From the NCBI RefSeq assembly GCF_019216885.1, contig NZ_JAAQRC020000001.1:3020501-3084500 (forward strand): a DNA stretch of 64,000 nucleotides, given 5' to 3'. The position numbers and the translations under genes are program-made. Source of the DNA: Methylobacterium sp. SyP6R (lineage in GTDB: Bacteria > Pseudomonadota > Alphaproteobacteria > Rhizobiales > Beijerinckiaceae). Shown piece after piece: positions 1 through 64,000 of this stretch. The notes beneath the pieces were generated by a model, which saw only the letters and a list, made by a program, of their open reading frames with translations, had not been told where the DNA came from and did not search any database. How positions within the stretch are numbered: the stretch's first letter is position 1; every line of letters starts with the position of its first letter.

Positions 1-277
1 CCGGCAGGCGCGGGCAGTGGCGCCGCGCGTCCCGGGCCAGCGCCATCCCGTTGGTGTTGCGGGCCAGATCGATGTCGGTGAACAGCATGTCGACCCGCTC
101 GGCCATCAGGATGCGGCCGGCCTCGACCGCGTCGGCGGCGGTGAGCACGCGGTAGCCCTCGTCCGCCAGGGCCTCGGCGGCGATCTCGCAGACCATCGCC
201 TCGTCCTCGACCACCAGCACCGTCTCGCAGGGGAGGGCAGCGGGCGGCACCATCGCCGCAAAGGCAGACTGGATCAT
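1..277 (-). CDS. Response regulator receiver-domain protein, 3' part cut by window edge
   Basis: The minus strand opens with ATG at 277 and runs off the left edge, giving the first 92 residues of a CheY-like receiver domain. Visible features are the hydrophobic beta-1 ending in the acidic cluster VVEDEAMV (about residues 22-29) and the phospho-acceptor region LFTDIDLARN with Asp near residue 68. In this family phosphorylation of that Asp by a sensor kinase changes output. No output domain is visible before the edge, so it could be a stand-alone receiver or a longer protein. A histidine kinase may lie outside the window. Confidence in the domain is high; its role is unknown. Confidence 0.85.
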   Translation of the reverse strand, partial: MIQSAFAAMVPPAALPCETVLVVEDEAMVCEIAAEALADEGYRVLTAADAVEAGRILMAERVDMLFTDIDLARNTNGMALARDARRHCPRLP

Positions 278-545
278 GACGCAACTGGCTCCAGGACGAT
301 GGGGGCCGCCTTTTCTGCCCTGAGGCGTTCCGGCGACGGTTCGAGGGAAGAACCACCGGAACCTGGGCAGTGTTCAGGCCCGATCCCTCGAATTGACGCG
401 GTTTGGTGAGCGAAGCCTTAACCCTGCGGGACGGGCGGTTAACCCGGGCGGGAACCGCGCCCGCCCTTGCGCGGACGGGCCCCGTGTGAGAGGCCCGGCC
501 CAAAGATTCCAGGTTCACCGGGATCAGAGGTTCACAGGAAGAGCG

Positions 546-1559
546 ATGAGCGCCACCGCCGCCCCCTCCCTCACCCAGCAGGTCACCGAGATCCCGGCCG
601 GCGCCCATGTCATCGCGGCGCACTGGCTCGGCCGGCAGCTCGCCCTGGCGCTCGGCGACGGGGCGGTGCTCCTCGTCGCGGAAGGGGGCGAGGCCACCCG
701 GGTCGAGGCCCACCCGGAGGCCGGCATCCTGGTCGCCGCGGGCGACGGCAAGCGCCTCGTCACCGGCGGCGACGACGGACGGGTGGTCGCGGTCAAGGCC
801 GACGGGACCCTCGAGGAGGTCGCGACGGCCAAGGGCGGCGCCTGGATCGACGCGCTGGCCCTGCATCCGGACGGCGGCGTCGCCTATGCGGCCGGCAAGC
901 GCGTCGTCGCCCGCGACGCCAAGGGCCGCGAAAAGCTTTTCGAGGCGCCCTCCACCGCCCGCGGCCTCGCCTTCGCGCCCAAGGGCTACCGCCTGGCGGT
1001 GGCGCATTACGGCGGCGCCTCCCTGTGGTACCCGAACCTCGACACCCCGCCCGAGGCCCTGACCTGGAAGGGCTCGCACATCGACGTGATCTGGTCGATG
1101 GATGGGCGCTTCGTCATCACGACGATGCAGGAGAACGCCCTGCACGGCTGGCGCCTCCAGCCCGATCGCGGCCACATGCGGATGACCGGCTACCCGGCCA
1201 AGGTGCGCTCCACCGCCTGGTCGTCCGACGGCGACTGGCTGGCGACGAGCGGCGCCGAGGCGGTGATCGTCTGGCCGTTCGATTCCAAGGAAGGCCCGAC
1301 CGGCAAGGCGCCGCGGGAATGCGGCGTGCGCCCGGCCCGGGTCTCGCGGGTGGCGTTCCACCCCAAGGCCCCGGTCCTGGCGGCGGGCTACGAGGATGGC
1401 TGCGTGCTGCTCATCCGCTTCACTGACGCCTCCGAGCTGCTGGTGCGTCCCGCGGTGCGGGGCAGCGCCGTGACGGCGATGAGCTGGCATTCGGGCGGCG
1501 AGCACCTCGCCTTCGGCTGCGCCGACGGCCAGGCCGGTCTCCTCAGCCTGCCGCGCTGA
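546..1559 (+). CDS. WD40-repeat beta-propeller protein
   Basis: 337 residues. The ATG at 546 is preceded by an AGGAAG ribosome-binding site about 5 bases upstream, which favours it over in-frame codons further upstream. The protein is built of WD40-like repeats with recurring Trp-Ser-x-Asp-Gly strands (for example IWSMDGRFVIT, AWSSDGDWLAT, SWHSGGEHLAF), consistent with a single six- or seven-bladed propeller. There is no signal peptide or membrane segment, so it is probably cytosolic. WD40 propellers act as protein-interaction platforms; the partner is not evident. The next gene starts 4 bases after the stop, suggesting one transcript. Confidence 0.85.
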   Translation: MSATAAPSLTQQVTEIPAGAHVIAAHWLGRQLALALGDGAVLLVAEGGEATRVEAHPEAGILVAAGDGKRLVTGGDDGRVVAVKADGTLEEVATAKGGAWIDALALHPDGGVAYAAGKRVVARDAKGREKLFEAPSTARGLAFAPKGYRLAVAHYGGASLWYPNLDTPPEALTWKGSHIDVIWSMDGRFVITTMQENALHGWRLQPDRGHMRMTGYPAKVRSTAWSSDGDWLATSGAEAVIVWPFDSKEGPTGKAPRECGVRPARVSRVAFHPKAPVLAAGYEDGCVLLIRFTDASELLVRPAVRGSAVTAMSWHSGGEHLAFGCADGQAGLLSLPR

Positions 1560-1563
1560 CGCG

Positions 1564-1830
1564 ATGAACCTCCTCGGCGCCTTCCGGAAGCGCCCCTCGC
1601 CGGATGCGGCGGCGCGAGCCCGGGTGGCCGAGATCGCCCGCCGCCTCGGCGGCTTCGACCCCGAGGTGACGCTCGCCGTCAACGAGATTTCTTGCGCCGA
1701 TCCGGCCTGCCCGGGCACCGAGACGGTGATCCTGGTCATGGTCCCCGGCGCCCGCTCGCGCGCCTGCAAGGTGGCAAAGCCCCTGGAGTCGGTGACGGAG
1801 GAGGACGTGGCGGCGGCTTTGGACGGCTGA
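1564..1830 (+). CDS. Small conserved-type protein with Cys-x4-Cys-Pro-Gly motif
   Basis: 88 residues, beginning 4 bases after the WD40 gene and so probably co-transcribed with it. The centre carries ISCADPACPGTETVI (about residues 43-57), two cysteines spaced four residues apart and followed by Pro-Gly. This resembles a motif seen in short proteins of alphaproteobacteria and cyanobacteria whose function I do not know. The cysteines could bind a metal or form a redox pair, but that is inference. There is no signal peptide or membrane segment. I do not recognise a named family. Confidence 0.75.
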   Translation: MNLLGAFRKRPSPDAAARARVAEIARRLGGFDPEVTLAVNEISCADPACPGTETVILVMVPGARSRACKVAKPLESVTEEDVAAALDG

Positions 1831-2028
1831 TCCATCGCCTTCACAAAGGCGCGGGAACCGTCCAGATTCCATCCGAGGGACGTCCGGGTGGTTCCGGGCG
1901 GTCGTCTCGGCGAGGCTGGCAGCAGAGCGATGAAGACCCGACGCCCGAAACGCCGCTTGCCGCAAGGTCATGAGGCCGATACTCTCCCGCCCAGGCACAT
2001 TCCGAATCGGCCGGCATGGAGCAGGCGG

Positions 2029-2322
2029 GTGTATGCGATCTGCTTCGATCTTGATACCGAGACGCTGAAGACTCAATACCATAACTCGTCCTGGCAGAAT
2101 GGTTACCAGGACATCGCCCGGGTGCTGGAGCGCCACGGCTTCGATCGGCAGCAGGGCAGCGTCTATTTTGGCAACGACCAGGTCGACCCGGTGCGGTGCG
2201 TCCTGGCGATCCAGGACGTGGCGCGGGAATGCCCCTGGTTCCGGGCCGCCGTGGTCGACGTCCGGATGCTGCGGATCGAGGAGAACAACGACCTTTTACC
2301 GGCGCTCCAGCCGCTCCCCTGA
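2029..2322 (+). CDS. vapD: VapD-family (Cas2-like fold) protein, probable endoribonuclease
   Basis: From the GTG at 2029 the product is 97 residues, close to the usual VapD length. It begins VYAICFDLDTETL and contains SWQNGYQDIARVLERHGF, QQGSVYFG and MLRIEENNDL, all characteristic of virulence-associated protein D. A GGAG site at 2018-2021 sits 7 bases before this GTG. An in-frame ATG at 1930 would add 33 non-conserved residues, so I prefer the GTG. VapD proteins have a ferredoxin-like Cas2 fold, and some are RNases acting as toxins. I see no convincing antitoxin frame next to it and no CRISPR repeats. Activity is inferred from the family. Confidence 0.85.
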   Translation: MYAICFDLDTETLKTQYHNSSWQNGYQDIARVLERHGFDRQQGSVYFGNDQVDPVRCVLAIQDVARECPWFRAAVVDVRMLRIEENNDLLPALQPLP

Positions 2323-2442
2323 CGCGCCTCTCGCGCCGCGCCCTTCCTCAGTGTTGCGCCCCATCTACAGCGCAGGGACCGCCCTCTCGACTAGGAGGGG
2401 AGGGAACGGCGCCCTTTGGCGCCGTCATCCGGATTGGCCGCC

Positions 2443-3672
2443 ATGCCGCGCGCGACGTCGCACACCCCCGATCCCGCCGTCGATGCGGCGGCGCTTCTGC
2501 GCCGCCTCGCCTTCTTCGGCCTGACGCTGGTGATCCCGGTCACCGCCCTGGTGTCGCGGCGCAGCGTGGTGATCCTGGCGCCGATCGGCATCGCGCTGCT
2601 CATCATCGCCGCCCTCCTCGACGGGGTTCAGCGTCCCCTCGGAGCGGGGCTTGCGCGGCTCGGAGGCGCCCGGGCGATCCTGGCCGGCGCGCTGCTGCTG
2701 GGCTGGTGCGCCCTGTCGCTGGTCTGGACGCCGTTCCCCGGCCCGGCGAGCGAACGCCTGCTCAACCTCGCTGCCACGGTCGGCCTGACGGTGGCGGGCT
2801 ACCTCGCCCTGCCGGACCGGATGCGCTCGGCCAACCTCTACCTCCTGCCCCTCGGCGTCGGGGCGGCGGCGATCGGGGCGGTGCTGCTCGGGCTGTTCAG
2901 CGGCGCCTCGCTGCGCGGCGGCTTCGAGGACGACAGCTCGCTCGAACGCGGCGCGATGCTGCTCGCCCTGCTGGTCTGGCCCGCCGCCGCCTGGCTACGC
3001 TCGCGCCGGCGCGACATGGAGGCGCTCGGCCTCGCCGTGGTGGTGGCGCTCGCGCTGGTGCTCGCCCCCGGGCCGGTGCCGCTGCTGGCGCTCGCCTGCG
3101 GGGCGGCGGCCTTCGCGCTCTCGGCCTGGCGCCAGGGCCTCGGCGTGCGGGTCACGGCGGGCGTCGCGGCCGGCCTCGTCGCCCTGGCGCCGCTCCTGCC
3201 GTTCCTGCTGCGGCCGGTGCTGACGCCTCTGCTCGGACCGCTCCACCCGACGATCCTGACCCTCAAGGCCTGGCAGCGGGTGGTGACGACCGAGCCCCTG
3301 CGGCTCATCACCGGTCACGGCCTTGAGACGGCGATCCGCGGCAAGGTGATCGGCATGCTGCCGGCCAACGCCCCGGCCTCGCTGCTGTTCGAGATCTGGT
3401 ACGAGCTCGGGATCGTCGGCGCCTTCGCGGCGGCCTTCGTCCTGTGGAGCGGCATCCGCCATTCCGGCCGCGAGCATCCGGTGCTGACCCCGGGGGCCAT
3501 GGCCACCGCCGCCACCGCCTTCGCCTCCGCCTGCCTCGGTATCGGCACCACCGCGAGCTGGTGGTTCACCAGCGTCACCGTGGTGGTGCTGGTCTTCATC
3601 GCCGTGGAGCGGGGCCAATTCCGCACCAGCCGGCCGAAGGCGAGTGCCCTGCCGCCGCGCAGCGCGGCTTGA
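2443..3672 (+). CDS. O-antigen ligase/polymerase-like multi-spanning membrane protein
   Basis: 409 residues from the ATG at 2443. The sequence is dominated by about ten hydrophobic segments (for example LAFFGLTLVIPVTALV near the N terminus and VTVVVLVFIAVE at the C terminus). A larger loop lies in the C-terminal half, containing TTEPLRLITGHGLET and FEIWYELGIVGAFAAA. That layout, with a periplasmic loop and a Gly-His-Gly/Glu-x-Gly pattern, fits the WaaL/Wzy O-antigen ligase superfamily, which joins or polymerises lipid-linked glycans at the inner membrane. The substrate cannot be told and no glycan genes are adjacent. Its 3' end overlaps the convergent gene at 3596-3961. Confidence 0.7.
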   Translation: MPRATSHTPDPAVDAAALLRRLAFFGLTLVIPVTALVSRRSVVILAPIGIALLIIAALLDGVQRPLGAGLARLGGARAILAGALLLGWCALSLVWTPFPGPASERLLNLAATVGLTVAGYLALPDRMRSANLYLLPLGVGAAAIGAVLLGLFSGASLRGGFEDDSSLERGAMLLALLVWPAAAWLRSRRRDMEALGLAVVVALALVLAPGPVPLLALACGAAAFALSAWRQGLGVRVTAGVAAGLVALAPLLPFLLRPVLTPLLGPLHPTILTLKAWQRVVTTEPLRLITGHGLETAIRGKVIGMLPANAPASLLFEIWYELGIVGAFAAAFVLWSGIRHSGREHPVLTPGAMATAATAFASACLGIGTTASWWFTSVTVVVLVFIAVERGQFRTSRPKASALPPRSAA

Positions 3673-3961
3673 CCTGGAGGATGGCAGCCGCGCAGCGCGG
3701 CGTGACGCCGGCCGCGTGCTGGCGAAGCCAGGAGCGGGCCTCGTCGAGGCTCCGGAAGGGGCGGGGGCGCGGCGCCTCGGCGACCCGCCCGAACCCGGCC
3801 TCCAGGAACCAGTGCCGGCCTACTCCCTCCTCCTCGTGCAGGTCCGGATCGAGATGGGTCAGGACGCCGATCAGGGCGCCGTTGCGATAGGCCAGGAGGC
3901 CGTCGCGGTCGGCGCTGCCGGTATCGACGCGCACCGGGTCGAGGATGATCGTTGCGTTCAT
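3596..3961 (-). CDS. Hypothetical protein overlapping the convergent gene
   Basis: 121 residues from the ATG at 3961. The N-terminal part (MNATIILDPVRV, GLLAYRNGALIGVLTHLD, HWFLEAGFG, FRSLDEARSWL) looks like a compact alpha/beta protein. The last 30 residues run antisense through the end of the neighbouring membrane-protein gene and repeat PRCAAA twice, mirroring a duplicated GC-rich stretch near 3654-3701. I infer that an original stop was lost, or that the tail is a recent extension. No family is recognised. The frame and start are plausible but not certain. Confidence 0.5.
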   Translation of the reverse strand: MNATIILDPVRVDTGSADRDGLLAYRNGALIGVLTHLDPDLHEEEGVGRHWFLEAGFGRVAEAPRPRPFRSLDEARSWLRQHAAGVTPRCAAAILQVKPRCAAAGHSPSAGWCGIGPAPRR

Positions 3962-4204
3962 TGCAGCACCATTCGCCTGAGCGGCGCCCGGCCGCCTCGC
4001 GGCCGAGACCGGCTCCGAATTGTCGAGGTCGCCGCATGATCTGCCGTTTCCCGGCGCCGCCATTGAGGGTGCGCTCGGGCCCGTCATCGGTCGGGTTCAT
4101 GCGGATGCTTCAGCGTAGTCGCACTGGCGAGCAATCCGTATTGTTTTCGCCGTATCGGGCGCAACAATCTGCCGATATCGAGGGCGATCTCGCGATAAAG
4201 GGAA

Positions 4205-4648
4205 TTAGCCGTCCGTCGCAGCCGCCTCGATCGCCGTCATGTCGTCGTCGGAGAGGCCGAAATGATGGCCGATCTCATGCACTAGCACGTGCGCGACGAG
4301 ATGGCCCAAGGTTTCGTCGTGTTCGGCCCAGTAATCGAGCAGCGGACGGCGGTAGAGCCAGACCATGTTGGGAAACTGCCCGGTGGCGAGGTTCAGGACG
4401 CCGCCGCCCTGCGCCAGGCCGGTGCCGCGGAACAGGCCGAGGAGGTCGAACTCGCTCTCGCAGCCCATCTCCTCCAGGGTCTCGTCGTCGGGAAACTCGT
4501 CGACCCGGATCACCACCCCCTCGCATAAGGCGCGGAACGCCTCCGGCAGGCGCGCGAAGGCGGCCTCGGCCAAGGCCTCGATGGCGGCGAGGTCGGGGGC
4601 GCGGCGGGCGCTCCAGTCGGCGTCGGGCGTCTCTGTCATCGGTGTCAC
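4205..4648 (-). CDS. Zincin-like metallopeptidase (HExxH) of the small bacterial family
   Basis: 147 residues. The C-terminal third carries HVLVHEIGHHFGLSDDDM: HEIGH is the zinc-binding gluzincin/metzincin motif and the following His-x-x-Gly-Leu-Ser is typical of small proteins often annotated as metallopeptidase family (Pfam family of PF06262 type, from memory). No signal peptide is seen, so a cytosolic location is expected. The GTG start overlaps the stop of the upstream 43-codon gene as GTGA, implying translational coupling; an in-frame ATG 9 bases later is the alternative. It is the last gene of a coupled trio with the nucleotidase gene. Confidence 0.85.
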   Translation of the reverse strand: MTPMTETPDADWSARRAPDLAAIEALAEAAFARLPEAFRALCEGVVIRVDEFPDDETLEEMGCESEFDLLGLFRGTGLAQGGGVLNLATGQFPNMVWLYRRPLLDYWAEHDETLGHLVAHVLVHEIGHHFGLSDDDMTAIEAAATDG

Positions 4649-4776
4649 CAGACCTGCAATTGCCGGCCGAGCCAGTAGGCCAGACCCGCGAGCGCCACGA
4701 CACCCAGGCCGCGGCCGATGCGCCGGCCCCAGATCTCGGCCGGGTCGTGCGCGTCGCGATCCTCCGGCGGGCTCAC
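4645..4776 (-). CDS. 43-residue single-span membrane peptide, coupled on both sides
   Basis: This short frame lies between the HAD nucleotidase and the metallopeptidase and overlaps both by 4 bases as GTGA (start at 4776, stop at 4645-4647). The product begins with a charged segment (SPPEDRDAHDPAEIWG), then has one hydrophobic span (GLGVVALAGLAYWLG) and a short tail ending QLQVW. The double stop-start overlap and the sensible membrane-peptide composition argue that it is real despite its size. Function is unknown. It could anchor or regulate one of the two neighbours, which is inference. Confidence 0.65.
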   Translation of the reverse strand: MSPPEDRDAHDPAEIWGRRIGRGLGVVALAGLAYWLGRQLQVW

Positions 4777-5531
4777 GCCGCCAGCACCGGGGCGACCCGG
4801 TCGGTCAGGAAACCCGCGAGGTCGTTGGTGATGTGGTCGATATGGGGCGCGCGCACCGCCTCCTGCTCGAAGGTCTCGCGGAACGGGTCGATGGTGCGGG
4901 GCACCACAAGCACCGTCGCCATGCCGAGATCGTGCGGGACGACGAGGTTCTTGGCGATGTCCTCGAACAGCGCCGAGCGGGTCGGGTCGACGCCGTGGCG
5001 GTTCAGGAACTTCTCGTAGGCGCTACGCTCGGGCTTCGGCACGAAATCGGCCGCCGCGATATCGAACACGTCCTCGAAATGGTCGAGGATGCCGAGCTTC
5101 GCCGCCACGTTCTCGGCGTGCCGGCGCGACCCGTTGGTGAGGATCAGCTTGCGGCCCGGCAATCCCTCGATCGCCACGCCGAGACCCGGATCGAGCGCGA
5201 TGCTCGAATGGTCGATGTCGTGGGCGAAGTCGAGGAACTCGTAGGGGTCGATCTTCCACTCGGCCATCAGCGCGCGCAAAGTCGTGCCGTAGCGGTGGTA
5301 GAAATATTTCTGCAAGGCCCGCGCCGAGATCCCGTCGAGCCCGAACAGGTTCATCACGTAGAGGGTGATGCGCTCGTCGACCTGCGGCCAGACGCGGGCG
5401 TCGTGGGGATAGAGCGTGTTGTCGAGGTCGAACACCCAGGTGTCGATCCCGGAAAAGCCGCGGGCCTGAGGCGCGGTGAGGTGGCTCTCGCCTGGCAGGA
5501 GCAAGGGACGATCCGGAGACGGGGGCCCCAC
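4773..5531 (-). CDS. Pyrimidine 5'-nucleotidase, HAD superfamily
   Basis: 252 residues. HAD motif I is VFDLDNTLYPH (nucleophile Asp near residue 34), motif II is LILTNGS, motif III includes the Lys of FVPKPERSAYEKF and motif IV is ALFEDIAKN. This pattern, with DLDNTLYP and the all-alpha cap, matches the pyrimidine 5'-nucleotidase/SSM1-type subfamily, which dephosphorylates nucleoside monophosphates in the cytosol. The first 25 residues before the conserved core may be over-long, and a later start is possible. It is the first gene of a three-gene coupled set with the 43-aa peptide and the metallopeptidase. Confidence 0.9.
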   Translation of the reverse strand: MGPPSPDRPLLLPGESHLTAPQARGFSGIDTWVFDLDNTLYPHDARVWPQVDERITLYVMNLFGLDGISARALQKYFYHRYGTTLRALMAEWKIDPYEFLDFAHDIDHSSIALDPGLGVAIEGLPGRKLILTNGSRRHAENVAAKLGILDHFEDVFDIAAADFVPKPERSAYEKFLNRHGVDPTRSALFEDIAKNLVVPHDLGMATVLVVPRTIDPFRETFEQEAVRAPHIDHITNDLAGFLTDRVAPVLAA

Positions 5532-5597
5532 GGCCCCGGGCGCCTAGATTAAGCGAGGCGGGGCGGAAGGGAAGATGAAAGAAGGGAAGGACGGGTC

Positions 5598-5621
5598 GGG
5601 CGGCCGTGAGGTCGGCCGCCC
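5598..5621 (-). terminator. Stem-loop downstream of argB
   Basis: A perfect 9-bp stem (5598-5606 with 5613-5621) with a 6-base loop lies 25 bases after the argB stop. On the minus strand it is followed by a pyrimidine-rich run rather than a clean U tract. It is a probable argB terminator, possibly weak. Confidence 0.6.
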
Positions 5622-5645
5622 GGTCTTGCGATCGTCGGGCGGGCG

Positions 5646-6584
5646 TCAGGACCGGCGGATCAGCGTGCCGGCGCCGTAATCGGTGAACAGCTCGAGCAGC
5701 ACCGCGTGCGGCACCTTGCCGTCGAGGATGACCACCGCCTCGACGCCCTGCTCCAGGGCGTAGATGCAGGTCTCGATCTTCGGGATCATGCCGGCGGTGA
5801 TGGTCCCGTCGGCGATGAGCCGGCGGCAATCCTCGATCGACAGTTCCGGGATCAGCTTCTTGTTCTTGTCGAGCACGCCCGGCACGTCGGTGAGGAGCAG
5901 CAGGCGCTTGGCCCGCATCGCCCCGGCGATCGCCCCCGCGAAGGTGTCGGCGTTGACGTTGTAGGTCTGGTTGTCGGCGCCGACCGCCACCGGTGCGAGG
6001 ACCGGGATCAGTTCGGCCTTCAGCACCGCGTCGAGCACCGTGCGGTCGACGTGCTCGGGCTCGCCGACGAGGCCGAGATCGACGTGGCGCTCGATGTGGG
6101 AATCGGGATCGGTCACCGTGCGGGCGGCGCGGCGCGCCCGCACCATGTTGCCGTCCTTGCCGCACAGGCCGATCGCCTTGCCGCCCTCGGCCGAGATCCA
6201 GCCGACGATCTGCTTGTTGATCGAGCCGGCCAAGACCATCTCGACCACCTCGACGGTGGCCTCGTCGGTGACGCGCAGGCCCTCGCGGAACTCGGACTTG
6301 ATGCCGAGCCGGTCGAGCATGCGGCCGATCTGCGGCCCGCCGCCATGGACCACCACGGGCTTGAGGCCCGATTGCTCGAGGAGCACGATGTCCTCGGCGA
6401 AATCCTCCGCCGCGGCGCGGTCGCCCATGGCGTGGCCGCCATACTTGATGACCACGACCTCCTCGTCGTAGCGCTGCATGTGCGGCAGCGCCTGGACCAG
6501 CACCTCGGCCCGCACGTGAACGTTGGGTAGCTGGACGTCGGGCTGCTGGGCGTTGGGCGCTTTGTCCGCTCCGGAATCGCTCAT
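5646..6584 (-). CDS. argB: Acetylglutamate kinase
   Basis: 312 residues, the usual length. The enzyme phosphorylates N-acetylglutamate with ATP in the second step of arginine synthesis. Visible signatures of the amino-acid kinase fold are [12 protein letters not shown] (phosphate-binding Lys-x-Gly-Gly), [12 protein letters not shown] (substrate-binding Gly loop), [16 protein letters not shown] and [12 protein letters not shown]. The N-terminal extension of roughly 30 residues before the core contains an [16 protein letters not shown] helix like that of arginine-sensitive hexameric enzymes. Feedback inhibition by arginine is therefore likely, but is inferred. A stem-loop terminator follows the gene. 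Confidence 0.97.
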
Positions 6585-6844
6585 CGTGGCGGGTTTCCTC
6601 TCGCAAGGTCGGGCCGCGGCACTCTCGCGGCGCGCGGTCGGCGCGGGGTTCTAAGCATCATCGCGCGGCGTGTCACACCGAAATCTCACGCGCGGACTTC
6701 GACGCGACGGCCGCTCCCCTCGGGTCGCCGGGTTCTGGCGGCGGCCCGCGACGGTTCGATGACGGCGCCGGAGACCGGCCACGCTTTACCCCTGCTTAAC
6801 CACGATCCGAGCATCCTGTGGACGGTCCACCGGATCTCCCAACG

Positions 6845-7054
6845 ATGCGCCTCGCCGATTCGCTCCTGCCGCGTCCCGCCCTCACCAACCCGTCGCTGCT
6901 GGCCGCGACCGTCTCCTCGCTGAGCCGCCGCGCCGCCAGCCGCCAGGATCTCTGGCGCCTGCTGACCGACAGCTACACGGTCGACCTCGACGAGGTGGCG
7001 GCGGTGCTGCCGCGCCAGGAGCCGGAACCGGACTGGCTGCCGACGAAGCGCTGA
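6845..7054 (+). CDS. Small hypothetical protein
   Basis: 69 residues from the ATG at 6845; an in-frame GTG at 6818 would add nine. The sequence is helical (LLAATVSSLSRRAASRQDLWRLLTDSYTVDLDEVAAVLP) with an acidic, Pro-rich tail ending WLPTKR. It has no signal peptide and no recognised family. It stands alone, convergent with the MOSC gene whose stop is 13 bases away. Confidence 0.55.
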   Translation: MRLADSLLPRPALTNPSLLAATVSSLSRRAASRQDLWRLLTDSYTVDLDEVAAVLPRQEPEPDWLPTKR

Positions 7055-7066
7055 GCGCCCGCCGCC

Positions 7067-7846
7067 TCAGCCTGCCACCATCCGCAGCACGTCCCCCGCC
7101 CGAATCTCACCCCGCTCGACCACCTCGGCATAGATCCCGCAATCGGCATGGCCGAGGGTCTTCTGCAGTGCCCCCGGAATCGCCAGATCCCGCTCGCCCG
7201 TGACCGGGTCGACGTTGGTGGCGGCGCAGCGCACGATGCGCTTCGTCACCTTCAGGCGCAGACCCGCCTCCGTGGCGAGTTCCGTCCCGACGAGGTCGAG
7301 TTCGGCGAAGGCGGGGAGGCCGGTGACGTGGAGGTTGCCGCGGAAGCGCAGGGGATCGACCGGTGCCCCGACCATGTCCTCGACCGCCGCTACGCTCGCC
7401 AGGTTGATGAGCGAGAGGAAGCCACTGCGCGAATCGGTGAAGCGGTAGCCGTCCGGCGCCGTCAGCACCTTCGGCGGGCCGCGCAGCTCCTTGGGGAGGT
7501 AACGGCGGAAGAACACCTCGACGGCGAGCCGTCCCTCGCGCGTCGCGAGGTCGCCGTGCGCAACCTCCCGGTCGCCCTCGCGGATCGTCAGCACGCCGCT
7601 CGCGTCGTCGAACCGCGTGGTCAGCCGGGCCAGTGCCTCGTTGCGCATCAGCATCAGGTACTTGATCTTCGGCTGATGCACCGGCGTAGCGGGATCGAAG
7701 CCGCTCGGGCCGTTCTCGATCGCGAACAGCCGGTCGCCCGGGAAGTAGCCGCCGGCCGTCAGCGCCGCCCGCGTCAGGGCCTCGGGCGAGAGACCCTTCA
7801 CCGGGTAGCGGTGGAGGGCGGTGACGGTCAGGGCGGGACTGCTCAT
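7067..7846 (-). CDS. MOSC-domain protein with MOSC N-terminal domain
   Basis: 259 residues. The N-terminal beta-barrel half ([25 protein letters not shown]) is the MOSC_N signature. The C-terminal MOSC domain contains FRGNLHVTG and [19 protein letters not shown], where the Cys of RCAATNVDP matches the conserved molybdenum-ligand Cys of MOSC/mARC proteins. Members bind molybdenum cofactor and reduce N-hydroxylated compounds or carry sulfur. No iron-sulfur ferredoxin domain is attached, so an external electron donor would be needed. It is a single gene with a clear ATG start. Confidence 0.9.
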
Positions 7847-8107
7847 GCCCCCTGCCTAGCCGGATTCGCCGCGCGTGGGAATCGGACCCGGATGGCGCCC
7901 GTCGAGGCATCCGCACACCGCATGTCTCGTGACCGCAAATTCGAGGGCGCGCCCCTTGTGTTACCGATATGTCACACCACATGGGGGAGGCCGGTCGCTT
8001 CCAAGAAGGGCCGGCGCCCGGCGCGCGGCAGACGCGCGAGGGCGAACCCGCGGTCCCCCATCGCCTCGTCGAGAGGGCGGGAGGACCGGCCAAGGAGGAG
8101 CGAACGC

Positions 8108-10747
<2,640 letters not shown>

Positions 10748-10756
10748 GGACGATAG

Positions 10757-10790
10757 GGCCCGCCTCCTCGAAGGAGGCGGGCCTTTCCTG
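10757..10790 (+). terminator. Rho-independent terminator of clpB
   Basis: A perfect 12-bp GC-rich stem (10757-10768 with 10772-10783) and a 3-base loop, followed by CTTTCCT, start 10 bases after the clpB stop. Confidence 0.9.
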
Positions 10791-10820
10791 CAAGGCCTGT
10801 CCGACGGACCGATAGCATTT

Positions 10821-10967
10821 CATCCCACTCGCGGCCTCATCCTGAGGTGCGACTGTAAGGAGCCTCGAAGGAGGGCTCCCGATGCCGCTGCGATCCCTGG
10901 GGCCCTCCTTCGAGGTCAGTCCATCTCTGATGAACTGACACCTCAGGACGAGGTCGTGGGTTGGAAT
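10821..10967. repeat. Dispersed long-hairpin repeat, copy R1
   Basis: About 147 bases that recur with small changes at 58689-58832. Both copies hold nested inverted segments: the outer arms read CCTCATCCTGAGGTG and its complement, and the inner arms read GGAGCCTCGAAGGAGGGC and CCCTCCTTCGAGGTC. The whole could fold into one long stem. It lies between the clpB terminator and a convergent gene. It has no coding potential; this is a MITE- or REP-type intergenic element. Confidence 0.75.
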
Positions 10968-11008
10968 GAGGCTTACTGCGTCGCGGTCGCCGACAATCGA
11001 GCGGCTCC

Positions 11009-11713
11009 TCAGCAGCCGAGCTGCCGCGCCAGATCCGCCAGGTCCGACGCCGCGACATCCACCGGAACCAGGGGCGCCGGCTCGCCGGTGCCCGGGCCGC
11101 TCTCGCCGGGCCGCGCGACGTGTGCGGTGGCAAGCCCGCAAGACGCGGCCGCCGCGAGATCGGAGGAATGGGCCGCCACCATCATCACCTCGGCCGGCTC
11201 GCACCGCAAAGCCTCGACGGCGCGGAGATAGACGGCGGGCTTCGGCTTGTAGTCCTGGGCGAACTCGGCCCCGAGCACCGCGTCCCAGGGCAGACGGTTG
11301 CGGCGCGCATGCGCGATGGCGAGCCGCACATGGGCGTTCGAGCAGGGCGCCAGCAGGTATCGTTCGCGCAACCGGGCAAGCGCGTCCGGCACCTCCGGCC
11401 AGGCATCGAGCCGGTGCCAGGCGAGGACCAGTTCGCGGCGTGCCTCGGGCGGCACCGCCTCGCCGAGGGTGAGGCCGGTGAGCACGCCCTCCAGGCTCTC
11501 GGCATGCAGCGTGTCGAGGTCGGTATACGGCCGGGCACCCTGGCGGATCGGCTCCATGCCGGGCTGGTAGCGGTCGCGCCAGGCCCGGGCGAAGGCGGGA
11601 CCGTCGAGATCCGGCCGGAACGGGCCTAAGATCCGCGCCGCCTCCCGGGCGACGCCGCCATGCCAGTCGAGCAGGGTGCCGAAGACGTCGAAGATGAGGG
11701 CCTGGATCGCCAT
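11009..11713 (-). CDS. Haloacid dehalogenase, type II (HAD superfamily)
   Basis: 234 residues. Motif I is IFDVFGTLLDWHG with the nucleophilic Asp near residue 9; the Phe-Gly-Thr following it is typical of L-2-haloacid dehalogenases. Motif II is LLAPCSNAHV, motif III is DYKPKPAVYLRA and motif IV is VMMVAAHSSDL, which lacks the usual acidic pair and so fits the dehalogenase subfamily better than phosphatases. Family members hydrolyse C-halogen bonds of short 2-haloacids via an aspartyl ester. The real substrate is unknown. It is a single gene. Confidence 0.88.
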   Translation of the reverse strand: MAIQALIFDVFGTLLDWHGGVAREAARILGPFRPDLDGPAFARAWRDRYQPGMEPIRQGARPYTDLDTLHAESLEGVLTGLTLGEAVPPEARRELVLAWHRLDAWPEVPDALARLRERYLLAPCSNAHVRLAIAHARRNRLPWDAVLGAEFAQDYKPKPAVYLRAVEALRCEPAEVMMVAAHSSDLAAAASCGLATAHVARPGESGPGTGEPAPLVPVDVAASDLADLARQLGC

Positions 11714-11866
11714 GCGGGCCGCCTCCCGGATTTGGATTCGTGTCGCTCCGGGTTATCGGCCCTGTGGCCCACGCTTCAAGACCGCCCATCACCATCGGGT
11801 GAGCGGGGCCGGCACGGGGCCTGTATCCGGCGGAAATTTACCATCTGTTAACGACGCCGGCAGAGC

Positions 11867-12085
11867 ATGCCCGGCATGTCGAGTCACCGCAAATCACCCC
11901 CGAATCCGAAGCACGACACGGCTCCGCGCAACACCATCCTGCGCGACGAGATAGACAACCTGCGACAAAAGATGCGTTCCCGGCCGACGATGATCGAGGA
12001 ATGGGCGCAGGAGATGCAGCGGGATGATTCTGCCGAGGCCGCCGTATCGCGGCTGACACGGCTGAAAGCCAGCGGCAAGATGTAA
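11867..12085 (+). CDS. Small hypothetical protein, probably helical
   Basis: 72 residues from the ATG at 11867 (a second ATG is 9 bases on). A charged N terminus is followed by predicted helices (NTILRDEIDNLRQKMRSR, MIEEWAQEMQRD, AEAAVSRLTRLKASGKM). It has no membrane segment and no recognised family. The local base composition is lower in GC than the neighbours. Past its stop, 12086-12371 contains no gene that I can support. Confidence 0.5.
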   Translation: MPGMSSHRKSPPNPKHDTAPRNTILRDEIDNLRQKMRSRPTMIEEWAQEMQRDDSAEAAVSRLTRLKASGKM

Positions 12086-12371
12086 GAATGATTGTGTGCG
12101 ACTGCACGCGAGCATGGTGTCCGCGGGATGATTTTCCCGCAACAGTGCGTGTGGCCGTTTCCTGCACGGGAGATGCCCGCGGAAGGGCAGGCTGAATTGT
12201 CAGATACCCGACATCAAGCCTGATTATTCAGTTCGATATTCGACAAACATTGCCGGTGGCGCTACCTCCGCGCACCGGCCTGTCCGTCGGTCCTGCAATC
12301 CAGGCGTCGTCCCGGGCTCCGCTGTTGCGGCCCCGGAACGATCGGGCACGTGACGGCTCTGGCGGGGGCGC

Positions 12372-13412
12372 TCAGCGCCGGCGCACGAACCCGACGATGT
12401 CCTTCACCGCCGCGATGTTGGGAGCGGCAATGGCCTCCGCCCGGGCGGCGCCGTCGGCGAGCACCGCATCGATGTGGCCCGGATCGGCGACGAGGCGCTT
12501 CATCTCGGCGCCGATCGGCCCGAGCTTGGCCACGGCCAGGTCGACCAGTGCGCCCTTGAAGGCCGAGAACTGCGCGCCGCCATACTCGCGCAGCACGTCC
12601 TCGCGGCTCACGTCGTTGAGCGCCGCGAAGATGCCCACGAGGTTGTCGGCCTCCGGCCGCTTCTCGAGGCCGGCGATCTCGGAGGGGAGGGGCTCGGCGT
12701 CGGTCTTGGCCTTGCGCACCTTCGTGGCGATGCCGTCGGAATCGTCGGTGAGGTTGATGCGCGAATAATCGGACGGGTCCGACTTCGACATCTTCTTGGT
12801 GCCGTCGCGCAAGCTCATCACCCGGGCGGCGGGCCCGCCGATCAGCGGCTCGGTGATCGGGAAGAACGCCTCGCCGTGGCCCTGCTCGGCGATGGCGCCG
12901 GCGAAGTCGTTGTTGAACTTCTGGGCGATGTCGCGGGTCAGTTCGAGATGCTGCTTCTGGTCCTCGCCCACCGGCACGTGGGTGGCGCGGTAGGCCAGGA
13001 TGTCGGCGGCCATCAGGACAGGATAGTCGTAGAGGCCGATGCTGGCATTCTCGCGGTCCTTGCCGGCCTTCTCCTTGAACTGCGTCATGCGGTTGAGCCA
13101 GCCGAGGCGGGCGACGCAGTTGAAGATCCAGGCCAGTTCCGCGTGCTGCGGCACCTGGCTCTGGTTGAACACCACCGAGCGGGCCGGATCGATGCCGGCG
13201 GCCAGGAAGGCCGCGGTGACTTCGCGGATCTGCCGCGTCAGCTCGGCCGGGTCCTGCCAGACCGTGATCGCGTGCAGGTCGACGACGCAGTACAGGCACT
13301 CGAACTGCGCCTGCATGGCGACGAAGCGCTTGATCGCGCCGAGATAGTTGCCGAGGTGCAGGTTTCCGGTCGGCTGGACGCCGGAGAAGACCAGTTCCTT
13401 GAACGCGGGCAT
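12372..13412 (-). CDS. trpS: Tryptophanyl-tRNA synthetase
   Basis: 346 residues from the ATG at 13412; an in-frame GTG at 13445 would add 11 non-conserved residues. The class I signature is [13 protein letters not shown] (HIGH equivalent near residue 17) and the second signature is [16 protein letters not shown] (KMSKS near residue 205). Tryptophan-pocket features QDPAEL and [18 protein letters not shown] are present. The enzyme charges tRNA-Trp in the cytosol. Size and motifs are those of the standard bacterial enzyme. Confidence 0.97.
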
Positions 13413-13501
13413 CGTGATCGTGGTCCCTTGGCCGAGGGCTGTCACATTCCCGCGGGCGCGGCGTTCTGGACCGTTCCGGCAGGGGGGTCAAGCAGGAGGA
13501 A

Positions 13502-14236
13502 TCAGGGGTGCAGGGCAGCCGTTTCCCGCGTCGCCCGCGCGCCCGTCCTCGCCTGTCCGGTGGGGCAGAGATCGAGCACGGCGCATTGCCCGCAGGCCGG
13601 GTTGCGGTGGAAGCAGCAGCGCTGCCCGTGCAGCATCAGCACCTCGTGGTTGTCGTAGAGCTTTTGCGCGTCCCAGTCCGCCGGCAGCTGCGCCCGTAAG
13701 GCGGCGTGGGAGGGGCCGACATCGACCTTCGGGCCGATCAGTCCGGTGCGCTGCGCCACCCGGTGATGATGGCTGTCGACGGGGAGCGCCGGCATCCGCA
13801 ACGCGCTGAACGACAGGACCGCCGCGCTGGTCTTCGGCCCGATGCCGGGAATCGCCTCGAGCCAGGCCCGCGCCTCGGCCACCGGCATCTCGCGCAAGAA
13901 GCCGAGATCGAGGCTCCCGGCCCGCTCCTGCACCGCGCGCAAAACCGCCTGGATCCGCGGCGCCTTCAATTCCGGCCAGGTCACGCCTGAGATCAGCGCC
14001 TGCACCTCCTCGGTCGGCGCGGCGATGAGCGAATCCCAGTCGTCGAAGCGCGCCCGCAGCGCCTTGAAGGCGCGGCCGGACTCGGCGTTGCGGGTCCGGT
14101 GCGACAGGAGCGAGGAGATCAGCTCGCTCACCGGGTCGAGGTCGTGGAAATAAGCGATCGGGCAGCCATAGACCCCGCACAGGCGGCGGTGGATCATCAG
14201 GGCCTTCTCGGTGAGGTCGGTCGGGGCGGGGCTCAT
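13502..14236 (-). CDS. Endonuclease III-family DNA glycosylase with iron-sulfur cluster
   Basis: 244 residues from the ATG at 14236. The helix-hairpin-helix is AIPGIGPKTSAAVLSF with the catalytic-type Lys, followed by the conserved Asp in ALPVDSHHHRVAQR. The C-terminal cysteines are spaced C-x6-C-x2-C-x5-C (CFHRNPAC, GQC, AVLDLC), which binds a 4Fe-4S cluster as in Nth/MutY. The protein is diverged from canonical Nth, so it may be one of the Nth-like paralogues common in alphaproteobacteria rather than the main thymine-glycol glycosylase. A role in base-excision repair is inferred from the motifs. Confidence 0.88.
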   Translation of the reverse strand: MSPAPTDLTEKALMIHRRLCGVYGCPIAYFHDLDPVSELISSLLSHRTRNAESGRAFKALRARFDDWDSLIAAPTEEVQALISGVTWPELKAPRIQAVLRAVQERAGSLDLGFLREMPVAEARAWLEAIPGIGPKTSAAVLSFSALRMPALPVDSHHHRVAQRTGLIGPKVDVGPSHAALRAQLPADWDAQKLYDNHEVLMLHGQRCCFHRNPACGQCAVLDLCPTGQARTGARATRETAALHP

Positions 14237-14289
14237 GACGGGGTGAATCGCCGATACCCTGCACCCGTTCCGCCTGCGGCACCGCGTCC

Positions 14290-14931
14290 CTATGCTTGAC
14301 CGGACCCTTGGCCGGATCCTGACTTGGTTTCGTCCTTCTTGCGCTCGTAGCGCAGCAGCAGGGGAGTCTGGGCAAGGGCGAAGACGATGGTGAGCGGCAT
14401 GATGCCGAACACCTTGAAGCTGACCCAGAAATCCGTGGTCTGGGTGCGCCACACCACCTCGTTCACTGCGGCGAGGAAGAAGAAGAACAGGCCCCAGCGG
14501 AAGGTGAGCTTGCGCCAGCCCTCCTGGGTGAGGTCGAACACGCTGTCGAGCACCAGGGCCAGCAACGGCCGGCCGAAGGCGAGGCCGCCGAGCAGCACCG
14601 CCCCGAACAGGCTGTTCACGATGGTCGGCTTGAGCTTGATGAACACCTCGTCGCGCAGGAGCAGCGTCAGGCCGCCGAACACCACCACGACGACGCCGGA
14701 GACCAGCGGCATGATCGGCAGGCGCCGCACCCAGACGTAATGGACCGCCAGCGCCACCAGGGTCGCGGCGATGAACAGCCCGGTTGCCACGAACAGGCGC
14801 TGGTCGGCGGCAAAGCCGAATTTTTCCGCATAGGCGTTGCCGAGGAAGAAGACCCCGAGGGGGCCGAGTTCCAGGGCGAGCTTGGCAAGCGGCGGCAGGT
14901 GGGTCTGCGGCGGGACGGCTTCGATGGGCAT
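14290..14931 (-). CDS. yciB: Septation protein A family inner-membrane protein (YciB/IspZ)
   Basis: 213 residues from the ATG at 14931. About five to six transmembrane segments are visible, with the family hallmarks [13 protein letters not shown] near the start, [21 protein letters not shown] in the middle (quoted only in part) and [20 protein letters not shown] towards the end. YciB proteins sit in the cell envelope and affect cell-envelope synthesis and division. The tail is Lys- and Ser/Gly-rich ([17 protein letters not shown]). It lies 53 bases downstream of where the endonuclease gene begins, on the same strand, so the pair may be co-transcribed. Confidence 0.92.
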
Positions 14932-15097
14932 GGGGCGGGGGCGACGCTCCTGATTGCGCGCCGAAAGAGGCGGCTCCTCCCGCGCAGGTGGGACCGCACG
15001 GTCCCCCACGCAACGGGAGGCGAGCCCATAGACCGGCGGAGCCGATCCATCCATCCCCCGGCGACCTCGCGAGAGGCCGCTTGCGAGACCCCTCGGC

Positions 15098-15337
15098 CTA
15101 TTGCGCCTCCGCCTCGGACCGAAGCGCGGCGGTGCGGCGGCGTTCGCAGGCGACCTTCAGGTAGGTCTCGCGTCCGCGCACGAAGCCGCTCTGCGCCGCC
15201 AGGGTCTCGCCCTGCATCAGGCAGGTGACGGGCGAGGGGGCCGGCGCCACCGCGACGTCGAGCGCCGTCTCGCGGGAGCAGTCCGGCGCGGCCAGGGTGC
15301 TGGCGCAGACCAGGGCAACGGTGAGGAATTCCGCCAT
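15098..15337 (-). CDS. Small secreted-type hypothetical protein
   Basis: 79 residues from the ATG at 15337, which has a good GGAGG site 4 bases upstream. The N terminus [18 protein letters not shown] could be a short signal peptide. The rest holds two cysteines ([12 protein letters not shown] and [13 protein letters not shown]) and the segment [14 protein letters not shown] recognise no named family. It is divergent from luxR1, and the 302-base gap 15338-15639 between them holds the 17-bp dyad at 15467. Confidence 0.65.
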
Positions 15338-15466
15338 GCCACCTCCGTCGGCCGCTCGCGCTACGGGTCGGGCGCAGGTCCGGGCCGGACGGGTTGCTCG
15401 CGCCGTACCGGTCCGGCGGAGCGATTCGCGTGCCAGGACCGGACCAAGGTCGAACACCGCGGCATT

Positions 15467-15483
15467 ATGTTGCAGCGCAACAT
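15467..15483. promoter_or_regulatory. 17-bp dyad in the luxR1 upstream region
   Basis: Arms ATGTTGC and GCAACAT are perfect complements around a 3-base centre. The dyad lies 157 bases before luxR1 and 130 bases before the divergent small gene. Its symmetry suggests a dimeric regulator site. Nothing identifies the regulator. Confidence 0.45.
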
Positions 15484-15639
15484 CCGGCCCGGGCCCGGGA
15501 CCGTGGCGCGGCGGTCCATCCTCGCCCAGTCTTCCCGCCTCGGCCGACCTGCCCCTACGGCGCGCGCATTGCGATTTGACTCATGTACTGCCGCATCCAG
15601 CTATAAGAATTGCGTCGTGATCTTTGCTAAGAGGCAGAC

Positions 15640-16368
15640 ATGTCACGTAAACAGCTTGACACAACCCTTGATTTCTTGAAGTCCATCGACGGTGCCGGCA
15701 ACCCTCTGGATGTGTGTCGGCGACTTCTTCCATTGCTCGACCGTTTGGGAATACAGAATTTCATGGCCGGAACAATTCCCCATCCGGGGGCCAATAAGCG
15801 GCAGCAATTATCGAATGTGCTGATCGATTTCTGGCCGCGGGAATGGACCGAAAGATATTTTGCGAAAAACTACATCGCCCGCGACCCGGCCATTCGGCAC
15901 CTGATGACGCAGACGGGCGATTTTCGCTGGGACGAATTGCAACCCCTGTGCAGAGCCGACACGACGGCCCAGCGGATCATGGACGAGGCCGCGGATTTTC
16001 GCCTGCGCCAAGGCATCACGATCCCGTTGCTGACGATCGAGGGCGACGTTGCGGGATTTTCCTTTGCGGGAGAGAACCTGGACATCTCCCCGGAAGACTT
16101 GGGCATGCTGCGCCTCGTCGCGACCTACGCGTTCGGCCGCCTGCTCCTGATCCGCGAAACGCCCGGCACGGGCGTATCCCTGGCTCCGCGCGAGAAGGAG
16201 GCGCTGCAATGGGCGTCGGAGGGCAAGAGCGAATGGGAGATCGGCATGATCATGGGCATCTCCGAGCACGGTGCGGACAAGCACCTGCGCAATGCCCGCG
16301 CGAAGCTCGGCGTGTCGAGCCGGGTCCATGCCGTCGCCCAGGGCATCCGGCTCGGACTGATCGTCTAA
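15640..16368 (+). CDS. LuxR-family quorum-sensing regulator (luxR1, module 1)
   Basis: 242 residues. The N-terminal autoinducer-binding domain keeps the ligand-pocket residues Trp69, Tyr73, Asp82 and Pro83 (EWTERYFAKNYIARDP). The C-terminal helix-turn-helix starts LAPREKEALQWASEGKSEWEIG. The recognition region reads SEHGADKHLRNARAKLG, where the common Thr-Val before the helix is Gly-Ala, so DNA specificity may differ. It is a close paralogue of luxR3 (same length, with shared starts DTTLDFL and DTTLAFL). The stop codon is made by the junction with the IS110 element. Before that insertion the cognate luxI1 lay about 280 bases downstream. Confidence 0.93.
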   Translation: MSRKQLDTTLDFLKSIDGAGNPLDVCRRLLPLLDRLGIQNFMAGTIPHPGANKRQQLSNVLIDFWPREWTERYFAKNYIARDPAIRHLMTQTGDFRWDELQPLCRADTTAQRIMDEAADFRLRQGITIPLLTIEGDVAGFSFAGENLDISPEDLGMLRLVATYAFGRLLLIRETPGTGVSLAPREKEALQWASEGKSEWEIGMIMGISEHGADKHLRNARAKLGVSSRVHAVAQGIRLGLIV

Positions 16369-17609
16369 ATAGAAACTGGCTCTACGGGTTTGATTTCGCA
16401 CGCAAATCCAAGGCGCTCGATCTGCCGCACGAGCGCCTTGGCGCGGATGGTCGGGGCCGCCTTGCGGCCGTGATCAGGCCCGGGATCGACGTAAGCCGTG
16501 CCGGCCTTGAGCATGTGATAGATCGCGGTCAACATCGAAGCGGCGACCGCGCAGATCGCCTTCTTGGGGCCGCGCCGGCCGCGCAAGCGCTGGAACTGCG
16601 CCCTGATGTAGCTCGCCTTCTTGCGCACTCCGGCCCAGGCGGCCTGCACCAAGGCCGTCTTGAGCCAGGGCGCGCCCTTGCGCAGCCGCGTCGAGCGCCG
16701 CTTGCCCGCGCTCTCGTCGTTCCTCGGGCACAGCCCGGCCCAGGAGATCAGATGGCCGGCGGTCGGGAAGCGGCTCATGTCGGGGCCGATCTCGGAGAGG
16801 ATCACCTGCGCGGTGAGGTCACTGATGCCCGGGATCGTCACCAGCAGCTTCACCGCTTCCCGGAAAGGGCCGAGGTCGCGCTCCACCTGCGCGTCGATCT
16901 CCGCGATCGCTCGCCCCAACCCGTCGTACTGGCGTAGATGCACACCGAGCAGGAAACGGTGGTGATCCCCGATCCGGCCCGTGAGCGCGGCCCGGATCGC
17001 CTCGGGCGCCGCCTTCACCCGCGGGCTGACCAGCGCCTGCAGCCCAGCCGGATCGCGCTCGCCCTTGACCAGCGCGTCGAGCACGGCGCGACCGGACTGG
17101 CCCATGATGTCGGTGAGCACCGAGGCGAGCTTGAGGTTGGCCTCCTCGAGGGTCTTCTGGATGCGCTGGACGTGGCTGGCCTGCTCGCGGACCAGTTGCT
17201 TGCGGGTGCGCAGCAGGTCGCGCATCGCCTGGGTCTGGGCCTCGGGCACGAAGCTGGCGCGGATCAGGCCGTGGGCGAGCAGGTCGGAGAGCCAAACCGC
17301 GTCGGCGACGTCGGTCTTGCGGCCGGGCACGTTCTTGACATGGGCGGCATTGGCCAGGATCAGGGTGCGGCTGTCGGCGTCGAGGACCTGCCAGACCGGG
17401 CGCCAGTAGATGCCGGTCGCCTCCATGGCGACATGGGTGCAGGCGTGCTCGTCGAGCCAGGCGGAGAGGTCGAGCAGAGCGGGCGTGGTGGTGGCAAACG
17501 TACGCACCTCACGCTGAACCTCGCTGCTCTCGGCCAGACGGATGGCTGCGACGACGGTGTCCTTGTGAACATCGAGGGCGGCGCAGCGGGGGTAGAGGAC
17601 CTCCATCAC
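16365..17609 (-). CDS. IS110-family DEDD transposase/recombinase, copy 1
   Basis: 414 residues. The N-terminal RuvC-like DEDD domain shows Asp13 (ALDVHKD), Glu63 (AMEATGIYW), Asp100 and Asp103 (KTDVADAVWL). A helical middle domain follows. The C-terminal Tnp20 domain has TIPGISDLTAQVILSEIG and ISWAGLCPRNDESAGKRR, with the likely catalytic Ser300. IS110 recombinases cut and rejoin at a dinucleotide core. The last codon TAG uses the flanking AG of the core as its final two bases. Copy 1 has Glu at residue 3 where copy 2 has Lys; the other two base differences are silent. Confidence 0.95.
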   Translation of the reverse strand: MMEVLYPRCAALDVHKDTVVAAIRLAESSEVQREVRTFATTTPALLDLSAWLDEHACTHVAMEATGIYWRPVWQVLDADSRTLILANAAHVKNVPGRKTDVADAVWLSDLLAHGLIRASFVPEAQTQAMRDLLRTRKQLVREQASHVQRIQKTLEEANLKLASVLTDIMGQSGRAVLDALVKGERDPAGLQALVSPRVKAAPEAIRAALTGRIGDHHRFLLGVHLRQYDGLGRAIAEIDAQVERDLGPFREAVKLLVTIPGISDLTAQVILSEIGPDMSRFPTAGHLISWAGLCPRNDESAGKRRSTRLRKGAPWLKTALVQAAWAGVRKKASYIRAQFQRLRGRRGPKKAICAVAASMLTAIYHMLKAGTAYVDPGPDHGRKAAPTIRAKALVRQIERLGFACEIKPVEPVSI

Positions 17610-17843
17610 GATCTCCTTGCCGTCAGGCCGCCGGCGCAGGCTCCCGTGAGATCAAATCTAAATGACGCGCTCCGGGGCTGGCCCGAGGACCGGCCCGTGA
17701 CGCAAGCGAGGGGACTGAAGAGGAGCCCGGATCCAACTGATACGCGGGGTCTGGCACACCAAAGACGAACCGATCTCTCCGCCGACGGCAAGTCCACTCT
17801 GCCATATGTTTCATCCGCAAGGGACCGCGAAGCCGGTGACGAA
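17610..17843 (-). ncRNA. Candidate bridge RNA region upstream of IS110 transposase, copy 1
   Basis: These 234 non-coding bases lie between the element's left end and the transposase start, where IS110-group elements encode a bridge RNA. The stretch CTGATACG (17737-17744) equals the right target flank including the CT core (19323-19330). CTAAAT (17658-17663) equals the element's own right end with the core (16365-16370). These are candidate target and donor guides, read as complements in an RNA transcribed with the transposase. The RNA itself is inferred; its ends are unknown. Confidence 0.5.
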
Positions 17844-19088
17844 CTAAATAGAAACTGGCTCTACGGGTTTGATTTCGCACGCAAATCCAAGGCGCTCGAT
17901 CTGCCGCACGAGCGCCTTGGCGCGGATGGTCGGGGCCGCCTTGCGGCCGTGATCAGGCCCGGGATCGACGTAAGCCGTGCCGGCCTTGAGCATGTGATAG
18001 ATCGCGGTCAACATCGAAGCGGCGACCGCGCAGATCGCCTTCTTGGGGCCGCGCCGGCCGCGCAAGCGCTGGAACTGCGCCCTGATGTAGCTCGCCTTCT
18101 TGCGCACTCCGGCCCAGGCGGCCTGCACCAAGGCCGTCTTGAGCCAGGGCGCGCCCTTGCGCAGCCGCGTCGAGCGCCGCTTGCCCGCGCTCTCGTCGTT
18201 CCTCGGGCACAGCCCGGCCCAGGAGATCAGATGGCCGGCGGTCGGGAAGCGGCTCATGTCGGGGCCGATCTCGGAGAGGATCACCTGCGCGGTGAGGTCA
18301 CTGATGCCCGGGATCGTCACCAGCAGCTTCACCGCTTCCCGGAAAGGGCCGAGGTCGCGCTCCACCTGCGCGTCGATCTCCGCGATCGCTCGCCCCAACC
18401 CGTCGTACTGGCGTAGATGCACACCGAGCAGGAAACGGTGGTGATCCCCGATCCGGCCCGTGAGCGCGGCCCGGATCGCCTCGGGCGCCGCCTTCACCCG
18501 CGGGCTGACCAGCGCCTGCAGCCCAGCCGGATCGCGCTCGCCCTTGACCAGCGCGTCGAGCACGGCGCGACCGGACTGGCCCATGATGTCGGTGAGCACC
18601 GAGGCGAGCTTGAGGTTGGCCTCCTCGAGGGTCTTCTGGATGCGCTGGACGTGGCTGGCCTGCTCGCGGACCAGTTGCTTGCGGGTGCGCAGCAGGTCGC
18701 GCATCGCCTGGGTCTGAGCCTCGGGCACGAAGCTGGCGCGGATCAGGCCGTGGGCGAGCAGGTCGGAGAGCCAGACCGCGTCGGCGACGTCGGTCTTGCG
18801 GCCGGGCACGTTCTTGACATGGGCGGCATTGGCCAGGATCAGGGTGCGGCTGTCGGCGTCGAGGACCTGCCAGACCGGGCGCCAGTAGATGCCGGTCGCC
18901 TCCATGGCGACATGGGTGCAGGCGTGCTCGTCGAGCCAGGCGGAGAGGTCGAGCAGAGCGGGCGTGGTGGTGGCAAACGTACGCACCTCACGCTGAACCT
19001 CGCTGCTCTCGGCCAGACGGATGGCTGCGACGACGGTGTCCTTGTGAACATCGAGGGCGGCGCAGCGGGGGTAGAGGACCTTCATCAC
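17844..19088 (-). CDS. IS110-family DEDD transposase/recombinase, copy 2
   Basis: 414 residues, identical to copy 1 except Lys instead of Glu at residue 3. The DEDD residues (Asp13, Glu63, Asp100, Asp103) and Ser300 of the Tnp20 domain are intact, so both copies look active. The stop codon TAG again ends in the AG core at 17844-17845, here supplied by the junction with copy 1. The reading frame reaches the last base of the element. Confidence 0.95.
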   Translation of the reverse strand: MMKVLYPRCAALDVHKDTVVAAIRLAESSEVQREVRTFATTTPALLDLSAWLDEHACTHVAMEATGIYWRPVWQVLDADSRTLILANAAHVKNVPGRKTDVADAVWLSDLLAHGLIRASFVPEAQTQAMRDLLRTRKQLVREQASHVQRIQKTLEEANLKLASVLTDIMGQSGRAVLDALVKGERDPAGLQALVSPRVKAAPEAIRAALTGRIGDHHRFLLGVHLRQYDGLGRAIAEIDAQVERDLGPFREAVKLLVTIPGISDLTAQVILSEIGPDMSRFPTAGHLISWAGLCPRNDESAGKRRSTRLRKGAPWLKTALVQAAWAGVRKKASYIRAQFQRLRGRRGPKKAICAVAASMLTAIYHMLKAGTAYVDPGPDHGRKAAPTIRAKALVRQIERLGFACEIKPVEPVSI

Positions 19089-19322
19089 GATCTCCTTGCC
19101 GTCAGGCCGCCGGCGCAGGCTCCCGTGAGATCAAATCTAAATGACGCGCTCCGGGGCTGGCCCGAGGACCGGCCCGTGACGCAAGCGAGGGGACTGAAGA
19201 GGAGCCCGGATCCAACTGATACGCGGGGTCTGGCACACCAAAGACGAACCGATCTCTCCGCCGACGGCAAGTCCACTCTGCCATATGTTTCATCCGCAAG
19301 GGACCGCGAAGCCGGTGACGAA
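19089..19322 (-). ncRNA. Candidate bridge RNA region upstream of IS110 transposase, copy 2
   Basis: Same 234-base non-coding left end as in copy 1, with the CTGATACG segment at 19216-19223. It abuts the chromosomal target at 19323, where the same eight bases occur. See copy 1 for the reasoning; transcription is inferred. Confidence 0.5.
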
Positions 19323-19324
19323 CT

Positions 19325-19362
19325 GATACGAAATCCGGAAGAACACTTCTGGATTTCGTATC
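19325..19362 (+). terminator. Strong stem-loop that directly follows the ancestral luxR1 stop
   Basis: A 17-bp stem (19325-19341 with 19346-19362, one G-U pair) closes a 4-base loop. Without the IS pair it would begin inside the luxR1 stop codon TGA. There is no U tract, so it may stabilise or end the luxR1 mRNA. Two more stem-loops follow (19391-19426 and about 19435-19465). The IS110 pair inserted at the foot of this hairpin. Confidence 0.6.
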
Positions 19363-19531
19363 ACCAGCCCGCGCGGCGCGTGAGCGAAGCCGATTTCCGC
19401 ATCGCGAAGCGATCAGTCGGAAATCGTATGATGCGGTTTTCGGACGATCCGTTCGGAAACCGTATCGGCAAGCCCGCGCGGTGGAGTCGGTGGCTCCACA
19501 CGCTTGAGCGATGCGGAACCCGTACGACAAG

Positions 19532-19547
19532 GTACGCGATCGCGTAC
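19532..19547. promoter_or_regulatory. 16-bp perfect palindrome upstream of luxI1 (candidate lux box)
   Basis: GTACGCGATCGCGTAC is fully self-complementary and is centred about 63 bases before the luxI1 start codon, where lux-type operators are commonly found. It does not match the classic Vibrio or TraR boxes. The cognate regulator would be LuxR1 by position. This is inference. Confidence 0.45.
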
Positions 19548-19569
19548 TGCCGGGTCTCGGTGCCGGATG

Positions 19570-19592
19570 CTGAAATGGTGTTGCCATTTCAG
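19570..19592 (+). promoter_or_regulatory. Stem-loop touching the luxI1 ribosome-binding site
   Basis: Arms CTGAAATGG and CCATTTCAG are perfectly complementary around TGTTG. The 3' arm runs into AGGAAAG (19591-19597), the presumed ribosome-binding site, 10 bases before the ATG at 19603. A similar stem with 5-base loop TGTCG sits at the same place before luxI2. It could be an RNA switch on translation or a DNA operator. Confidence 0.6.
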
Positions 19593-19602
19593 GAAAGTCG
19601 CC

Positions 19603-20235
19603 ATGATCTCCATCGTCACCGCCGCCAATATCCGCAGCTTTGCATCCGAGATGGAGCAGGCCTATCGCCTGAGACATCAGGTCTTCGTCACCGAGATGGG
19701 ATGGAAGGACATCGAGAGGCCGGATGGACGGGAAATCGACCAGTTCGACGACCAGCATGCCGTGCACATGCTGGCGACGGACCGGGGCGAGGTGCTGGGC
19801 TACCAGCGGATGCTGCCGACGACCCGGCCGTACCTGCTGACGGAGGTGCTGCCGCAACTCTGTGACGGGCCGGCACCGCGGGGCCCGCACATCTGGGAAT
19901 GGACGCGCTACTGCGTCAAGCAGGGGCATCGCGACCGCGGCCGGATGCTGAGCCCGATCGGCAGCGCGTTGCTGACGGGAATCGTGGAATGGGGGCTCGC
20001 CAGCGGGGTCGATCAGATCGTCATCGAGATGAACCCGTTGTGGCTCCTCCGGCTGGTACAACTGCATTTCCGGGTCACGCCCCTCGGCATTCCCCAGATC
20101 GTCGGCACCCAGGAAACCGTCGCGGTGACCGCCGCCTTCGACGAGCGGACGCTGGAGCGCCTGCGGACCGTGCGCGGCAGCGAGGCTCCGGTGATCCGGG
20201 ACGACGTCCTCACGGACCGGCGGCTCTTCGGCTAG
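19603..20235 (+). CDS. LuxI-family acyl-homoserine-lactone synthase (luxI1, module 1)
   Basis: 210 residues from the ATG at 19603; this start aligns with luxI2 (MISIVTAANI and MIHAVDAANI). The conserved catalytic set is present: Arg24 and Phe28 (RLRHQVF), Trp34 (EMGW), Asp46 and Asp49 (EIDQFD), Arg69 (GYQRM), and Glu and Arg of WEWTRY. The enzyme joins S-adenosylmethionine with an acylated carrier to give an acyl-homoserine lactone. Acyl length cannot be read from the sequence. A palindrome and a stem-loop precede the gene. Its partner luxR1 is now separated from it by two IS110 copies. Confidence 0.95.
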   Translation: MISIVTAANIRSFASEMEQAYRLRHQVFVTEMGWKDIERPDGREIDQFDDQHAVHMLATDRGEVLGYQRMLPTTRPYLLTEVLPQLCDGPAPRGPHIWEWTRYCVKQGHRDRGRMLSPIGSALLTGIVEWGLASGVDQIVIEMNPLWLLRLVQLHFRVTPLGIPQIVGTQETVAVTAAFDERTLERLRTVRGSEAPVIRDDVLTDRRLFG

Positions 20236-20460
20236 AGCATTTTCCGACGAAGTGGATGCCGGTTCGTCGCAGAAAACGCGAAAAAACAAAGACTTGGAGA
20301 GCTTCGCGATTGCAGCGCGATCGTGAAGCGCTCTAAACAGGCTTCGCAAAAGTGGCCGCCGCTTTTGCGATAAAAGCCCGCGACAAAACAGGAATCCAGC
20401 CCTGTTTGGAGCACTTTTCGACGACGTGGGCGCCGGTTCGTCGCGGACGAAGCGGCAGAA
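20236..20460. repeat. Rhizobiales-type intergenic repeat cluster
   Basis: Two related segments begin GAGCATTTTCCGACGA (20235) and GAGCACTTTTCGACGA (20409); both continue to a GCCGGTTCGTCGC core. Between them is a GCAAAAGTGGCCGCC...GCGACAAAACAGG segment, a relative of which occurs at 23964-24010. Such elements are common between genes in this order. The remaining DNA to 20604 holds a thrice-repeated CCCCGATGGCGCT-like tract (20547-20593) and no gene. Confidence 0.65.
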
Positions 20461-20604
20461 CCGGAGACCGATCGCAGCATGATCGGGCGATGACCAGGGT
20501 CGATGGATCACGTCACGCCGTCAGGGGGATGTCGTTCGCGACATTCCCCCGATGGCGCTTGCCCCCGATGGCGCTCGCCCCCGATGGCGCTTGCCTGAAC
20601 GCGC

Positions 20605-21029
20605 TCACCCTTCGGGTCCATCCCGCTCCGCCTCCGCGCCCTGCGCCGCGAGGGAGAGGATCAGCCGCGCCACCCGCATCCGGACCTCGGGCGGCGTGAT
20701 CCGCCGGAAGGCTGCCAGGATCGCCTGCTCGTCCGGCAGCGGCGCATCGTCCTGCGCGGCCTCCAGCCCGACCCGGCCGATTTCCGTTGGAATGAAGATC
20801 GAATCGATCGGGCATCGCAGGATCGAGCAGATCTTCCAGAGCAATCCTGCGCTGATATGGTCCTGACCAAGCTCGTATTTCATGATCTGGTGATCCGATA
20901 CGCCGACAAGGTCGCCGAGTTTCAGTCGATATATTCCGCGATCCAGTCGGAAGGCGCGAATTTTTCTTCCTATTGCGCGTTTCGTTGCGAGGTCGTCGAA
21001 AAATATGTTGTCGCCGCTCGATTTTCCAT
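20605..21029 (-). pseudogene. XRE-family DNA-binding regulator, frameshifted
   Basis: Translation of the frame ending at 20605 gives a complete XRE helix-turn-helix (GRKIRAFRLDRG, LGDLVGVSDHQIMKYELG, ISAGLLWKICSILRCPIDSIF) and a helical tail. However, that frame has no ATG, GTG or TTG before the middle of the domain. The only sensible upstream start is ATG at 21029 in another frame (MENRAATTY). The two frames join if one base is added to the five-A run at 20999-21003. A 1-base deletion, slippage, or a sequence error would explain this. The short downstream ATG at 20883 gives only half a domain. The gene is divergent from luxR2. Confidence 0.7.
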
Positions 21030-21130
21030 TCCCCGCACGAATATGCTAATATCTCTCGGTCGACAAAATATGGCGCAACCAAAGCTCATATCATATTCCG
21101 CAGCAGACGATAATCAAGGCGCCGGGAGTC

Positions 21131-21874
21131 ATGACCAATTTCACCCAGATCAGTTTTGACCTGCTTTCGGCAATAAAACAAAGTTCCGACGCGGATCAGG
21201 TTTGCGCGATACTTGAGCATGCTTCGCACATTTTTGGATACGAGACGTTCGTCGTCGCCGGGGCGCCACTGAAATCTCAGGACAACCTGCAGGACCGGCT
21301 GACGCTCGGGCGGCTGCCGGCACGATGGTCCGAGCGCTACGGGGAATGCGGCTACATCCACCACGATCCCGTCGTCGCGCATGCGCGGCGGATGAACGGG
21401 CTGTTCCGGTGGTCGGACGCGCCCGTCGGCCGCGACGAGCGCCTGGCCCGGACCATCATGGGGGAGGCCTCCGAGATCGGATTGCGGGACGGATACTGCA
21501 TTCCGATCCAGGACCTGACGTGTACGCGGATCGTGTCGTTCGGCGGTGCGCATCTCGACCTGCCGGACCAGGCCTTGTCCGGGCTGCACATGCTGGCCAT
21601 CTACGCCGACCTCGCCGTCCGTGATCTCGCCGTCCGGGTGCCGGCCGCGACGCGGCAGCGCGCGCTCGCCCCGGGATCGCCGCGCTGCTCGCCGCGCGAG
21701 ATCGAGTGCATCAAGTGGGCCGCCGCCGGCAAGACCGGCTGGGAGACCTCCGAGATCCTGTCGCTGTCGCACCGCACCGTCGAGAGCTACCTGAACACGG
21801 CGGCGCAGAAGCTGGGAGCGACCAACCGCGCCCATCTCGTGGCGCAGGCCCTGCGCCACGGAATCATCGATTGA
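21131..21874 (+). CDS. LuxR-family quorum-sensing regulator (luxR2, module 2)
   Basis: 247 residues. The ligand-binding domain keeps Trp66, Tyr70, Asp79 and Pro80 (RWSERYGECGYIHHDP). The helix-turn-helix is CSPREIECIKWAAAGKTGWE followed by LSHRTVESYLNTAAQKLGATN, a standard LuxR recognition helix. It is more distant from luxR1 and luxR3 than they are from each other. It shares a 101-base AT-rich divergent promoter region (21030-21130) with the frameshifted XRE gene. The luxI that should follow is only a relic, so this regulator may now answer the signals of the neighbouring modules or of other cells. Confidence 0.93.
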   Translation: MTNFTQISFDLLSAIKQSSDADQVCAILEHASHIFGYETFVVAGAPLKSQDNLQDRLTLGRLPARWSERYGECGYIHHDPVVAHARRMNGLFRWSDAPVGRDERLARTIMGEASEIGLRDGYCIPIQDLTCTRIVSFGGAHLDLPDQALSGLHMLAIYADLAVRDLAVRVPAATRQRALAPGSPRCSPREIECIKWAAAGKTGWETSEILSLSHRTVESYLNTAAQKLGATNRAHLVAQALRHGIID

Positions 21875-21967
21875 CGGGGATCGTCGGCTGAGCCGGCGAT
21901 CGTAGAATCACGGGGTATCGCAACCGCCGACGAATGCCGTACCCCGCTCCGCGGAGGAGGGGCGGCG

Positions 21968-22197
21968 GCGGTCACGGTCGTCGACGCGGACAACAACCGT
22001 CGGAGCACCCCCTCCCGCATGCCCTGTGCCGGTTTCGGCATCGCGTCTTCGTCGAGACCACGGGGTGGCGAGATCATGATGTCGGAAGCATGCCGCAGGC
22101 CGGTTGGACGAGCGCGTGCCTCCTCCAGCCCGTTCGGGCAGGCCGCATTGCCGACGAGATCGCGCGCGCTTCTCACGATGGAGTTCGCGGCGGACAA
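21968..22197 (+). pseudogene. Decayed luxI relic (module 2)
   Basis: The stretch reads VTVVDADNNRRSTPSRM in the frame of 21971, matching the luxI start (AVDAANIHQYRCEM in luxI2). It then continues after a 1- or 4-base deletion near 22022-22029 as RFRHRVFVETTGWRD in the frame of 22030, matching RLRHQVFVEEMGWRY. Further on, SRALLTMEFAA (about 22160) recalls SRLVTMRLLAG of luxI2, but the catalytic centre between them is gone. No start codon remains. It lies exactly where a synthase should lie, between luxR2 and luxR3. The N-terminal half is convincing, the rest weaker. Confidence 0.65.
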
Positions 22198-22238
22198 TCT
22201 ATCTTGCGTTCCTCCAAGGGAGATGGGACGGCCGAGCC

Positions 22239-22967
22239 ATGACACGCAGAACGCTTGATACCACGCTCGCATTTCTTCGCGCGCTTGATCGAGCCGCCAG
22301 CCCGCAAGATGTCGGGACTCTCCTGCGTCAGGAGCTCTCCGAATACGGAGTCGAGCACATGCTGGCCGGCATGATCCCCAGTCCAGGCGCTTCCGCCGGG
22401 CGCCAGTATGGGCACGTCCTTCTCGACGGCATGCCGCCGGCCTGGATCAAGCGATACGCTGCCAAAGGTTATATTTACCGCGACGCGACAGTACGCCGGC
22501 TCTGCTTCGATCAGGAGCCGTTCACCTGGTCGTCGGCCGTGGAGCGGTATGCCGATGATCCGATGGCGGTGCGGATCATGCACGAGGCCGCCGACCATGG
22601 CGCACGCGCGGGCCTGACCATCCCGCTGCTCACCCTTGATGCCAGCCTCGCGGCATGCAGCGTCTCCGGACGCCACTTCGACGTGCCTCCCGACAAGGTC
22701 GGCACCGTGCAACTCATCGCCACCTACGCGGCCGCGCGCCTGATGCTGCTGCGCGGGTCGGAATCGGTCGAGGTTCGGTTGACCGATCGCGAGCGCGAGG
22801 TGCTGCAATGGGCGGCAGACGGAAAGACGGCCTGGGAGACGGGTGAGATATTGGCAGTCTCGTCGAAGACGGTGGAGCATCACCTGTCGACATCGCGCCA
22901 GAAGCTCCGTGCGCTGAACGGCGTTCAAGCCGTCGCCAACGCGCTTCGGCAGGGACTCATTCATTAG
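22239..22967 (+). CDS. LuxR-family quorum-sensing regulator (luxR3, module 3)
   Basis: 242 residues from the ATG at 22239, chosen because it aligns with the start of luxR1; longer in-frame extensions run through the luxI relic. The ligand pocket has Trp69, Tyr73 and Asp82, but the usual Pro after Asp is Ala83 (GYIYRDATVRR), which may alter ligand fit. The helix-turn-helix is LTDREREVLQWAADGKTAWE followed by VSSKTVEHHLSTSRQKL. luxI2 starts 66 bases downstream on the same strand, so the two are probably one transcription unit. Confidence 0.93.
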   Translation: MTRRTLDTTLAFLRALDRAASPQDVGTLLRQELSEYGVEHMLAGMIPSPGASAGRQYGHVLLDGMPPAWIKRYAAKGYIYRDATVRRLCFDQEPFTWSSAVERYADDPMAVRIMHEAADHGARAGLTIPLLTLDASLAACSVSGRHFDVPPDKVGTVQLIATYAAARLMLLRGSESVEVRLTDREREVLQWAADGKTAWETGEILAVSSKTVEHHLSTSRQKLRALNGVQAVANALRQGLIH

Positions 22968-23004
22968 GGGATTTCCCAATACACGGCCGTTGCGCAAAAT
23001 GAAT

Positions 23005-23029
23005 ATTTCCCCAGTGTCGCTGGGGAAAT
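23005..23029 (+). promoter_or_regulatory. Stem-loop containing the luxI2 ribosome-binding site
   Basis: Arms ATTTCCCCAG and CTGGGGAAAT are perfectly complementary around TGTCG. The 3' arm contains GGGGA (23022-23026), the only good ribosome-binding site for the ATG at 23034, so a folded mRNA would hide it. The counterpart before luxI1 has the loop TGTTG. This suggests control of synthase translation. Confidence 0.65.
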
Positions 23030-23033
23030 GCCA

Positions 23034-23654
23034 ATGATCCATGCCGTGGATGCTGCGAACATTCATCAATACAGATGCGAAATGGAGGCCGTGTGGCGGC
23101 TCAGACATCAAGTATTTGTCGAGGAAATGGGCTGGAGATATCTTGATCGTCCCGACGGGCGCGAGATCGACCAATTCGATACGCCTGCCGCCGTCCATCT
23201 CTTGGCGATCGATGACGGCCAAGTGATCGGATACAGCCGTTTGGTGCCGACCATTGGTCCGCATTTGTTGTCGGAAGTGTTTCCGCACGTCTGCGAGGAG
23301 ATTCCACGAGGGCCTCACGTCTGGGAGTGGACCCGGCAGGCCGTCGCTCCATCCCATCGCGCCCGCGGCACGTCCCGCCTGGTCACGATGCGGCTGTTGG
23401 CCGGCATCGTCGAATGGGGGATGGCGAATGGCGTATCGAGCGTGACGACGCTGATGCCGATGTCGTATCTGGGACCCTTTCTCGACGCGCATTTCCGCGT
23501 CGTTCCGCTCGGCTTGCCGACCGAGATCGATGGGAAGCGCACGCTGGCGGGGCAGGCCCATTTCGACGCCCGCACCATCCGCCGGCTCGGCGAGATGCGG
23601 GGCGATCCGACACCCGTGCTCGTCCACCGTCCCGCACCGGCTCTGGTGGCGTGA
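23034..23654 (+). CDS. LuxI-family acyl-homoserine-lactone synthase (luxI2, module 3)
   Basis: 206 residues from the ATG at 23034; an ATG at 23028 would add two residues but lies inside the stem-loop and does not align with luxI1. Arg24, Phe28, Trp34, Asp46, Asp49, Arg69 and the Glu/Arg pair of WEWTRQ are all present, so it should be active. It resembles luxI1 strongly in the N-terminal half (RPDGREIDQFD shared) and diverges in the C-terminal acyl-chain region (VTTLMPMSYLGPFLDAHFRV), which suggests a different acyl chain. It follows luxR3 directly and precedes a small gene by 16 bases. Confidence 0.95.
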   Translation: MIHAVDAANIHQYRCEMEAVWRLRHQVFVEEMGWRYLDRPDGREIDQFDTPAAVHLLAIDDGQVIGYSRLVPTIGPHLLSEVFPHVCEEIPRGPHVWEWTRQAVAPSHRARGTSRLVTMRLLAGIVEWGMANGVSSVTTLMPMSYLGPFLDAHFRVVPLGLPTEIDGKRTLAGQAHFDARTIRRLGEMRGDPTPVLVHRPAPALVA

Positions 23655-23670
23655 AGGATTTCAACCGGCC

Positions 23671-23961
23671 ATGACCCAGCGCCCCCTCCCGTCCGTCGAC
23701 GACGTCGCCGCGATGCTGCCCGGGCTCGTCCGGGCCCTCGGGCTCATCGTCGATCAGACGGAACCCCTCGTCGAGCTTTCCCGCCGGGCGACCAACCTGC
23801 CCGAAGAGACGGCGGACAGGATGTCCGACATCGGCCACGCGTTGACGGAGCAGGCCCACCTCCTGATGCGCGAGGCGGCCGAGCGCCGGCAGTCCGGGCC
23901 GGGCCGCATCGCCCTCAAGGCTGCCTCCGGTGTGGAGACGGGCGAGACGTCCGGCGGCTAA
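23671..23961 (+). CDS. Small hypothetical protein downstream of luxI2
   Basis: 96 residues, starting 16 bases after luxI2 and so probably in the same transcript. The sequence is helical and acidic in its first 70 residues (SVDDVAAMLPGLVRALGLIVDQTEPLVELSRRATNLPEETADRMSDIGHAL is mostly amphipathic; shown here as description, not one motif). The tail is Gly- and Thr-rich. There is no membrane segment or signal peptide, and I do not recognise a family. Position suggests a link to signal production or response, which is inference only. Confidence 0.6.
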   Translation: MTQRPLPSVDDVAAMLPGLVRALGLIVDQTEPLVELSRRATNLPEETADRMSDIGHALTEQAHLLMREAAERRQSGPGRIALKAASGVETGETSGG

Positions 23962-23963
23962 GC

Positions 23964-24020
23964 GGATTTCGCAAAAGTCGCCACCGGTTTTGCGGAAAAA
24001 ATCTGCGACAAAACAAGGAT
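23964..24020. repeat. Rhizobiales-type intergenic repeat fragment
   Basis: A TTTCGCAAAAGTCGCCACCG segment followed by TGCGACAAAACAAGGATC resembles the repeat cluster at 20340-20400. It marks the right edge of the quorum-sensing island. Confidence 0.55.
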
Positions 24021-24100
24021 CTAAGCGGACGAAGCGTTGGTCTGCCGACGCAAGGCTGCTTAGGCCGGTCGCCCGGCTCGGCGGACCCGAGTTTTGTGCC

Positions 24101-24130
24101 TTGACGAGACGCGCGCAAACGCGGTTTATG
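24101..24130 (+). promoter_or_regulatory. Candidate sigma-70 promoter of tRNA-Thr
   Basis: TTGACG (24101-24106) and TTTATG (24125-24130) are spaced 18 bases apart, about 50 bases before the tRNA. Good -35 match, moderate -10. Confidence 0.5.
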
Positions 24131-24182
24131 TCGCCCCGGATGTCCGCGATTTGCCAGCCATGGCAGATATTTGCGCCGTCCA

Positions 24183-24257
<75 letters not shown>

Positions 24258-24306
24258 TTCATCCCGGACAAGGCCGCTCGGGCGGCGCCCCATCGGTCGA
24301 GGCGCG

Positions 24307-25413
24307 ATGATGCCGTCCTTCCGCATCCGCCAGCTCCTGATCGCGGTGCCCCTCCTGCTCGCGGCGTCGGTCGGCCGACCCGAGGCCGCCGACGGTGCGG
24401 GCCGGCACCACAGGCCCGTCGCGGTCCTCGCCGACCGGAGCCTTGCGGTGGCGCCGGGCGCGCGTCTGCCGCTCTTCGCCTCCGCCGACCTGGAGGGGCG
24501 CCACCCGGAGGTGACCCGGGCGGTGATCGTGCTCCATGGCCGCCTGCGCGACGCCGCGACCTATTTCGAGACCGGCCTGTCCGCCCGGGAGGCCGCCGGC
24601 CCGGCGGGCGAGGGCACGCTGATCGTGGCGCCGCAATTCCTCAGCCGCACCGACTGGGAGGCCTACGACCTGCCGCAGGACGTGCTGCGCTGGACGCGCG
24701 AGGGCTGGGAGGGCGGGGACGACGCGCTCGGGCCCAATCTTCCCGGATCTCATCTTCCCGGTTCCAAGCCCCTCAGTTCCTTCGATGCCCTCGACGCGAT
24801 CCTGGCCCGCCTCGGCGACCGGACCCGCTTCCCGAACCTGTCGCGCATCGTCGTCGCCGGGCATTCCGGCGGCGGGCAGGTGGCGCAGCGCTACGCCGTC
24901 CTGTCCCGGGCCGGCGACGCCCTGGCGCGGCAGGGCGTGCGCGTGAGCTATATCGTCGCCAATCCGAGCAGCTATGCCTATTTCACCCCCGAGCGGCCGG
25001 GCCCGACCGCCGGTTGCCCCGGCTACGACCGCTGGAAATACGGCGTGCAGGATCTGCCGCGCTACGCCGCCGGGGCCGACCCCGGGGCGCTCGAGGCGGC
25101 CTACGTCGCCCGGCCGGTGACCTACCTGCTCGGCGGCCTGGACACCGACCCGGACCACCCGGCCCTCGACAAGAGCTGCATGGCCGAGGCGCAGGGGCCG
25201 TTCCGGCTCGCCCGCGGCGAGTTCTACCGGGCGGCCCTGAAGGCGCGCCATCCCGACCTGCGGCAACCCCTCCACGTGGTGCCGGGCGTCGGCCATAGCG
25301 GTCGGCGGATGCTCGGCTCGGCCTGCGGCCTCTCGGCCCTGTTCGATATGCCGGGCTGCGGCAACGAGGCTGGCCCGGTTCGTGCCAGCCGGAGCGGCAC
25401 ACACACGAGGTAA
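24307..25413 (+). CDS. Exported alpha/beta-hydrolase-fold protein
   Basis: 368 residues. The N terminus MMPSFRIRQLLIAVPLLLAA followed by SVGRPEAADG is a signal peptide with a likely cleavage after residues near 28, so the protein is periplasmic. The nucleophile elbow is VVAGHSGGGQVAQR (Ser near residue 197) and a late His lies in VPGVGHSGRR. The oxyanion region VIVLHGRLRDAA is also visible. This fits a serine esterase/lipase-like hydrolase of unknown substrate. A start at either of two adjacent ATGs (24307, 24310) is possible. The asparaginase-like gene follows after 9 bases. Confidence 0.8.
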   Translation: MMPSFRIRQLLIAVPLLLAASVGRPEAADGAGRHHRPVAVLADRSLAVAPGARLPLFASADLEGRHPEVTRAVIVLHGRLRDAATYFETGLSAREAAGPAGEGTLIVAPQFLSRTDWEAYDLPQDVLRWTREGWEGGDDALGPNLPGSHLPGSKPLSSFDALDAILARLGDRTRFPNLSRIVVAGHSGGGQVAQRYAVLSRAGDALARQGVRVSYIVANPSSYAYFTPERPGPTAGCPGYDRWKYGVQDLPRYAAGADPGALEAAYVARPVTYLLGGLDTDPDHPALDKSCMAEAQGPFRLARGEFYRAALKARHPDLRQPLHVVPGVGHSGRRMLGSACGLSALFDMPGCGNEAGPVRASRSGTHTR

Positions 25414-25422
25414 TCCAGCAGA

Positions 25423-26424
25423 ATGACCGCACTCCCCAAGGTCGCCTTCATCGGGACCGGCGGCACCCTCTCGTCGGTGGGCCGCGATACCCTCGACATC
25501 CTCGACTACACCGCCACCGGCCGACGCCTGGAGGCGGAGGAGATTCTTGGCCGGGTGCCGGAGGCCGCCACCGTCGCCGAGGTGGTGCCGGTGCGCTTCC
25601 GGGCGGTGACGAGCCCCGGGATCGGCTTCTCGGACTGGCGCGAGCTGGTCCTGATCTGCGAGCGCCTGGTGGCGGAGCATCCGGACCTCGCCGGCATCGT
25701 GATCGGGCACGGCACCGCCACCCTGGAGGAGACCGCCTACGCGCTGAGCCTCACCCTCACGGTCGCGGTGCCGGTGGTGGTGGTGGGCTCGCAGCGGCCG
25801 ATCAGCGCCCTGTCGAGCGATGCCCCCCTCAACCTCGTCGCCGCCCTGCGGACCGCTGCCGCGCCGGAATCCCGCGGGCGGGGCGTGCTGGTGGTGCTCA
25901 ACGACGAGATCCAGGCCGCCCGCGAGGTGACCAAGACCTCGGTCGCTCGGCTCCAGACCTTCCGGACACCGGATTTCGGCGTGCTCGGCCAGGTCGACGG
26001 GCCGCATGTGCGCTACTACCGCAGGTCCGAGCGCCGTCATGCCCCCGGGACGCCGTTCGACATCCGGGGCCTCGACGCCCTGCCGCGGGTCGATATCTCC
26101 TATGCTTACGCCGATGCCGACGGCACGGCGGTGCGGGCCTTCGCGCATGCCGGCGCACGGGGCATCGTCTCGGCCGGGCTCGCTCCCGGCATGACCCCGC
26201 CGGCGGAGGCCGAGGCCCTGAGGGAGGCGGTCGCCGCCGGCCTCGCCGTGGTGCAATCGACCCGCGCCGGCAGCGGCGTGGTGCCGGACACCGAGCGGCT
26301 GGCCGAACTCGGCATCCTCAGCGCCGACAACCTGACGCCGCAGAAGGCCCGCATCCTCCTGGCGCTGGCCCTCACGACGACGCGCGACCCTGCGACGCTG
26401 CGGGAGATCTTCGCGACCTATTGA
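25423..26424 (+). CDS. Asparaginase-fold protein with altered second catalytic motif
   Basis: 333 residues. The first motif FIGTGGTLSSVG (Thr near residue 12-15) is conserved and the later Lys-containing segment NDEIQAAREVTKTS matches type I/II L-asparaginases. The second catalytic motif, normally HGTDTxEE, reads HGTATLEETAY (residues 96-104): the Asp of the Thr-Asp-Lys triad is Ala. The protein may have reduced, different or no amidohydrolase activity. There is no signal peptide, so it is cytosolic. It follows the exported hydrolase by 9 bases. Fold assignment is confident; activity is doubtful. Confidence 0.85.
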   Translation: MTALPKVAFIGTGGTLSSVGRDTLDILDYTATGRRLEAEEILGRVPEAATVAEVVPVRFRAVTSPGIGFSDWRELVLICERLVAEHPDLAGIVIGHGTATLEETAYALSLTLTVAVPVVVVGSQRPISALSSDAPLNLVAALRTAAAPESRGRGVLVVLNDEIQAAREVTKTSVARLQTFRTPDFGVLGQVDGPHVRYYRRSERRHAPGTPFDIRGLDALPRVDISYAYADADGTAVRAFAHAGARGIVSAGLAPGMTPPAEAEALREAVAAGLAVVQSTRAGSGVVPDTERLAELGILSADNLTPQKARILLALALTTTRDPATLREIFATY

Positions 26425-26626
26425 GGCGCCGGCGCCCAGGCGCGACGGCCTATCCCGTCCGGCGATTGCCAGGCGAGCCGACGCTGCTCTAGGGTCTCGA
26501 CGCTAGGCCCGACGACTGCCCCCGCGGGTCGGGCCGGCGGCAGGTCGGGCCGGCGCAGTCTGAACATCTCCGTCAGCGCCCGACCTGCACGACGGGGGAG
26601 AACGACCCCCGGGGAGACGATGTCCG

Positions 26627-27124
26627 ATGGTGCGCCTGAACGAGATCCGGGCCGGCGAGGTCGCGGTCGCGCCTCCCGCCGCGCTGGATGCCGGCCTCGT
26701 CTTCATCGGCCGCATCCGCACCCCCTGGACCGACCGCCTCGTCTGCCCGCGCCAGGGCCGGCCCGACGGGCCTCTCTGCCGGATCGAGGTCTATCCCCCC
26801 TGGCGCGAGGCCCTCGACGGCGTCGCCCTCTACGAGCGCCTGGAGGTGCTGTACTGGCTCGACCGGTCGCGGCGCGACCTCGTGCGCCAGAGCCCGGCCG
26901 GCGACGGCACGACGCGGGGCACCTTCTCGCTGCGCTCGCCCGTGCGGCCGAACCCGATCGGCACCAGCATCGTCCGGCTGATCGGGGTCGAGGACGGAAA
27001 CCTGCACGTGCGCGGGCTCGACTGCCTCGACGGCACGCCGCTCCTCGACCTCAAGCCCGACCGCACCCTGTTCACTCCCCTGGCGCCGCCGCAGGCGGGG
27101 GATGCGCAGACCGGTGCCGCGTGA
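26627..27124 (+). CDS. trmO: tRNA m6t6A37 methyltransferase TrmO (TsaA domain)
   Basis: 165 residues. The TsaA/UPF0066 beta-barrel signature is clear: [19 protein letters not shown] (middle) and [15 protein letters not shown] near the end. TrmO methylates the N6 of threonylcarbamoyl-adenosine at position 37 of tRNA-Thr, using S-adenosylmethionine. The N terminus [16 protein letters not shown] precedes the usual [10 protein letters not shown]. Its stop overlaps the next gene's GTG as GTGA, so the two are coupled, though no functional link is obvious. The C-terminal RNA-binding extension found in some TrmO proteins is absent. Confidence 0.9.
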
Positions 27125-28056
27125 GGATCGTCACCGCGCTCCTCCTCGTCCTGATTGTGGTCGCATCGTCGGCACGGGCCGATGCCGTGCAGGCCGGCGA
27201 GGCAACGCCCCTGCCGATGCAGGAGGTCGCGCCGGGCGTCTTCGTCTATGCGGCGCCCTACGCACTCGCCGGGCGCGGCAATGACGGGGCCATCGCCAAT
27301 GTCGGCTTCGTGATCGGGCGCGACGCCGTGGCGGTGATCGATACCGGCGGCAGCCTGCGGGCGGGGGAGCGCCTGCGCGCGGCGCTGCGGCAGCGCACGG
27401 CCCTGCCGGTGCGCTACGTGATCAACACCCACGTCCATCCCGACCACGTGCTGGGCAACGCCGCCTTCGCCACGGACGGCACGACCTTCGTCGGCCACCG
27501 CGCCCTGCCGGAGGCCCTGGCGGCACGGGCGCAGGATTACCTGCGGGCCAATGCCGACCTCGTCGGGCCCGACTTTGCCGGCACCCGGATCGTGCCGCCG
27601 ACCCTGCTGGTCTCAGGCGCCCTCGACCTCGACCTCGGCGGCCGGGCGCTCCACCTCGAAGCCTGGCCGACCTCCCACACCAACAGCGACCTGACGGTCC
27701 GCGACGGGGCCACCGAGACCTGGTTCCTCGGCGACCTGCTTTTCGTCGGCCACGTGCCGGCCCTCGACGGGCGGCTCACCGGCTGGATCGCCACCTTGCG
27801 CGCCCTGCGGGCGCGGCCCGCCGCCCGGGTGGTGCCCGGCCACGGCCCCGCCGCCGTCCCGTGGCCCGCCGCCGCCGGGCCGATCGACCGCTACCTCGCG
27901 GTCCTCGAGGCGCAGGTACGGGCGATGGTGCGGGACGGGACGCCGATCGGCGAGGCCGGCCGGGCGGCGGCGGGAGAGGCGGGCGATTGGGCTCTGTTCG
28001 ACGATTTCAACGCCCGCAACGCCACGACCGCCTACCAGGAATTGGAATGGGAATAG
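27121..28056 (+). CDS. Periplasmic MBL-fold metallohydrolase, quinoprotein-relay type
   Basis: 311 residues from the GTG at 27121, which overlaps the trmO stop. A signal peptide [20 protein letters not shown] is followed by a metallo-beta-lactamase fold with zinc motif [12 protein letters not shown] (HxHxDH), a later [21 protein letters not shown] and VPGHGP. Length and context fit the quinoprotein relay system zinc metallohydrolases that accompany PQQ-dependent dehydrogenases; the substrate is unknown. xoxF begins 428 bases downstream, across a regulatory gap, supporting a role in methanol or PQQ metabolism. Confidence 0.82.
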
Positions 28057-28133
28057 TCGACGACTTACGGTTAGGCTCGTGCGGCGAATCGTGCTCGTTC
28101 GCCGGCCAACAAGTCCGTACACGAACCGTTGAT

Positions 28134-28174
28134 GTTGCATGGCACCATCTCGATGCTGCCCCGCAGCATGCAAC
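28134..28174. promoter_or_regulatory. Nested inverted repeats in the xoxF leader
   Basis: Outer arms GTTGCATG (28134-28141) and CATGCAAC (28167-28174) enclose an inner 7-bp stem ATGCTGC/GCAGCAT (28153-28169) with loop CCC. The structure lies about 310 bases before xoxF and just ahead of an AT-rich run (TATATACCTTAGTTATG, 28180-28196). It is a candidate operator or RNA element. The rest of the 28057-28484 gap shows no gene. Confidence 0.5.
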
Positions 28175-28484
28175 GGGATATATACCTTAGTTATGAATTT
28201 GGGAGCCGCGGGAGGCCACCCTGCGGCAGGCTGGTGTGTTGACGGCGTCCCAATTTCTCTTAGAGTTCCTTCAAGCTTCGGTTTCAACGGTGCCGCCAGG
28301 GGAAGGCGGTGTTCGGTTCGCAGACACGGCAGGCCCCGCCCGGGCACCTCTCGCGCCAGTCCCGCTGGCGGCCGGTTGTGACACGCTGCCGAGGCCAACG
28401 ACATCCCCAAACGCAAACAGCAGGAAACGGCTTGATGCGCCCCCATCGGGGGCGCGCAGCGGAATGCACCTGTCGGAGGAATCC

Positions 28485-30287
28485 ATGAGAGCGGTCCATC
28501 TTCTTGCGGTGAGCGCGGGCATCCTCGGTGCCGTCCCGGCGCTCGCGAACGACGACGTCCTGAAGCGCACGGCCAACCCGGCCGAGCAGGTCCTTCAGAC
28601 CGTCGACTACGCCAACACGCGCTATTCCAAGCTCGACCAGATCAATACCGGCAACGTCAACAAGCTGCAGGTGGCCTGGACCTTCTCGACCGGCGTGCTG
28701 CGCGGTCACGAGGGCGCACCGCTGGTCGTCGGCGACGTGATGTACGTCCACACCCCGTTCCCGAACATCGTCTACGCGCTCGACCTCAACCAGGAGGGCA
28801 AGATCCTCTGGAAGTACGAGCCGAAGCAGGACCCGAACGTCATCCCGGTGATGTGCTGCGACACGGTGAACCGTGGCCTGGCCTATGCCGACGGCGCGAT
28901 CTTCCTGCACCAGGCCGACACCACCATCGTGTCGCTCGACGCCAAGACCGGCAAGGTGAACTGGTCGGTCCAGAACGGCGACCCGAAGGTCGGCGAGACC
29001 AACACCGCCACCGTGATGCCGGTAAAGGACAAGCTGATCGTCGGCATCTCGGGCGCCGAGTACGGCATCCGCGGTCACATCACCGCCTACGATCTCAAGA
29101 CCGGCAAGCAGGCCTGGCGCGCCTACAACGTCGGGCCCGACGCCGAGATGAAGATCGACCCGGAGAAGACCACCGAGCTCGGCAAGCCGGTCGGCAAGGA
29201 CTCGTCGATCAAGACCTGGGAAGGCGACCAGTGGAAGACCGGCGGCGCCTCGACCTGGGGCTGGTACTCCTACGATCCAAAGCTGAACCTGGTCTATTAC
29301 GGCACCGGCAACCCCTCGACCTGGAACCCGAAGCAGCGCCCGGGCGACAACAAGTGGTCGATGACGATCTTCGCCCGTGACGCCGATACCGGCATGGCGA
29401 AGTGGGTCTACCAGATGACCCCCCACGACGAGTGGGACTATGACGGCATCAACGAGATGATCCTCACGGATCAGAAGGTCGGCGACAAGGAGCGTCCGCT
29501 CCTGACCCACTTCGACCGCAACGGCTTCGGCTACACCCTCGACCGGGCCACCGGCGAGCTGCTCGTCGCCGAGAAGTACGATCCGGCGGTGAACTGGGCC
29601 ACCAAGGTCGACCAGGACAAGTCCTCGAAGACCTACGGCCGTCCGCTCGTCGTCGCCAAGTACTCGACCGACCAGAACGGCGAGGACACCAACTCCAAGG
29701 GCATCTGCCCGGCGGCGCTCGGCTCGAAGGACCAGCAGCCGGCGGCCTACTCGCCCAAGACCAACCTGTTCTACGTGCCGACCAACCACGTCTGCATGGA
29801 CTACGAGCCGTTCCGGGTGAGCTACACCCCGGGCCAGCCCTATGTCGGGGCGACCCTGTCGATGTACCCGGCGCCCAACAGCCACGGCGGCATGGGCAAC
29901 TTCATCGCCTGGGACAACGTGGCCGGCAAGATCAAGTGGTCGGTGCCCGAGCAGTTCTCGGTGTGGTCGGGCGCGCTGGCCACCGCGGGTGACGTGGTGT
30001 TCTACGGCACGCTCGAAGGCTACCTGAAGGCGGTCGATTCCAAGACCGGCAAGGAACTCTACAAGTTCAAGACCCCGTCGGGCATCATCGGCAACGTGAT
30101 GACCTACCAGCACAAGGGCAAGCAGCAGGTCGCCGTCCTCTCGGGCGTCGGCGGCTGGGCGGGCATCGGCCTCGCGGCCGGCCTCACCGACCCGAATGCC
30201 GGCCTCGGCGCGGTCGGCGGCTACGCCGCCCTGTCGAGCTACACCAACCTCGGTGGCCAGCTGACCGTCTTCACCCTGCCGAACTGA
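28485..30287 (+). CDS. xoxF: Lanthanide-dependent methanol dehydrogenase XoxF
   Basis: 600 residues from the ATG at 28485, preceded by GGAGGA; the usual XoxF length. A signal peptide ([21 protein letters not shown]) sends it to the periplasm, where PQQ oxidises methanol to formaldehyde or formate. Key marks are the vicinal Cys-Cys of [10 protein letters not shown] (near residue 124) and [10 protein letters not shown] near residue 318. The second Asp of WDYD is the lanthanide-coordinating residue that separates XoxF from calcium-dependent MxaF, which has Ala. Repeated tryptophan-docking segments of the eight-bladed propeller are present. Electrons go to the xoxG cytochrome downstream. Lanthanide control is expected from the family. 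Confidence 0.98.
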
Positions 30288-30303
30288 TCGCGCGGGGACC
30301 GGC

Positions 30304-30330
30304 AGGAGGCCGCTTCGGCCTCCTTGCCTC
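30304..30330 (+). terminator. First stem-loop after xoxF
   Basis: A 9-bp stem (30304-30312 with 30316-30324) with a 3-base loop begins 16 bases after the xoxF stop and is followed by TTGCCTC. It likely limits read-through into xoxG. Confidence 0.65.
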
Positions 30331-30343
30331 AGACCTAAGTCCG

Positions 30344-30377
30344 GGCCGGCGCGGGTATCCGCGCCGGCCTCCTTATG
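30344..30377 (+). terminator. Second stem-loop between xoxF and xoxG
   Basis: An 11-bp GC-rich stem (30344-30354 with 30359-30369) with loop GTAT is followed by TCCTTATG. With the preceding hairpin it forms a tandem terminator or mRNA-processing site, so xoxG may be expressed at a lower level than xoxF. Confidence 0.7.
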
Positions 30378-30447
30378 ATTAGATTATCATCAGGGTTGCG
30401 GAACGCCGATTTGGCGGCAGCTCAATGATATCAGGGAGAAGCGTCCT

Positions 30448-31071
30448 TTGCGTCACCTCAGCAAAGTTGTCCTGCGGCCGCTCGCGGCCGGCCTCGCCCT
30501 AGCAACCGTCGCGATGGTTGCCGTACATGCTGAGGATGCCAAGAAGTCCGATGCCAAGCCGGATCCGGCGCTGGCCAACCAACTCAACCCCAACGACAAG
30601 ACCGCCGAGCCCGACGAGAAGCTGCTCGCCAAGGATGCCGCCGTGAAGGTGGAGGACGGCAAGTACTTCGACGCCGCCGGCGCCCCGACCTTCCACGTCA
30701 CCGACAACGGCAAGAAGGTCGACTGGTACGCCTATTCGGGGTACCGCCGCTATCACGCCGAGTGCCACGTCTGCCACGGCCCGGACGGCATGGGCTCGAC
30801 CTACGCTCCGGCGCTCAAGGACTCGCTGAAGTCCCTCTCCTACGAGGAATTCGTCGGCATCGTCGTCGGCGGCAAGCAGGACGTGAACGCCTCGACCCAG
30901 AAGGTCATGCCGGCCTTCGGCGACAACAAGAACGTCACCTGCTACATGGACGACATCTACGTCTACCTGAAGGCGCGGGCCGCCGGCGCGATGGGCCGGA
31001 TCCGGCCGGGCGAGAAGGAAGACAAGCCGGAAGCGGCGCGCAAGCAGGAGAAGGAGTGCCTGGGCGGCTGA
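30448..31071 (+). CDS. xoxG: Cytochrome c, electron acceptor of XoxF
   Basis: 207 residues. The start is TTG at 30448 with GGGAG about 10 bases upstream; no ATG fits the signal peptide MRHLSKVVLRPLAAGLALATVAM (first part). A single haem c site CHVCH lies near residues 107-111, and the likely Met ligand is in VMPAFGDNKN. The C-terminal cysteines (VTCYMDD and KECLGG) may form a disulfide. In Methylobacterium XoxG accepts electrons from XoxF in the periplasm and has low redox potential. It is followed with a one-base overlap (TGATG) by xoxJ. Confidence 0.95.
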   Translation: MRHLSKVVLRPLAAGLALATVAMVAVHAEDAKKSDAKPDPALANQLNPNDKTAEPDEKLLAKDAAVKVEDGKYFDAAGAPTFHVTDNGKKVDWYAYSGYRRYHAECHVCHGPDGMGSTYAPALKDSLKSLSYEEFVGIVVGGKQDVNASTQKVMPAFGDNKNVTCYMDDIYVYLKARAAGAMGRIRPGEKEDKPEAARKQEKECLGG

Positions 31072-31928
31072 TGACGCGGGCACCTCTCACGGCACTCGTC
31101 CTGGCGGCCGGCCTCGCGCTGGCCGCCCCGGCGCGGGCGCAGAACCTGCCGGATCTCGTCACGACCGATACCCTGCGGGTCTGCGCCGATCCCGGCAACA
31201 TGCCGTTCTCGGAGCGCAAGGGTGACGGGTTCGAGAACCGCATCGCGGCGATCATCGCCGACGAGCTGAAAGTGAAGCTGCGCTATTACTGGCTCACGCA
31301 GGGGCCGGGCTTCGTGCGCAACACCCTCGGCACCGGCCTGTGCGACGTCATCGTCGGCTCGGCCTTCGGCAACGAGCTGGTGCAGAGCACCAACCCCTAT
31401 TACCGCTCGCTTTACGTCCTGGTGTCGCGCCACGGCACATTCGAGGGACTGACCGGGCTCGACGATCCGCGCCTCAAGGCCAAGGCGATCGGCGTGATCG
31501 TCGGCACGCCCCCGGTCGAGCGGATGGGGGCCGTCGGCCTGGTGCCGACGATGAAGCCTTATTCGCCGTATCAGTTCGACCCGGCGCGCAAGTACCAGAC
31601 CGTCTCGGCCGAGATCGTCGCCGACGTCGCCTCGGGCAAGCTCGACGCCGCGGTGTTGTGGGGGCCCGCCGCCGGCTGGCTCGCCAAGGAAGCCGGCAAG
31701 CAGGCCGGCGGCCTCGACCTGGTGCCGCTGCTGCGCGAGCCCGACCGGCCGCCGTTGACCTACCGCATCGCCATGGGCGTGCGGCACGGCGAGAACGAGT
31801 GGAAGCGGATCCTCAACACCGCTTTGCGCAAACGCCGGGCCGAGATCGAGGCGGTGTTGCGCGACTACGCCGTGCCGCTCCTCGACGAGGAGGAGAACCG
31901 GCTGCTGCCGGCGGAACCGAAACCGTGA
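31071..31928 (+). CDS. xoxJ: XoxJ periplasmic solute-binding-type protein
   Basis: 285 residues from the ATG at 31071, overlapping the xoxG stop by one base. A signal peptide (MTRAPLTALVLAAGLALAAP) is followed by a family-3 solute-binding-like domain (LRVCADPGNMPFSERKGDGFE, of which the first part is typical, then LCDVIVGSAFGNE). XoxJ is thought to help activate or mature XoxF rather than import a solute; it has no ABC partner here. Position in the F-G-J order is diagnostic. The next gene overlaps as GTGA. Confidence 0.95.
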   Translation: MTRAPLTALVLAAGLALAAPARAQNLPDLVTTDTLRVCADPGNMPFSERKGDGFENRIAAIIADELKVKLRYYWLTQGPGFVRNTLGTGLCDVIVGSAFGNELVQSTNPYYRSLYVLVSRHGTFEGLTGLDDPRLKAKAIGVIVGTPPVERMGAVGLVPTMKPYSPYQFDPARKYQTVSAEIVADVASGKLDAAVLWGPAAGWLAKEAGKQAGGLDLVPLLREPDRPPLTYRIAMGVRHGENEWKRILNTALRKRRAEIEAVLRDYAVPLLDEEENRLLPAEPKP

Positions 31929-32479
31929 GGCGGCCACTCGCGGTCCTTGCTCTGATGCTCTCGGCCCTGGTGCCGGCCGCGACCGTCCGCCGCGCGGCCG
32001 CCGCGCCGCCCGAGCCCGACGGGTACCGCCAGGAAGACTTTCGGAGTCCGACGCCCGCGACCCTGCGCGGCGCCCAGACGGTCACGACGCCGGAGGCCGA
32101 GCGGCTGTGGCGGGCCGGCGCCGCCTTCGTCGACGTGCTGCCGCGCCCGCCCCGGCCCACGACCCTGCCCCCCGGCACGATCTGGCGCGACGCGCCCCAC
32201 GACAGCATCCCGCACGCCCATTGGTTGCCCAATACCGGCTTCGGCGCGCTGGCGCCGCAGACCGAGGCGTATTTTCGGAGCGGCCTCGCGGCGGCGACCG
32301 AGGGCCGGCTCGACACGCCCATCGTGCTGTTCTGCCAGCGGAATTGCTGGATGTCGTGGAACGCCGCGAAGCGCGCCCTGGCGCTGGGCTACCGCCACGT
32401 CCACTGGTACCCGGACGGCACCGACGGCTGGGGCGAGGCCGGCCTGCCCGTCGAGAGGCTGAGCCCGGCGGCGCCGTGA
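31925..32479 (+). CDS. PQQ-associated CxxxCW-motif rhodanese-like protein
   Basis: 184 residues from the GTG at 31925, overlapping the xoxJ stop as GTGA. A signal peptide MRRPLAVLALMLSALVPAAT suggests a periplasmic location. The core resembles a rhodanese domain, with IVLFCQRNCWMSWNAAKRAL containing the Cys-x3-Cys-Trp signature of the family often annotated as PQQ-dependent catabolism-associated. A thiol or sulfur-relay role with quinoproteins is inferred from the family. It is the fourth gene of the xoxG-J unit. Confidence 0.88.
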   Translation: MRRPLAVLALMLSALVPAATVRRAAAAPPEPDGYRQEDFRSPTPATLRGAQTVTTPEAERLWRAGAAFVDVLPRPPRPTTLPPGTIWRDAPHDSIPHAHWLPNTGFGALAPQTEAYFRSGLAAATEGRLDTPIVLFCQRNCWMSWNAAKRALALGYRHVHWYPDGTDGWGEAGLPVERLSPAAP

Positions 32480-32532
32480 CGCCCGGGCCCGCCCGTGGCA
32501 TGCAGGCGGCGTCGAGAACCGGGAGCAGCATC

Positions 32533-33237
32533 ATGAGCCACGAGCGCGTCGCCATCGTCACCGCCGGCGGCAGCGGCATGGGGGCCGCGGCCGCCCGCAA
32601 GCTGGCGGGGGAGGGGTTCCGGGTCGCGATCCTGTCCTCGTCGGGCAAGGGCGAGGCCCTGGCCGAAACCCTCGGCGGCTTCGGGGTGACGGGCTCGAAC
32701 CGGTCGCCGGACGATCTCGCCCGCCTCGTCGAGGGCACGATGGCGCGGTGGGGACGGGTCGACGTGCTGGTCAACAGCGCCGGCCATGGGCCCAAGGGCC
32801 CGCTGCTCGACCTGACCGACGAGGACTGGACCCGCGGGATGGAGGTCTACTTTCTCAACGTGGTGCGGCCGACCCGCCTCGTCACGCCGATCATGCAACG
32901 CCAGGGCGGCGGTACGATCATCAACATCTCGACCTTCGCGGCCTTCGAGCCCGAGCAGGCCTTTCCGACCTCGGGCGTCTTCCGCTCGGGGCTCGCCGCC
33001 TTCACCAAGCTCTTCTCCGACCGCTACGCCCCCGACAACATCCGGATGAACAACGTTCTGCCGGGCTTCATCGACAGCCTGCCGGAGAAGCCGGGCATCC
33101 GCGACCGGATTCCGATGGGCCGCTACGGACGCGAGGACGAGATCGCCGCCGTGGTCGCCTTCCTGGCCTCCGAGGGGGCGGGCTACATCACCGGGCAGAA
33201 CCTGCGGGTCGATGGAGGGATCACGCGGTCGGTATAG
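32533..33237 (+). CDS. SDR-family protein lacking the Tyr-x3-Lys catalytic pair
   Basis: 234 residues from the ATG at 32533, 53 bases after the CxxxCW gene. The Rossmann nucleotide motif VTAGGSGMG and the NSAG motif are present, as is the Ser of IINISTF. At the place of Tyr-x3-Lys the protein has Ser-Gly-Val-Phe-Arg (PTSGVFRSGLAAFTK, about residues 144-158), so both catalytic residues are replaced. The C-terminal ASEGAGYITGQNLRVDGG is standard for SDRs. It may bind NAD(P) without classical reductase chemistry. Co-transcription with the xox genes is possible but unproven. Confidence 0.85.
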   Translation: MSHERVAIVTAGGSGMGAAAARKLAGEGFRVAILSSSGKGEALAETLGGFGVTGSNRSPDDLARLVEGTMARWGRVDVLVNSAGHGPKGPLLDLTDEDWTRGMEVYFLNVVRPTRLVTPIMQRQGGGTIINISTFAAFEPEQAFPTSGVFRSGLAAFTKLFSDRYAPDNIRMNNVLPGFIDSLPEKPGIRDRIPMGRYGREDEIAAVVAFLASEGAGYITGQNLRVDGGITRSV

Positions 33238-33346
33238 GCTGCCTCAGGTCCGGGCCCGGGACCCTCGAATCCGGCGATGATTCGGGACCGAGGGTCGTCG
33301 TCTCGCGACGGATGGTGCGATGCCCCGCGCGAGGCGCACCCGCCGC

Positions 33347-34285
33347 TCATCCCGGAGGAGCGGCCTCCGCGGCGGCGCGCAGGCCCGACAGCGTCACCGA
33401 GCCCTCGCCGAGCCCGACCCGTTCCCGCCCGCTCGCCAGCATCAGGGCCAGGGCGTCCTTGAGCGAGGCGTCCGCGGGAAGGCGCGGCGCGTCGCCGGCG
33501 GCCTCGCGCTCGGCGTGGTCGCGGGCAGGGAGCAGCGAGAGGCGGCGCAGCAGCCGGTCGCCGCCGACGAACTCCGCCGCGAAGGCGTCGGCGGGGGCGG
33601 CGAGCAGGGTCTCAGGCCGCGCGACCTGGACGAGGCGCCCTTCGCGCATCAGCGCGACCGTGTCGCCCATCCGCACCGCCTCATCGATGTCGTGGGTGAC
33701 CATCAGCACGGTCTTCTTGAGTTTGACCAGGATCCCCCGGACCTCGTCCTGCAGGCGGGCGCGGGCGACCGGATCGACGGCACCGAACGGCTCGTCCATG
33801 AGCAAGACCGGCGGGTCGGCGGCGAGCGCCCGGGCGACGCCGACGCGCTGGCGCTGCCCCCCCGAGAGCGCGTCCGGCCGCCGGTCGCGGTACTCGCCGG
33901 GGTCGAGGCCGACGAGGTCGAGCATCGCGTCGACCCGCTCCCGGATCCGGGGCCGGGTCCAGCCGAGGAGGCCCGGCACGGTCGCGACGTTCTGGGCCAC
34001 CGTGCGGTGCGGAAACAGCCCGACACCCTGGAGGACGTAGCCGACGCGGCGGCGCAAGCCGATCGGATCGAGTCCGGCAACGTCGCGCCCCTCGACCCAA
34101 ACCCGGCCGACACTCGGCGACACCAGGCGGTTGACCATCTGCAACGCCGTCGACTTGCCGCAGCCCGAGGGGCCGATCAGCACGCAGGTCGTGCCGGCCT
34201 CGACCGCGAGGTCGAAGGCGTCGAGCGAAGGCCTGGTCTGCCCGGGATAGGTCTTGCCCGCACCCTCGAAGCGGATCATCGGCAC
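33347..34285 (-). CDS. Orphan osmoprotectant-type ABC transporter ATPase
   Basis: 312 residues; an in-frame ATG two codons later is an alternative start. Walker A is [10 protein letters not shown], the signature is [15 protein letters not shown], Walker B is VLLMDEPFGAVDP and the switch His is in MVTHDIDEAVRMGD. The sequence style (RLVSPSVGRVWVEGRDV, GYVLQGVGLFPHRTVAQNV) is that of OpuCA/YehX glycine-betaine or choline importers. A C-terminal extension of about 60 residues takes the place of a CBS pair. No permease or binding-protein gene is adjacent, so the partner genes must be elsewhere or lost. Confidence 0.88.
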   Translation of the reverse strand: MPMIRFEGAGKTYPGQTRPSLDAFDLAVEAGTTCVLIGPSGCGKSTALQMVNRLVSPSVGRVWVEGRDVAGLDPIGLRRRVGYVLQGVGLFPHRTVAQNVATVPGLLGWTRPRIRERVDAMLDLVGLDPGEYRDRRPDALSGGQRQRVGVARALAADPPVLLMDEPFGAVDPVARARLQDEVRGILVKLKKTVLMVTHDIDEAVRMGDTVALMREGRLVQVARPETLLAAPADAFAAEFVGGDRLLRRLSLLPARDHAEREAAGDAPRLPADASLKDALALMLASGRERVGLGEGSVTLSGLRAAAEAAPPG

Positions 34286-34313
34286 GCCTCCCGCGTCGGA
34301 CGCCCGGCCGGGC

Positions 34314-34628
34314 TCAGCAGCCGTGGCAGATCGACCCGAGGGTGCGCTTCATCCGCACGTCCCAGGCCTTGTCGCGGGCCGCGGTCGCGGCCTGGGCCTT
34401 GCGCAGGGATTCCGCCGAGTCGGGCTTGGGAGCGGCCGGCTTGGCCGCTCCTTGCGCGGCACCGTCGACCCGGCGCGGCTGGCGCCGGCCGGCGGCGGGC
34501 GGGGCCGGCGCCGCGTCGGGCGCGGTGACGCCCGCGGGTGGCGTGCCGAGCGGGGCGGGGGCCTCGGTCTGCGCCGAGGCGGTGCCGGCGGCGAGGGCGA
34601 GGAGGGTGGTGGCGAGGAGAAGGCGCAT
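34314..34628 (-). CDS. Small exported Pro/Ala-rich protein with C-terminal CHGC
   Basis: 104 residues with a clear signal peptide (MRLLLATTLLALAAGTASAQ). The mature part is Ala/Pro-rich and then charged (SLRKAQAATAARDKAWDVRM), ending GSICHGC, two cysteines around His-Gly. No family is recognised. It starts upstream of, and on the same strand as, the orphan ABC ATPase, 28 bases apart, so they may share a transcript. Confidence 0.6.
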   Translation of the reverse strand: MRLLLATTLLALAAGTASAQTEAPAPLGTPPAGVTAPDAAPAPPAAGRRQPRRVDGAAQGAAKPAAPKPDSAESLRKAQAATAARDKAWDVRMKRTLGSICHGC

Positions 34629-34859
34629 GGTGGGTCTCGGGCGCCGCCCGCTGGGTCGCGGGACGGCGGAACGGGCAATCGTCCTCCCTTATGCATCTTT
34701 CGGCCGGCAGGGACACCGGCGCCGATCGGCGCATCCGGGTCGGTGTCTGGCGCGCGTCCGCACATGTCCTCACTCGTCGCCGGTTGGCACCCGCGTGCCC
34801 GGGGGTGACAGGACCGGCCCGCTCCGGCAGGGTCGGCCTCCCGCCCGCGAAGGACGCCG

Positions 34860-35231
34860 ATGACCCGACGCCCCGATCCCGCGCCCCGCGCGGTCCCCAC
34901 GCGCCGCGAGGCGGTCGAGGCGACGCTCGCCCGCCTCGCCCCCAAGGTGCCGGCCTTCGAAGCGGAAGCGATCGTCGACCGGGCGCTGGCGAGCACCGGC
35001 CTGCGGAACGCGGCGCCGGAGACCGCCGCCTGGCTCGGCCTGGTGTCGTATGCCCGCCACGTCTTCACCGAGTACGATTCCCTCCTGGAGGAGGGCTACG
35101 ACCAGGACAGCGCCCGCCACTTCGTCCTCGACGACCTCAACGCGATTCTCGCCGAATGGGGCGTGCGGCGGCGGATCGGCGAGAACGACGAGGCGTCGGG
35201 ATCGGAGGCATCCGGCGGCGCGCCGGCGTGA
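34860..35231 (+). CDS. Conserved hypothetical protein, DUF2293-like
   Basis: 123 residues. The C-terminal half reads VSYARHVFTEYDSLLEEGY and DSARHFVLDDLNAILAEWGVRR, which resembles proteins of the DUF2293 type; that identification is from memory and tentative. It is charged, cytosolic and helical, with an acidic Ser/Gly tail. No function is known. priA begins 44 bases after its stop on the same strand, so read-through is possible. Confidence 0.75.
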   Translation: MTRRPDPAPRAVPTRREAVEATLARLAPKVPAFEAEAIVDRALASTGLRNAAPETAAWLGLVSYARHVFTEYDSLLEEGYDQDSARHFVLDDLNAILAEWGVRRRIGENDEASGSEASGGAPA

Positions 35232-35275
35232 CCGTTCCTATATGAACGGGTGATGCCGCCCGACTGCACAGCCCG

Positions 35276-37462
35276 ATGACCGCCCCGATCGCCGACGTCC
35301 TGATCCCGCTCGCCCTCGACCAGGCCTATAGCTACGCCGTGCCGCCCGAGCTGGCGCTGGCGGAGGGCGACGTGGTGCAGGTGCCGCTCGGGCCCCGCGA
35401 GATCGTGGGTGTCGTGTGGAGCCTGCGCGACGGCGCCGGCTCGAACCTGAGGCGGGTCACCGGCCGGATCGGTGTCGAGCCTCTGAGCCCGGCGCTCCGC
35501 CGCCTCGTCGAGTGGATCGCCCGCTACACCCTGGCGCCGAAGGGCTCGGCGCTCGCCATGGCGCTCCGCCTGCCGGAGGAGAGCCGCACCGAGACCGCCA
35601 AGGTCGGCGTCCGCGCGACCGGCATGCCGCCGAGCCGGATGACTCCGGCGCGGGGCAAGGTGGTGGCGGTGGCGGCCGACGGCGTGGTGCGGGGCAAGCG
35701 GGCGCTCAGCCTGGAGGCCGGCGTCAGCGCCAGCGTGGTGGACGGGCTGATCGACGACGGCGTGCTGGAGACCGTGGCGCTCGCCCCCGAACGAATCGCC
35801 GAGCCGCCCGATCCCGATCATCCGCACGATCCCCTCTCCGAGCCCCAGTCCGAGGCAGCTCGCGCCCTGATCGCCACGCTCACTGCCCCGCCCGTCGGCG
35901 GGGGGGCGGCGGGAGAGGGTGGCGTGACGCTGCTCGAAGGCGTGACCGGGTCGGGCAAGACGGAGGTCTATTTCGAGGTCGTGGCCGAGGCCCTGCGCCG
36001 GGGCGTGCAATCCCTGGTGCTGATGCCGGAGATTGCGCTCACGGCGCAGTTCCTCGACCGCTTCGCCAAGCGCTTCGGGGTCAGGCCCGCCGCCTGGCAT
36101 TCCGGAATCGGCGGGCGTCGTCGCGAAAAGATCCGGGCCGGCGTGGCCTCCGGCGAGGTGCAGGTGGTGGTGGGCGCCCGCTCGGCCCTGTTCCTGCCGT
36201 TCGCCAAGCTCGGGCTGATCGTCGTCGACGAGGAGCACGAGGGCGCCTACAAGCAGGATGACGGCGTCTGCTACCACGCCCGCGACATGGCGGTGGTGCG
36301 CGGCAAGCTGGAGAATGCCGCCGTGGTGCTGGCCTCGGCCACGCCCGCGATCGAGACCCGGGTCAATGCCGAGCGCGGCCGCTACCGCCGGGTGGTGATG
36401 CCCGAGCGCTTCGGCGGACGGCGCCTGCCGGAGATCCGCGCCATCGACATGCGGGCCGAGAAGGTGCCGCGCGGGCGCTACCTGTCGCCGAGCCTCGTCT
36501 CCGCCATCGCCGAGACCAACGCGCGGGGCGAGCAGGCGCTGCTCTTCCTCAACCGCCGCGGCTACGCCCCGCTCACCCTGTGCCGGGCCTGCGGCCATCG
36601 CTACCAATGCCCGAACTGCTCGACCTGGCTCGTCGAGCACCGCTTCCGCCGGGCGCTGGTCTGCCACCATTGCGGCCATGCCGAGCGGCGCCCGGAGGCC
36701 TGCACCGAATGCGGCACCTTCGACAACCTGACCGCCTGCGGGCCGGGCGTCGAGCGCATCGCCGAGGAGGTCTCCGCCACCTTCCCGGACAAGCGGGTGA
36801 TCGTCCTGTCGAGCGACTTTCCCGGCGGGGCCGAGCGGTTGCGGGCCGAGCTCCAGACCGTGGCCGAGGGCGGCTGCGACATCGTGGTGGGCACCCAGCT
36901 CGTCGCCAAGGGCCACAACTTCCCGCACCTCACCCTCGTCGGCGTGCTCGATGCCGATATCGGGCTGACCTCCGGCGATCCCCGCGCGGCCGAGCGCACG
37001 TTCCAGCTGCTCCAGCAGGTGACGGGCCGGGCCGGGCGCGGCGAGAAGCCGGGCCGGGCGCTCGTCCAGAGCTACCAGCCCGAGCATCCGGTGCTCTCGG
37101 CGCTCATCTCGGGCGATGCCGAGCGCTTCTATGCCGAGGAGACGGCCGCCCGCGAGGTCGCCGGCCTGCCGCCCTTCGGGCGTCTCGCAGCCTTGGTGAT
37201 CTCCTGCACCGACCGCGAGGCGGCCGAAGCCCATGGCCGCGCGCTCGCCCGCGTCGCCGAGCCGCCGCCCGGCGTGATGGTGCTCGGCCCGGCGGAAGCG
37301 CCGCTCGCGCTGGTGCGCGGCCGCTACCGCTTCCGCCTCCTGGTCAAGACCGAGCGCGAGATCGACCTCCAGAGCTATCTGCGCGATTGGCTCGCCCGGG
37401 GGCCGAAGGTGCGGGGGAATCTCAGGGTCGGGATCGATGTCGATCCGCAGAGTTTTCTGTAG
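35276..37462 (+). CDS. priA: Primosomal replication-restart helicase PriA
   Basis: 728 residues, the full family length. The 3'-end-binding domain starts VLIPLALDQAYSYAVP. The helicase core has Walker A LLEGVTGSGKTEVYFE (near residue 225), Walker B DEEHEGAYKQ (near 317) and ASATPAIET. The zinc-binding region has eight cysteines: CRACGHRYQCPNC and then CHHCG, CTECG and a further Cys (residues about 436-485). Late helicase motifs DIGLTSGDPRAAERTFQLL and QVTGRAGRG are present. PriA reloads the replisome at stalled forks. The unconserved middle (about 110-190) is alphaproteobacterial in style. Confidence 0.97.
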   Translation: MTAPIADVLIPLALDQAYSYAVPPELALAEGDVVQVPLGPREIVGVVWSLRDGAGSNLRRVTGRIGVEPLSPALRRLVEWIARYTLAPKGSALAMALRLPEESRTETAKVGVRATGMPPSRMTPARGKVVAVAADGVVRGKRALSLEAGVSASVVDGLIDDGVLETVALAPERIAEPPDPDHPHDPLSEPQSEAARALIATLTAPPVGGGAAGEGGVTLLEGVTGSGKTEVYFEVVAEALRRGVQSLVLMPEIALTAQFLDRFAKRFGVRPAAWHSGIGGRRREKIRAGVASGEVQVVVGARSALFLPFAKLGLIVVDEEHEGAYKQDDGVCYHARDMAVVRGKLENAAVVLASATPAIETRVNAERGRYRRVVMPERFGGRRLPEIRAIDMRAEKVPRGRYLSPSLVSAIAETNARGEQALLFLNRRGYAPLTLCRACGHRYQCPNCSTWLVEHRFRRALVCHHCGHAERRPEACTECGTFDNLTACGPGVERIAEEVSATFPDKRVIVLSSDFPGGAERLRAELQTVAEGGCDIVVGTQLVAKGHNFPHLTLVGVLDADIGLTSGDPRAAERTFQLLQQVTGRAGRGEKPGRALVQSYQPEHPVLSALISGDAERFYAEETAAREVAGLPPFGRLAALVISCTDREAAEAHGRALARVAEPPPGVMVLGPAEAPLALVRGRYRFRLLVKTEREIDLQSYLRDWLARGPKVRGNLRVGIDVDPQSFL

Positions 37463-37517
37463 CGCGGAAACTCGAACACTCTGACCTTGCAGAGGACCGC
37501 TGGGGGGTGGGCAGACG

Positions 37518-37919
37518 TTAGATTTCGGCAACGGTTGGCGTTCCCTGATGGAATGCCATCTGCCAGTTGCCGTCGATCAGCTTCCAAACCGAACTGCGCA
37601 GCGTATGCATGTCCGGTACTCCTTCCACCTTCCGAACGGTTCTATAGGTTAAAAGCACGACGCCCGCAGAGAGGGTCCTCAGCTCGTATCCGTAGGCGGT
37701 CAGCTCCGATCGCTCGCATTCCTGCTCCGCAGCCAGTCTGCGAACGACTTCATCTTTCCCGTATGCTCCACCAGATCTTCCGAATTCAAGAAAATCATCT
37801 GCCAGCAGTGCGGCCACCTTATCTTGTGAGCTACGAATGGCGGGATCATGCAGACGCTCTTCCAAGGCTCTCACAAGATCCAGTTCGCTGGGCGAAGCCG
37901 TCCTCATATCCACTACCAT
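37518..37919 (-). CDS. NTF2-like (DUF4440-type) protein of lower GC
   Basis: 133 residues. The pattern VRALEERLHDP, VAALLADDFLEFGRSGGAYGKDEV (in part) and VWKLIDGNWQMAFHQGTP is that of the DUF4440/SnoaL-like NTF2 fold, small cone-shaped barrels that bind or convert small molecules. The function is unknown. The gene has visibly more A and T, and less GC-biased third positions, than its neighbours, suggesting recent acquisition. It lies between convergent priA and the Tricorn-like gene. Confidence 0.8.
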   Translation of the reverse strand: MVVDMRTASPSELDLVRALEERLHDPAIRSSQDKVAALLADDFLEFGRSGGAYGKDEVVRRLAAEQECERSELTAYGYELRTLSAGVVLLTYRTVRKVEGVPDMHTLRSSVWKLIDGNWQMAFHQGTPTVAEI

Positions 37920-38002
37920 CCTGGGTCAGCTTGCTCGAAATGTCCGCGAGAGGTCGAAGGTACCTACTCATATCGCCAGACTGATCCCATCCTGGCCTCG
38001 GG

Positions 38003-41000
38003 TCACCCCGGCACCGCCGCAGCCCCTACCGCTCGGCAGGTCCCTCCGGTCCCGCCGAGCAGCCGGTCCACCGCCGCATCGAGCTGCGGGTCGCGTCCCT
38101 CGGCCCAGGCGGCGGGGTCGGCCGGGCTCGCGAGGTCCGGCAGCACGTCGGTGTTCTCGAGCCGGGTGCCGTCGGTGCGGTAGAGCGGGATCTGCGGCAG
38201 CCCGTAGGTGAGGCGCGGCACGATCGGCGAGGGCACCCACCAGACGAAGGTGCCGGTGCCGGCCACCGGCTCGCCGACGAGCGGGCCGATGCCGAGATCG
38301 TGGTAGCCCTGCGGGAAGATCGAGGCGTCGGAATAGCTCGCGCCGTTCATCAGCACGGCGGACGGGCGGATCCAGCGGTCGCGCGGGTCGCTCTGGACCG
38401 GGCCGGAGCGGGGCGCGAAGGTCAGGTAGGGCCGGCCCGAGAGCATCGTGAGCAACTGGTTGTGCAGGTTGCCGCCACCGTTGAAGCGCACGTCGACCAC
38501 CAGCCCCTCGGCCTGGCCGAAGCGGCCGAACACCTCCGCGAAGGTGCTGCGGTAGGAGGCGGCGTTCATCGCCCGCACATGGACGTAGCCGAGGCGGCCG
38601 CAGGAACGGGCCGCCACCGCGTCCCGGCGCCGCCGCCGCCAGCGCTCGAAGGCGAGGTCGCGCTCGCGCTCCAGGCTCACCGGCACCCGTCGCTCGCGCA
38701 ACGCCGTCCCGTCCGGCTTGAGGAACGCCACCTCGATCCGCCGGTCCTTCGTGCCGCGCAACAGGCGGCGCAAGCCGCCTTCCTCGGGCACGGCCTCGCC
38801 GTCGATCGCCGTGATCACGTCGCCGGGGGCGAGCCGCGTGTCGCCGGCATCGAAGGGGCCGGCGGGCAGGATCGCCGCCACCCGCATGCCGGGACCGGCA
38901 TAGGTCTCGTCGTAGAAGAGGCCGAGGGAGGCGGTCTCCTCGCCCGGCGGCACGCTCGGGCTCAGGAAAGCGCGGGTATGCGAGGCGTCGAGCTCGCCCG
39001 CCATCTCGGACAGGAGTTCGGCGAGGTCGCGGGCGTCCGCCAGCGCCGGCAGGAAGCGGGCGTAGCGGGAACGCACCGCGTCCCAATCGACCCCGTGCAT
39101 CCCGGGATCGAGGAACTTCGCCCGCGTCAGGCGCCAATACTGGTCGAAGCCGGCCGCGAGACGCGCCGCCGGATCGTGTCCCGCCTCGGCCTCGACCCGG
39201 ACATGGCGCGAGGTGCCCTTGGTCAGGTCGATTTCGGTGAAGCCGTTGCCGGAGAGGAACGAGAGGGTGCGCTGGTCGCGGCTCAGCCGCACCGGGGAAT
39301 AGCGCTTGGCGGGCACGTCCGAGAAGACCGTCCGGCGGGTGCCCTGGCGCAGGTCGCGGATCGTGCCGGTGAGCGCGTAGCCCTCGCCCTTCGGCCGCTC
39401 GCTCTGCTCGACGACGAGCAGGCTCATGCCGTCGCGCAGCATCATGGCCTGGACGACGTCGACATGGCCCTGCGACAGCCGGTGCTGGCGGTCCTCCAGC
39501 CCGTCCGGGTCGAAGGCCTGCGGCTCGGGTGCCGGGCGGGCGGCCATCCGCTCCGGCGCGGGACCTGCCGCTCCCGGCTCCGCCGCTCGGCCCGGTGCGG
39601 AAGTCGTGGCCGCCTCGGGCAGGACCGGCGCGCGCAGGCGGGCCTCGAAGGCGTCCCGGGCCCGGCGCGAGGCGAAGACCGCGTCGATGTCGGCGGGCTC
39701 GGCGGCGCCGGAGGCGGAATGCAGGTCCTCCGGCTCGCTGCGCCAGACCAGCATCCCGCCATCCGGGCTCCACTGCGCCTCGCCCTGGCCCTCGCCCGCC
39801 GGCGCCACCCGCCGGGGCGGTAGCGAGCCGTCCGCCGGCACCACCGCGACGTTGTCGGTGAAGCCCCGGTCGAGCTGGACCGGCAGCGCCAGCCAGCGCC
39901 CGTCCGGCGACCAGGACAGCCACCACGACGCATCGCGATAGGGATAGAACCGCCCCGGCGGCACCACCTCCCGGTCGGCGCCGGTTGCCGGGTCGAGGAC
40001 GTGGACCGCGCTGCGGTCGTGGATATAGGCGATGCGGCTTCCGTCCGGCGACCAGGTCGGCCGGAAGGCATCGCCCGGCGGGGTCGGCAGCGCCCGCTCG
40101 ATCAGCCGCGTCGCCTGCGCGAATCCTCGCTCGTCGGCTTGCGCCGGGGTCGCTTCGTAGAGGCCCCAATGGCCGTCCCGCTCGGCGGCGTAGACGAGGC
40201 GGCGGCCGTCCGGCGAGAAGGCAGGGCCGCGCTCCTCGCCGGCCGTGCGGGTGATGCGCTTGACCGACTTCCCGTCCCGCGAGGCGACGTAGATCTCGCC
40301 CTGGGCCACCAAGGCGACCTCCTGGCCGCCCGGCGAGGCGATAAGGTCGTTGAAATCCGAGAGGCGGGCCGGCACCTCGTCGGAAAAGGTCGCCTCCGAC
40401 ACCGTGACCGGCACGGGCTCCGGTGCCGCAGCGCCCCGGCGCAGGCGGTAGATCTGCCCGTCCCGCGCGAAGGCGAGGTCGCCGTCGCGGGAGGCGGAGA
40501 GGAAGCGCACGGGCGCGCCGTCGAAATGCGTGACCGGGTGCGGCACCCTGTCCGCCAGGGACAGGCGCCAGACGTTGAGCGTGCCGGACGCCTCGCCGAG
40601 ATAGGCGATCTCCCCGCCCGGCAGCCAGACCGCGCCGCGGTTCTCGCGGGTGCCGTCGGTCAGGCGCTCGTGGCGGCCGGTGGCGGCATCGTAGAGCCAG
40701 ACCTGGCGCACCGCCTGCGACACCTGATGCTGGCGGAAGCGCTGCTCGATATTGGGGCTGGTATAGAGCAGGCGCCGCCCCTCCGGGTCCCATACCGCGT
40801 CGAGGGCGGCGTTGGGCAGCACCATGGTCTCGCGCCCGCCCGCCAGCGGCACGGAATAGACCTGGGCCGCGTATTCGGAGATGCCCGGCGGCGCGAAGGT
40901 GCGGGTCGCGTCGCCGAGGCGCCGTGAGGCGAACAGCACCGCCCGCCCGTCGGGCGTGACGCTCATCGGCCGCTCGTCGAGGGAGGACCAGGTCAGGCGG

Positions 41001-41278
41001 CGCGCCTCGCCGCCCTCGGTCGGGGTGCTGTACAGGCTGAGGGCGCCGGAGCGGTCGGCGGCGAAGGCGAGGTTCTGTCCGTCGGGCGACCAGAGCGGCG
41101 TCTCGGCATGGAGACCCGCGGGGGTCAGCGCCCGCGCCTCGCCGCCGGCGGCGGGCACGGTCCAGATCCGGCCCCGGACGCGGAAGGCGATCCGGCGGCC
41201 ATCCGGCGACAGGGCCGGCTCCCGCAGCCAGAGTGGCCGCTCGGCGGCGCGGCCTTCCGTAGCGCACAGGAGGAGCAT
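38003..41278 (-). CDS. Tricorn-like S41 protease with beta-propeller and PDZ domain
   Basis: About 1091 residues from the ATG at 41278, which has AGGAGG-like spacing and a short hydrophobic start (MLLLCATEGRAAERP). Upstream ATGs (for example 41401) read through an intergenic repeat, so I doubt them. Residues 20-600 hold WD-like TolB repeats (SPDGRRIAF, WSPDGQNLAF, FSPDGRRLVY, WSPDGSRIAY, WSPDGRWLAL). A PDZ domain follows (APGDVITAIDGEAV), then an S41 peptidase domain (LVVDVRFNGGGNLHNQLL, VLMNGASYSDASIFPQGY) with the likely nucleophile Ser in GASYSDAS. Tricorn-type enzymes degrade peptides; the signal suggests an exported form. Confidence 0.88.
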   Translation of the reverse strand: MLLLCATEGRAAERPLWLREPALSPDGRRIAFRVRGRIWTVPAAGGEARALTPAGLHAETPLWSPDGQNLAFAADRSGALSLYSTPTEGGEARRLTWSSLDERPMSVTPDGRAVLFASRRLGDATRTFAPPGISEYAAQVYSVPLAGGRETMVLPNAALDAVWDPEGRRLLYTSPNIEQRFRQHQVSQAVRQVWLYDAATGRHERLTDGTRENRGAVWLPGGEIAYLGEASGTLNVWRLSLADRVPHPVTHFDGAPVRFLSASRDGDLAFARDGQIYRLRRGAAAPEPVPVTVSEATFSDEVPARLSDFNDLIASPGGQEVALVAQGEIYVASRDGKSVKRITRTAGEERGPAFSPDGRRLVYAAERDGHWGLYEATPAQADERGFAQATRLIERALPTPPGDAFRPTWSPDGSRIAYIHDRSAVHVLDPATGADREVVPPGRFYPYRDASWWLSWSPDGRWLALPVQLDRGFTDNVAVVPADGSLPPRRVAPAGEGQGEAQWSPDGGMLVWRSEPEDLHSASGAAEPADIDAVFASRRARDAFEARLRAPVLPEAATTSAPGRAAEPGAAGPAPERMAARPAPEPQAFDPDGLEDRQHRLSQGHVDVVQAMMLRDGMSLLVVEQSERPKGEGYALTGTIRDLRQGTRRTVFSDVPAKRYSPVRLSRDQRTLSFLSGNGFTEIDLTKGTSRHVRVEAEAGHDPAARLAAGFDQYWRLTRAKFLDPGMHGVDWDAVRSRYARFLPALADARDLAELLSEMAGELDASHTRAFLSPSVPPGEETASLGLFYDETYAGPGMRVAAILPAGPFDAGDTRLAPGDVITAIDGEAVPEEGGLRRLLRGTKDRRIEVAFLKPDGTALRERRVPVSLERERDLAFERWRRRRRDAVAARSCGRLGYVHVRAMNAASYRSTFAEVFGRFGQAEGLVVDVRFNGGGNLHNQLLTMLSGRPYLTFAPRSGPVQSDPRDRWIRPSAVLMNGASYSDASIFPQGYHDLGIGPLVGEPVAGTGTFVWWVPSPIVPRLTYGLPQIPLYRTDGTRLENTDVLPDLASPADPAAWAEGRDPQLDAAVDRLLGGTGGTCRAVGAAAVPG

Positions 41279-41365
41279 AAGGACGAAGCCGACTTGCGTC
41301 GGAAGGCCGACGCTCCGTCCGCCGATGTTTCTGTCGTGTTGCAGATTTTCGCCGCGAGACCGGCC
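41270..41365. repeat. Rhizobiales-type intergenic repeat overlapping a gene start
   Basis: GACGAAGCCGACTTGCGTCGG and the following inverted GGAAGGCCGACGC resemble the palindromic elements near 24030-24060 (GACGAAGCGTTGGTCTGCCG). The element directly abuts the translation start of the Tricorn-like gene. Confidence 0.4.
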
Positions 41366-41471
41366 ACCGATTTTGCGAAATATGCTCAAGAGCCTGCGCA
41401 TGCCGGACCGCCGGTGACTTGTTGCCGTCGCTCTATCCTTGCGTAAGCCAGGAATCCGGCGCTGTCGAGCG

Positions 41472-41783
41472 TCAGGCCACCTTTCGCGAGGCAGGAATCC
41501 CGTTGCGGCTTGTCCCGGTCTGGCGATGCGCCTCCTCGAACAGGTCGTTGAGCGCCTTGCCGGCGCTGCGGGCGATGCGGGTCGAGGCGGTTCCCTCGCT
41601 CTTCTCCGCGACGATCGCCCGGAGCGCGTCCGCGGTCCGCGCCTCGATGGCGTGGAACAGGCCCGCGGCCGCCTTGGCGTCGACACCGAGCAGCACCGCG
41701 GCGAGGTCCCGATAGGCTTCCCCCAGGAGATGATGAGCCAGGCGCTCGGCCGCCTGCGCCTCCGTCGGCGCGTCGTCGCGCAT
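41472..41783 (-). CDS. Hypothetical Ala-rich helical protein
   Basis: 103 residues from the ATG at 41783, with AGGAGG 9 bases upstream. The product is strongly helical and Ala/Glu-rich (AQAAERLAHHLLGEAYRDL, LLGVDAKAAAGLFHAIEART, KALNDLFEEAHRQTG). No signal peptide, membrane segment or known domain is seen. It stands between divergent pirin and the Tricorn-like gene, on the latter's strand. The frame is supported by codon bias and a good ribosome-binding site. Confidence 0.6.
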   Translation of the reverse strand: MRDDAPTEAQAAERLAHHLLGEAYRDLAAVLLGVDAKAAAGLFHAIEARTADALRAIVAEKSEGTASTRIARSAGKALNDLFEEAHRQTGTSRNGIPASRKVA

Positions 41784-42046
41784 GCGTTCATCCCTCCTGC
41801 CAGCAGGGATGCACGGTGCCTCCGCTGGATTGCGCGGAGCTTTCCCGCCGGGGTCTCCGGACAGCCGCCGACCGGTGAAAGTCGGTGCTGCAAGAACCGG
41901 TCGCGGCCCTCGATCCCCCCGAGTGGCGAAACGATGCGTTTCGATCGTTTCCATTTTCAAATCGTCCGTTAGGCCTCAATCTCTTGCCGATCCGACGCGC
42001 CCGGACCGACACAGGGCGCAGGACTCAGCGAGAAGGAGCACGCGCG

Positions 42047-42985
42047 ATGAGCTGGCACAGTGCCGACGATCCGGTTCCCGGCGATCATTTCAGCTGCGAC
42101 GCGATCCGGACCCTGATCGTGCCGCGCTCGCGCGACCTCGGCTCCTTCGCGGTGCGCCGCGCGCTGCCCTCGACCCAGTGCCGGATGGTCGGCCCCTTCA
42201 TCTTCTTCGACCAGATGGGGCCGTCGGAATTCCTGCTCGGGCAGGGCATGGACGTGCGGCCGCATCCGCATATCGGGCTGTCCACCGTCACCTACCTGTT
42301 CGACGGCGAGATCATGCACCGCGACAGCCTCGGCACCGAGTTGCCGATCCGCCCGGGCGAGCTGAACTGGATGACGGCCGGGCGCGGCATCACCCATTCG
42401 GAGCGCACCGGCAGCGCCCTGCGCCAGACCGGCTCGCGGCTGTTCGGCCTCCAGAGCTGGGTCGCCCTGTCGGCGAACGACGAGGAGACCGCCCCGGCCT
42501 TCGAGCATTACGACGCCGCGTCGCTGCCGATCGTCTCTGCCGCGGGCAAGACCGTCCGGCTGATCGCCGGCGAGGCCTACGGCGCGCGCTCGCCTGTACG
42601 GACCTCGACCCCGATGGTCTATGCCGACGTGGCGCTCGAGGCCGGCGCCGTCCTGCCGCTCGATGCCGATTACGACGAGCGCGCGATCTACACGGTGTCG
42701 GGCGCGATCGAGATCGCCGGCGACGGCTTCGGCCCTGGCCAGCTCCTGGTCTTCCGCCCCGGCGACCGGATCAGCGTGCGGGCGAGCGAGGCCTCCCGCT
42801 TCATGGTGCTGGGCGGCGAGCCGATGGACGGGCCGCGGCACCTCTGGTGGAACTTCGTCTCCTCGCGGCCCGAGCGGATCGCCCAGGCCAAGGAGGATTG
42901 GCGCCAGGGCCGGTTCGACACGGTGCCGAACGACGCCGAGTTCATCCCGCTCCCCGAGGACCCGCCACCGGTGCGCTATCCGTGA
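42047..42985 (+). CDS. Pirin family protein
   Basis: 312 residues from the ATG at 42047 with a GAAGGAG site. The N-terminal cupin has the pirin metal-site segment [19 protein letters not shown] (His-x-His) and HRDSLG, then [14 protein letters not shown]. The C-terminal cupin and YPxPP-like tail (EDPPPVRYP) complete the family pattern. Pirins bind iron; some are quercetinases and others redox-sensitive regulators. The length and both domains are intact. The substrate is unknown. Confidence 0.93.
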
Positions 42986-43136
42986 CCGGGGCAAGCGTCG
43001 TCGTCTCGCGACCGTCGGCATGACACCGTGAGGACGGCCCGGATCGGACGCCGTTCCGGACCCGGCATGCTATCGTCGTGAGCGTGCCGAACCGACCGGA
43101 TCGCCCATTCGCAGCACGCACCGCCGAGGACGTCCG

Positions 43137-43610
43137 ATGGCCCAGGAAGACTTGAATGTCTCTCTTCTGACGAATGCCTATGCCGAATGGTCCGCCAGCA
43201 AGGCCGCGAACGGCCGGTGCTGGCTGGACCTGATGGCCGATAATGCGACACTCAGATCGTTGCCGGACGGCGCCCCGGAACTGGCGTTCACGGCCCGCCG
43301 GACATCGCGGGCCGAGATCGAGGCCTATCTCGACGACCTGGTGAGAGATTGGGAGATGATCCACGCGCACATGACCGAGTTCATCGCCCAGGGCGACCGG
43401 GTGGTCGTGCTGGGCGACGTCGCGTGGCGGAACCGGGCGACGGGCAAGGTCGTGCAGACCCGGAAGGTCGATGTTTGGCAATTCCGCAACGGCAAGGCGA
43501 TCCACTTCGAGGAGTTGTTCGACACCGCGGCGGCGATGGCCGCCGCGACGCCCGGCCCGGACGCCGCGGCCGCTTCGGGAACCGGAGCGGCCGTGAGGCC
43601 GCGGGACTGA
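43137..43610 (+). CDS. SnoaL/NTF2-like protein
   Basis: 157 residues. The core has AYAEWSASKAANGRCWLDLMA (first part), FTARRTSRAEIEAYLDDL, HMTEFIAQGDRVVVLGDVAW and RKVDVWQFRNGKAIHFEELFDTA, in the typical order of the SnoaL/ketosteroid-isomerase-like NTF2 fold. The enzyme activity of such proteins varies and cannot be assigned. The last 30 residues are Ala/Pro-rich and probably disordered. A bidirectional terminator follows, shared with the convergent xylulokinase gene. Confidence 0.88.
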   Translation: MAQEDLNVSLLTNAYAEWSASKAANGRCWLDLMADNATLRSLPDGAPELAFTARRTSRAEIEAYLDDLVRDWEMIHAHMTEFIAQGDRVVVLGDVAWRNRATGKVVQTRKVDVWQFRNGKAIHFEELFDTAAAMAAATPGPDAAAASGTGAAVRPRD

Positions 43611-43639
43611 CCGTGTCGCCGGCGCTCGACGGGAAACGT

Positions 43640-43666
43640 CCCCGAGGCGGCGGATCCGCCTCGGGG
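43640..43666. terminator. Bidirectional terminator between convergent genes
   Basis: A perfect 11-bp stem (43640-43650 with 43656-43666) and a 5-base loop lie 29 bases after the SnoaL-like gene and 13 bases after the xylulokinase stop on the other strand. Confidence 0.8.
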
Positions 43667-43679
43667 ATGGAGGGGCGCG

Positions 43680-45134
43680 TCAGCCCGCGAGCGCCCGCAG
43701 GGCCGGGTATAGGCCGCGATAGTGCGCCAGCCGCTCCGCATAGGCCTCCGCCAGGCCGCGATCCGGCAGCACCGCCGCCCCGCGGGCCGGCGCCGTGCAG
43801 ATCGCCTCGGGGGCCTCGCCCGTCACCGCCAGGCGCGCGAGGCGGGCTGCCCCGAAGGCGCCGCCGTGCTCGCCCTCGGCGAGGGGGCTGAGCGGCAGGT
43901 CCAGCACGCTCGCCAGGATGCGGATCCAGGCCTGCGACCGCGACCCTCCGCCGATGACGTCCGCGGCCTCGATCCGCGTGCCGGAGGCCCGCAGGGCGTC
44001 GAGGCCGTCGCGGAGCGAGAAGGCCACGCCCTCCATCACGGCCTGGGTCAGGGCCGGCCGCTCCAGGCCCGCCGACAGGCCCGCGAAGGCGCCGCGCACC
44101 GCGCCGTCGTTGTGCGGCGTCCGCTCGCCGGCGAGGTAGGGCAGGAACAGGGCCTCGCTCGGTCGCTCGACCGGGCCGATCTCCGCCACCAGGCCCGCCT
44201 CGTCCCGGCCGGCGATGCCGGCCCACCAGGCGAGCGAGGCGGCGGCCGAGAGGGTCACGCCCATCTGGTGCCACAAACCCGGCAGGGCGTGGCAGAAGGC
44301 GTGGACGGCGCCGTCCGGATAGGGCCGCGCCCCGTCGGTGACGGCGAACAGGACACCCGAGGTGCCGAGGGACACGAAGGCATCCCCGGGCCGGATCGCC
44401 CCGAGCCCGACCGCCCCGGCGGCATTGTCGCCGGCCCCGCCGGCAAGAAGCGGCGGGGTCGTCATGCCCCAGCGCCGAGCGAGGTCCGGGCGCAAGCGTC
44501 CGGCCGGTGCCGAGCCCTCGACGAGGCGCGGCATCGCGCCGGCATCGAGCCCGGTGGCGGTGAGCGCCTCCGGCGACCAGGCCCGGGCGGCGACGTCGAG
44601 CCAGAGCGTGCCGGAGGCGTCCGACATCTCCTCGACGGCCTCGCCCGTCAGCGCGAGGCGCAGCCAGGCCTTCGGCAGCAGGACGCGGGCGGTCTTCGCG
44701 AAGATCTCAGGTTCGTGCGTGCGGACCCAGAGCAGCTTCGGGGCGGTGAAGCCCGGCATGGCGATGTTGCCGGCGACCCGGCGCAGCTCCGGGAAGGCCG
44801 TTTCCAGGGCGGTGCATTCGGCGGTCGCCCGGGTGTCGTTCCACAGGATGCAGGGGCGCAGCACGCGGTCGCCCGCGTCGAGCAGCACGGCGCCGTGCTG
44901 CTGGCCCGACAGGCCGATGCCCCGGACCGCCGCGAGTTCGGCCGGATGGCGGCCTTTGAGGGCGTCGAGGACCTGCTCCAGGGCCGCCCACCACTGCGCC
45001 GGGTCCTGCTCGCTCCAGCCCGGATGCGGGCGGCTCACCGCGAGAGGCGCGGTGGCGCTGCCGATCACGGCTTGCGCCTCGTCGACCAGGACGGCCTTGA
45101 GGCCGGAGGTGCCGAGATCGAGACCGAGATACAT
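43680..45134 (-). CDS. xylB: Xylulokinase
   Basis: 484 residues. The FGGY kinase signatures are YLGLDLGTSGLKAVLVDE at the start, GIGLSGQQHGAVLLD, and SGVLFAVTDG with GGGSRSQAWIRILASVL near the C terminus. The enzyme phosphorylates D-xylulose to the 5-phosphate that enters the pentose phosphate pathway. It is the last gene of the polyol operon, 10 bases after the fructokinase gene. D-xylulose would come from D-arabitol through the mannitol dehydrogenase family enzyme upstream. Confidence 0.95.
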   Translation of the reverse strand: MYLGLDLGTSGLKAVLVDEAQAVIGSATAPLAVSRPHPGWSEQDPAQWWAALEQVLDALKGRHPAELAAVRGIGLSGQQHGAVLLDAGDRVLRPCILWNDTRATAECTALETAFPELRRVAGNIAMPGFTAPKLLWVRTHEPEIFAKTARVLLPKAWLRLALTGEAVEEMSDASGTLWLDVAARAWSPEALTATGLDAGAMPRLVEGSAPAGRLRPDLARRWGMTTPPLLAGGAGDNAAGAVGLGAIRPGDAFVSLGTSGVLFAVTDGARPYPDGAVHAFCHALPGLWHQMGVTLSAAASLAWWAGIAGRDEAGLVAEIGPVERPSEALFLPYLAGERTPHNDGAVRGAFAGLSAGLERPALTQAVMEGVAFSLRDGLDALRASGTRIEAADVIGGGSRSQAWIRILASVLDLPLSPLAEGEHGGAFGAARLARLAVTGEAPEAICTAPARGAAVLPDRGLAEAYAERLAHYRGLYPALRALAG

Positions 45135-45144
45135 CAGGACACCA

Positions 45145-46101
45145 TCAGGCGAGGGCCGATAGCAGGTCGGCGCGGGTCGGCAGGTCGGCGCCGAGGCGGG
45201 TGCAGGTGATGCCCGCCGCCGCCACCGCCTCGGACAGGATGTCCCGCAGGGTGCCGGCGTCGAGGGCGAGCAGCGCCTCGCGGGAGAGCCGGCCGTCGCG
45301 GTCGAGGCGCGCGAGCAGGGCGGCGTGGAAGGTGTCGCCGGCCCCCACCGTGTCGATCACCGTAACCGTGCGGCCCGGGACGGTGACGGGGCCGCCGGCA
45401 TGGTAGGCCCGGGCTCCGTCGGGTCCGGCCGTCACGACCACGAGGGCGATGCCGGCCGCGAGCCAGCCCTTTGCGATGCCCTCCTCGTCGGCCCCGGCCC
45501 CGTAGGCGGCGCGCAGGTCCTCGTCCGAGAGCTTCACGATGTCGGCATGGGTCACGAGGTCGTCGAACCGGGCATGCCAGCGGGCGAGATCGGGGATCAG
45601 GCCGAGGCGCAGGTTCGGATCGAGGCTGATCACCCGCCGCCGCGCCTCCCGGGCGGCCAAGGCCGCATAGGCCGTGCCGACGGGCTCGGCCACCAGCGAG
45701 AACGACCCCATGGCGATCGCCCGGACCGTCTCGGGCAAGGCCGCCGGCAGGTCGGCGGGCCTGAGATCGGCATGCGCGCAGGCTTCGGCGTGGAAGCTGT
45801 AGGCGGGGTGGCCGTCCGCGCCGGTCGACACGATGGCGAGCGGGGTCGGCCGGGGGCTCTCACGGGCGAAGGCGAGGTCGACGCCCTCGGCCGCCAGCCG
45901 GTCGGCCAGCATCCGCCCGAAGGCATCGGAGGACAGGCCGGCCAGGAAGCCGCTCTGCGCGCCGAGCCGGCGCAGGCCGATCGCCAGGTTGAACGGCGAG
46001 CCCCCCGCCACCGCGAGCGCCGGCAGGCCGCCGCGCTCGGGGGCCGGGCGCCCGGCCTCGACGAACAGGTCGATCAGGGCTTCGCCGCAGACCAGGATCA
46101 T
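45145..46101 (-). CDS. PfkB-family fructokinase
   Basis: 318 residues. PfkB signatures are GGSPFNLAIGLRRLG near residue 35 and DTVGAGDTFHAALLARL towards the end, with the catalytic Asp in GAGDTF. The N terminus ILVCGEALIDLFVE is typical for fructokinases. In the operon it would phosphorylate fructose made from mannitol. It lies 10 bases downstream of the ABC ATPase gene and 10 bases upstream of xylB, in a tightly packed unit that matches mtlZ and mtlY of pseudomonads. Confidence 0.92.
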   Translation of the reverse strand: MILVCGEALIDLFVEAGRPAPERGGLPALAVAGGSPFNLAIGLRRLGAQSGFLAGLSSDAFGRMLADRLAAEGVDLAFARESPRPTPLAIVSTGADGHPAYSFHAEACAHADLRPADLPAALPETVRAIAMGSFSLVAEPVGTAYAALAAREARRRVISLDPNLRLGLIPDLARWHARFDDLVTHADIVKLSDEDLRAAYGAGADEEGIAKGWLAAGIALVVVTAGPDGARAYHAGGPVTVPGRTVTVIDTVGAGDTFHAALLARLDRDGRLSREALLALDAGTLRDILSEAVAAAGITCTRLGADLPTRADLLSALA

Positions 46102-46111
46102 GGGGGTATCC

Positions 46112-47215
46112 TCACGCCGCCAGCGGGTGCCGCGACCGGTGCGGCAGGGCGCGGCCGTCGCCGTCGAACAGGTGGGTTGCCGCCGGGTCGACCGTCAGGC
46201 GGATCGCCTCGCCGGTGCGGACCGGGGCGCTGCCCTCGATCTGCGCCACCACGGTGGCGCCGTCCGCGACCGCCACATGCGCCAGCGTCAGGCCGCCGAG
46301 GCGCTCGACATGGGCAACCTCGCCGGCGAGCGCCCCGTCGGATCCGGGCTTCAGCGCCTCCGGGCGGATGCCGAGCGTCACGGCGCCGCCGGGCGCCGCG
46401 CGGGCGCCGTCGACCGGCACCGCCACCTCGCCGCCGCTGGCTAAGGCCACCCGCACCCCGGCCGGATCGGTGCCCGTCACGCGCACCGGCAGGAGGTTCA
46501 TCCGCGGGCTGCCGATGAAGCCGGCGACGAAGAGGTTCGCCGGGTGATGGTAGAGTTCGAGCGGCGAGCCGACCTGCTCGATGCGCCCGGCATTGAGCAC
46601 CACGATCTTGTCGGCCATCGTCATCGCCTCGACCTGGTCGTGGGTGACGTAGATCATCGTCGCGGCGAGGTCGCGGTGGAGCCGCGCCAGCTCGATTCGC
46701 ATCTGGCCGCGGAGCGCCGCGTCGAGGTTCGAGAGCGGCTCGTCGAACAGGAAGATCTTGGGGTGCCGCACGATCGCCCGCCCGATCGCGACGCGCTGGC
46801 GCTGGCCGCCGGAGAGATCCTTCGGCTTGCGGTCGAGATAGGCGTCGAGCTGGAGGATGCGCGAGGCCTCCGCCACCTTGGCGGCGCGCTCGGCCTTCGA
46901 CGCGCCGGCGAGCTTGAGGGCGAAGGCCATGTTGTCGCGCACGCTCATGTGCGGATAGAGCGCGTAGGACTGGAACACCATGGCGAGCCCGCGATCGGCC
47001 GGCCCGACCTCGTTGATGCGCTGGCCGTCGATGAACAGGTCGCCGTCGGTGATCTCCTCCAGGCCGGCGATCATCCGCAGCAGCGTCGACTTCCCGCAGC
47101 CCGACGGGCCGACGAAGACCGCGAATTCGCGGTCGGCGATGTCGAGGTCGACGCCCTTGATGATCTCGGTGGTGCCGTAGCTCTTGCGCAAGCCGCGCAG
47201 GCGAAGGGTTGCCAT
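46112..47215 (-). CDS. Polyol ABC transporter ATPase (MalK/UgpC type)
   Basis: 367 residues from the ATG at 47215. Walker [11 protein letters not shown], signature [15 protein letters not shown], Walker [14 protein letters not shown] and switch [14 protein letters not shown] are intact. A C-terminal TOBE/regulatory domain ([26 protein letters not shown]) fits the sugar-importer subfamily, which also interacts with regulators. It powers the importer formed by the two permeases and the binding protein directly upstream, corresponding to MtlK of the pseudomonad mannitol system or SmoK of Rhodobacter. Confidence 0.95.
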
Positions 47216-47226
47216 GGCGAGGGCTC

Positions 47227-48045
47227 CTACTTGACGGCGCCGAAGGTGAGGCCGCGCACCAGCTGGCGCTGCGACAGCCAGCCGAAGACCAGGATCGGCG
47301 CCACCGCCACCGTCGAGGCGGCGGACAGCTTGGCGAAGAACAGGCCTTGCGGGCTCGAGAACGAGGCGATGAAGGCGGTGAGCGGGGCCGCCGCCGAGGA
47401 GGTGAGGTTGAGGCTCCAGAACGCCTCGTTCCAGCACAGGATCAGCGAGAGCAGGCCCGTCGAGGCGACGCCCGGCAGGGTCAGCGGCAGGAGCAGGTGC
47501 CAGACTTCCGCCCCCGTGCGTGCCCCGTCCATCCGCCCGGCTTCCAGGATGTCGTGCGGCACCTCCTTGAAGAAGGTGAACAGCATCCAGACCACGATCG
47601 GCAGGTTCATCAGCGTGTAGACGAGGATGAGGCCGAGCCGCGTATCGAGGAGGCCGAGGGTGCGGAACACCAGGTAGATCGGCACCAGGACGCCCACGGA
47701 GGGCAGCATCTTGGTCGAGAGCATCCACAGCAGCGTCGAGCGGGTGCGCTTCGTCGGGTGGAAGGCCATGACGTAGGCCGCCGGAATCGCCAGCGCGAGC
47801 GCCAGCACCGTGCCGCCGACCGAGATCAGCACCGAGTTGAGGGCGAAGGACAGGTAATCGGCCCGGGCCAGCACCTCGCCGTAGCTCTGCAGCGTCGGCG
47901 TGAAGGTCAGCGACGGGTTCACCGCCTCCGGCTCGCTCTTCAGGCTGGTGAGCAGCATCCACAGCAGGGGGAAAAACAGCACGAAGGCCGCGCCCCAACC
48001 GAGCACCGCGATGCCGACGCGCTTCGGGAGACTTTGCTTGACCAT
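47227..48045 (-). CDS. Polyol ABC transporter permease (MalG type)
   Basis: 272 residues with six transmembrane segments. The EAA loop reads [21 protein letters not shown], shortened here to its key Glu-Ala and Gly positions near residues 170-190. The N terminus is [20 protein letters not shown]. It is the second inner-membrane permease subunit of the sugar-alcohol importer, corresponding to MtlG/SmoG. It starts one base after the other permease stops, so the two are translationally coupled. Confidence 0.94.
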
Positions 48046-48046
48046 C

Positions 48047-48946
48047 CTACACCTCCAGCCGGCGCGCGATGGTGCGCACGAGGAAGAACGCCACGATGTT
48101 GGCGAGGATGATCGCCACCACGCCGCCGGCCGAGGCGCCGCCGACGTCGTATTGCAGCAGCGCGCGGGCGTAGATCAGGAAGGCGAGGTTGGTGGTGGCG
48201 TTGCCGGGCCCGCCCGCGGTCGTCACGTAGATCTCGGCGAAGACCGTGAGGAGGAAGATCGTCTCGATCATCACCACCACGCTGATCGCCCGCGAGAGAT
48301 GCGGCAGCACGATGTAGACGAACTGTGCCAGCGCCCCGGCCCCGTCCATGCGGGCGGCCTCCAGCTGCTCGCGGTCGAGGGACTGGACGGCGGTGAGCAG
48401 GATCAGGAGCGCGAAGGGCAGCCACTCCCACGACACGATCAGGATGACCGAGAGCAGCGGATAATCGGCGAACCAGTCGACGGCGGGCAGGCCAAGGGCG
48501 CGAGCCACGGCGCCGAAGACGCCGTAGATCGGATGCATCATCAGGTTCTTCCAGATCAGCGCCGCGACTGTCGGCATGACGAAGAACGGCGCGATCGCGA
48601 AGAGGCGCGCGAGATTGCGGCCCGGGAACGGCTGGTCGAACAGCACCGCCAGCAGCGTACCGCCGACCACCGTGATCACCAGCACCGAGCCGACGAGGAG
48701 GAGCGTGTTGGTGAGCGAGGCCCAGAAATCCGGATCGGTGACCAGGAACTCGTAATTGTCGATCCCGGCAAAGCCCGTCACCGTCGGGTCGAGCAGGTTG
48801 TAGCGCTGGAGCGAGAACCACACGGTCATCACCAGCGGCACGATCATCCAGATCAGCAGCACGGTGACCGAGGGGCCGATGAACGGCAGGCCGTTGAAGC
48901 GGCGGCCCTTGGCGGGACTGGGCGCCGGGGTGGTGAGGGTGGCCAT
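48047..48946 (-). CDS. Polyol ABC transporter permease (MalF type)
   Basis: 299 residues from the ATG at 48946; longer in-frame starts add a non-conserved stretch. Six transmembrane helices are visible (for example FIGPSVTVLLIWMIVPLVM) and the EAA loop is EQLEAARMDGAGALAQFVYI. The segment TAGGPGNATTNLAFLIY is typical of MtlF/SmoF-like permeases. It pairs with the MalG-type subunit downstream. A stem-loop at 49012-49035 separates it from the binding-protein gene, which usually allows more binding protein than permease to be made. Confidence 0.94.
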   Translation of the reverse strand: MATLTTPAPSPAKGRRFNGLPFIGPSVTVLLIWMIVPLVMTVWFSLQRYNLLDPTVTGFAGIDNYEFLVTDPDFWASLTNTLLLVGSVLVITVVGGTLLAVLFDQPFPGRNLARLFAIAPFFVMPTVAALIWKNLMMHPIYGVFGAVARALGLPAVDWFADYPLLSVILIVSWEWLPFALLILLTAVQSLDREQLEAARMDGAGALAQFVYIVLPHLSRAISVVVMIETIFLLTVFAEIYVTTAGGPGNATTNLAFLIYARALLQYDVGGASAGGVVAIILANIVAFFLVRTIARRLEV

Positions 48947-49011
48947 GGCCGTCGTCGCCTCGCGCGGATTTTTGAGGTCGGGGTAGTCCCGCATAAGAAA
49001 AGGCGCGGGAT

Positions 49012-49035
49012 CCCCTCTTCCGTTTGGGAGAGGGG
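49012..49035 (-). terminator. Intra-operon stem-loop between binding-protein and permease genes
   Basis: Ten-base arms (49012-49021 and 49026-49035) pair with one mismatch around a 4-base loop. Such structures within ABC operons commonly protect the upstream mRNA or reduce read-through. No U tract follows, so processing is more likely than full termination. Confidence 0.55.
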
Positions 49036-49081
49036 GACGCGCCATTCCTGTCCAAGCACAGGGTCAGGGGGGCGCTCGGTC

Positions 49082-50392
49082 CTACTTCGGATACCCGGCC
49101 TGCCGCATCGTCCGCTCGGTGGCCGATTGCGCGGCCTTGAGCGCCGCATCGATCGTCTGCTGGCCGGTCAGCGTCGCCGCGACCGTCTGGCCGACCTGGG
49201 TGCCGATGCCCTGGAACTCGGGGATCGCCACGAACTGCGCCCCCGTATAGGGCCGCGGGTTCCTGGTCTGGCCGTTCGGGTTGGCGCTGTCGATCGCCTT
49301 CAGGACGAAGCCCGCGAAGGGCGCGGCCTTCTGGTAGTCGGGGCTCTTGTAGGTCGATTCGCGGGTGCCCGGCGGCACCGCGACCCAGCCGTTTTCCTTC
49401 GCCACGCTCTCGACATAGGCTTTGCTGGTCGCCCAGGCGACGAAGGTCTTGGCGGCGTCCTTCTGCTTGGAGGAGGCCGGGATGCCGAGGTTCCAGCTCC
49501 ACAGCCAGGTCGGCCCGCCCTTGAAGCTGCCGGTCGGCATCGGCGCGAAGGCGACCTTGTCGGCGACCTGCGACTGCTTCGGATCGTAGAGCAGGCCGGC
49601 CGCGACGGTCGAGTCGATCCACATCGCGCAGCGACCGCTGGCGAACAGCGCCAGGTTCTCGTTGAAGCCGTTCGAGGTCGCACCGGGCGGGCCGTAATTC
49701 TTCAGCACGTCGGTATAATACGTCAGTGCGTTCTTCCATTCCGGCGTGTCGATCGTGGTCTTCCAGCCCTCGCCGAACCACTGGCCGCCGAAGGTGTTCA
49801 CCAGCGAGGTGACGTAGGCCATGTTCTCGCCCCAGCCCGGCTTGCCGCGCAGGCAGAGGCCGTAGGTCTGGCTGGCCTTGTCGGTGAGCTTGGCGGCGAA
49901 GCCCTTGATCTCGTCGTAGGTCGGCGCCTCCGGCATGGTCAGGCCGGCCTTGTCGAACAGGTCCTTGCGATAATAGGTCATCGCGCTCTCGCCGTAGAAC
50001 GGCAGCGCGTAGAGCTTGCCGTCCCGGCTCACGCCCTCGCGGACGGTCTTGAGGAGATCGTCGGCGTCGTAATCGGCCGGCAGGCCGTCCATCGGCTCGA
50101 GCCAGTTTTGCTTGGCCCAGATCGGCACCTCGTAATTGCCGATGGTCAGCACGTCGAACTGGCCGGCCTTGGTGGCGATGTCGGTGGTGACGCGCTGGCG
50201 CAGCACGTTCTCCTCCAGCACCACCCAGCGCAGCTTGATGTCGGGATGCGCCTTCTCGAAGGCCGAGGACAGCTTCTGCATCACCACCATGTCGCCGTTG
50301 TTGACCGTGGCGATGGTGAGCGTCGACTCGGCGAGCGCGGGTGTGCCGGCGAGGAGGGAAGCGGCGAGCAGCAGGGTTCGCGTCCGTGTCAC
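49082..50392 (-). CDS. Polyol ABC transporter substrate-binding protein
   Basis: 436 residues from the GTG at 50392, which has GGGAGG 7 bases upstream. A signal peptide (MTRTRTLLLAASLLAGTPALA) leads to the periplasm. The family-1 solute-binding fold is evident (FDVLTIGNYEVPIWAKQNWL, LPFYGESAMTYYRKDLFD, TWLWSWNLGIPASSKQK, each a separate segment). It resembles sorbitol/mannitol-binding proteins MtlE and SmoE. It is the first gene of the transporter part of the operon. The 384-base gap 50393-50776 before it contains no gene that I can support and probably holds its promoter. Confidence 0.93.
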   Translation of the reverse strand: MTRTRTLLLAASLLAGTPALAESTLTIATVNNGDMVVMQKLSSAFEKAHPDIKLRWVVLEENVLRQRVTTDIATKAGQFDVLTIGNYEVPIWAKQNWLEPMDGLPADYDADDLLKTVREGVSRDGKLYALPFYGESAMTYYRKDLFDKAGLTMPEAPTYDEIKGFAAKLTDKASQTYGLCLRGKPGWGENMAYVTSLVNTFGGQWFGEGWKTTIDTPEWKNALTYYTDVLKNYGPPGATSNGFNENLALFASGRCAMWIDSTVAAGLLYDPKQSQVADKVAFAPMPTGSFKGGPTWLWSWNLGIPASSKQKDAAKTFVAWATSKAYVESVAKENGWVAVPPGTRESTYKSPDYQKAAPFAGFVLKAIDSANPNGQTRNPRPYTGAQFVAIPEFQGIGTQVGQTVAATLTGQQTIDAALKAAQSATERTMRQAGYPK

Positions 50393-50776
50393 GTCATGTC
50401 CTCCCGTCGCGCCACTCTTCCCGCAGGGGTGGCGGCCTTGCGCGCAATTGGTGAGGGTCCGGCGGGACGGCGTCAAGCGGGGAGGGGGCTCGGACGTGCC
50501 GCTGCGGCATCGCCTTCCACGGGTTCTCGGTGGATGATCTCTCGTCGCGGAGTTGTGGGACGACGGGATGCCGAGAGATCGTCGCCCCTTGAGATGGTTG
50601 TTCGAAGGAGAAGTGCGGGAATCGAGGACGGCGACCCCGCCCTCGTCACCGCCGCGATCGGTGGCATCGCCCGGGCGTGGAGTCGGTCGAGGGCCGTCCA
50701 GGAGACCGACCCCTCGGCCTGGAACCCACCGTCGCGCCGGTGACCGGGGCGGCCCGAGAGACCGCCCCGCCGCGCA

Positions 50777-52267
50777 TCACCGCGCCCGCCGTGCCGCCTC
50801 GTCCAGGGTCGCCTGGATGCCCTGGCGATAGAGCATCCCGAGCCACTCCGCGACCGGCGCGACGAGGCGCGGGTCGTCGCCGAGTTCGCCGAAGAGCGGG
50901 CGGATGCCGAGGAGCGGGCGCGGATCGGGGCCGCCCTCGATCGCCTTCTCGCGCAGGAGCGCCGCCATCGGGTGGCGGACCTCGATCGCGCCGCCGGTTT
51001 CGTCCTCGCCGCGCACCCGGCGCAGCCATGCGGCGAGCGCGAGCGCCAGGAACTCGATGCTCCCGCCCTGCGCCAGCCGGCCGCGGATCGGGTCGACCAG
51101 GACGTTGAGCGGCGCGTCGGTGTTGACCCGCTCCACCGTGTCGCGGATCGCCGGGTTGGCGAAGCGTGCGACGAGGGTGCGCTTGTACGCGGCGAGATCG
51201 ATGCCCGGGACCGGCGGCACGGTCGGGCCGGTCTCGCGGTCCATCAGCGCGGTCATCACGGCGCTGATGCGGGAATCGGCCATCGCTTCGTCGATGGTGA
51301 CGGTGCCGGCGAGCCGGCCCAACCCTGAGACCGCGAGGTGGCTGCCGTTGAGGAGCCTGAGCTTCATGAACTCGTAGGGCGCCACGTCCTCGACGAACTG
51401 CGCGCCGACCTTTTCCCAGGCCGGACGCCCGGCGGGGAAGCGGTCCTCGATCACCCACTGGGTGAAGGTCTCGCTGAAGACCGGCCAGCCGTCGGCGAGG
51501 CCGTGGCGCTCGGTCAGGCCTGCGACATCCGCCGGCGCGGTCACCGGGGTGATGCGGTCGACCATGGTCGAGGGGAAGACGACCTCGGCGGCGATCCACG
51601 CGGCGAGAGCGGGGTCGCGCAGCCGGGCCAGCGCCACCACCGCGTCGCGCAGGACGTCGCCGTTATGCTGGATGTTGTCGCAGGTGAGCGGGGTGAACGG
51701 CGCCAGGCCGGCGTCACGGCGCCGCCGCAAGGCCTCGACGATGACGCCGATCGCGCTCTTCGGCTGCGCCGGCTCGGCGAGGTCGGCCCGGATCAGCGGG
51801 TGGTCGGGGTTCAGCCGCTTCGTCGCCGGGTCGAGGCAGTAACCGTTCTCGGTCACCGTGAGGCTGACGATGCGGATCGCCGGGTCGTCGATCGCGTCGA
51901 GCACCGCCACCGTGGTCTCGCCCGCGAAGGCGACACCGGCGAGCGACCCGATGACCGTCACGGTCTCGTCCGCGCCCTCGCGCTCGACGAGGGTGTAGAG
52001 CGCGTCCTGCGGCGCCAGGGCGTCGATCATACGCCGGTCGCCCGGCATCAGCCCGACCCCGAGGATGCCGAAGGCGAGGGCGTCCGGGTCGCGCTCCATC
52101 AGGTCGTGGGTGTAGCGGGCCATGTGCGCCCGGTGGAACCCGCCGAGCCCGAGATGGACGATGCCGGCCCGCACCTGCGCCACGTCGTAGGCGGGGACCC
52201 GCACGCGCGGGCCGAGGGAGGCCAGCGTGGCGCGGCGGAGGGGCACGGGGGCGCGGTCGGTGCTCAT
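50777..52267 (-). CDS. Mannitol/arabitol dehydrogenase family protein
   Basis: 496 residues from the ATG at 52267. The long-chain polyol dehydrogenase signatures are AGIVHLGLGGFHRAHMARY (nucleotide site), VSLTVTENGYCLD, PLTCDNIQHNGDVLRD and VVFPSTMVDRITPVT; the Lys of YEFMKLRLLNGSH is the catalytic-type residue. Such enzymes oxidise mannitol to fructose and D-arabitol to xylulose with NAD. Both products have a matching kinase in this cluster. The gene lies 384 bases upstream of the transporter genes on the same strand, an order unlike the pseudomonad mtl operon, where it follows them. Confidence 0.94.
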   Translation of the reverse strand: MSTDRAPVPLRRATLASLGPRVRVPAYDVAQVRAGIVHLGLGGFHRAHMARYTHDLMERDPDALAFGILGVGLMPGDRRMIDALAPQDALYTLVEREGADETVTVIGSLAGVAFAGETTVAVLDAIDDPAIRIVSLTVTENGYCLDPATKRLNPDHPLIRADLAEPAQPKSAIGVIVEALRRRRDAGLAPFTPLTCDNIQHNGDVLRDAVVALARLRDPALAAWIAAEVVFPSTMVDRITPVTAPADVAGLTERHGLADGWPVFSETFTQWVIEDRFPAGRPAWEKVGAQFVEDVAPYEFMKLRLLNGSHLAVSGLGRLAGTVTIDEAMADSRISAVMTALMDRETGPTVPPVPGIDLAAYKRTLVARFANPAIRDTVERVNTDAPLNVLVDPIRGRLAQGGSIEFLALALAAWLRRVRGEDETGGAIEVRHPMAALLREKAIEGGPDPRPLLGIRPLFGELGDDPRLVAPVAEWLGMLYRQGIQATLDEAARRAR

Positions 52268-52428
52268 GGGGCGTGGCTCGGGCTGGCGGCGGGCGTGGAG
52301 TGCCCGGCTTTGGCCCTGATTAATCCGCCGTTGCCGCAGCGTCGATGGTGCGCCTGGTCGTTCGGGCGCCCGAGCCGCAACCCGACGTTCCGCCGACCCC
52401 CACCCCGGGGCGCCCGGAGCGAGGCCGC

Positions 52429-53787
52429 TCAGAGGCCGGTCGAGTACCGGCCCGCGCCCCCGGCCAGCCGGGCGTCGAACACGGCGCTCGCCGAGCGCAC
52501 CAGGCTGCGCATCTCTTCCGGCACCGCGATGCGGTTGCCGGCCCGCCGCACGACGCCCAGGCGGACGAGCTCGGCGAGGGTGTCCAGCTCGGTCGCGAAC
52601 GCGGTCTCGGGCACGACGCCGTGCCGGGCGCAGATCGCATCGAGATCGACGGCGAGGTCGCACATCAGCCGCTCGATGACATCCCGGCGCAGGCGGTCCT
52701 CCGGCGTCGGCACGAGGCCCCGGGCGGTGGCGAGGCGGCCCTGCCGTACGGCATCCCCGTAGGCGGCGATGTCGGCGATGTTCTGCGCCAATCCGCCGGG
52801 CAGGCTGGAGATCGACGAGGCGCCGAAGCCGACGAGCGTGTCGGCCGCGTCCGCCGTATAGCCCTGGAAGTTGCGGCGTAAAGCGCCGCCCGCCATCGCG
52901 AGAGCGAGGGGGTCGTCGGCGCGGGCGAAGTGATCGAGGCCGATGCGGACGTAGCCGGCACGCACGAGCCGCGCGGCCGCCGCCTCGAACTGCGCGTGGC
53001 GCTCGCGCGGGCCCGGCAGCGCCGCCTCGGGCAGCGCCCGCTGGTGCGGCTTCATCCACGGCACGTGCCCGTAGCCGAACAAGGCGACCCGGTCCGGCTC
53101 CAGCGCCACGGCGTGGTTCACCGTGGCGAGGACGTTCTCGACGCTCTGGTGCGGCAGCCCGATCATCAGGTCGACATTCACCGCCTCGATGCCGGAGAAG
53201 CGCAGCCAGGCCACCGCGCGGGCGGTCTCCTCCACCGACTGGAGCCGGCGGATCGCCCGCTGCACCTCGGGGTCGAGGCTCTGCACCCCCAGGCTCGCCC
53301 GGGTGACGCCGATCGCCGCCAGGGTCTCGACATCGGCCGGCGTCAGCGTGCGGGGATCGATCTCGACCGCGATCTCGGCGTCGGGGGCGACCGTGAAGGC
53401 GCCGCGCAGGCGCGCCATCAGCCGGCGCATGTCCGAGCCGCGCAGCATCGTGGGGGTGCCGCCGCCCCAATGCAGGTGGCGCAGGACCGGCCGGCCGGCG
53501 AAACGGCGCGCGACGAGGTCGATCTCGCGCTCCAGGTCGGCGACGTAGGCCTCGACCGGGGCGTAGCGGCGCGCAACCCGGGTGTGGCAGCCGCAATAGA
53601 GGCACAGCTCGGCGCAGAACGGCACGTGGATATAGGCGGAGACAGCCTCGCCCGCCCCGATGCCCGCCAGCCAGTCGCCGACCTGCTCGGGCCCGACCTC
53701 GGCGGTGAAGTGCGGCGCGGTGGGATAGCTGGTGTAGCGCGGGACGCGCGCGCCGCCGAGGCGGTCGATCAGGTCGGGGGAGATCAT
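52429..53787 (-). CDS. hemN: Oxygen-independent coproporphyrinogen III oxidase
   Basis: 452 residues. The radical SAM cluster cysteines are Cys58, Cys62 and Cys65 (HVPFCAELCLYCGC), followed by HLHWGGGTPT and GVQSLDPEVQRAI. The N-terminal RVPRYTSYPTAPHF and C-terminal HemN domain are complete. It oxidatively decarboxylates coproporphyrinogen III in haem synthesis when oxygen is scarce. An FNR-type box lies 62 bases before the start, consistent with low-oxygen induction. The 161-base gap to the next gene on this strand (52268-52428) holds nothing I can identify. Confidence 0.97.
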   Translation of the reverse strand: MISPDLIDRLGGARVPRYTSYPTAPHFTAEVGPEQVGDWLAGIGAGEAVSAYIHVPFCAELCLYCGCHTRVARRYAPVEAYVADLEREIDLVARRFAGRPVLRHLHWGGGTPTMLRGSDMRRLMARLRGAFTVAPDAEIAVEIDPRTLTPADVETLAAIGVTRASLGVQSLDPEVQRAIRRLQSVEETARAVAWLRFSGIEAVNVDLMIGLPHQSVENVLATVNHAVALEPDRVALFGYGHVPWMKPHQRALPEAALPGPRERHAQFEAAAARLVRAGYVRIGLDHFARADDPLALAMAGGALRRNFQGYTADAADTLVGFGASSISSLPGGLAQNIADIAAYGDAVRQGRLATARGLVPTPEDRLRRDVIERLMCDLAVDLDAICARHGVVPETAFATELDTLAELVRLGVVRRAGNRIAVPEEMRSLVRSASAVFDARLAGGAGRYSTGL

Positions 53788-53849
53788 GCGGGGGATCGGG
53801 TCCGGGGAGCCTTCGTCCCGGAGACTGACCCGCGCTGTGGCGCTTCGCC

Positions 53850-53863
53850 TTGCGGTGGATCAA
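53850..53863. promoter_or_regulatory. FNR/FixK-type box upstream of hemN
   Basis: TTGCGGTGGATCAA has a perfect ATCAA half and a TTG-starting partner at the correct 4-base spacing (consensus TTGAT-N4-ATCAA). It lies 62 bases before the hemN start. An Fnr/FixK activator is expected from the family. Confidence 0.55.
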
Positions 53864-54046
53864 TCGGGACATGGTGCCTCGCCTCCCCGGCGGGGCGTGC
53901 CCCCGCCGTCCGGCCGCCGCGATGCGTCCGGGGCAACCCGCTCCCCCGGCCCACCGCCTTGCTTTTGCATCATTTTGCCTGCCCATGCTGGCCACGACGC
54001 GAGGGGCCGCGCCGGGCTTCCGCACGATGATGCATGAGGTCCGATC

Positions 54047-54985
54047 TTGACCGCCTCTTCGCCAGCTTCTTCGCCAGCTTCCCTGGACCGCCTCGGCTAC
54101 GCCCGCAGCCTGCTCGAGCGTCACTCCGCCGAGCGCAGCGGCCCGACCCCGACGCTGGCGGACGCGCCCGATGCGAGCCTGCTGCTGTTCTGCGGCGACG
54201 TGCCGGTGCTGCGGGTGAGCGAGGGCGGCGCCACCTGCCTCCTCGACCCCGCCGATGCGGCCCGGGCCGGGGCGCCGGCGCCGGAACTGTTCCTCGGCCG
54301 GGTCGGCGGGCGCCCGGCCTTCGCGGGCGCGCTGCCGGCGGATGCGGCGGCACTGTTTGCCGACGATCCGGCCTTCCGGGTGCTCGATGCCCGCTCGGTC
54401 GCCGTCGAGGGCGCGGTGCCGGCGCCCGAGATGGGGGTGCTCGCCACGGCGAAATCGCTGCTCGGCTGGCACGCCCGGCACGGCTTCTGCGCCAATTGCG
54501 GCAATGCCACCACGCTCTCCTGCGGCGGCTTCCGCCGCGACTGCGCGAGTTGCGGCACCGAGCATTTCCCGCGCACCGATCCCGTGGTGATCATGCTGGT
54601 GACGCATGGCGAAAGCTGCCTGCTCGGCCGCCAGGCCCGGTTCGCGCCCGGCGTCTATTCCTGCCTCGCCGGCTTCCTCGAGCCCGGCGAGACCATCGAG
54701 GATGCGGTGCGGCGCGAGACCTTCGAGGAGGCCGGTGTGCGGGTCGGCGCCGTGCGCTACCACCTCTCGCAGCCCTGGCCGTTCCCGTCCTCGCTGATGA
54801 TCGGCTGCGAGGGCGAGGCGCAAGGCGACGCCCTGGTGCTCGACCGGACCGAGCTGGAGGATGCCCGCTGGTTCACCCGCGACGAGGTGCGGCTGATGCT
54901 GGATCGCCGCCACCCCGACGGCCTGATGACCCCGCCGCCGATGGCGATCGCCCATTCGCTGGTGCGCACCTTCGCGGAGCGCTGA
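54047..54985 (+). CDS. nudC: NAD(H) diphosphatase (de-capping Nudix hydrolase)
   Basis: 312 residues. The start is TTG at 54047 with GAGG 7 bases upstream; no good ATG is in frame. An N-terminal domain precedes a zinc ribbon with FCANCGNATTLSCGGF and CASCGTEHFPRTDP (Cys pairs near residues 148-170). The Nudix box is GFLEPGETIEDAVRRETFEE (near 209-230) and the NADH-specific SQPWPFPSSLMIG follows. The enzyme splits NADH or NAD-capped RNA. The next gene begins 3 bases after its stop. Confidence 0.95.
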   Translation: MTASSPASSPASLDRLGYARSLLERHSAERSGPTPTLADAPDASLLLFCGDVPVLRVSEGGATCLLDPADAARAGAPAPELFLGRVGGRPAFAGALPADAAALFADDPAFRVLDARSVAVEGAVPAPEMGVLATAKSLLGWHARHGFCANCGNATTLSCGGFRRDCASCGTEHFPRTDPVVIMLVTHGESCLLGRQARFAPGVYSCLAGFLEPGETIEDAVRRETFEEAGVRVGAVRYHLSQPWPFPSSLMIGCEGEAQGDALVLDRTELEDARWFTRDEVRLMLDRRHPDGLMTPPPMAIAHSLVRTFAER

Positions 54986-54988
54986 GAG

Positions 54989-55882
54989 ATGGCACGCTTC
55001 GAGGGCATCATCCCCTACCTCGTCACCCCGCTCGATGCGGAGGGGCGGGTCGAGGCCGGGGTGATGGCGTCGCTCTGCGACGACCTGATCGCCGCGGGCG
55101 TCCACGGCCTGACCCCGCTAGGCTCGACCGGCGAGTTCGCCTATCTCGACGAGGGGCAGAAGCGCGAGACCGTGGCGGCGGTGGTCGCGGCCGCCGGAGG
55201 CCGGGTGCCGGTCCTGCCCGGCGTCGCCTCGACGGCGATCCGCGGCGCGGTCGCGCAGGCGAAGGCCTGCCGGGCGGCGGGGGCGGACGGGATCGTGCTG
55301 ATCCTCGACGCGTATTTCCCGCTCACCGAGGCGGAGGTCGAGCGCTACTTCCTCACCGTGGCCGATGCCACCGACCTGCCGATCATCCTCTACACCAATC
55401 CGAACTTCCAGCGCGCCGACCTCTCGGTCGCCTCGATCGCCCGGCTCGCGAAGCACCCGAACATCGTCGGCATCAAGGACGCCTCGACCAATACCGGGCG
55501 CCTGCTCTCGATCTTGAACCGTGTCGGCGACGACCTCGACGTCTTCGCCGCCTCCTCGCACATCGCCGCCAGCGTGATGATGCTCGGCGGCAAGGGCTGG
55601 TTCGCCGGTCCCGCCTGCGTCATCCCGCGGGAATGCCTGGCGCTCTACCGGCTGTGCCGGGAGGAGCGGTGGACGGAGGCGGTGGCGCTGCAGAAGCGGG
55701 TCTGGGCCTTCAACGAAGTGTTTGCCCGCTACAACCTCGCGGCCTGCGTCAAGGCGGCGCTCCAGATGCAGGGCTACGCCGTCGGCGATCCGGTGCCGCC
55801 CCAGAGCCCGGCCTCGCCGGAGGCGCGCACGGCCATCGCGACGGCGCTCGCCGCGGTGAGGGCCGCACCGTCGCATCCCTGA
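54989..55882 (+). CDS. DapA-family aldolase/lyase
   Basis: 297 residues. The dihydrodipicolinate synthase/N-acetylneuraminate lyase fold is clear: [17 protein letters not shown] near residue 42, the Tyr of ILYTNPNF near 133 and the Schiff-base Lys of VGIKDAST near 162. It differs from true DapA in several positions, so it may act on another 2-keto acid; L-2-keto-3-deoxysugar or hydroxyproline pathways are possible. It follows nudC by 3 bases and precedes an inositol-monophosphatase-family gene by 49 bases, probably in one transcript. Confidence 0.88.
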
Positions 55883-55931
55883 CATCGCCGGCCGTGCAGG
55901 ACGGCCGCCTCTCTCTTTCGAAGGACCGATC

Positions 55932-56729
55932 ATGACCATCGATGCCGCCCGCGCGCGCTACGACGCCGCCCTCGCCATCGCACGCGCCGCCGGCGAGACC
56001 GCGCTCGGGTTCTTCAACGCCCGCGACGAGCTGGTGATCGAGCAGAAAAGCGGCGCCCAGGACCTCGTCTCGCAGGCCGACCGCGAGGTCGAGCTCCTGA
56101 TCCGCGCCCGCATCGCCGAGGCCTTCCCCGAGGACGGCGTGATCGGCGAGGAGCACGCCCCGGTCCCGAGCCGGTCGGGCTTTACCTGGGTGGTCGATCC
56201 GATCGACGGGACCAGCCCGTTCCTCAACGGCCAGCCGAACTGGTGCGTGTCGATCGGCGTGCGCGGCCCCGAGGGGCTGGTGGCCGGCGTGATCGAGGCG
56301 CCGGTCCTGCGCGAGACCTATGCGGGTCTCGCGGGGCAGGGCGCGACCGTGAACGGCCGGTCCCTGCGGGTCGACCCCGCCGCGGTGCTGACCTCCGCCA
56401 ATATCGGCTTCGGCGCCACCCAGAAGACCCCCGCCGCGGAGGCCGCCGCCTTCGTGCGCGGCCTCTACGACGAGGGCGGGGTCCTGTTCCGCAACGGCTC
56501 GGGCGCCCTGATGCTGGCCTACGTCGCTGCCGGGCGGCTCGCAGGCTACTACGATCCCGGCCTCAATGCCTGGGACTGCTATGCCGGGCTGCTGCTCGTG
56601 CGCGAGGCCGGCGGCGTCGCCGACTATCTCGGCTCCGACGACATGCTCACCGGCGGTCTGCTCTATTCCGGCACGCCGGCCGTGGTGGCCGACCTGCGCC
56701 GGCTGGGAGACGCATCGCGGCGGGGGTGA
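55932..56729 (+). CDS. Inositol-monophosphatase-family phosphatase
   Basis: 265 residues. Metal-binding motifs are GVIGEEHAP (Glu), TWVVDPIDGTSPFLNG (Asp-Pro-Ile-Asp-Gly-Thr) and the late NAWDCYAGLLLVREAGG (Trp-Asp). These define the lithium-sensitive IMPase family, whose members dephosphorylate inositol-1-phosphate, histidinol phosphate or 3'-phosphoadenosine 5'-phosphate. The exact substrate cannot be told. The start has GAAGGA 6 bases upstream. It is last in the probable nudC-dapA-like unit and converges with the iron-uptake genes. Confidence 0.92.
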   Translation: MTIDAARARYDAALAIARAAGETALGFFNARDELVIEQKSGAQDLVSQADREVELLIRARIAEAFPEDGVIGEEHAPVPSRSGFTWVVDPIDGTSPFLNGQPNWCVSIGVRGPEGLVAGVIEAPVLRETYAGLAGQGATVNGRSLRVDPAAVLTSANIGFGATQKTPAAEAAAFVRGLYDEGGVLFRNGSGALMLAYVAAGRLAGYYDPGLNAWDCYAGLLLVREAGGVADYLGSDDMLTGGLLYSGTPAVVADLRRLGDASRRG

Positions 56730-56739
56730 GGCCCGCCCC

Positions 56740-57075
56740 TCACGCCAGCGACCCGAGCGCGGCGGCAAGCGTCACCGCCGCCGCGAGCGGCGCCATCCAG
56801 AGCAGCGCCCGCGGCCGGTACGACTGGACGACGATCAGGAGAAGACCCGCCCCGATCAGCGATCCGAGCCAATCGACCGGGCCGAAATTCCAGCCGTCGA
56901 GCCGGATCGCGGCGGCGAGGGACAGGCCGAGCAGCGCCCAGCCGGCGGCGCGCAATGCCAGCACGCGCCTGCGGTCCGGCGTGCCCGCCCACAAGGCCTG
57001 ATGGTGCCGGGCCATGCTCAGGCACAGGGCGGCAAGCCCGAGGAAGCCGAGGCCCGAGCCGATCAGCAGCGTCAT
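56740..57075 (-). CDS. Small membrane protein, DUF3325-like
   Basis: 111 residues, ATG at 57075 overlapping the PepSY-gene stop as ATGA. It has three to four hydrophobic segments (LLIGSGLGFLGLAALCLSM, AGWALLGLSLAAAIRL, LLWMAPLAAAVTLAAAL) and the short motif DGWNFGPVDWLGSLIGAG. This fits DUF3325 proteins, which usually sit beside PepSY proteins and siderophore receptors. The family assignment is from memory and context. An inner-membrane role in ferrisiderophore use is inferred. Confidence 0.78.
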   Translation of the reverse strand: MTLLIGSGLGFLGLAALCLSMARHHQALWAGTPDRRRVLALRAAGWALLGLSLAAAIRLDGWNFGPVDWLGSLIGAGLLLIVVQSYRPRALLWMAPLAAAVTLAAALGSLA

Positions 57076-58631
57076 GCCCGCCCCATCTGCGGCGCGGCCG
57101 CGGGCTCGTCCGCGATCCGGCGCGCCCGCCGCGGTGCGGCGAAACGGGCGACCTTGTGCGAGATGAGCGCGAAGCCGGCGGAAAGCGCCAGCAAGGCGGC
57201 GTCGAAGCCGAGGAACCAGGCCGGATCGTCCCAGAGCATCCGGGCGGTCGCGACGTCGGCGAGAACCGCCGCGACGAACAGGGCCGCCACGAGGGCGAGT
57301 GCCCCGCGCCAGGCCCGCCGCGGTGCCGGCCACGCTCCTGCGAGCGCCACGGCGATCCAGGCGCCGAAGAACACCCGGACCTCCCACTCCGCTCTGGCGC
57401 CGAGGTCGAGGGGCAGGAGCCGGTTGGCGAGGAGATAGGCGGCGATTGCGGCCGGCAGGCCCGCGATGGTGCCGAGGTTCAGCGCATGGACGAGGCGCCA
57501 GCCGAATCCCGCCGCGGCTCCGACCTTCGGCAGCCGCGCCACGGTCCACAGCACCAGCCCGCTCCCCACCATGGCGCAGCCCATAAGCCCGCACAGGAAG
57601 AACAGCATCCGCAAGGCCGCTCCGGCGAAATGCGCCTCGTGCAGGCCGACCATCGTGGTGAAGGTCTTGGCTGCCGGACGCAGCCCCCCGGACAGGACCT
57701 CGACCACCTCTCCGTTCGTACCCGCGAAGGCGACCTGCGGGTGCTCGTGCGAGAGGCCGTGCGGCTCCTCGAACACCGCCACCACCGTGGAGTTCGCGTC
57801 GCGCGGGTTGACGATGGTCAGCCGCTCCAGCGTCTCGGGGATGGTCGCGCGGGCCTTCACCACCATCGGCCCGACCGGGGCGAGGGTGCCGGGTTGTCCG
57901 GAGGCCGGGCGGTTCGTCGTGATCTGACCGGTCTCGGCGAAGTAGGCCTGCTGGTCGCCCTTGTAGGCCGCCGTGATGCCCCAGGGCATGTACATCAGCG
58001 CCAGGGTGACCACGCCCGTATAGGTGATCATCAGATGGAACGGCAGCGCCAGCACCCCGCTGACGTTGTGGGCATCGAGCCAGCCGCGCTGCGCCGCCTT
58101 GTCCCGGCGCAGGGTGAAGAAATCCGAAAAGATGCGCCGGTGGGTGACGATGCCGCTGACCAGCGCCACCAGCATCACCATCGCGCAGATGCCGACGATC
58201 CAGCGGCCCCAGAACGGGGGCAGGTTCAGTTCGAAGTGGAAGCGGTAGAAGAAATCGCCGCCGCGGGTCGCCCGAAGCGCGGCGGGCGCACCGGTCTTCG
58301 GATCGAGGAGGACGTGGCCCGGGGGCGTGCCGGGCGCGTTGCGCCAGAACAGCTCGACGAGGGGCCGCTCGGGCGTCGGCAGGCCGACGAACCACGTCCG
58401 CGCGTGCCCCGCATGGGCCTCCAGATGCGCGACCGCGAGGTCGGCCGAGGCCGCCAGGGTTTCGGGCGCGATCGTGGCGTGCCGCGCCAGTTCCGGCTGC
58501 ATCCAGCGCGAGATCTCGGCCCGGTAATAGGTCGCGGTGCCGGTGACGAAGACGGAAAACAGCACCCAGCCGACGACGAGGCCGGACCAGGTGTGCAGCC
58601 ACGCCATGGACTGGCGGAAACCCTGCTTCAT
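57072..58631 (-). CDS. PepSY-associated membrane protein, probable ferrisiderophore reductase
   Basis: 519 residues. The first span is MAWLHTWSGLVVGWVLFSVF with the typical Trp-His-x-Trp-Ser-Gly. Three more spans follow around residues 145, 190-210 and 330-350, with a periplasmic PepSY region between. C-terminal spans are at 395-500. Conserved histidines (for example WLHTWSG and LLHGI-like positions near spans) could hold haem. Proteins of this type help release iron from siderophores at the inner membrane. It is coupled to the DUF3325-like gene and shares its strand with the TonB receptor upstream. Confidence 0.88.
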   Translation of the reverse strand: MKQGFRQSMAWLHTWSGLVVGWVLFSVFVTGTATYYRAEISRWMQPELARHATIAPETLAASADLAVAHLEAHAGHARTWFVGLPTPERPLVELFWRNAPGTPPGHVLLDPKTGAPAALRATRGGDFFYRFHFELNLPPFWGRWIVGICAMVMLVALVSGIVTHRRIFSDFFTLRRDKAAQRGWLDAHNVSGVLALPFHLMITYTGVVTLALMYMPWGITAAYKGDQQAYFAETGQITTNRPASGQPGTLAPVGPMVVKARATIPETLERLTIVNPRDANSTVVAVFEEPHGLSHEHPQVAFAGTNGEVVEVLSGGLRPAAKTFTTMVGLHEAHFAGAALRMLFFLCGLMGCAMVGSGLVLWTVARLPKVGAAAGFGWRLVHALNLGTIAGLPAAIAAYLLANRLLPLDLGARAEWEVRVFFGAWIAVALAGAWPAPRRAWRGALALVAALFVAAVLADVATARMLWDDPAWFLGFDAALLALSAGFALISHKVARFAAPRRARRIADEPAAAPQMGRA

Positions 58632-58688
58632 GGCGCGAGTCTCAAGCGGTTTTCGAGTGGAGTAAAAATATCCCGGTGTCTCTGTTCG

Positions 58689-58832
58689 ATCCCAACTACG
58701 ACCTCATCCTGAGGTGCGACTGGAAGGAGCCTCGAAGGAGGGCTCCAGGGATCACAGCGATATCTGAAGCCCTCCTTCGAGGTCAGTCCATCTCCGTTGG
58801 ACTGACACCTCAGGATGAGGTCGCGGGTGGGA
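58689..58832. repeat. Dispersed long-hairpin repeat, copy R2
   Basis: A second copy of the 10821-10967 element, in the same orientation, with the same outer CCTCATCCTGAGGTG arms and inner CTCGAAGGAGGGC arms. Only the loop region differs clearly. It separates the PepSY gene from the small membrane-protein gene and may end transcription there. Confidence 0.75.
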
Positions 58833-58862
58833 GAGAGAAGGACATGCATCGGGCGCGTGCTC

Positions 58863-59186
58863 TCAGGGTGCGTGACCGAGCGGGAAGAGCCCGATGACGG
58901 CGGCGAGAGCTACGCCGAGCACGAGGGCGACGCCGCCGACGATTCCGGCGGCGCGCCCGAGCGAGCGGGCCGCGAAGACGACGACCACGACGCCGACCAT
59001 GATGGCGAAGCTCGCGAGCGTCGCCATCGTCACGGCCTCCGCCCGGGGCATCGGCAGGGTCAGGGACAGGAGGGCGGTCGCGAGCGCCGCAACCCCGTAG
59101 CCGCCCCCAGCGGCGAGGACGACGCGTCCTGCCACCGCGGCCCGGTCCGAGAGCGTGGGTGAGCGGGTCATCGGTGTGGGGGGCAT
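58863..59186 (-). CDS. Small membrane protein, DUF3649-like
   Basis: 107 residues with three hydrophobic segments (VVLAAGGGYGVAALATALLS, VTMATLASFAIMVGVVVVVF, IVGGVALVLGVALAAVIGLF). Size, spans and location next to a TonB receptor and PepSY protein fit the DUF3649 iron-uptake accessory proteins. That family name is from memory. It begins 10 bases after the receptor stop and is probably in its transcript. An in-frame start at MTRSPTL is an alternative. Confidence 0.75.
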   Translation of the reverse strand: MPPTPMTRSPTLSDRAAVAGRVVLAAGGGYGVAALATALLSLTLPMPRAEAVTMATLASFAIMVGVVVVVFAARSLGRAAGIVGGVALVLGVALAAVIGLFPLGHAP

Positions 59187-59195
59187 CGCGCCCCC

Positions 59196-61547
59196 TTACC
59201 AGCGGTAGCGCAGGGTCGCATAGACCGTGCGCGGCAGGCCGTAGAAGCAGGTCGCATAGGAGAAGCAGCCGGTCACGGTGCGATCATCGAGGAGGTTCTG
59301 GGCGTTGACCTGAAGGTCGAAGCCGGTGAGCGTCGGGCTCAGGTGCTTGAGGTCGTAAGCCGCCACCGCGTCGACCAGCACGGCTTCCGGCACCCGGAAG
59401 GTGTTGGCCGGGTCGCCCCAGGAGCCGCCGAGGTAGCGCACGCCGCCGCCGAGGCTCAGGCCCATGAGCGGGCCGGACTGGAAGCGGTAATCGACGAACA
59501 GCGAGGCGGTGCGGTCCGGCACCTGGACCGGACGCAGGCCCACGATCGGCACGTTCCGGCCGGTGACCTGGTTGAAGGTCGTGTTGGTGTCGCGCGTGTT
59601 GCGCACGTCGAGGAAGGAGACGCCGCCGACGAGGTTCAGCCCCTCGGCCAGCGTCGCCCGGGCCTCGAACTCGACGCCCTGCACGCCGATCTCGCCGGTC
59701 TGGAGGCTGAAGGTCGGGCCGTTCACCGGGTCCGGCGTCAGGGTGTTCGAGCGCTTGATGTCGAAGGCGGCGGCCGTGAGCAGGATGTCGGTGCCCGGCG
59801 GCTGGTACTTGATGCCGGCCTCGTATTGCCGGCTCGAGATCGGATCCGGGATCCGCCCGGTCGTGCCGAAGGCCGGATCGTAGATGCGCCCGCTCGCGAT
59901 CGGCTCGAATGCCTCGCTGTAGGAAACGTAAGGCGCCACGCCGCCGTCGAAGCGGTAGAGAAGGCTCGCCCGGTAGGTGAGCGCGTCGGAGGGCACGTCC
60001 TGGAACGCCACGGCGCCGGTGGCCAGCGTCCGGGTCGGCCCGGCCTGCCGGGCGGTGTCGTAGCGCCCGCCGAGCGTCAGGACCAGGCGGTCGACCTTGA
60101 TCTGGTCTTGCAGGTAGACGCCGGTCTGCTGCGCCGTGATGCGGGCATTGCTGGTGAATCCCGGCACCGCGATGTTCATGTCGTAGTTCGGCGTCAGCGC
60201 GTTGAGGTCGGGCGCGGCCGGGAACGGGGTCTGGAGCGTGCGGGTCTTGATCGTCTGGTGGTCGACGCCGAACAGGGCGGTATGGGCGAAGGGGCCGGTG
60301 TCGAACTTCGCCTCGACATAATTGTCCATCGTGTAGGCGTCGATCGCCACGTCGGTGGCGATGCGCGAGCGGTTGATCAGCGGCCCTGTCGTCAGCGCCG
60401 TGGCCGGGAAGAGCGGGGTGTTGCCGCTGAAGGCGCCGTAGACGCTGCGATACTGCCCTTCCGTCCGCAGGAAACGGCCCGAGGAGTGGAAGCGGAAGGC
60501 GTCGTCGAAGCGGTGATCGAGGACATAGGTCACCGCGGCCTGCGTGCGGTCGGATTGCTCGAAATTGCGGTCGCCGTCGTAGAAATCGACCGGCAGGCGC
60601 CCGACGATGCCGCTGCCGAAATTGCGCGGAAAGACCGTGCCGTAGGCCGGGAAGCCGCCGTAGAAGCCCGAGAACGGGTCGCGCTGGTAGAGGCCGAGCA
60701 CGGTGAGCGAGGTGTCGGCGGAGGGGCGCCAGGTCAGGCTCGGCTGGATGAAGGCGCGCTCGACCCGCGTCGTCACCGCGGGCCCGTCGCCGTTCCAGCC
60801 CAAGGCCGTCACCCGGTAGGCGAATTCCTCCGTTCCGGGAATCGTCGTCTCCGAGGTGATCGGCCCGCCGACATCGAAGCCGCCCCGCACCTCGCTGAAG
60901 CCGCCGCCCTGGACGAAGACCTCGCCGTGGCGGACGAATTGCGGCATCTTCGACGTGAGGTTGACGATGCCGCCGGGGCCGGACTGGCCGTAGAGCACCG
61001 AGGCCGGGCCCTTGACGATGTCGATCCGCTCGATCCGGTAGGGATCGACCGACGGGAAGGCGTCGCGGGAGGTCGGCAGGCGCATCCCGTCGAGGAAGAG
61101 CGGGGCGGTGAAGCCGCGGATCGCAAACTGCTCCAGCCGGGTCCCGCCGGCGCCGCCGCGCTGCTCGGTGGTCACGCTCGGGCTGTAGCGCAGGGCCTGG
61201 TTGATGGTGAGCGCGTTCTGGTCCTCGATCTGCTGGCGGCCGATCACGGTGATCGATTGCGCGGTCTCGAGGATCGGCGTGTCGGTCTTCGTCGCCACCA
61301 CGCTGCGCGCGGCGACGTAACCCGGAACCGGCCCCCTTGCGCCGCCGGCCTGCGTCCCGGCGGCGGTCGCCGTGGCGGGGCGGGCGGTGCCCGCGACGCT
61401 GATCGTGTCGAGGGCGATCTCGGCGTCCTGGCCGCGGGCCCCCGCAACGACGCCGGACGACAGCACCACCCCCGACAGGAGCGACCGGGTCAGCCGACGC
61501 CCCGCGCGCGAGAGGGGAGTGGCACGACGCGACGACGGAGCGGGCAT
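59196..61547 (-). CDS. TonB-dependent siderophore receptor
   Basis: 783 residues from the ATG at 61547. A long signal region (RLTRSLLSGVVLSSGVVAGA) is followed by a TonB-box-like segment (IALDTISVAG) and the plug domain (QSITVIGRQQIEDQNALT, VDPYRIERIDIVKGPASVLY, GGIVNLTSKMP). A beta-barrel follows and ends in the C-terminal aromatic TLRYRW. It resembles ferrichrome/ferrioxamine-type receptors and imports an iron-siderophore across the outer membrane. It heads the operon with the two small membrane proteins and the PepSY protein. Iron-dependent control is expected; the leader is AT-rich. Confidence 0.94.
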   Translation of the reverse strand: MPAPSSRRATPLSRAGRRLTRSLLSGVVLSSGVVAGARGQDAEIALDTISVAGTARPATATAAGTQAGGARGPVPGYVAARSVVATKTDTPILETAQSITVIGRQQIEDQNALTINQALRYSPSVTTEQRGGAGGTRLEQFAIRGFTAPLFLDGMRLPTSRDAFPSVDPYRIERIDIVKGPASVLYGQSGPGGIVNLTSKMPQFVRHGEVFVQGGGFSEVRGGFDVGGPITSETTIPGTEEFAYRVTALGWNGDGPAVTTRVERAFIQPSLTWRPSADTSLTVLGLYQRDPFSGFYGGFPAYGTVFPRNFGSGIVGRLPVDFYDGDRNFEQSDRTQAAVTYVLDHRFDDAFRFHSSGRFLRTEGQYRSVYGAFSGNTPLFPATALTTGPLINRSRIATDVAIDAYTMDNYVEAKFDTGPFAHTALFGVDHQTIKTRTLQTPFPAAPDLNALTPNYDMNIAVPGFTSNARITAQQTGVYLQDQIKVDRLVLTLGGRYDTARQAGPTRTLATGAVAFQDVPSDALTYRASLLYRFDGGVAPYVSYSEAFEPIASGRIYDPAFGTTGRIPDPISSRQYEAGIKYQPPGTDILLTAAAFDIKRSNTLTPDPVNGPTFSLQTGEIGVQGVEFEARATLAEGLNLVGGVSFLDVRNTRDTNTTFNQVTGRNVPIVGLRPVQVPDRTASLFVDYRFQSGPLMGLSLGGGVRYLGGSWGDPANTFRVPEAVLVDAVAAYDLKHLSPTLTGFDLQVNAQNLLDDRTVTGCFSYATCFYGLPRTVYATLRYRW

Positions 61548-61648
61548 GATACAATCCAGGACGAGCGGGAACGCCGATCGCGGCCAGAAAATCCATGGAA
61601 CGAGCAGGGACGGCCGCGGCTGGAAACCGAATGGCAAAATCGTTTGAC

Positions 61649-61700
61649 GCTAACAAGAGCTATGTTTTTTAGCTATTACAATGAGAGTATTAGCGGATTT
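61649..61700 (-). promoter_or_regulatory. AT-rich leader of the TonB receptor operon
   Basis: This is the most AT-rich stretch of the area. It holds a dyad AGCTA/TAGCT (61658-61674) inside a wider GCTAA...TTAGC symmetry. It lies about 110 bases before the receptor start. It is a candidate promoter with an iron-responsive operator (Fur, Irr or RirA type); no consensus match is good enough to name one. Confidence 0.4.
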
Positions 61701-62089
61701 CTATGGATCGATCATACAGGACTTGATGGAAATTGTCACTTGTTCCGGTCAAGCTGTGGGGCAGTACCCGCGAGAAGGGGCAACGGCCGGAGCGCTGTGT
61801 GGCCAGCACAGGTGGGCCTCCGACGCAGGGTCACGCGGGACTTCGCCATAACCGGTTAGTCCGAAAGACATAGGCGATGCCTCGTCGGCGGGTGCGGCTG
61901 GCGGCGGGGAGGCCAGGATGGTCGTTCTGGTCGGGACATGACGCCCGGTGCGGCGGGGCATTGCGCGCGATCCGCGCCTGTTGATGGGCGAGCCGCGATC
62001 GGTCCGATCCTGCGCCCTGCCTGAGCCGCATCGTCGGGCGCCCCTGCACGGGCGCTGATTCGGCTCGACGCATCTCGGACCCTCCACGT

Positions 62090-62243
62090 CATTCCGGGGC
62101 CGCGCAGCGGAGCCCGGACCCGAAGGCGCGCGAAGCGCAATCCAGAACCTCGGGTGGGACTGGATGAAGCGGAACGCGATCCGCGTTTTTCTGAACTCTC
62201 AGTGGCTATGGATTCCGGGCTCCGCTACGCGGCCCCGGAATGA
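62090..62243. repeat. Inverted repeat pair (REP-like) in gene-free region
   Basis: CATTCCGGGGCCGCGCAGCG (from 62090) continuing GAGCCCGG is matched in reverse by CCGGGCTCCGCTACGCGGCC continuing CCGGAATG (62214-62241). A single arm of the same kind occurs at 12311-12341. The region 61701-62433 around it has no gene that I can support; frames on the minus strand there look like chance. Confidence 0.65.
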
Positions 62244-62299
62244 CGAGGAGGGTGTCGAGGCTGTTGAGAAAACCGGAGCCGGTTCGACTCGCGATGGCA

Positions 62300-62342
62300 G
62301 CATCACAATGAAATGACAGCTCAGGACGAGGTTGCGGGTGGG
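62300..62342. repeat. Partial copy R3 of the dispersed hairpin repeat
   Basis: TGACAGCTCAGGACGAGGTT followed by GCGGGTGGGAT matches the right end of R1 and R2 (ACACCTCAGGACGAGGTCG). The left arm is missing, so this is a truncated relic. Confidence 0.55.
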
Positions 62343-62433
62343 ATGGAAATCCTGCATCCATCAAGGCGTCGTCTTCGACGAACCGCCATCCACCTCGCCG
62401 AACCACGCTCCAGGCCGCGCGCCCCACGCCCCG

Positions 62434-63780
62434 TCAGGCCGTCTGGCCGCTCAGTCGCGCCAGCGCCCGCTCGCGCCCGATCAGCGGCAGGAGGCCGGCG
62501 AGGTCCGGCCCGTGGTCGAGGCCGGTCAGCGCGAGGCGCAAGGGCAGGAACAGCGCCTTGCCCTTGAGGCCGGTCGCCGTCCGCACCGCCTCCGTCACAA
62601 GCTTCCAGGTCGTGGCATCCCACGGCTCCGGCGGCAACGCATCGCGCGCGACGGCGAGCAGGTCCGGCGCCTCGCCGGTCACCGGCGTCACCGGGCCCGC
62701 GACCACCCGCCACCACTCGGCGGCGTCCGACACCCGGGTCAGGTTCGCCCGCACCACCTCCCAGAAGGCGGGCGCCCGCTCGGGCGCGACGCCGAGGGCG
62801 GAGAGCCGTCCGGCCACCGCCGCATAATCGAGGCCATGCACGACGCGGGCGTTGAGGCCGTCGAGCTCGTGCTCGTCGAACTTCGCGGGTGCGCGCGAGA
62901 CGTGGGAGAGGTCGACGAGGGCGGCGAGCTCGTCGAGGTCGCAGACCGGCCGCACCGCCTCGGCCGAGCCGGTCAGCACCGCGAGCGCCGCCACCGCCAT
63001 CGGCTCGTAGCCGGAGTCGCGCAAGCCCCGCAGGGAGAGGTGACCGAGGCGCTTCGACAGCCCCTCGCCGCTCGCCGTGGTGAGCAGGTTGTGATGGGCG
63101 AAGACCGGCACGGCCGCGCCGAGGGCGGAGAAAATCTGGATCTGGACCGCGGTGTTGGTGACGTGGTCCTCGCCCCGGATCACGTGGGTCACGCCGGTCT
63201 CGGCGTCGTCGACCACGGAAGGCAGGGTGTAGAGGTAGCTGCCGTCCTCGCGGATCAGCACCGGGTCGGACAGGCTGTCGGCCTCGACGTGGCAGGGCCC
63301 GCGCACGAGGTCGTCCCAGGTCACGGTGCCGGGATCGAGGCGGAAGCGCCAATGCGGCCGGCGCCCCTCGGCCTCGAAGGCGGCGCGCTCCTCGGGGCTG
63401 AGCTTGAGGGCGGCCCGGTCGTAGACCGGCGGCAGGCCGCGGCCGAGCTGGCGCCGGCGGCGGCGCTCCAGTTCCTCGGCCGTCTCGTAGGCCGGGTAGA
63501 GCCGGCCCGAGGCCTTCAGGCGCTCGGCGGCGGCATCGTAGATCGCGAGGCGCTCCGACTGGCGAAACATTCCGTCCGGGACGATGCCGAGCCAGCCCAG
63601 GTCCTCCTCGATCGCCGCGGCGAATTCGGCCGTCGAGCGCGCCGTGTCGGTGTCGTCGAGGCGCAGCCAGAACCGGCCGCCGGACCGGCGGGCGAACAGC
63701 GCGTTGAACAGGGCCGGCCGGGCATTGCCGATATGCAGGAAGCCGGTGGGCGAGGGAGCGAAGCGAACGACAGGTGCCAT
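62434..63780 (-). CDS. gltX: Glutamyl-tRNA synthetase
   Basis: 448 residues from the ATG at 63780. Class I signatures are [20 protein letters not shown] (HIGH near residue 16) and [13 protein letters not shown] (KMSKS equivalent near 243), with the ligand segment [14 protein letters not shown]. It is a standard bacterial discriminating or non-discriminating GluRS; which one cannot be told. Alphaproteobacteria often carry two copies, and this shorter form could be the second. The C-terminal anticodon domain is complete. It is a single gene in a gene-poor setting. Confidence 0.95.
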
Positions 63781-63854
63781 GGCGGCACTCGTAGAGCATC
63801 GGCGGAGCGGGGCGCAATCCGGCGTTTCTCCCCGGGCCGCCGGAGACCGGATCA

Positions 63855-63918
63855 GGCCAGCCAAGACGTCACGCCAGCCAAGACGTCGCGCCAGCCAGGA
63901 CGTCACGCCAGCCAGGCG
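63855..63918. repeat. 17-bp tandem repeat, about four units
   Basis: The unit GCCAGCCAAGACGTCAC recurs at 63856, 63873, 63890 and 63907 with one to four changes. The last unit contains the stop codon of the minus-strand gene that follows, so its 3' end has been copied downstream three times. Confidence 0.8.
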
Positions 63919-64000
63919 ACGAGCAACGACACCGTGACGACCGAGGCGATGTGCGAGAGGAGGATCGCCCCCGAGGTCACGCCGGCTTCGAGCCCGTAGA
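63903..64000 (-). CDS. C-terminal end of a membrane transporter, probably AEC family
   Basis: The last 31 codons of a minus-strand gene enter from the right edge: the product ends [20 protein letters not shown] followed by [11 protein letters not shown] and a TGA at 63903-63905. The final hydrophobic helix after an Ala-Gly-x-x-Ser-Gly segment is typical of auxin-efflux-carrier/malonate-type permeases. The fragment is too short to be sure. The stop lies inside a 17-bp tandem repeat. Confidence 0.55.

Follow-up and report, generated by a model that had tools for sequence, protein, structure and literature searches.

The quorum-sensing island of Methylobacterium sp. SyP6R is very probably a mosaic of three luxR-luxI modules of independent descent lying beside a tRNA gene, in which the third module, R3-I2, replaced the synthase of the resident one. 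A second proposal, which could equally prove right or wrong, is that alphaproteobacterial luxI genes share a position-locked yet sequence-variable hairpin over the ribosome-binding site, with the LuxR-activated transcript starting inside it and read-through luxI being untranslatable. The window, to which all positions below refer, is the whole stretch of 64,000 nucleotides that was analysed.

Three LuxR receptors are encoded on the plus strand, namely R1 (15640..16368, 242 aa, of a lineage common to genomes G004 and G005), R2 (21131..21874, 247 aa) and R3 (22239..22967, 242 aa), each bearing Autoind_bind and GerE domains far above the Pfam cut-offs. By domain, I1 (19603..20235, plus strand, 210 aa) and I2 (23034..23654, plus strand, 206 aa) are LuxI acyl-homoserine-lactone synthases, with Autoind_synth scores of 80.5 and 80.3 bits, respectively, against a cut-off of 24; the solved structures nearest to the LuxI synthases, 5w8a and 5w8c, are entitled “Autoinducer synthase” and presumably represent BjaI, of the acyl-CoA group. 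A start of I2 at 23034 is most likely, rather than at the alternative upstream ATG at 23028, because the latter overlaps the end of the leader hairpin and the conserved start is M-I. Together with a luxI relic (21968..22103, ends approximate, plus strand) and a tandem IS110 element between R1 and I1, all the components listed in the initial annotation, three luxR, two intact luxI and one relic among them, were recovered. The locus continues with P (23671..23961, plus strand), a gene for a 96-aa protein, and is bounded by a tRNA gene (24183..24254, plus strand; anticodon TGT by eye, Thr) that is syntenic in relatives. Five Autoind_bind genes above the cut-off and four luxI were counted in the whole genome.

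The island had been read from the outset as one luxR-luxI cassette that was serially duplicated and then diverged, with phylogeny named beforehand as the check. In keeping with this, R1 and R3 are indeed both 242 aa long with aligned starts, and I1 and I2 are 51.5% identical within one broad subfamily. The trees, approximately unbiased (AU) tests and synteny nonetheless contradict it. R1, R2 and R3 belong to three lineages and have their nearest relatives in other species, the R and I trees being concordant, and the modules of the array are not each other's closest relatives. Identities are 43% for R1/R3, 32% for R1/R2 and 34% for R2/R3. A clade of R1 and R3 was rejected by the AU test (p 1.4e-4), as was one of all three receptors (p 7e-46), while a clade of I1 and I2 was rejected only just, at a borderline p of 0.049. 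Furthermore, the operators of the modules differ, and R2-I_R2 (I_R2 being the family of R2's own synthase) occurs without R1-I1 in five of the six relatives whose locus was examined. Serial duplication is thus given very little credence.

The comparison of relatives suggests how the mosaic may have arisen. Methylobacterium sp. 17Sr1-1 (G064) carries R2-I_R2-P without R1-I1, with 116 bp between the flanks. The whole series R1-I1-R2-I_R2-P is intact in G005, and the draft genome of M. aquaticum DSM 16371 (~510 contigs) retains R1-I1-R2 but lacks both I_R2 and P. The resident module would accordingly be R2-I_R2-P; on the simplest view, R1-I1 joined it on the upstream side before the split between SyP6R, G005 and M. 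aquaticum DSM 16371. That R1-I1 was gained by insertion and not lost in G064 and G104 is the most parsimonious course. In SyP6R, R3-I2 would then have replaced most of I_R2, landing directly before the resident P, and an IS110 dimer would have separated R1 from I1. Among 111 genus genomes, R3-I2 was found at this locus only in SyP6R, the best genus matches being 61-64% identical for I2 and 59% for R3. The nearest relatives of I2 are metagenomic proteins without context (92%, 85% and 75% identical), and reading the R3-I2 junctions by eye revealed no ends of a mobile element.

The IS110 element is a head-to-tail dimer (16367..19324, transposases on the minus strand; units 16367-17845 and 17846-19324), whose family membership is borne out by DEDD and Transposase_20 domains and by tandem copies joined at a CT dinucleotide. 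It was inserted at CT|GA in the R1 stop codon, turning TGA into TAA and leaving the protein end unchanged, and is absent in DSM 16371 and G005. A mobile-element gene between luxR and luxI is also found in the luxR-X-luxI arrangement with integrase/transposase of M. nodulans ORS 2060 (PMC3386692), whereas in SyP6R an IS110 dimer lies inside one of three modules.

The relic, which has lost its start codon and whose reading frame is broken, represents an N-terminal part of ~45 codons' worth. The relic aligns with the intact luxI behind the R2 orthologue, over the first ~90 bp of that gene in G005 and the first ~120 bp in G064, one 35-bp piece alone reaching E 3e-6. Its proposed derivation from luxI therefore stood, though not its origin from the family of I1 and I2: it belongs to R2's own family, the intact I_R2 of G005 being ~34% identical to I1 and to I2. 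In M. extorquens AM1, tslI, a truncated luxI homologue of the same bacterial group, controls signal synthesis, as mentioned in PMC12502750, and a working truncated luxI was considered here on that model. Such a role was rejected as highly improbable, since the SyP6R relic, unlike tslI, is frame-broken without a start codon, and is not conserved in DSM 16371, where the gene is missing as well.

Since I_R2 has been mostly replaced in SyP6R, R2 is, on the evidence of its gene context, a new LuxR solo. It is apparently still under selection, dN/dS being 0.16 between SyP6R and DSM 16371, both without I_R2, along a path that may largely predate the losses; the value against G104 was saturated. An intact receptor without its synthase recalls the known LuxR solos (PMC10134790; likewise ExpR in S. 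meliloti, PMC5977203), the difference being that the stages of loss are seen here side by side, from an intact synthase in G005 through a relic in SyP6R to deletion in DSM 16371. The locus probably displays the in-place replacement of a quorum-sensing circuit: one relative keeps the resident pair whole, another has it deleted, and SyP6R carries a different pair instead, with the old output gene retained and the former receptor now a solo. As these stages are visible across close relatives, the origin of LuxR solos becomes testable there.

The proposed resident output gene is P, situated directly behind luxI, 16 bp after I2, in the position typical of MmaP/CinS-type small genes. It is the resident copy, as it shares 91% identity with the P that accompanies R2 in G005 and 46-51% with those of eight R3/I2-type modules. 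Homologues of P lie behind luxI in 11 other modules, eight of R3/I2 type and three of I_R2 type. Structure prediction yielded a helical hairpin (mean pLDDT 72.6); the model had no match in the PDB at E 0.001, and a profile search of solved structures returned weak matches only, the best being a designed coiled coil (E 0.0095). The same order of luxR, luxI and a small protein gene is seen in the Mma quorum-sensing system (MmaR-MmaI-MmaP) of Methylobacterium fujisawaense (PMC10790750). In contrast to that system, SyP6R holds three modules in one place, and P forms a blastp cluster separate, at E 1e-4, from the 49-member cluster of small ORFs behind other luxI, a comparison to which the 59-aa MmaP itself did not belong.

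Three differing putative, unstranded operators were delineated: an R1-type lux box (GTACGCGATCGCGTAC, 19532..19547), centred 63.5 bp before I1; an R2-type box (CGTAGAATCACGG, 21901..21913), kept upstream of the relic; and an R3-type box (TTAGGGGATTTCCCAA, 22964..22979), which overlaps the R3 stop codon and is centred 62.5 bp before I2. The boxes of I1 and I2, each ~63 bp before the start, differ, so operator-level cross-talk between the two looks limited; differing operators argue against cross-talk at the DNA level and bear no information on ligands. The R1- and R3-type patterns each have their sole exact genome match at I1 and I2, respectively. With up to two mismatches the R3 pattern gave 41 matches versus 30 in a reversed control, and with up to one mismatch the R1 pattern was met at 7 places versus 52 in the control; the first count is roughly level with its control and the second below it, hence no regulon is claimed for either box. 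R1 would answer the I1 signal at the I1 box, and R3 the I2 signal at the I2 box, driving I2 and P together, while the old box upstream of the relic may still feed transcription into R3-I2-P.

Both synthase genes are preceded by a predicted leader hairpin on the plus strand, that of I1 (CTGAAATGG/CCATTTCAG, 19570..19592) adjoining the Shine-Dalgarno sequence and only weakly sequestering it, and that of I2 (ATTTCCCCAG/CTGGGGAAAT, 23005..23029) holding it inside the 3' arm. A search of Rfam 15 over 15000-24500 (E up to 1) gave no match to either leader. Across Alphaproteobacteria, luxI leaders are predicted to form a hairpin pairing the Shine-Dalgarno sequence with a mean z of -2.51 (n=111) and, in a second set, of -2.04 (n=64), against 0.05 for luxR leaders (n=105), which have no such hairpin, and -0.07 for general-gene leaders (n=114). 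Further alphaproteobacterial luxI sets were weaker (26 leaders at -1.96 and 20 at -1.36); many single leaders are not significant, z being -1 or higher in 16% of the 111 and 31% of the 64; and three of 19 non-alphaproteobacterial leaders also fell below -2. In 174 non-redundant alphaproteobacterial leaders, the hairpin went uncalled in seven and a clear lux-type dyad was present in only 61. When gapped leader alignments of three groups were folded with RNAalifold, none yielded a consensus structure, probably because the stems differ in register, and an arm-swap test was therefore used instead: arms paired with their own partners at -12.47 kcal/mol, against -8.66 kcal/mol for exchanged partners (n=120; 0 of 5000 permutations), an effect not seen with luxR leaders (n=59). 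The arms of luxI hairpins also co-vary, with 46 G-U against 16 A-C.

The best reading of these models is that the hairpin silences read-through transcripts and that activated ones escape. The ribosome-binding site would be hidden on luxR-derived transcripts, whereas the activated transcript would lack the 5' arm and be translated, an account with an even chance of being correct. A class-II start would lie 42.5 bp from the box centre. In 52 of 59 leaders the start so predicted lies beyond the midpoint of the 5' arm, and cutting luxI leaders at -21 raises Shine-Dalgarno openness from 0.24 to 0.46, luxR leaders staying at 0.42 either way. In Alphaproteobacteria the pairing excess is greater with a co-directional luxR upstream (one-sided p 0.006), and in M. 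japonicum the I1 box has its centre 61.5 bp ahead of the start codon (PMC10470506). Against this, the start is a prediction from an assumed class-II distance; wrongly assigned start codons would shift box and loop positions jointly; only 44 of 111 cut leaders are open (> 0.5); good folding is also seen in five alphaproteobacterial leaders whose upstream luxR is opposed (mean z -2.07); three of four leaders outside the class that have a co-directional luxR upstream have z of -1.2, -0.2 and 0.6; and in 70-nt contexts z is only -0.46 for the SyP6R I1 leader and +0.52 for I_R2 of G005. The luxI leaders are moreover related by descent, which renders the p values optimistic.

The structural data would be identical if the hairpin stood in the main luxI mRNA as a switch for another input, be it an RNA thermometer, a small RNA or an RNA-binding protein. 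This is regarded as rather doubtful, given that, where both features are present, the predicted start mostly falls within the hairpin, that hairpin strength tracks luxR being upstream, and that stem sequences vary, so that no single small RNA or protein site fits. With the hairpin over the start site, silencing of read-through would leave luxI translatable only after signal-dependent initiation, as proposed. If true, this would keep the autoinduction switch off at low density and give LuxR-LuxI autoinduction a further, translational level of control throughout an entire class; it would also matter for luxI circuit design, because the hairpin is lost from constructs in which the leader is dropped or replaced. 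In phage T4 late genes and the IS10 transposase gene, the ribosome site is hidden on read-through transcripts. The proposed luxI logic resembles these, and no counterpart for quorum sensing was found in the literature searched; neither a measured luxI start site nor a luxI start-site hairpin was found described in that literature, which was mostly open-access. Post-transcriptional control at quorum-sensing genes is represented in Pseudomonas by the small RNA of the rhlI 5'-UTR (PMC6786874) and the phzX 5'-UTR (PMC5815613), which, as described in the parts of these sources available, act by another mechanism and not by a position-locked start-site hairpin.

Last, the suggestion that side-by-side luxR-luxI arrays are unusual held up: by eye, among the matches listed for the 111 genus genomes, two luxI within 10 kb were seen in two, G000 and G005, at the same locus. 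A more distant alphaproteobacterium, G114, carries two luxI 2.4 kb apart.

The window (G000:C1:3020501-3084500) lies on a 6.4-Mb chromosome within a 7.5-Mb Methylobacterium genome, and its nearest named relative at the locus, M. aquaticum DSM 16371 (G004), carries an I1 synthase that is 95% identical. A domain search recovered every gene listed in the initial annotation, each on the plus strand and with its expected domains, in the order R1, IS110 dimer, I1, R2, luxI relic, R3 and I2, followed by P (96 aa) and a tRNA. The triple array is real and uncommon, its parts being of known kinds. A 92-aa ORF on the minus strand (20605-20883), with a weak half helix-turn-helix match (E 0.018), is possibly a regulator fragment. 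Another alphaproteobacterium carries two luxI genes on one strand, 2.4 kb apart (G114:C11:394334-397212; L237, L253).

The serial duplication of one R-I cassette proposed initially is unsupported, because both trees place the modules in three lineages and the AU tests speak against joining them. In the LuxI tree (65 rows, quick method, SH-aLRT support), I1 was placed with M. hispanicum, M. dankookense and relatives (85), I2 inside a Methylobacterium clade including the relative G104 (96), and I_R2, the luxI family belonging to R2, in a distant clade (100). The LuxR tree (62 rows) agrees in topology, with R1 joining G004 and the relative G005 (100), R3 the partner gene of G104 (99), and R2 falling elsewhere. 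AU tests, run after dropping long or duplicate rows (10 of 65 for LuxI and 6 of 62 for LuxR), gave p values of 0.049 for I1 with I2, 1.4e-4 for R1 with R3, and 7e-46 for all three R together. The nearest known relatives of I2 are three metagenomic proteins (92, 85 and 75% identical); the best within 111 genomes of the genus reach 61-64%.

The array is best explained as the in-place replacement of a synthase. The relative G064 carries at the locus only R2, an intact I_R2 (a third luxI family) and P, with the R1-I1 flanks 116 bp apart, and G104 likewise has R2-I_R2-P. In G005 the order is R1-I1-R2-I_R2-P, all intact, without IS110 and without R3-I2, and DSM 16371 retains R1-I1-R2 and the upstream box, having lost I_R2 and P. 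The relic was correctly taken as luxI-derived: it aligns with the first ~90-120 bp of the I_R2 intact in relatives, is frame-broken, has lost its start codon, and is followed by R3 and I2. The match to G005 restarts at the start codon of P, 16 bp downstream of I2. This P is 91% identical to that of G005 and 46-51% to the P genes of eight R3/I2-type modules in other species, which, with the synteny, indicates that the resident synthase gave way to R3-I2, which now adjoins the resident P.

Some R3-type luxR and I2-type luxI genes are unlinked, since they lie more than 100 kb apart in G011 and G064 or on separate contigs in G016 (L095, L098, L101, L148, L150, L153). Contig C3 (252 kb) of the present genome bears a luxR-luxI pair at 36963-38268 and two more P-like genes (L196, C3:171846, 59%; L202, C3:50239, 43%), in whose 1.5-kb flanks no I1-, I2- or I_R2-like match was found. 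Small ORFs immediately downstream of luxI form a 49-member cluster, possibly MmaP-like (14 listed: L012, L013, L017, L018, L023, L035 and L070-L077), which blastp did not link to P at E 1e-4.

The IS110 dimer (16367-19324) comprises head-to-tail 1479-bp units joined at CT, which differ at four positions as cut, one of them, by the junction sequences, just outside the repeat. Such a CT junction could bring the element ends together, affecting guide RNA expression. Insertion occurred at the R1 stop codon, TGA in DSM 16371 and G005, and left the protein end unchanged because it produced TAA. Palindromic sequences noted by eye recur in the interval 19325-19525, which separates the dimer from the I1 box (GATACGAAATCC..., CGGAAATCGTAT...). 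R2 is intact. Its dN/dS against the DSM 16371 copy is 0.16, with I_R2 missing from both strains, and is similar in the other unsaturated R2 pairs (0.15-0.23; 0.09-0.11 for R1); this fits ongoing selection and does not date the losses of I_R2.

The I1 box GTACGCGATCGCGTAC and I2 box TTAGGGGATTTCCCAA, centred 63.5 and 62.5 bp before their start codons, each occur once in the genome as exact patterns, and the R2 module has CGTAGAATCACGG. The differences between these operators argue against cross-regulation at the DNA level, leaving the ligand level aside. A dyad of at least 6/7 pairs centred at -70 to -55 was present in 43% of 111 luxI leaders versus 1.5% of shuffles and 1 of 105 luxR leaders; in PMC10470506 a Mesorhizobium luxI box is placed 61.5 bp upstream of the start codon.

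The more novel result, compared with the array, is the hairpin in the luxI leader, a computational finding. Inverted repeats directly precede the I1 and I2 start codons. Across 111 unique luxI leaders (187 matches less 10 without N-terminus and 66 duplicates), folding of -40..+8 against dinucleotide shuffles gave a mean z of -2.51, with 61% below -2, versus 0.05 and 4% for the luxR leaders of these loci (105, being 191 matches less 16 without N-terminus, 19 without a nearby start codon and 51 duplicates), -0.01 for 16 P leaders, and -0.07 for genes in general, represented by 114 long ORFs with starts picked by best Shine-Dalgarno. Pairing is position-locked, the loop lying at -18..-15 and the 3' arm, containing the Shine-Dalgarno, at -13..-1. 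Sixty-four further alphaproteobacterial leaders (from 71 listed places, after removal of this genome's own four, a leader that the first set already contained, one short sequence and one interrupted by an inner stop) averaged -2.04, 53% below -2. Among the matches listed, 65 more places averaged -1.96 for the 26 within the same family or order, -1.36 for 20 within the same class, and -0.61 (median +0.06) for all 19 listed from outside the class. Rfam gave no family match at the window's two luxI leaders. One extreme hairpin (L265, z -7.5), CATAGTCAGGCTCC-AACTGC-GGAGCCTGACTATG, covers both Shine-Dalgarno and start codon.

The hairpin behaves as RNA. In 120 luxI leaders less than 60% identical, pairing of each 5' arm is stronger with the 3' arm of the same leader (-12.47 kcal/mol) than with 3' arms taken from other species (-8.66), the former value being reached in 0 of 5000 permutations; the same swap had no effect in 59 luxR leaders (2912 of 5000). 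Within Watson-Crick-anchored stems (131 of 160 leaders), G-U outnumbered A-C 46 to 16 (p 1.8e-4), versus 260 to 293 in shuffles and 6 to 6 in luxR, an excess not expected of a DNA operator.

Several observations would fit a guard against translation of luxI from luxR read-through transcripts. The activator box centre usually lies 42.5 bp before the transcription start; on that assumption, box position predicts a median start of the activated transcript at -21.5, in a set of 174 leaders that remained of 221 once redundancy was removed and of which 61 carry a dyad. Both features are present in 59 leaders; the predicted start falls beyond the midpoint of the 5' arm in 52 of these and upstream of the entire arm in one. 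Cutting the leader at -21 raised Shine-Dalgarno openness from 0.24 to 0.46 (111 luxI) and 0.25 to 0.49 (110 others), with a smaller gain outside the class (0.42 to 0.51, n=19) and none in luxR (0.42 and 0.42). Box and loop positions shift jointly (correlation 0.55; variance 12.9 versus 28.1 permuted), but wrongly assigned start codons would also produce such a joint shift.

Excess pairing is greater with a co-directional luxR upstream among alphaproteobacteria (-4.01, n=129, versus -1.85, n=31; one-sided p 0.006), yet folding is also good in five leaders whose upstream luxR is opposed. Outside the class the corresponding values are -4.22 (n=4) and -0.04 (n=13), the former owing mainly to L299, whose z is -7.8 against -1.2, -0.2 and 0.6 in the remaining three leaders. 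In 70-nt context, moreover, the window's I1 leader is weakly structured (z -0.46), whereas that of I2 is strong (-2.59). A guard may have a local use here: because the old box of R2 persists upstream of the relic, R2 could drive transcripts through R3 into I2, and the I2 hairpin would silence I2 on these until R3 and its signal fire the inner promoter.
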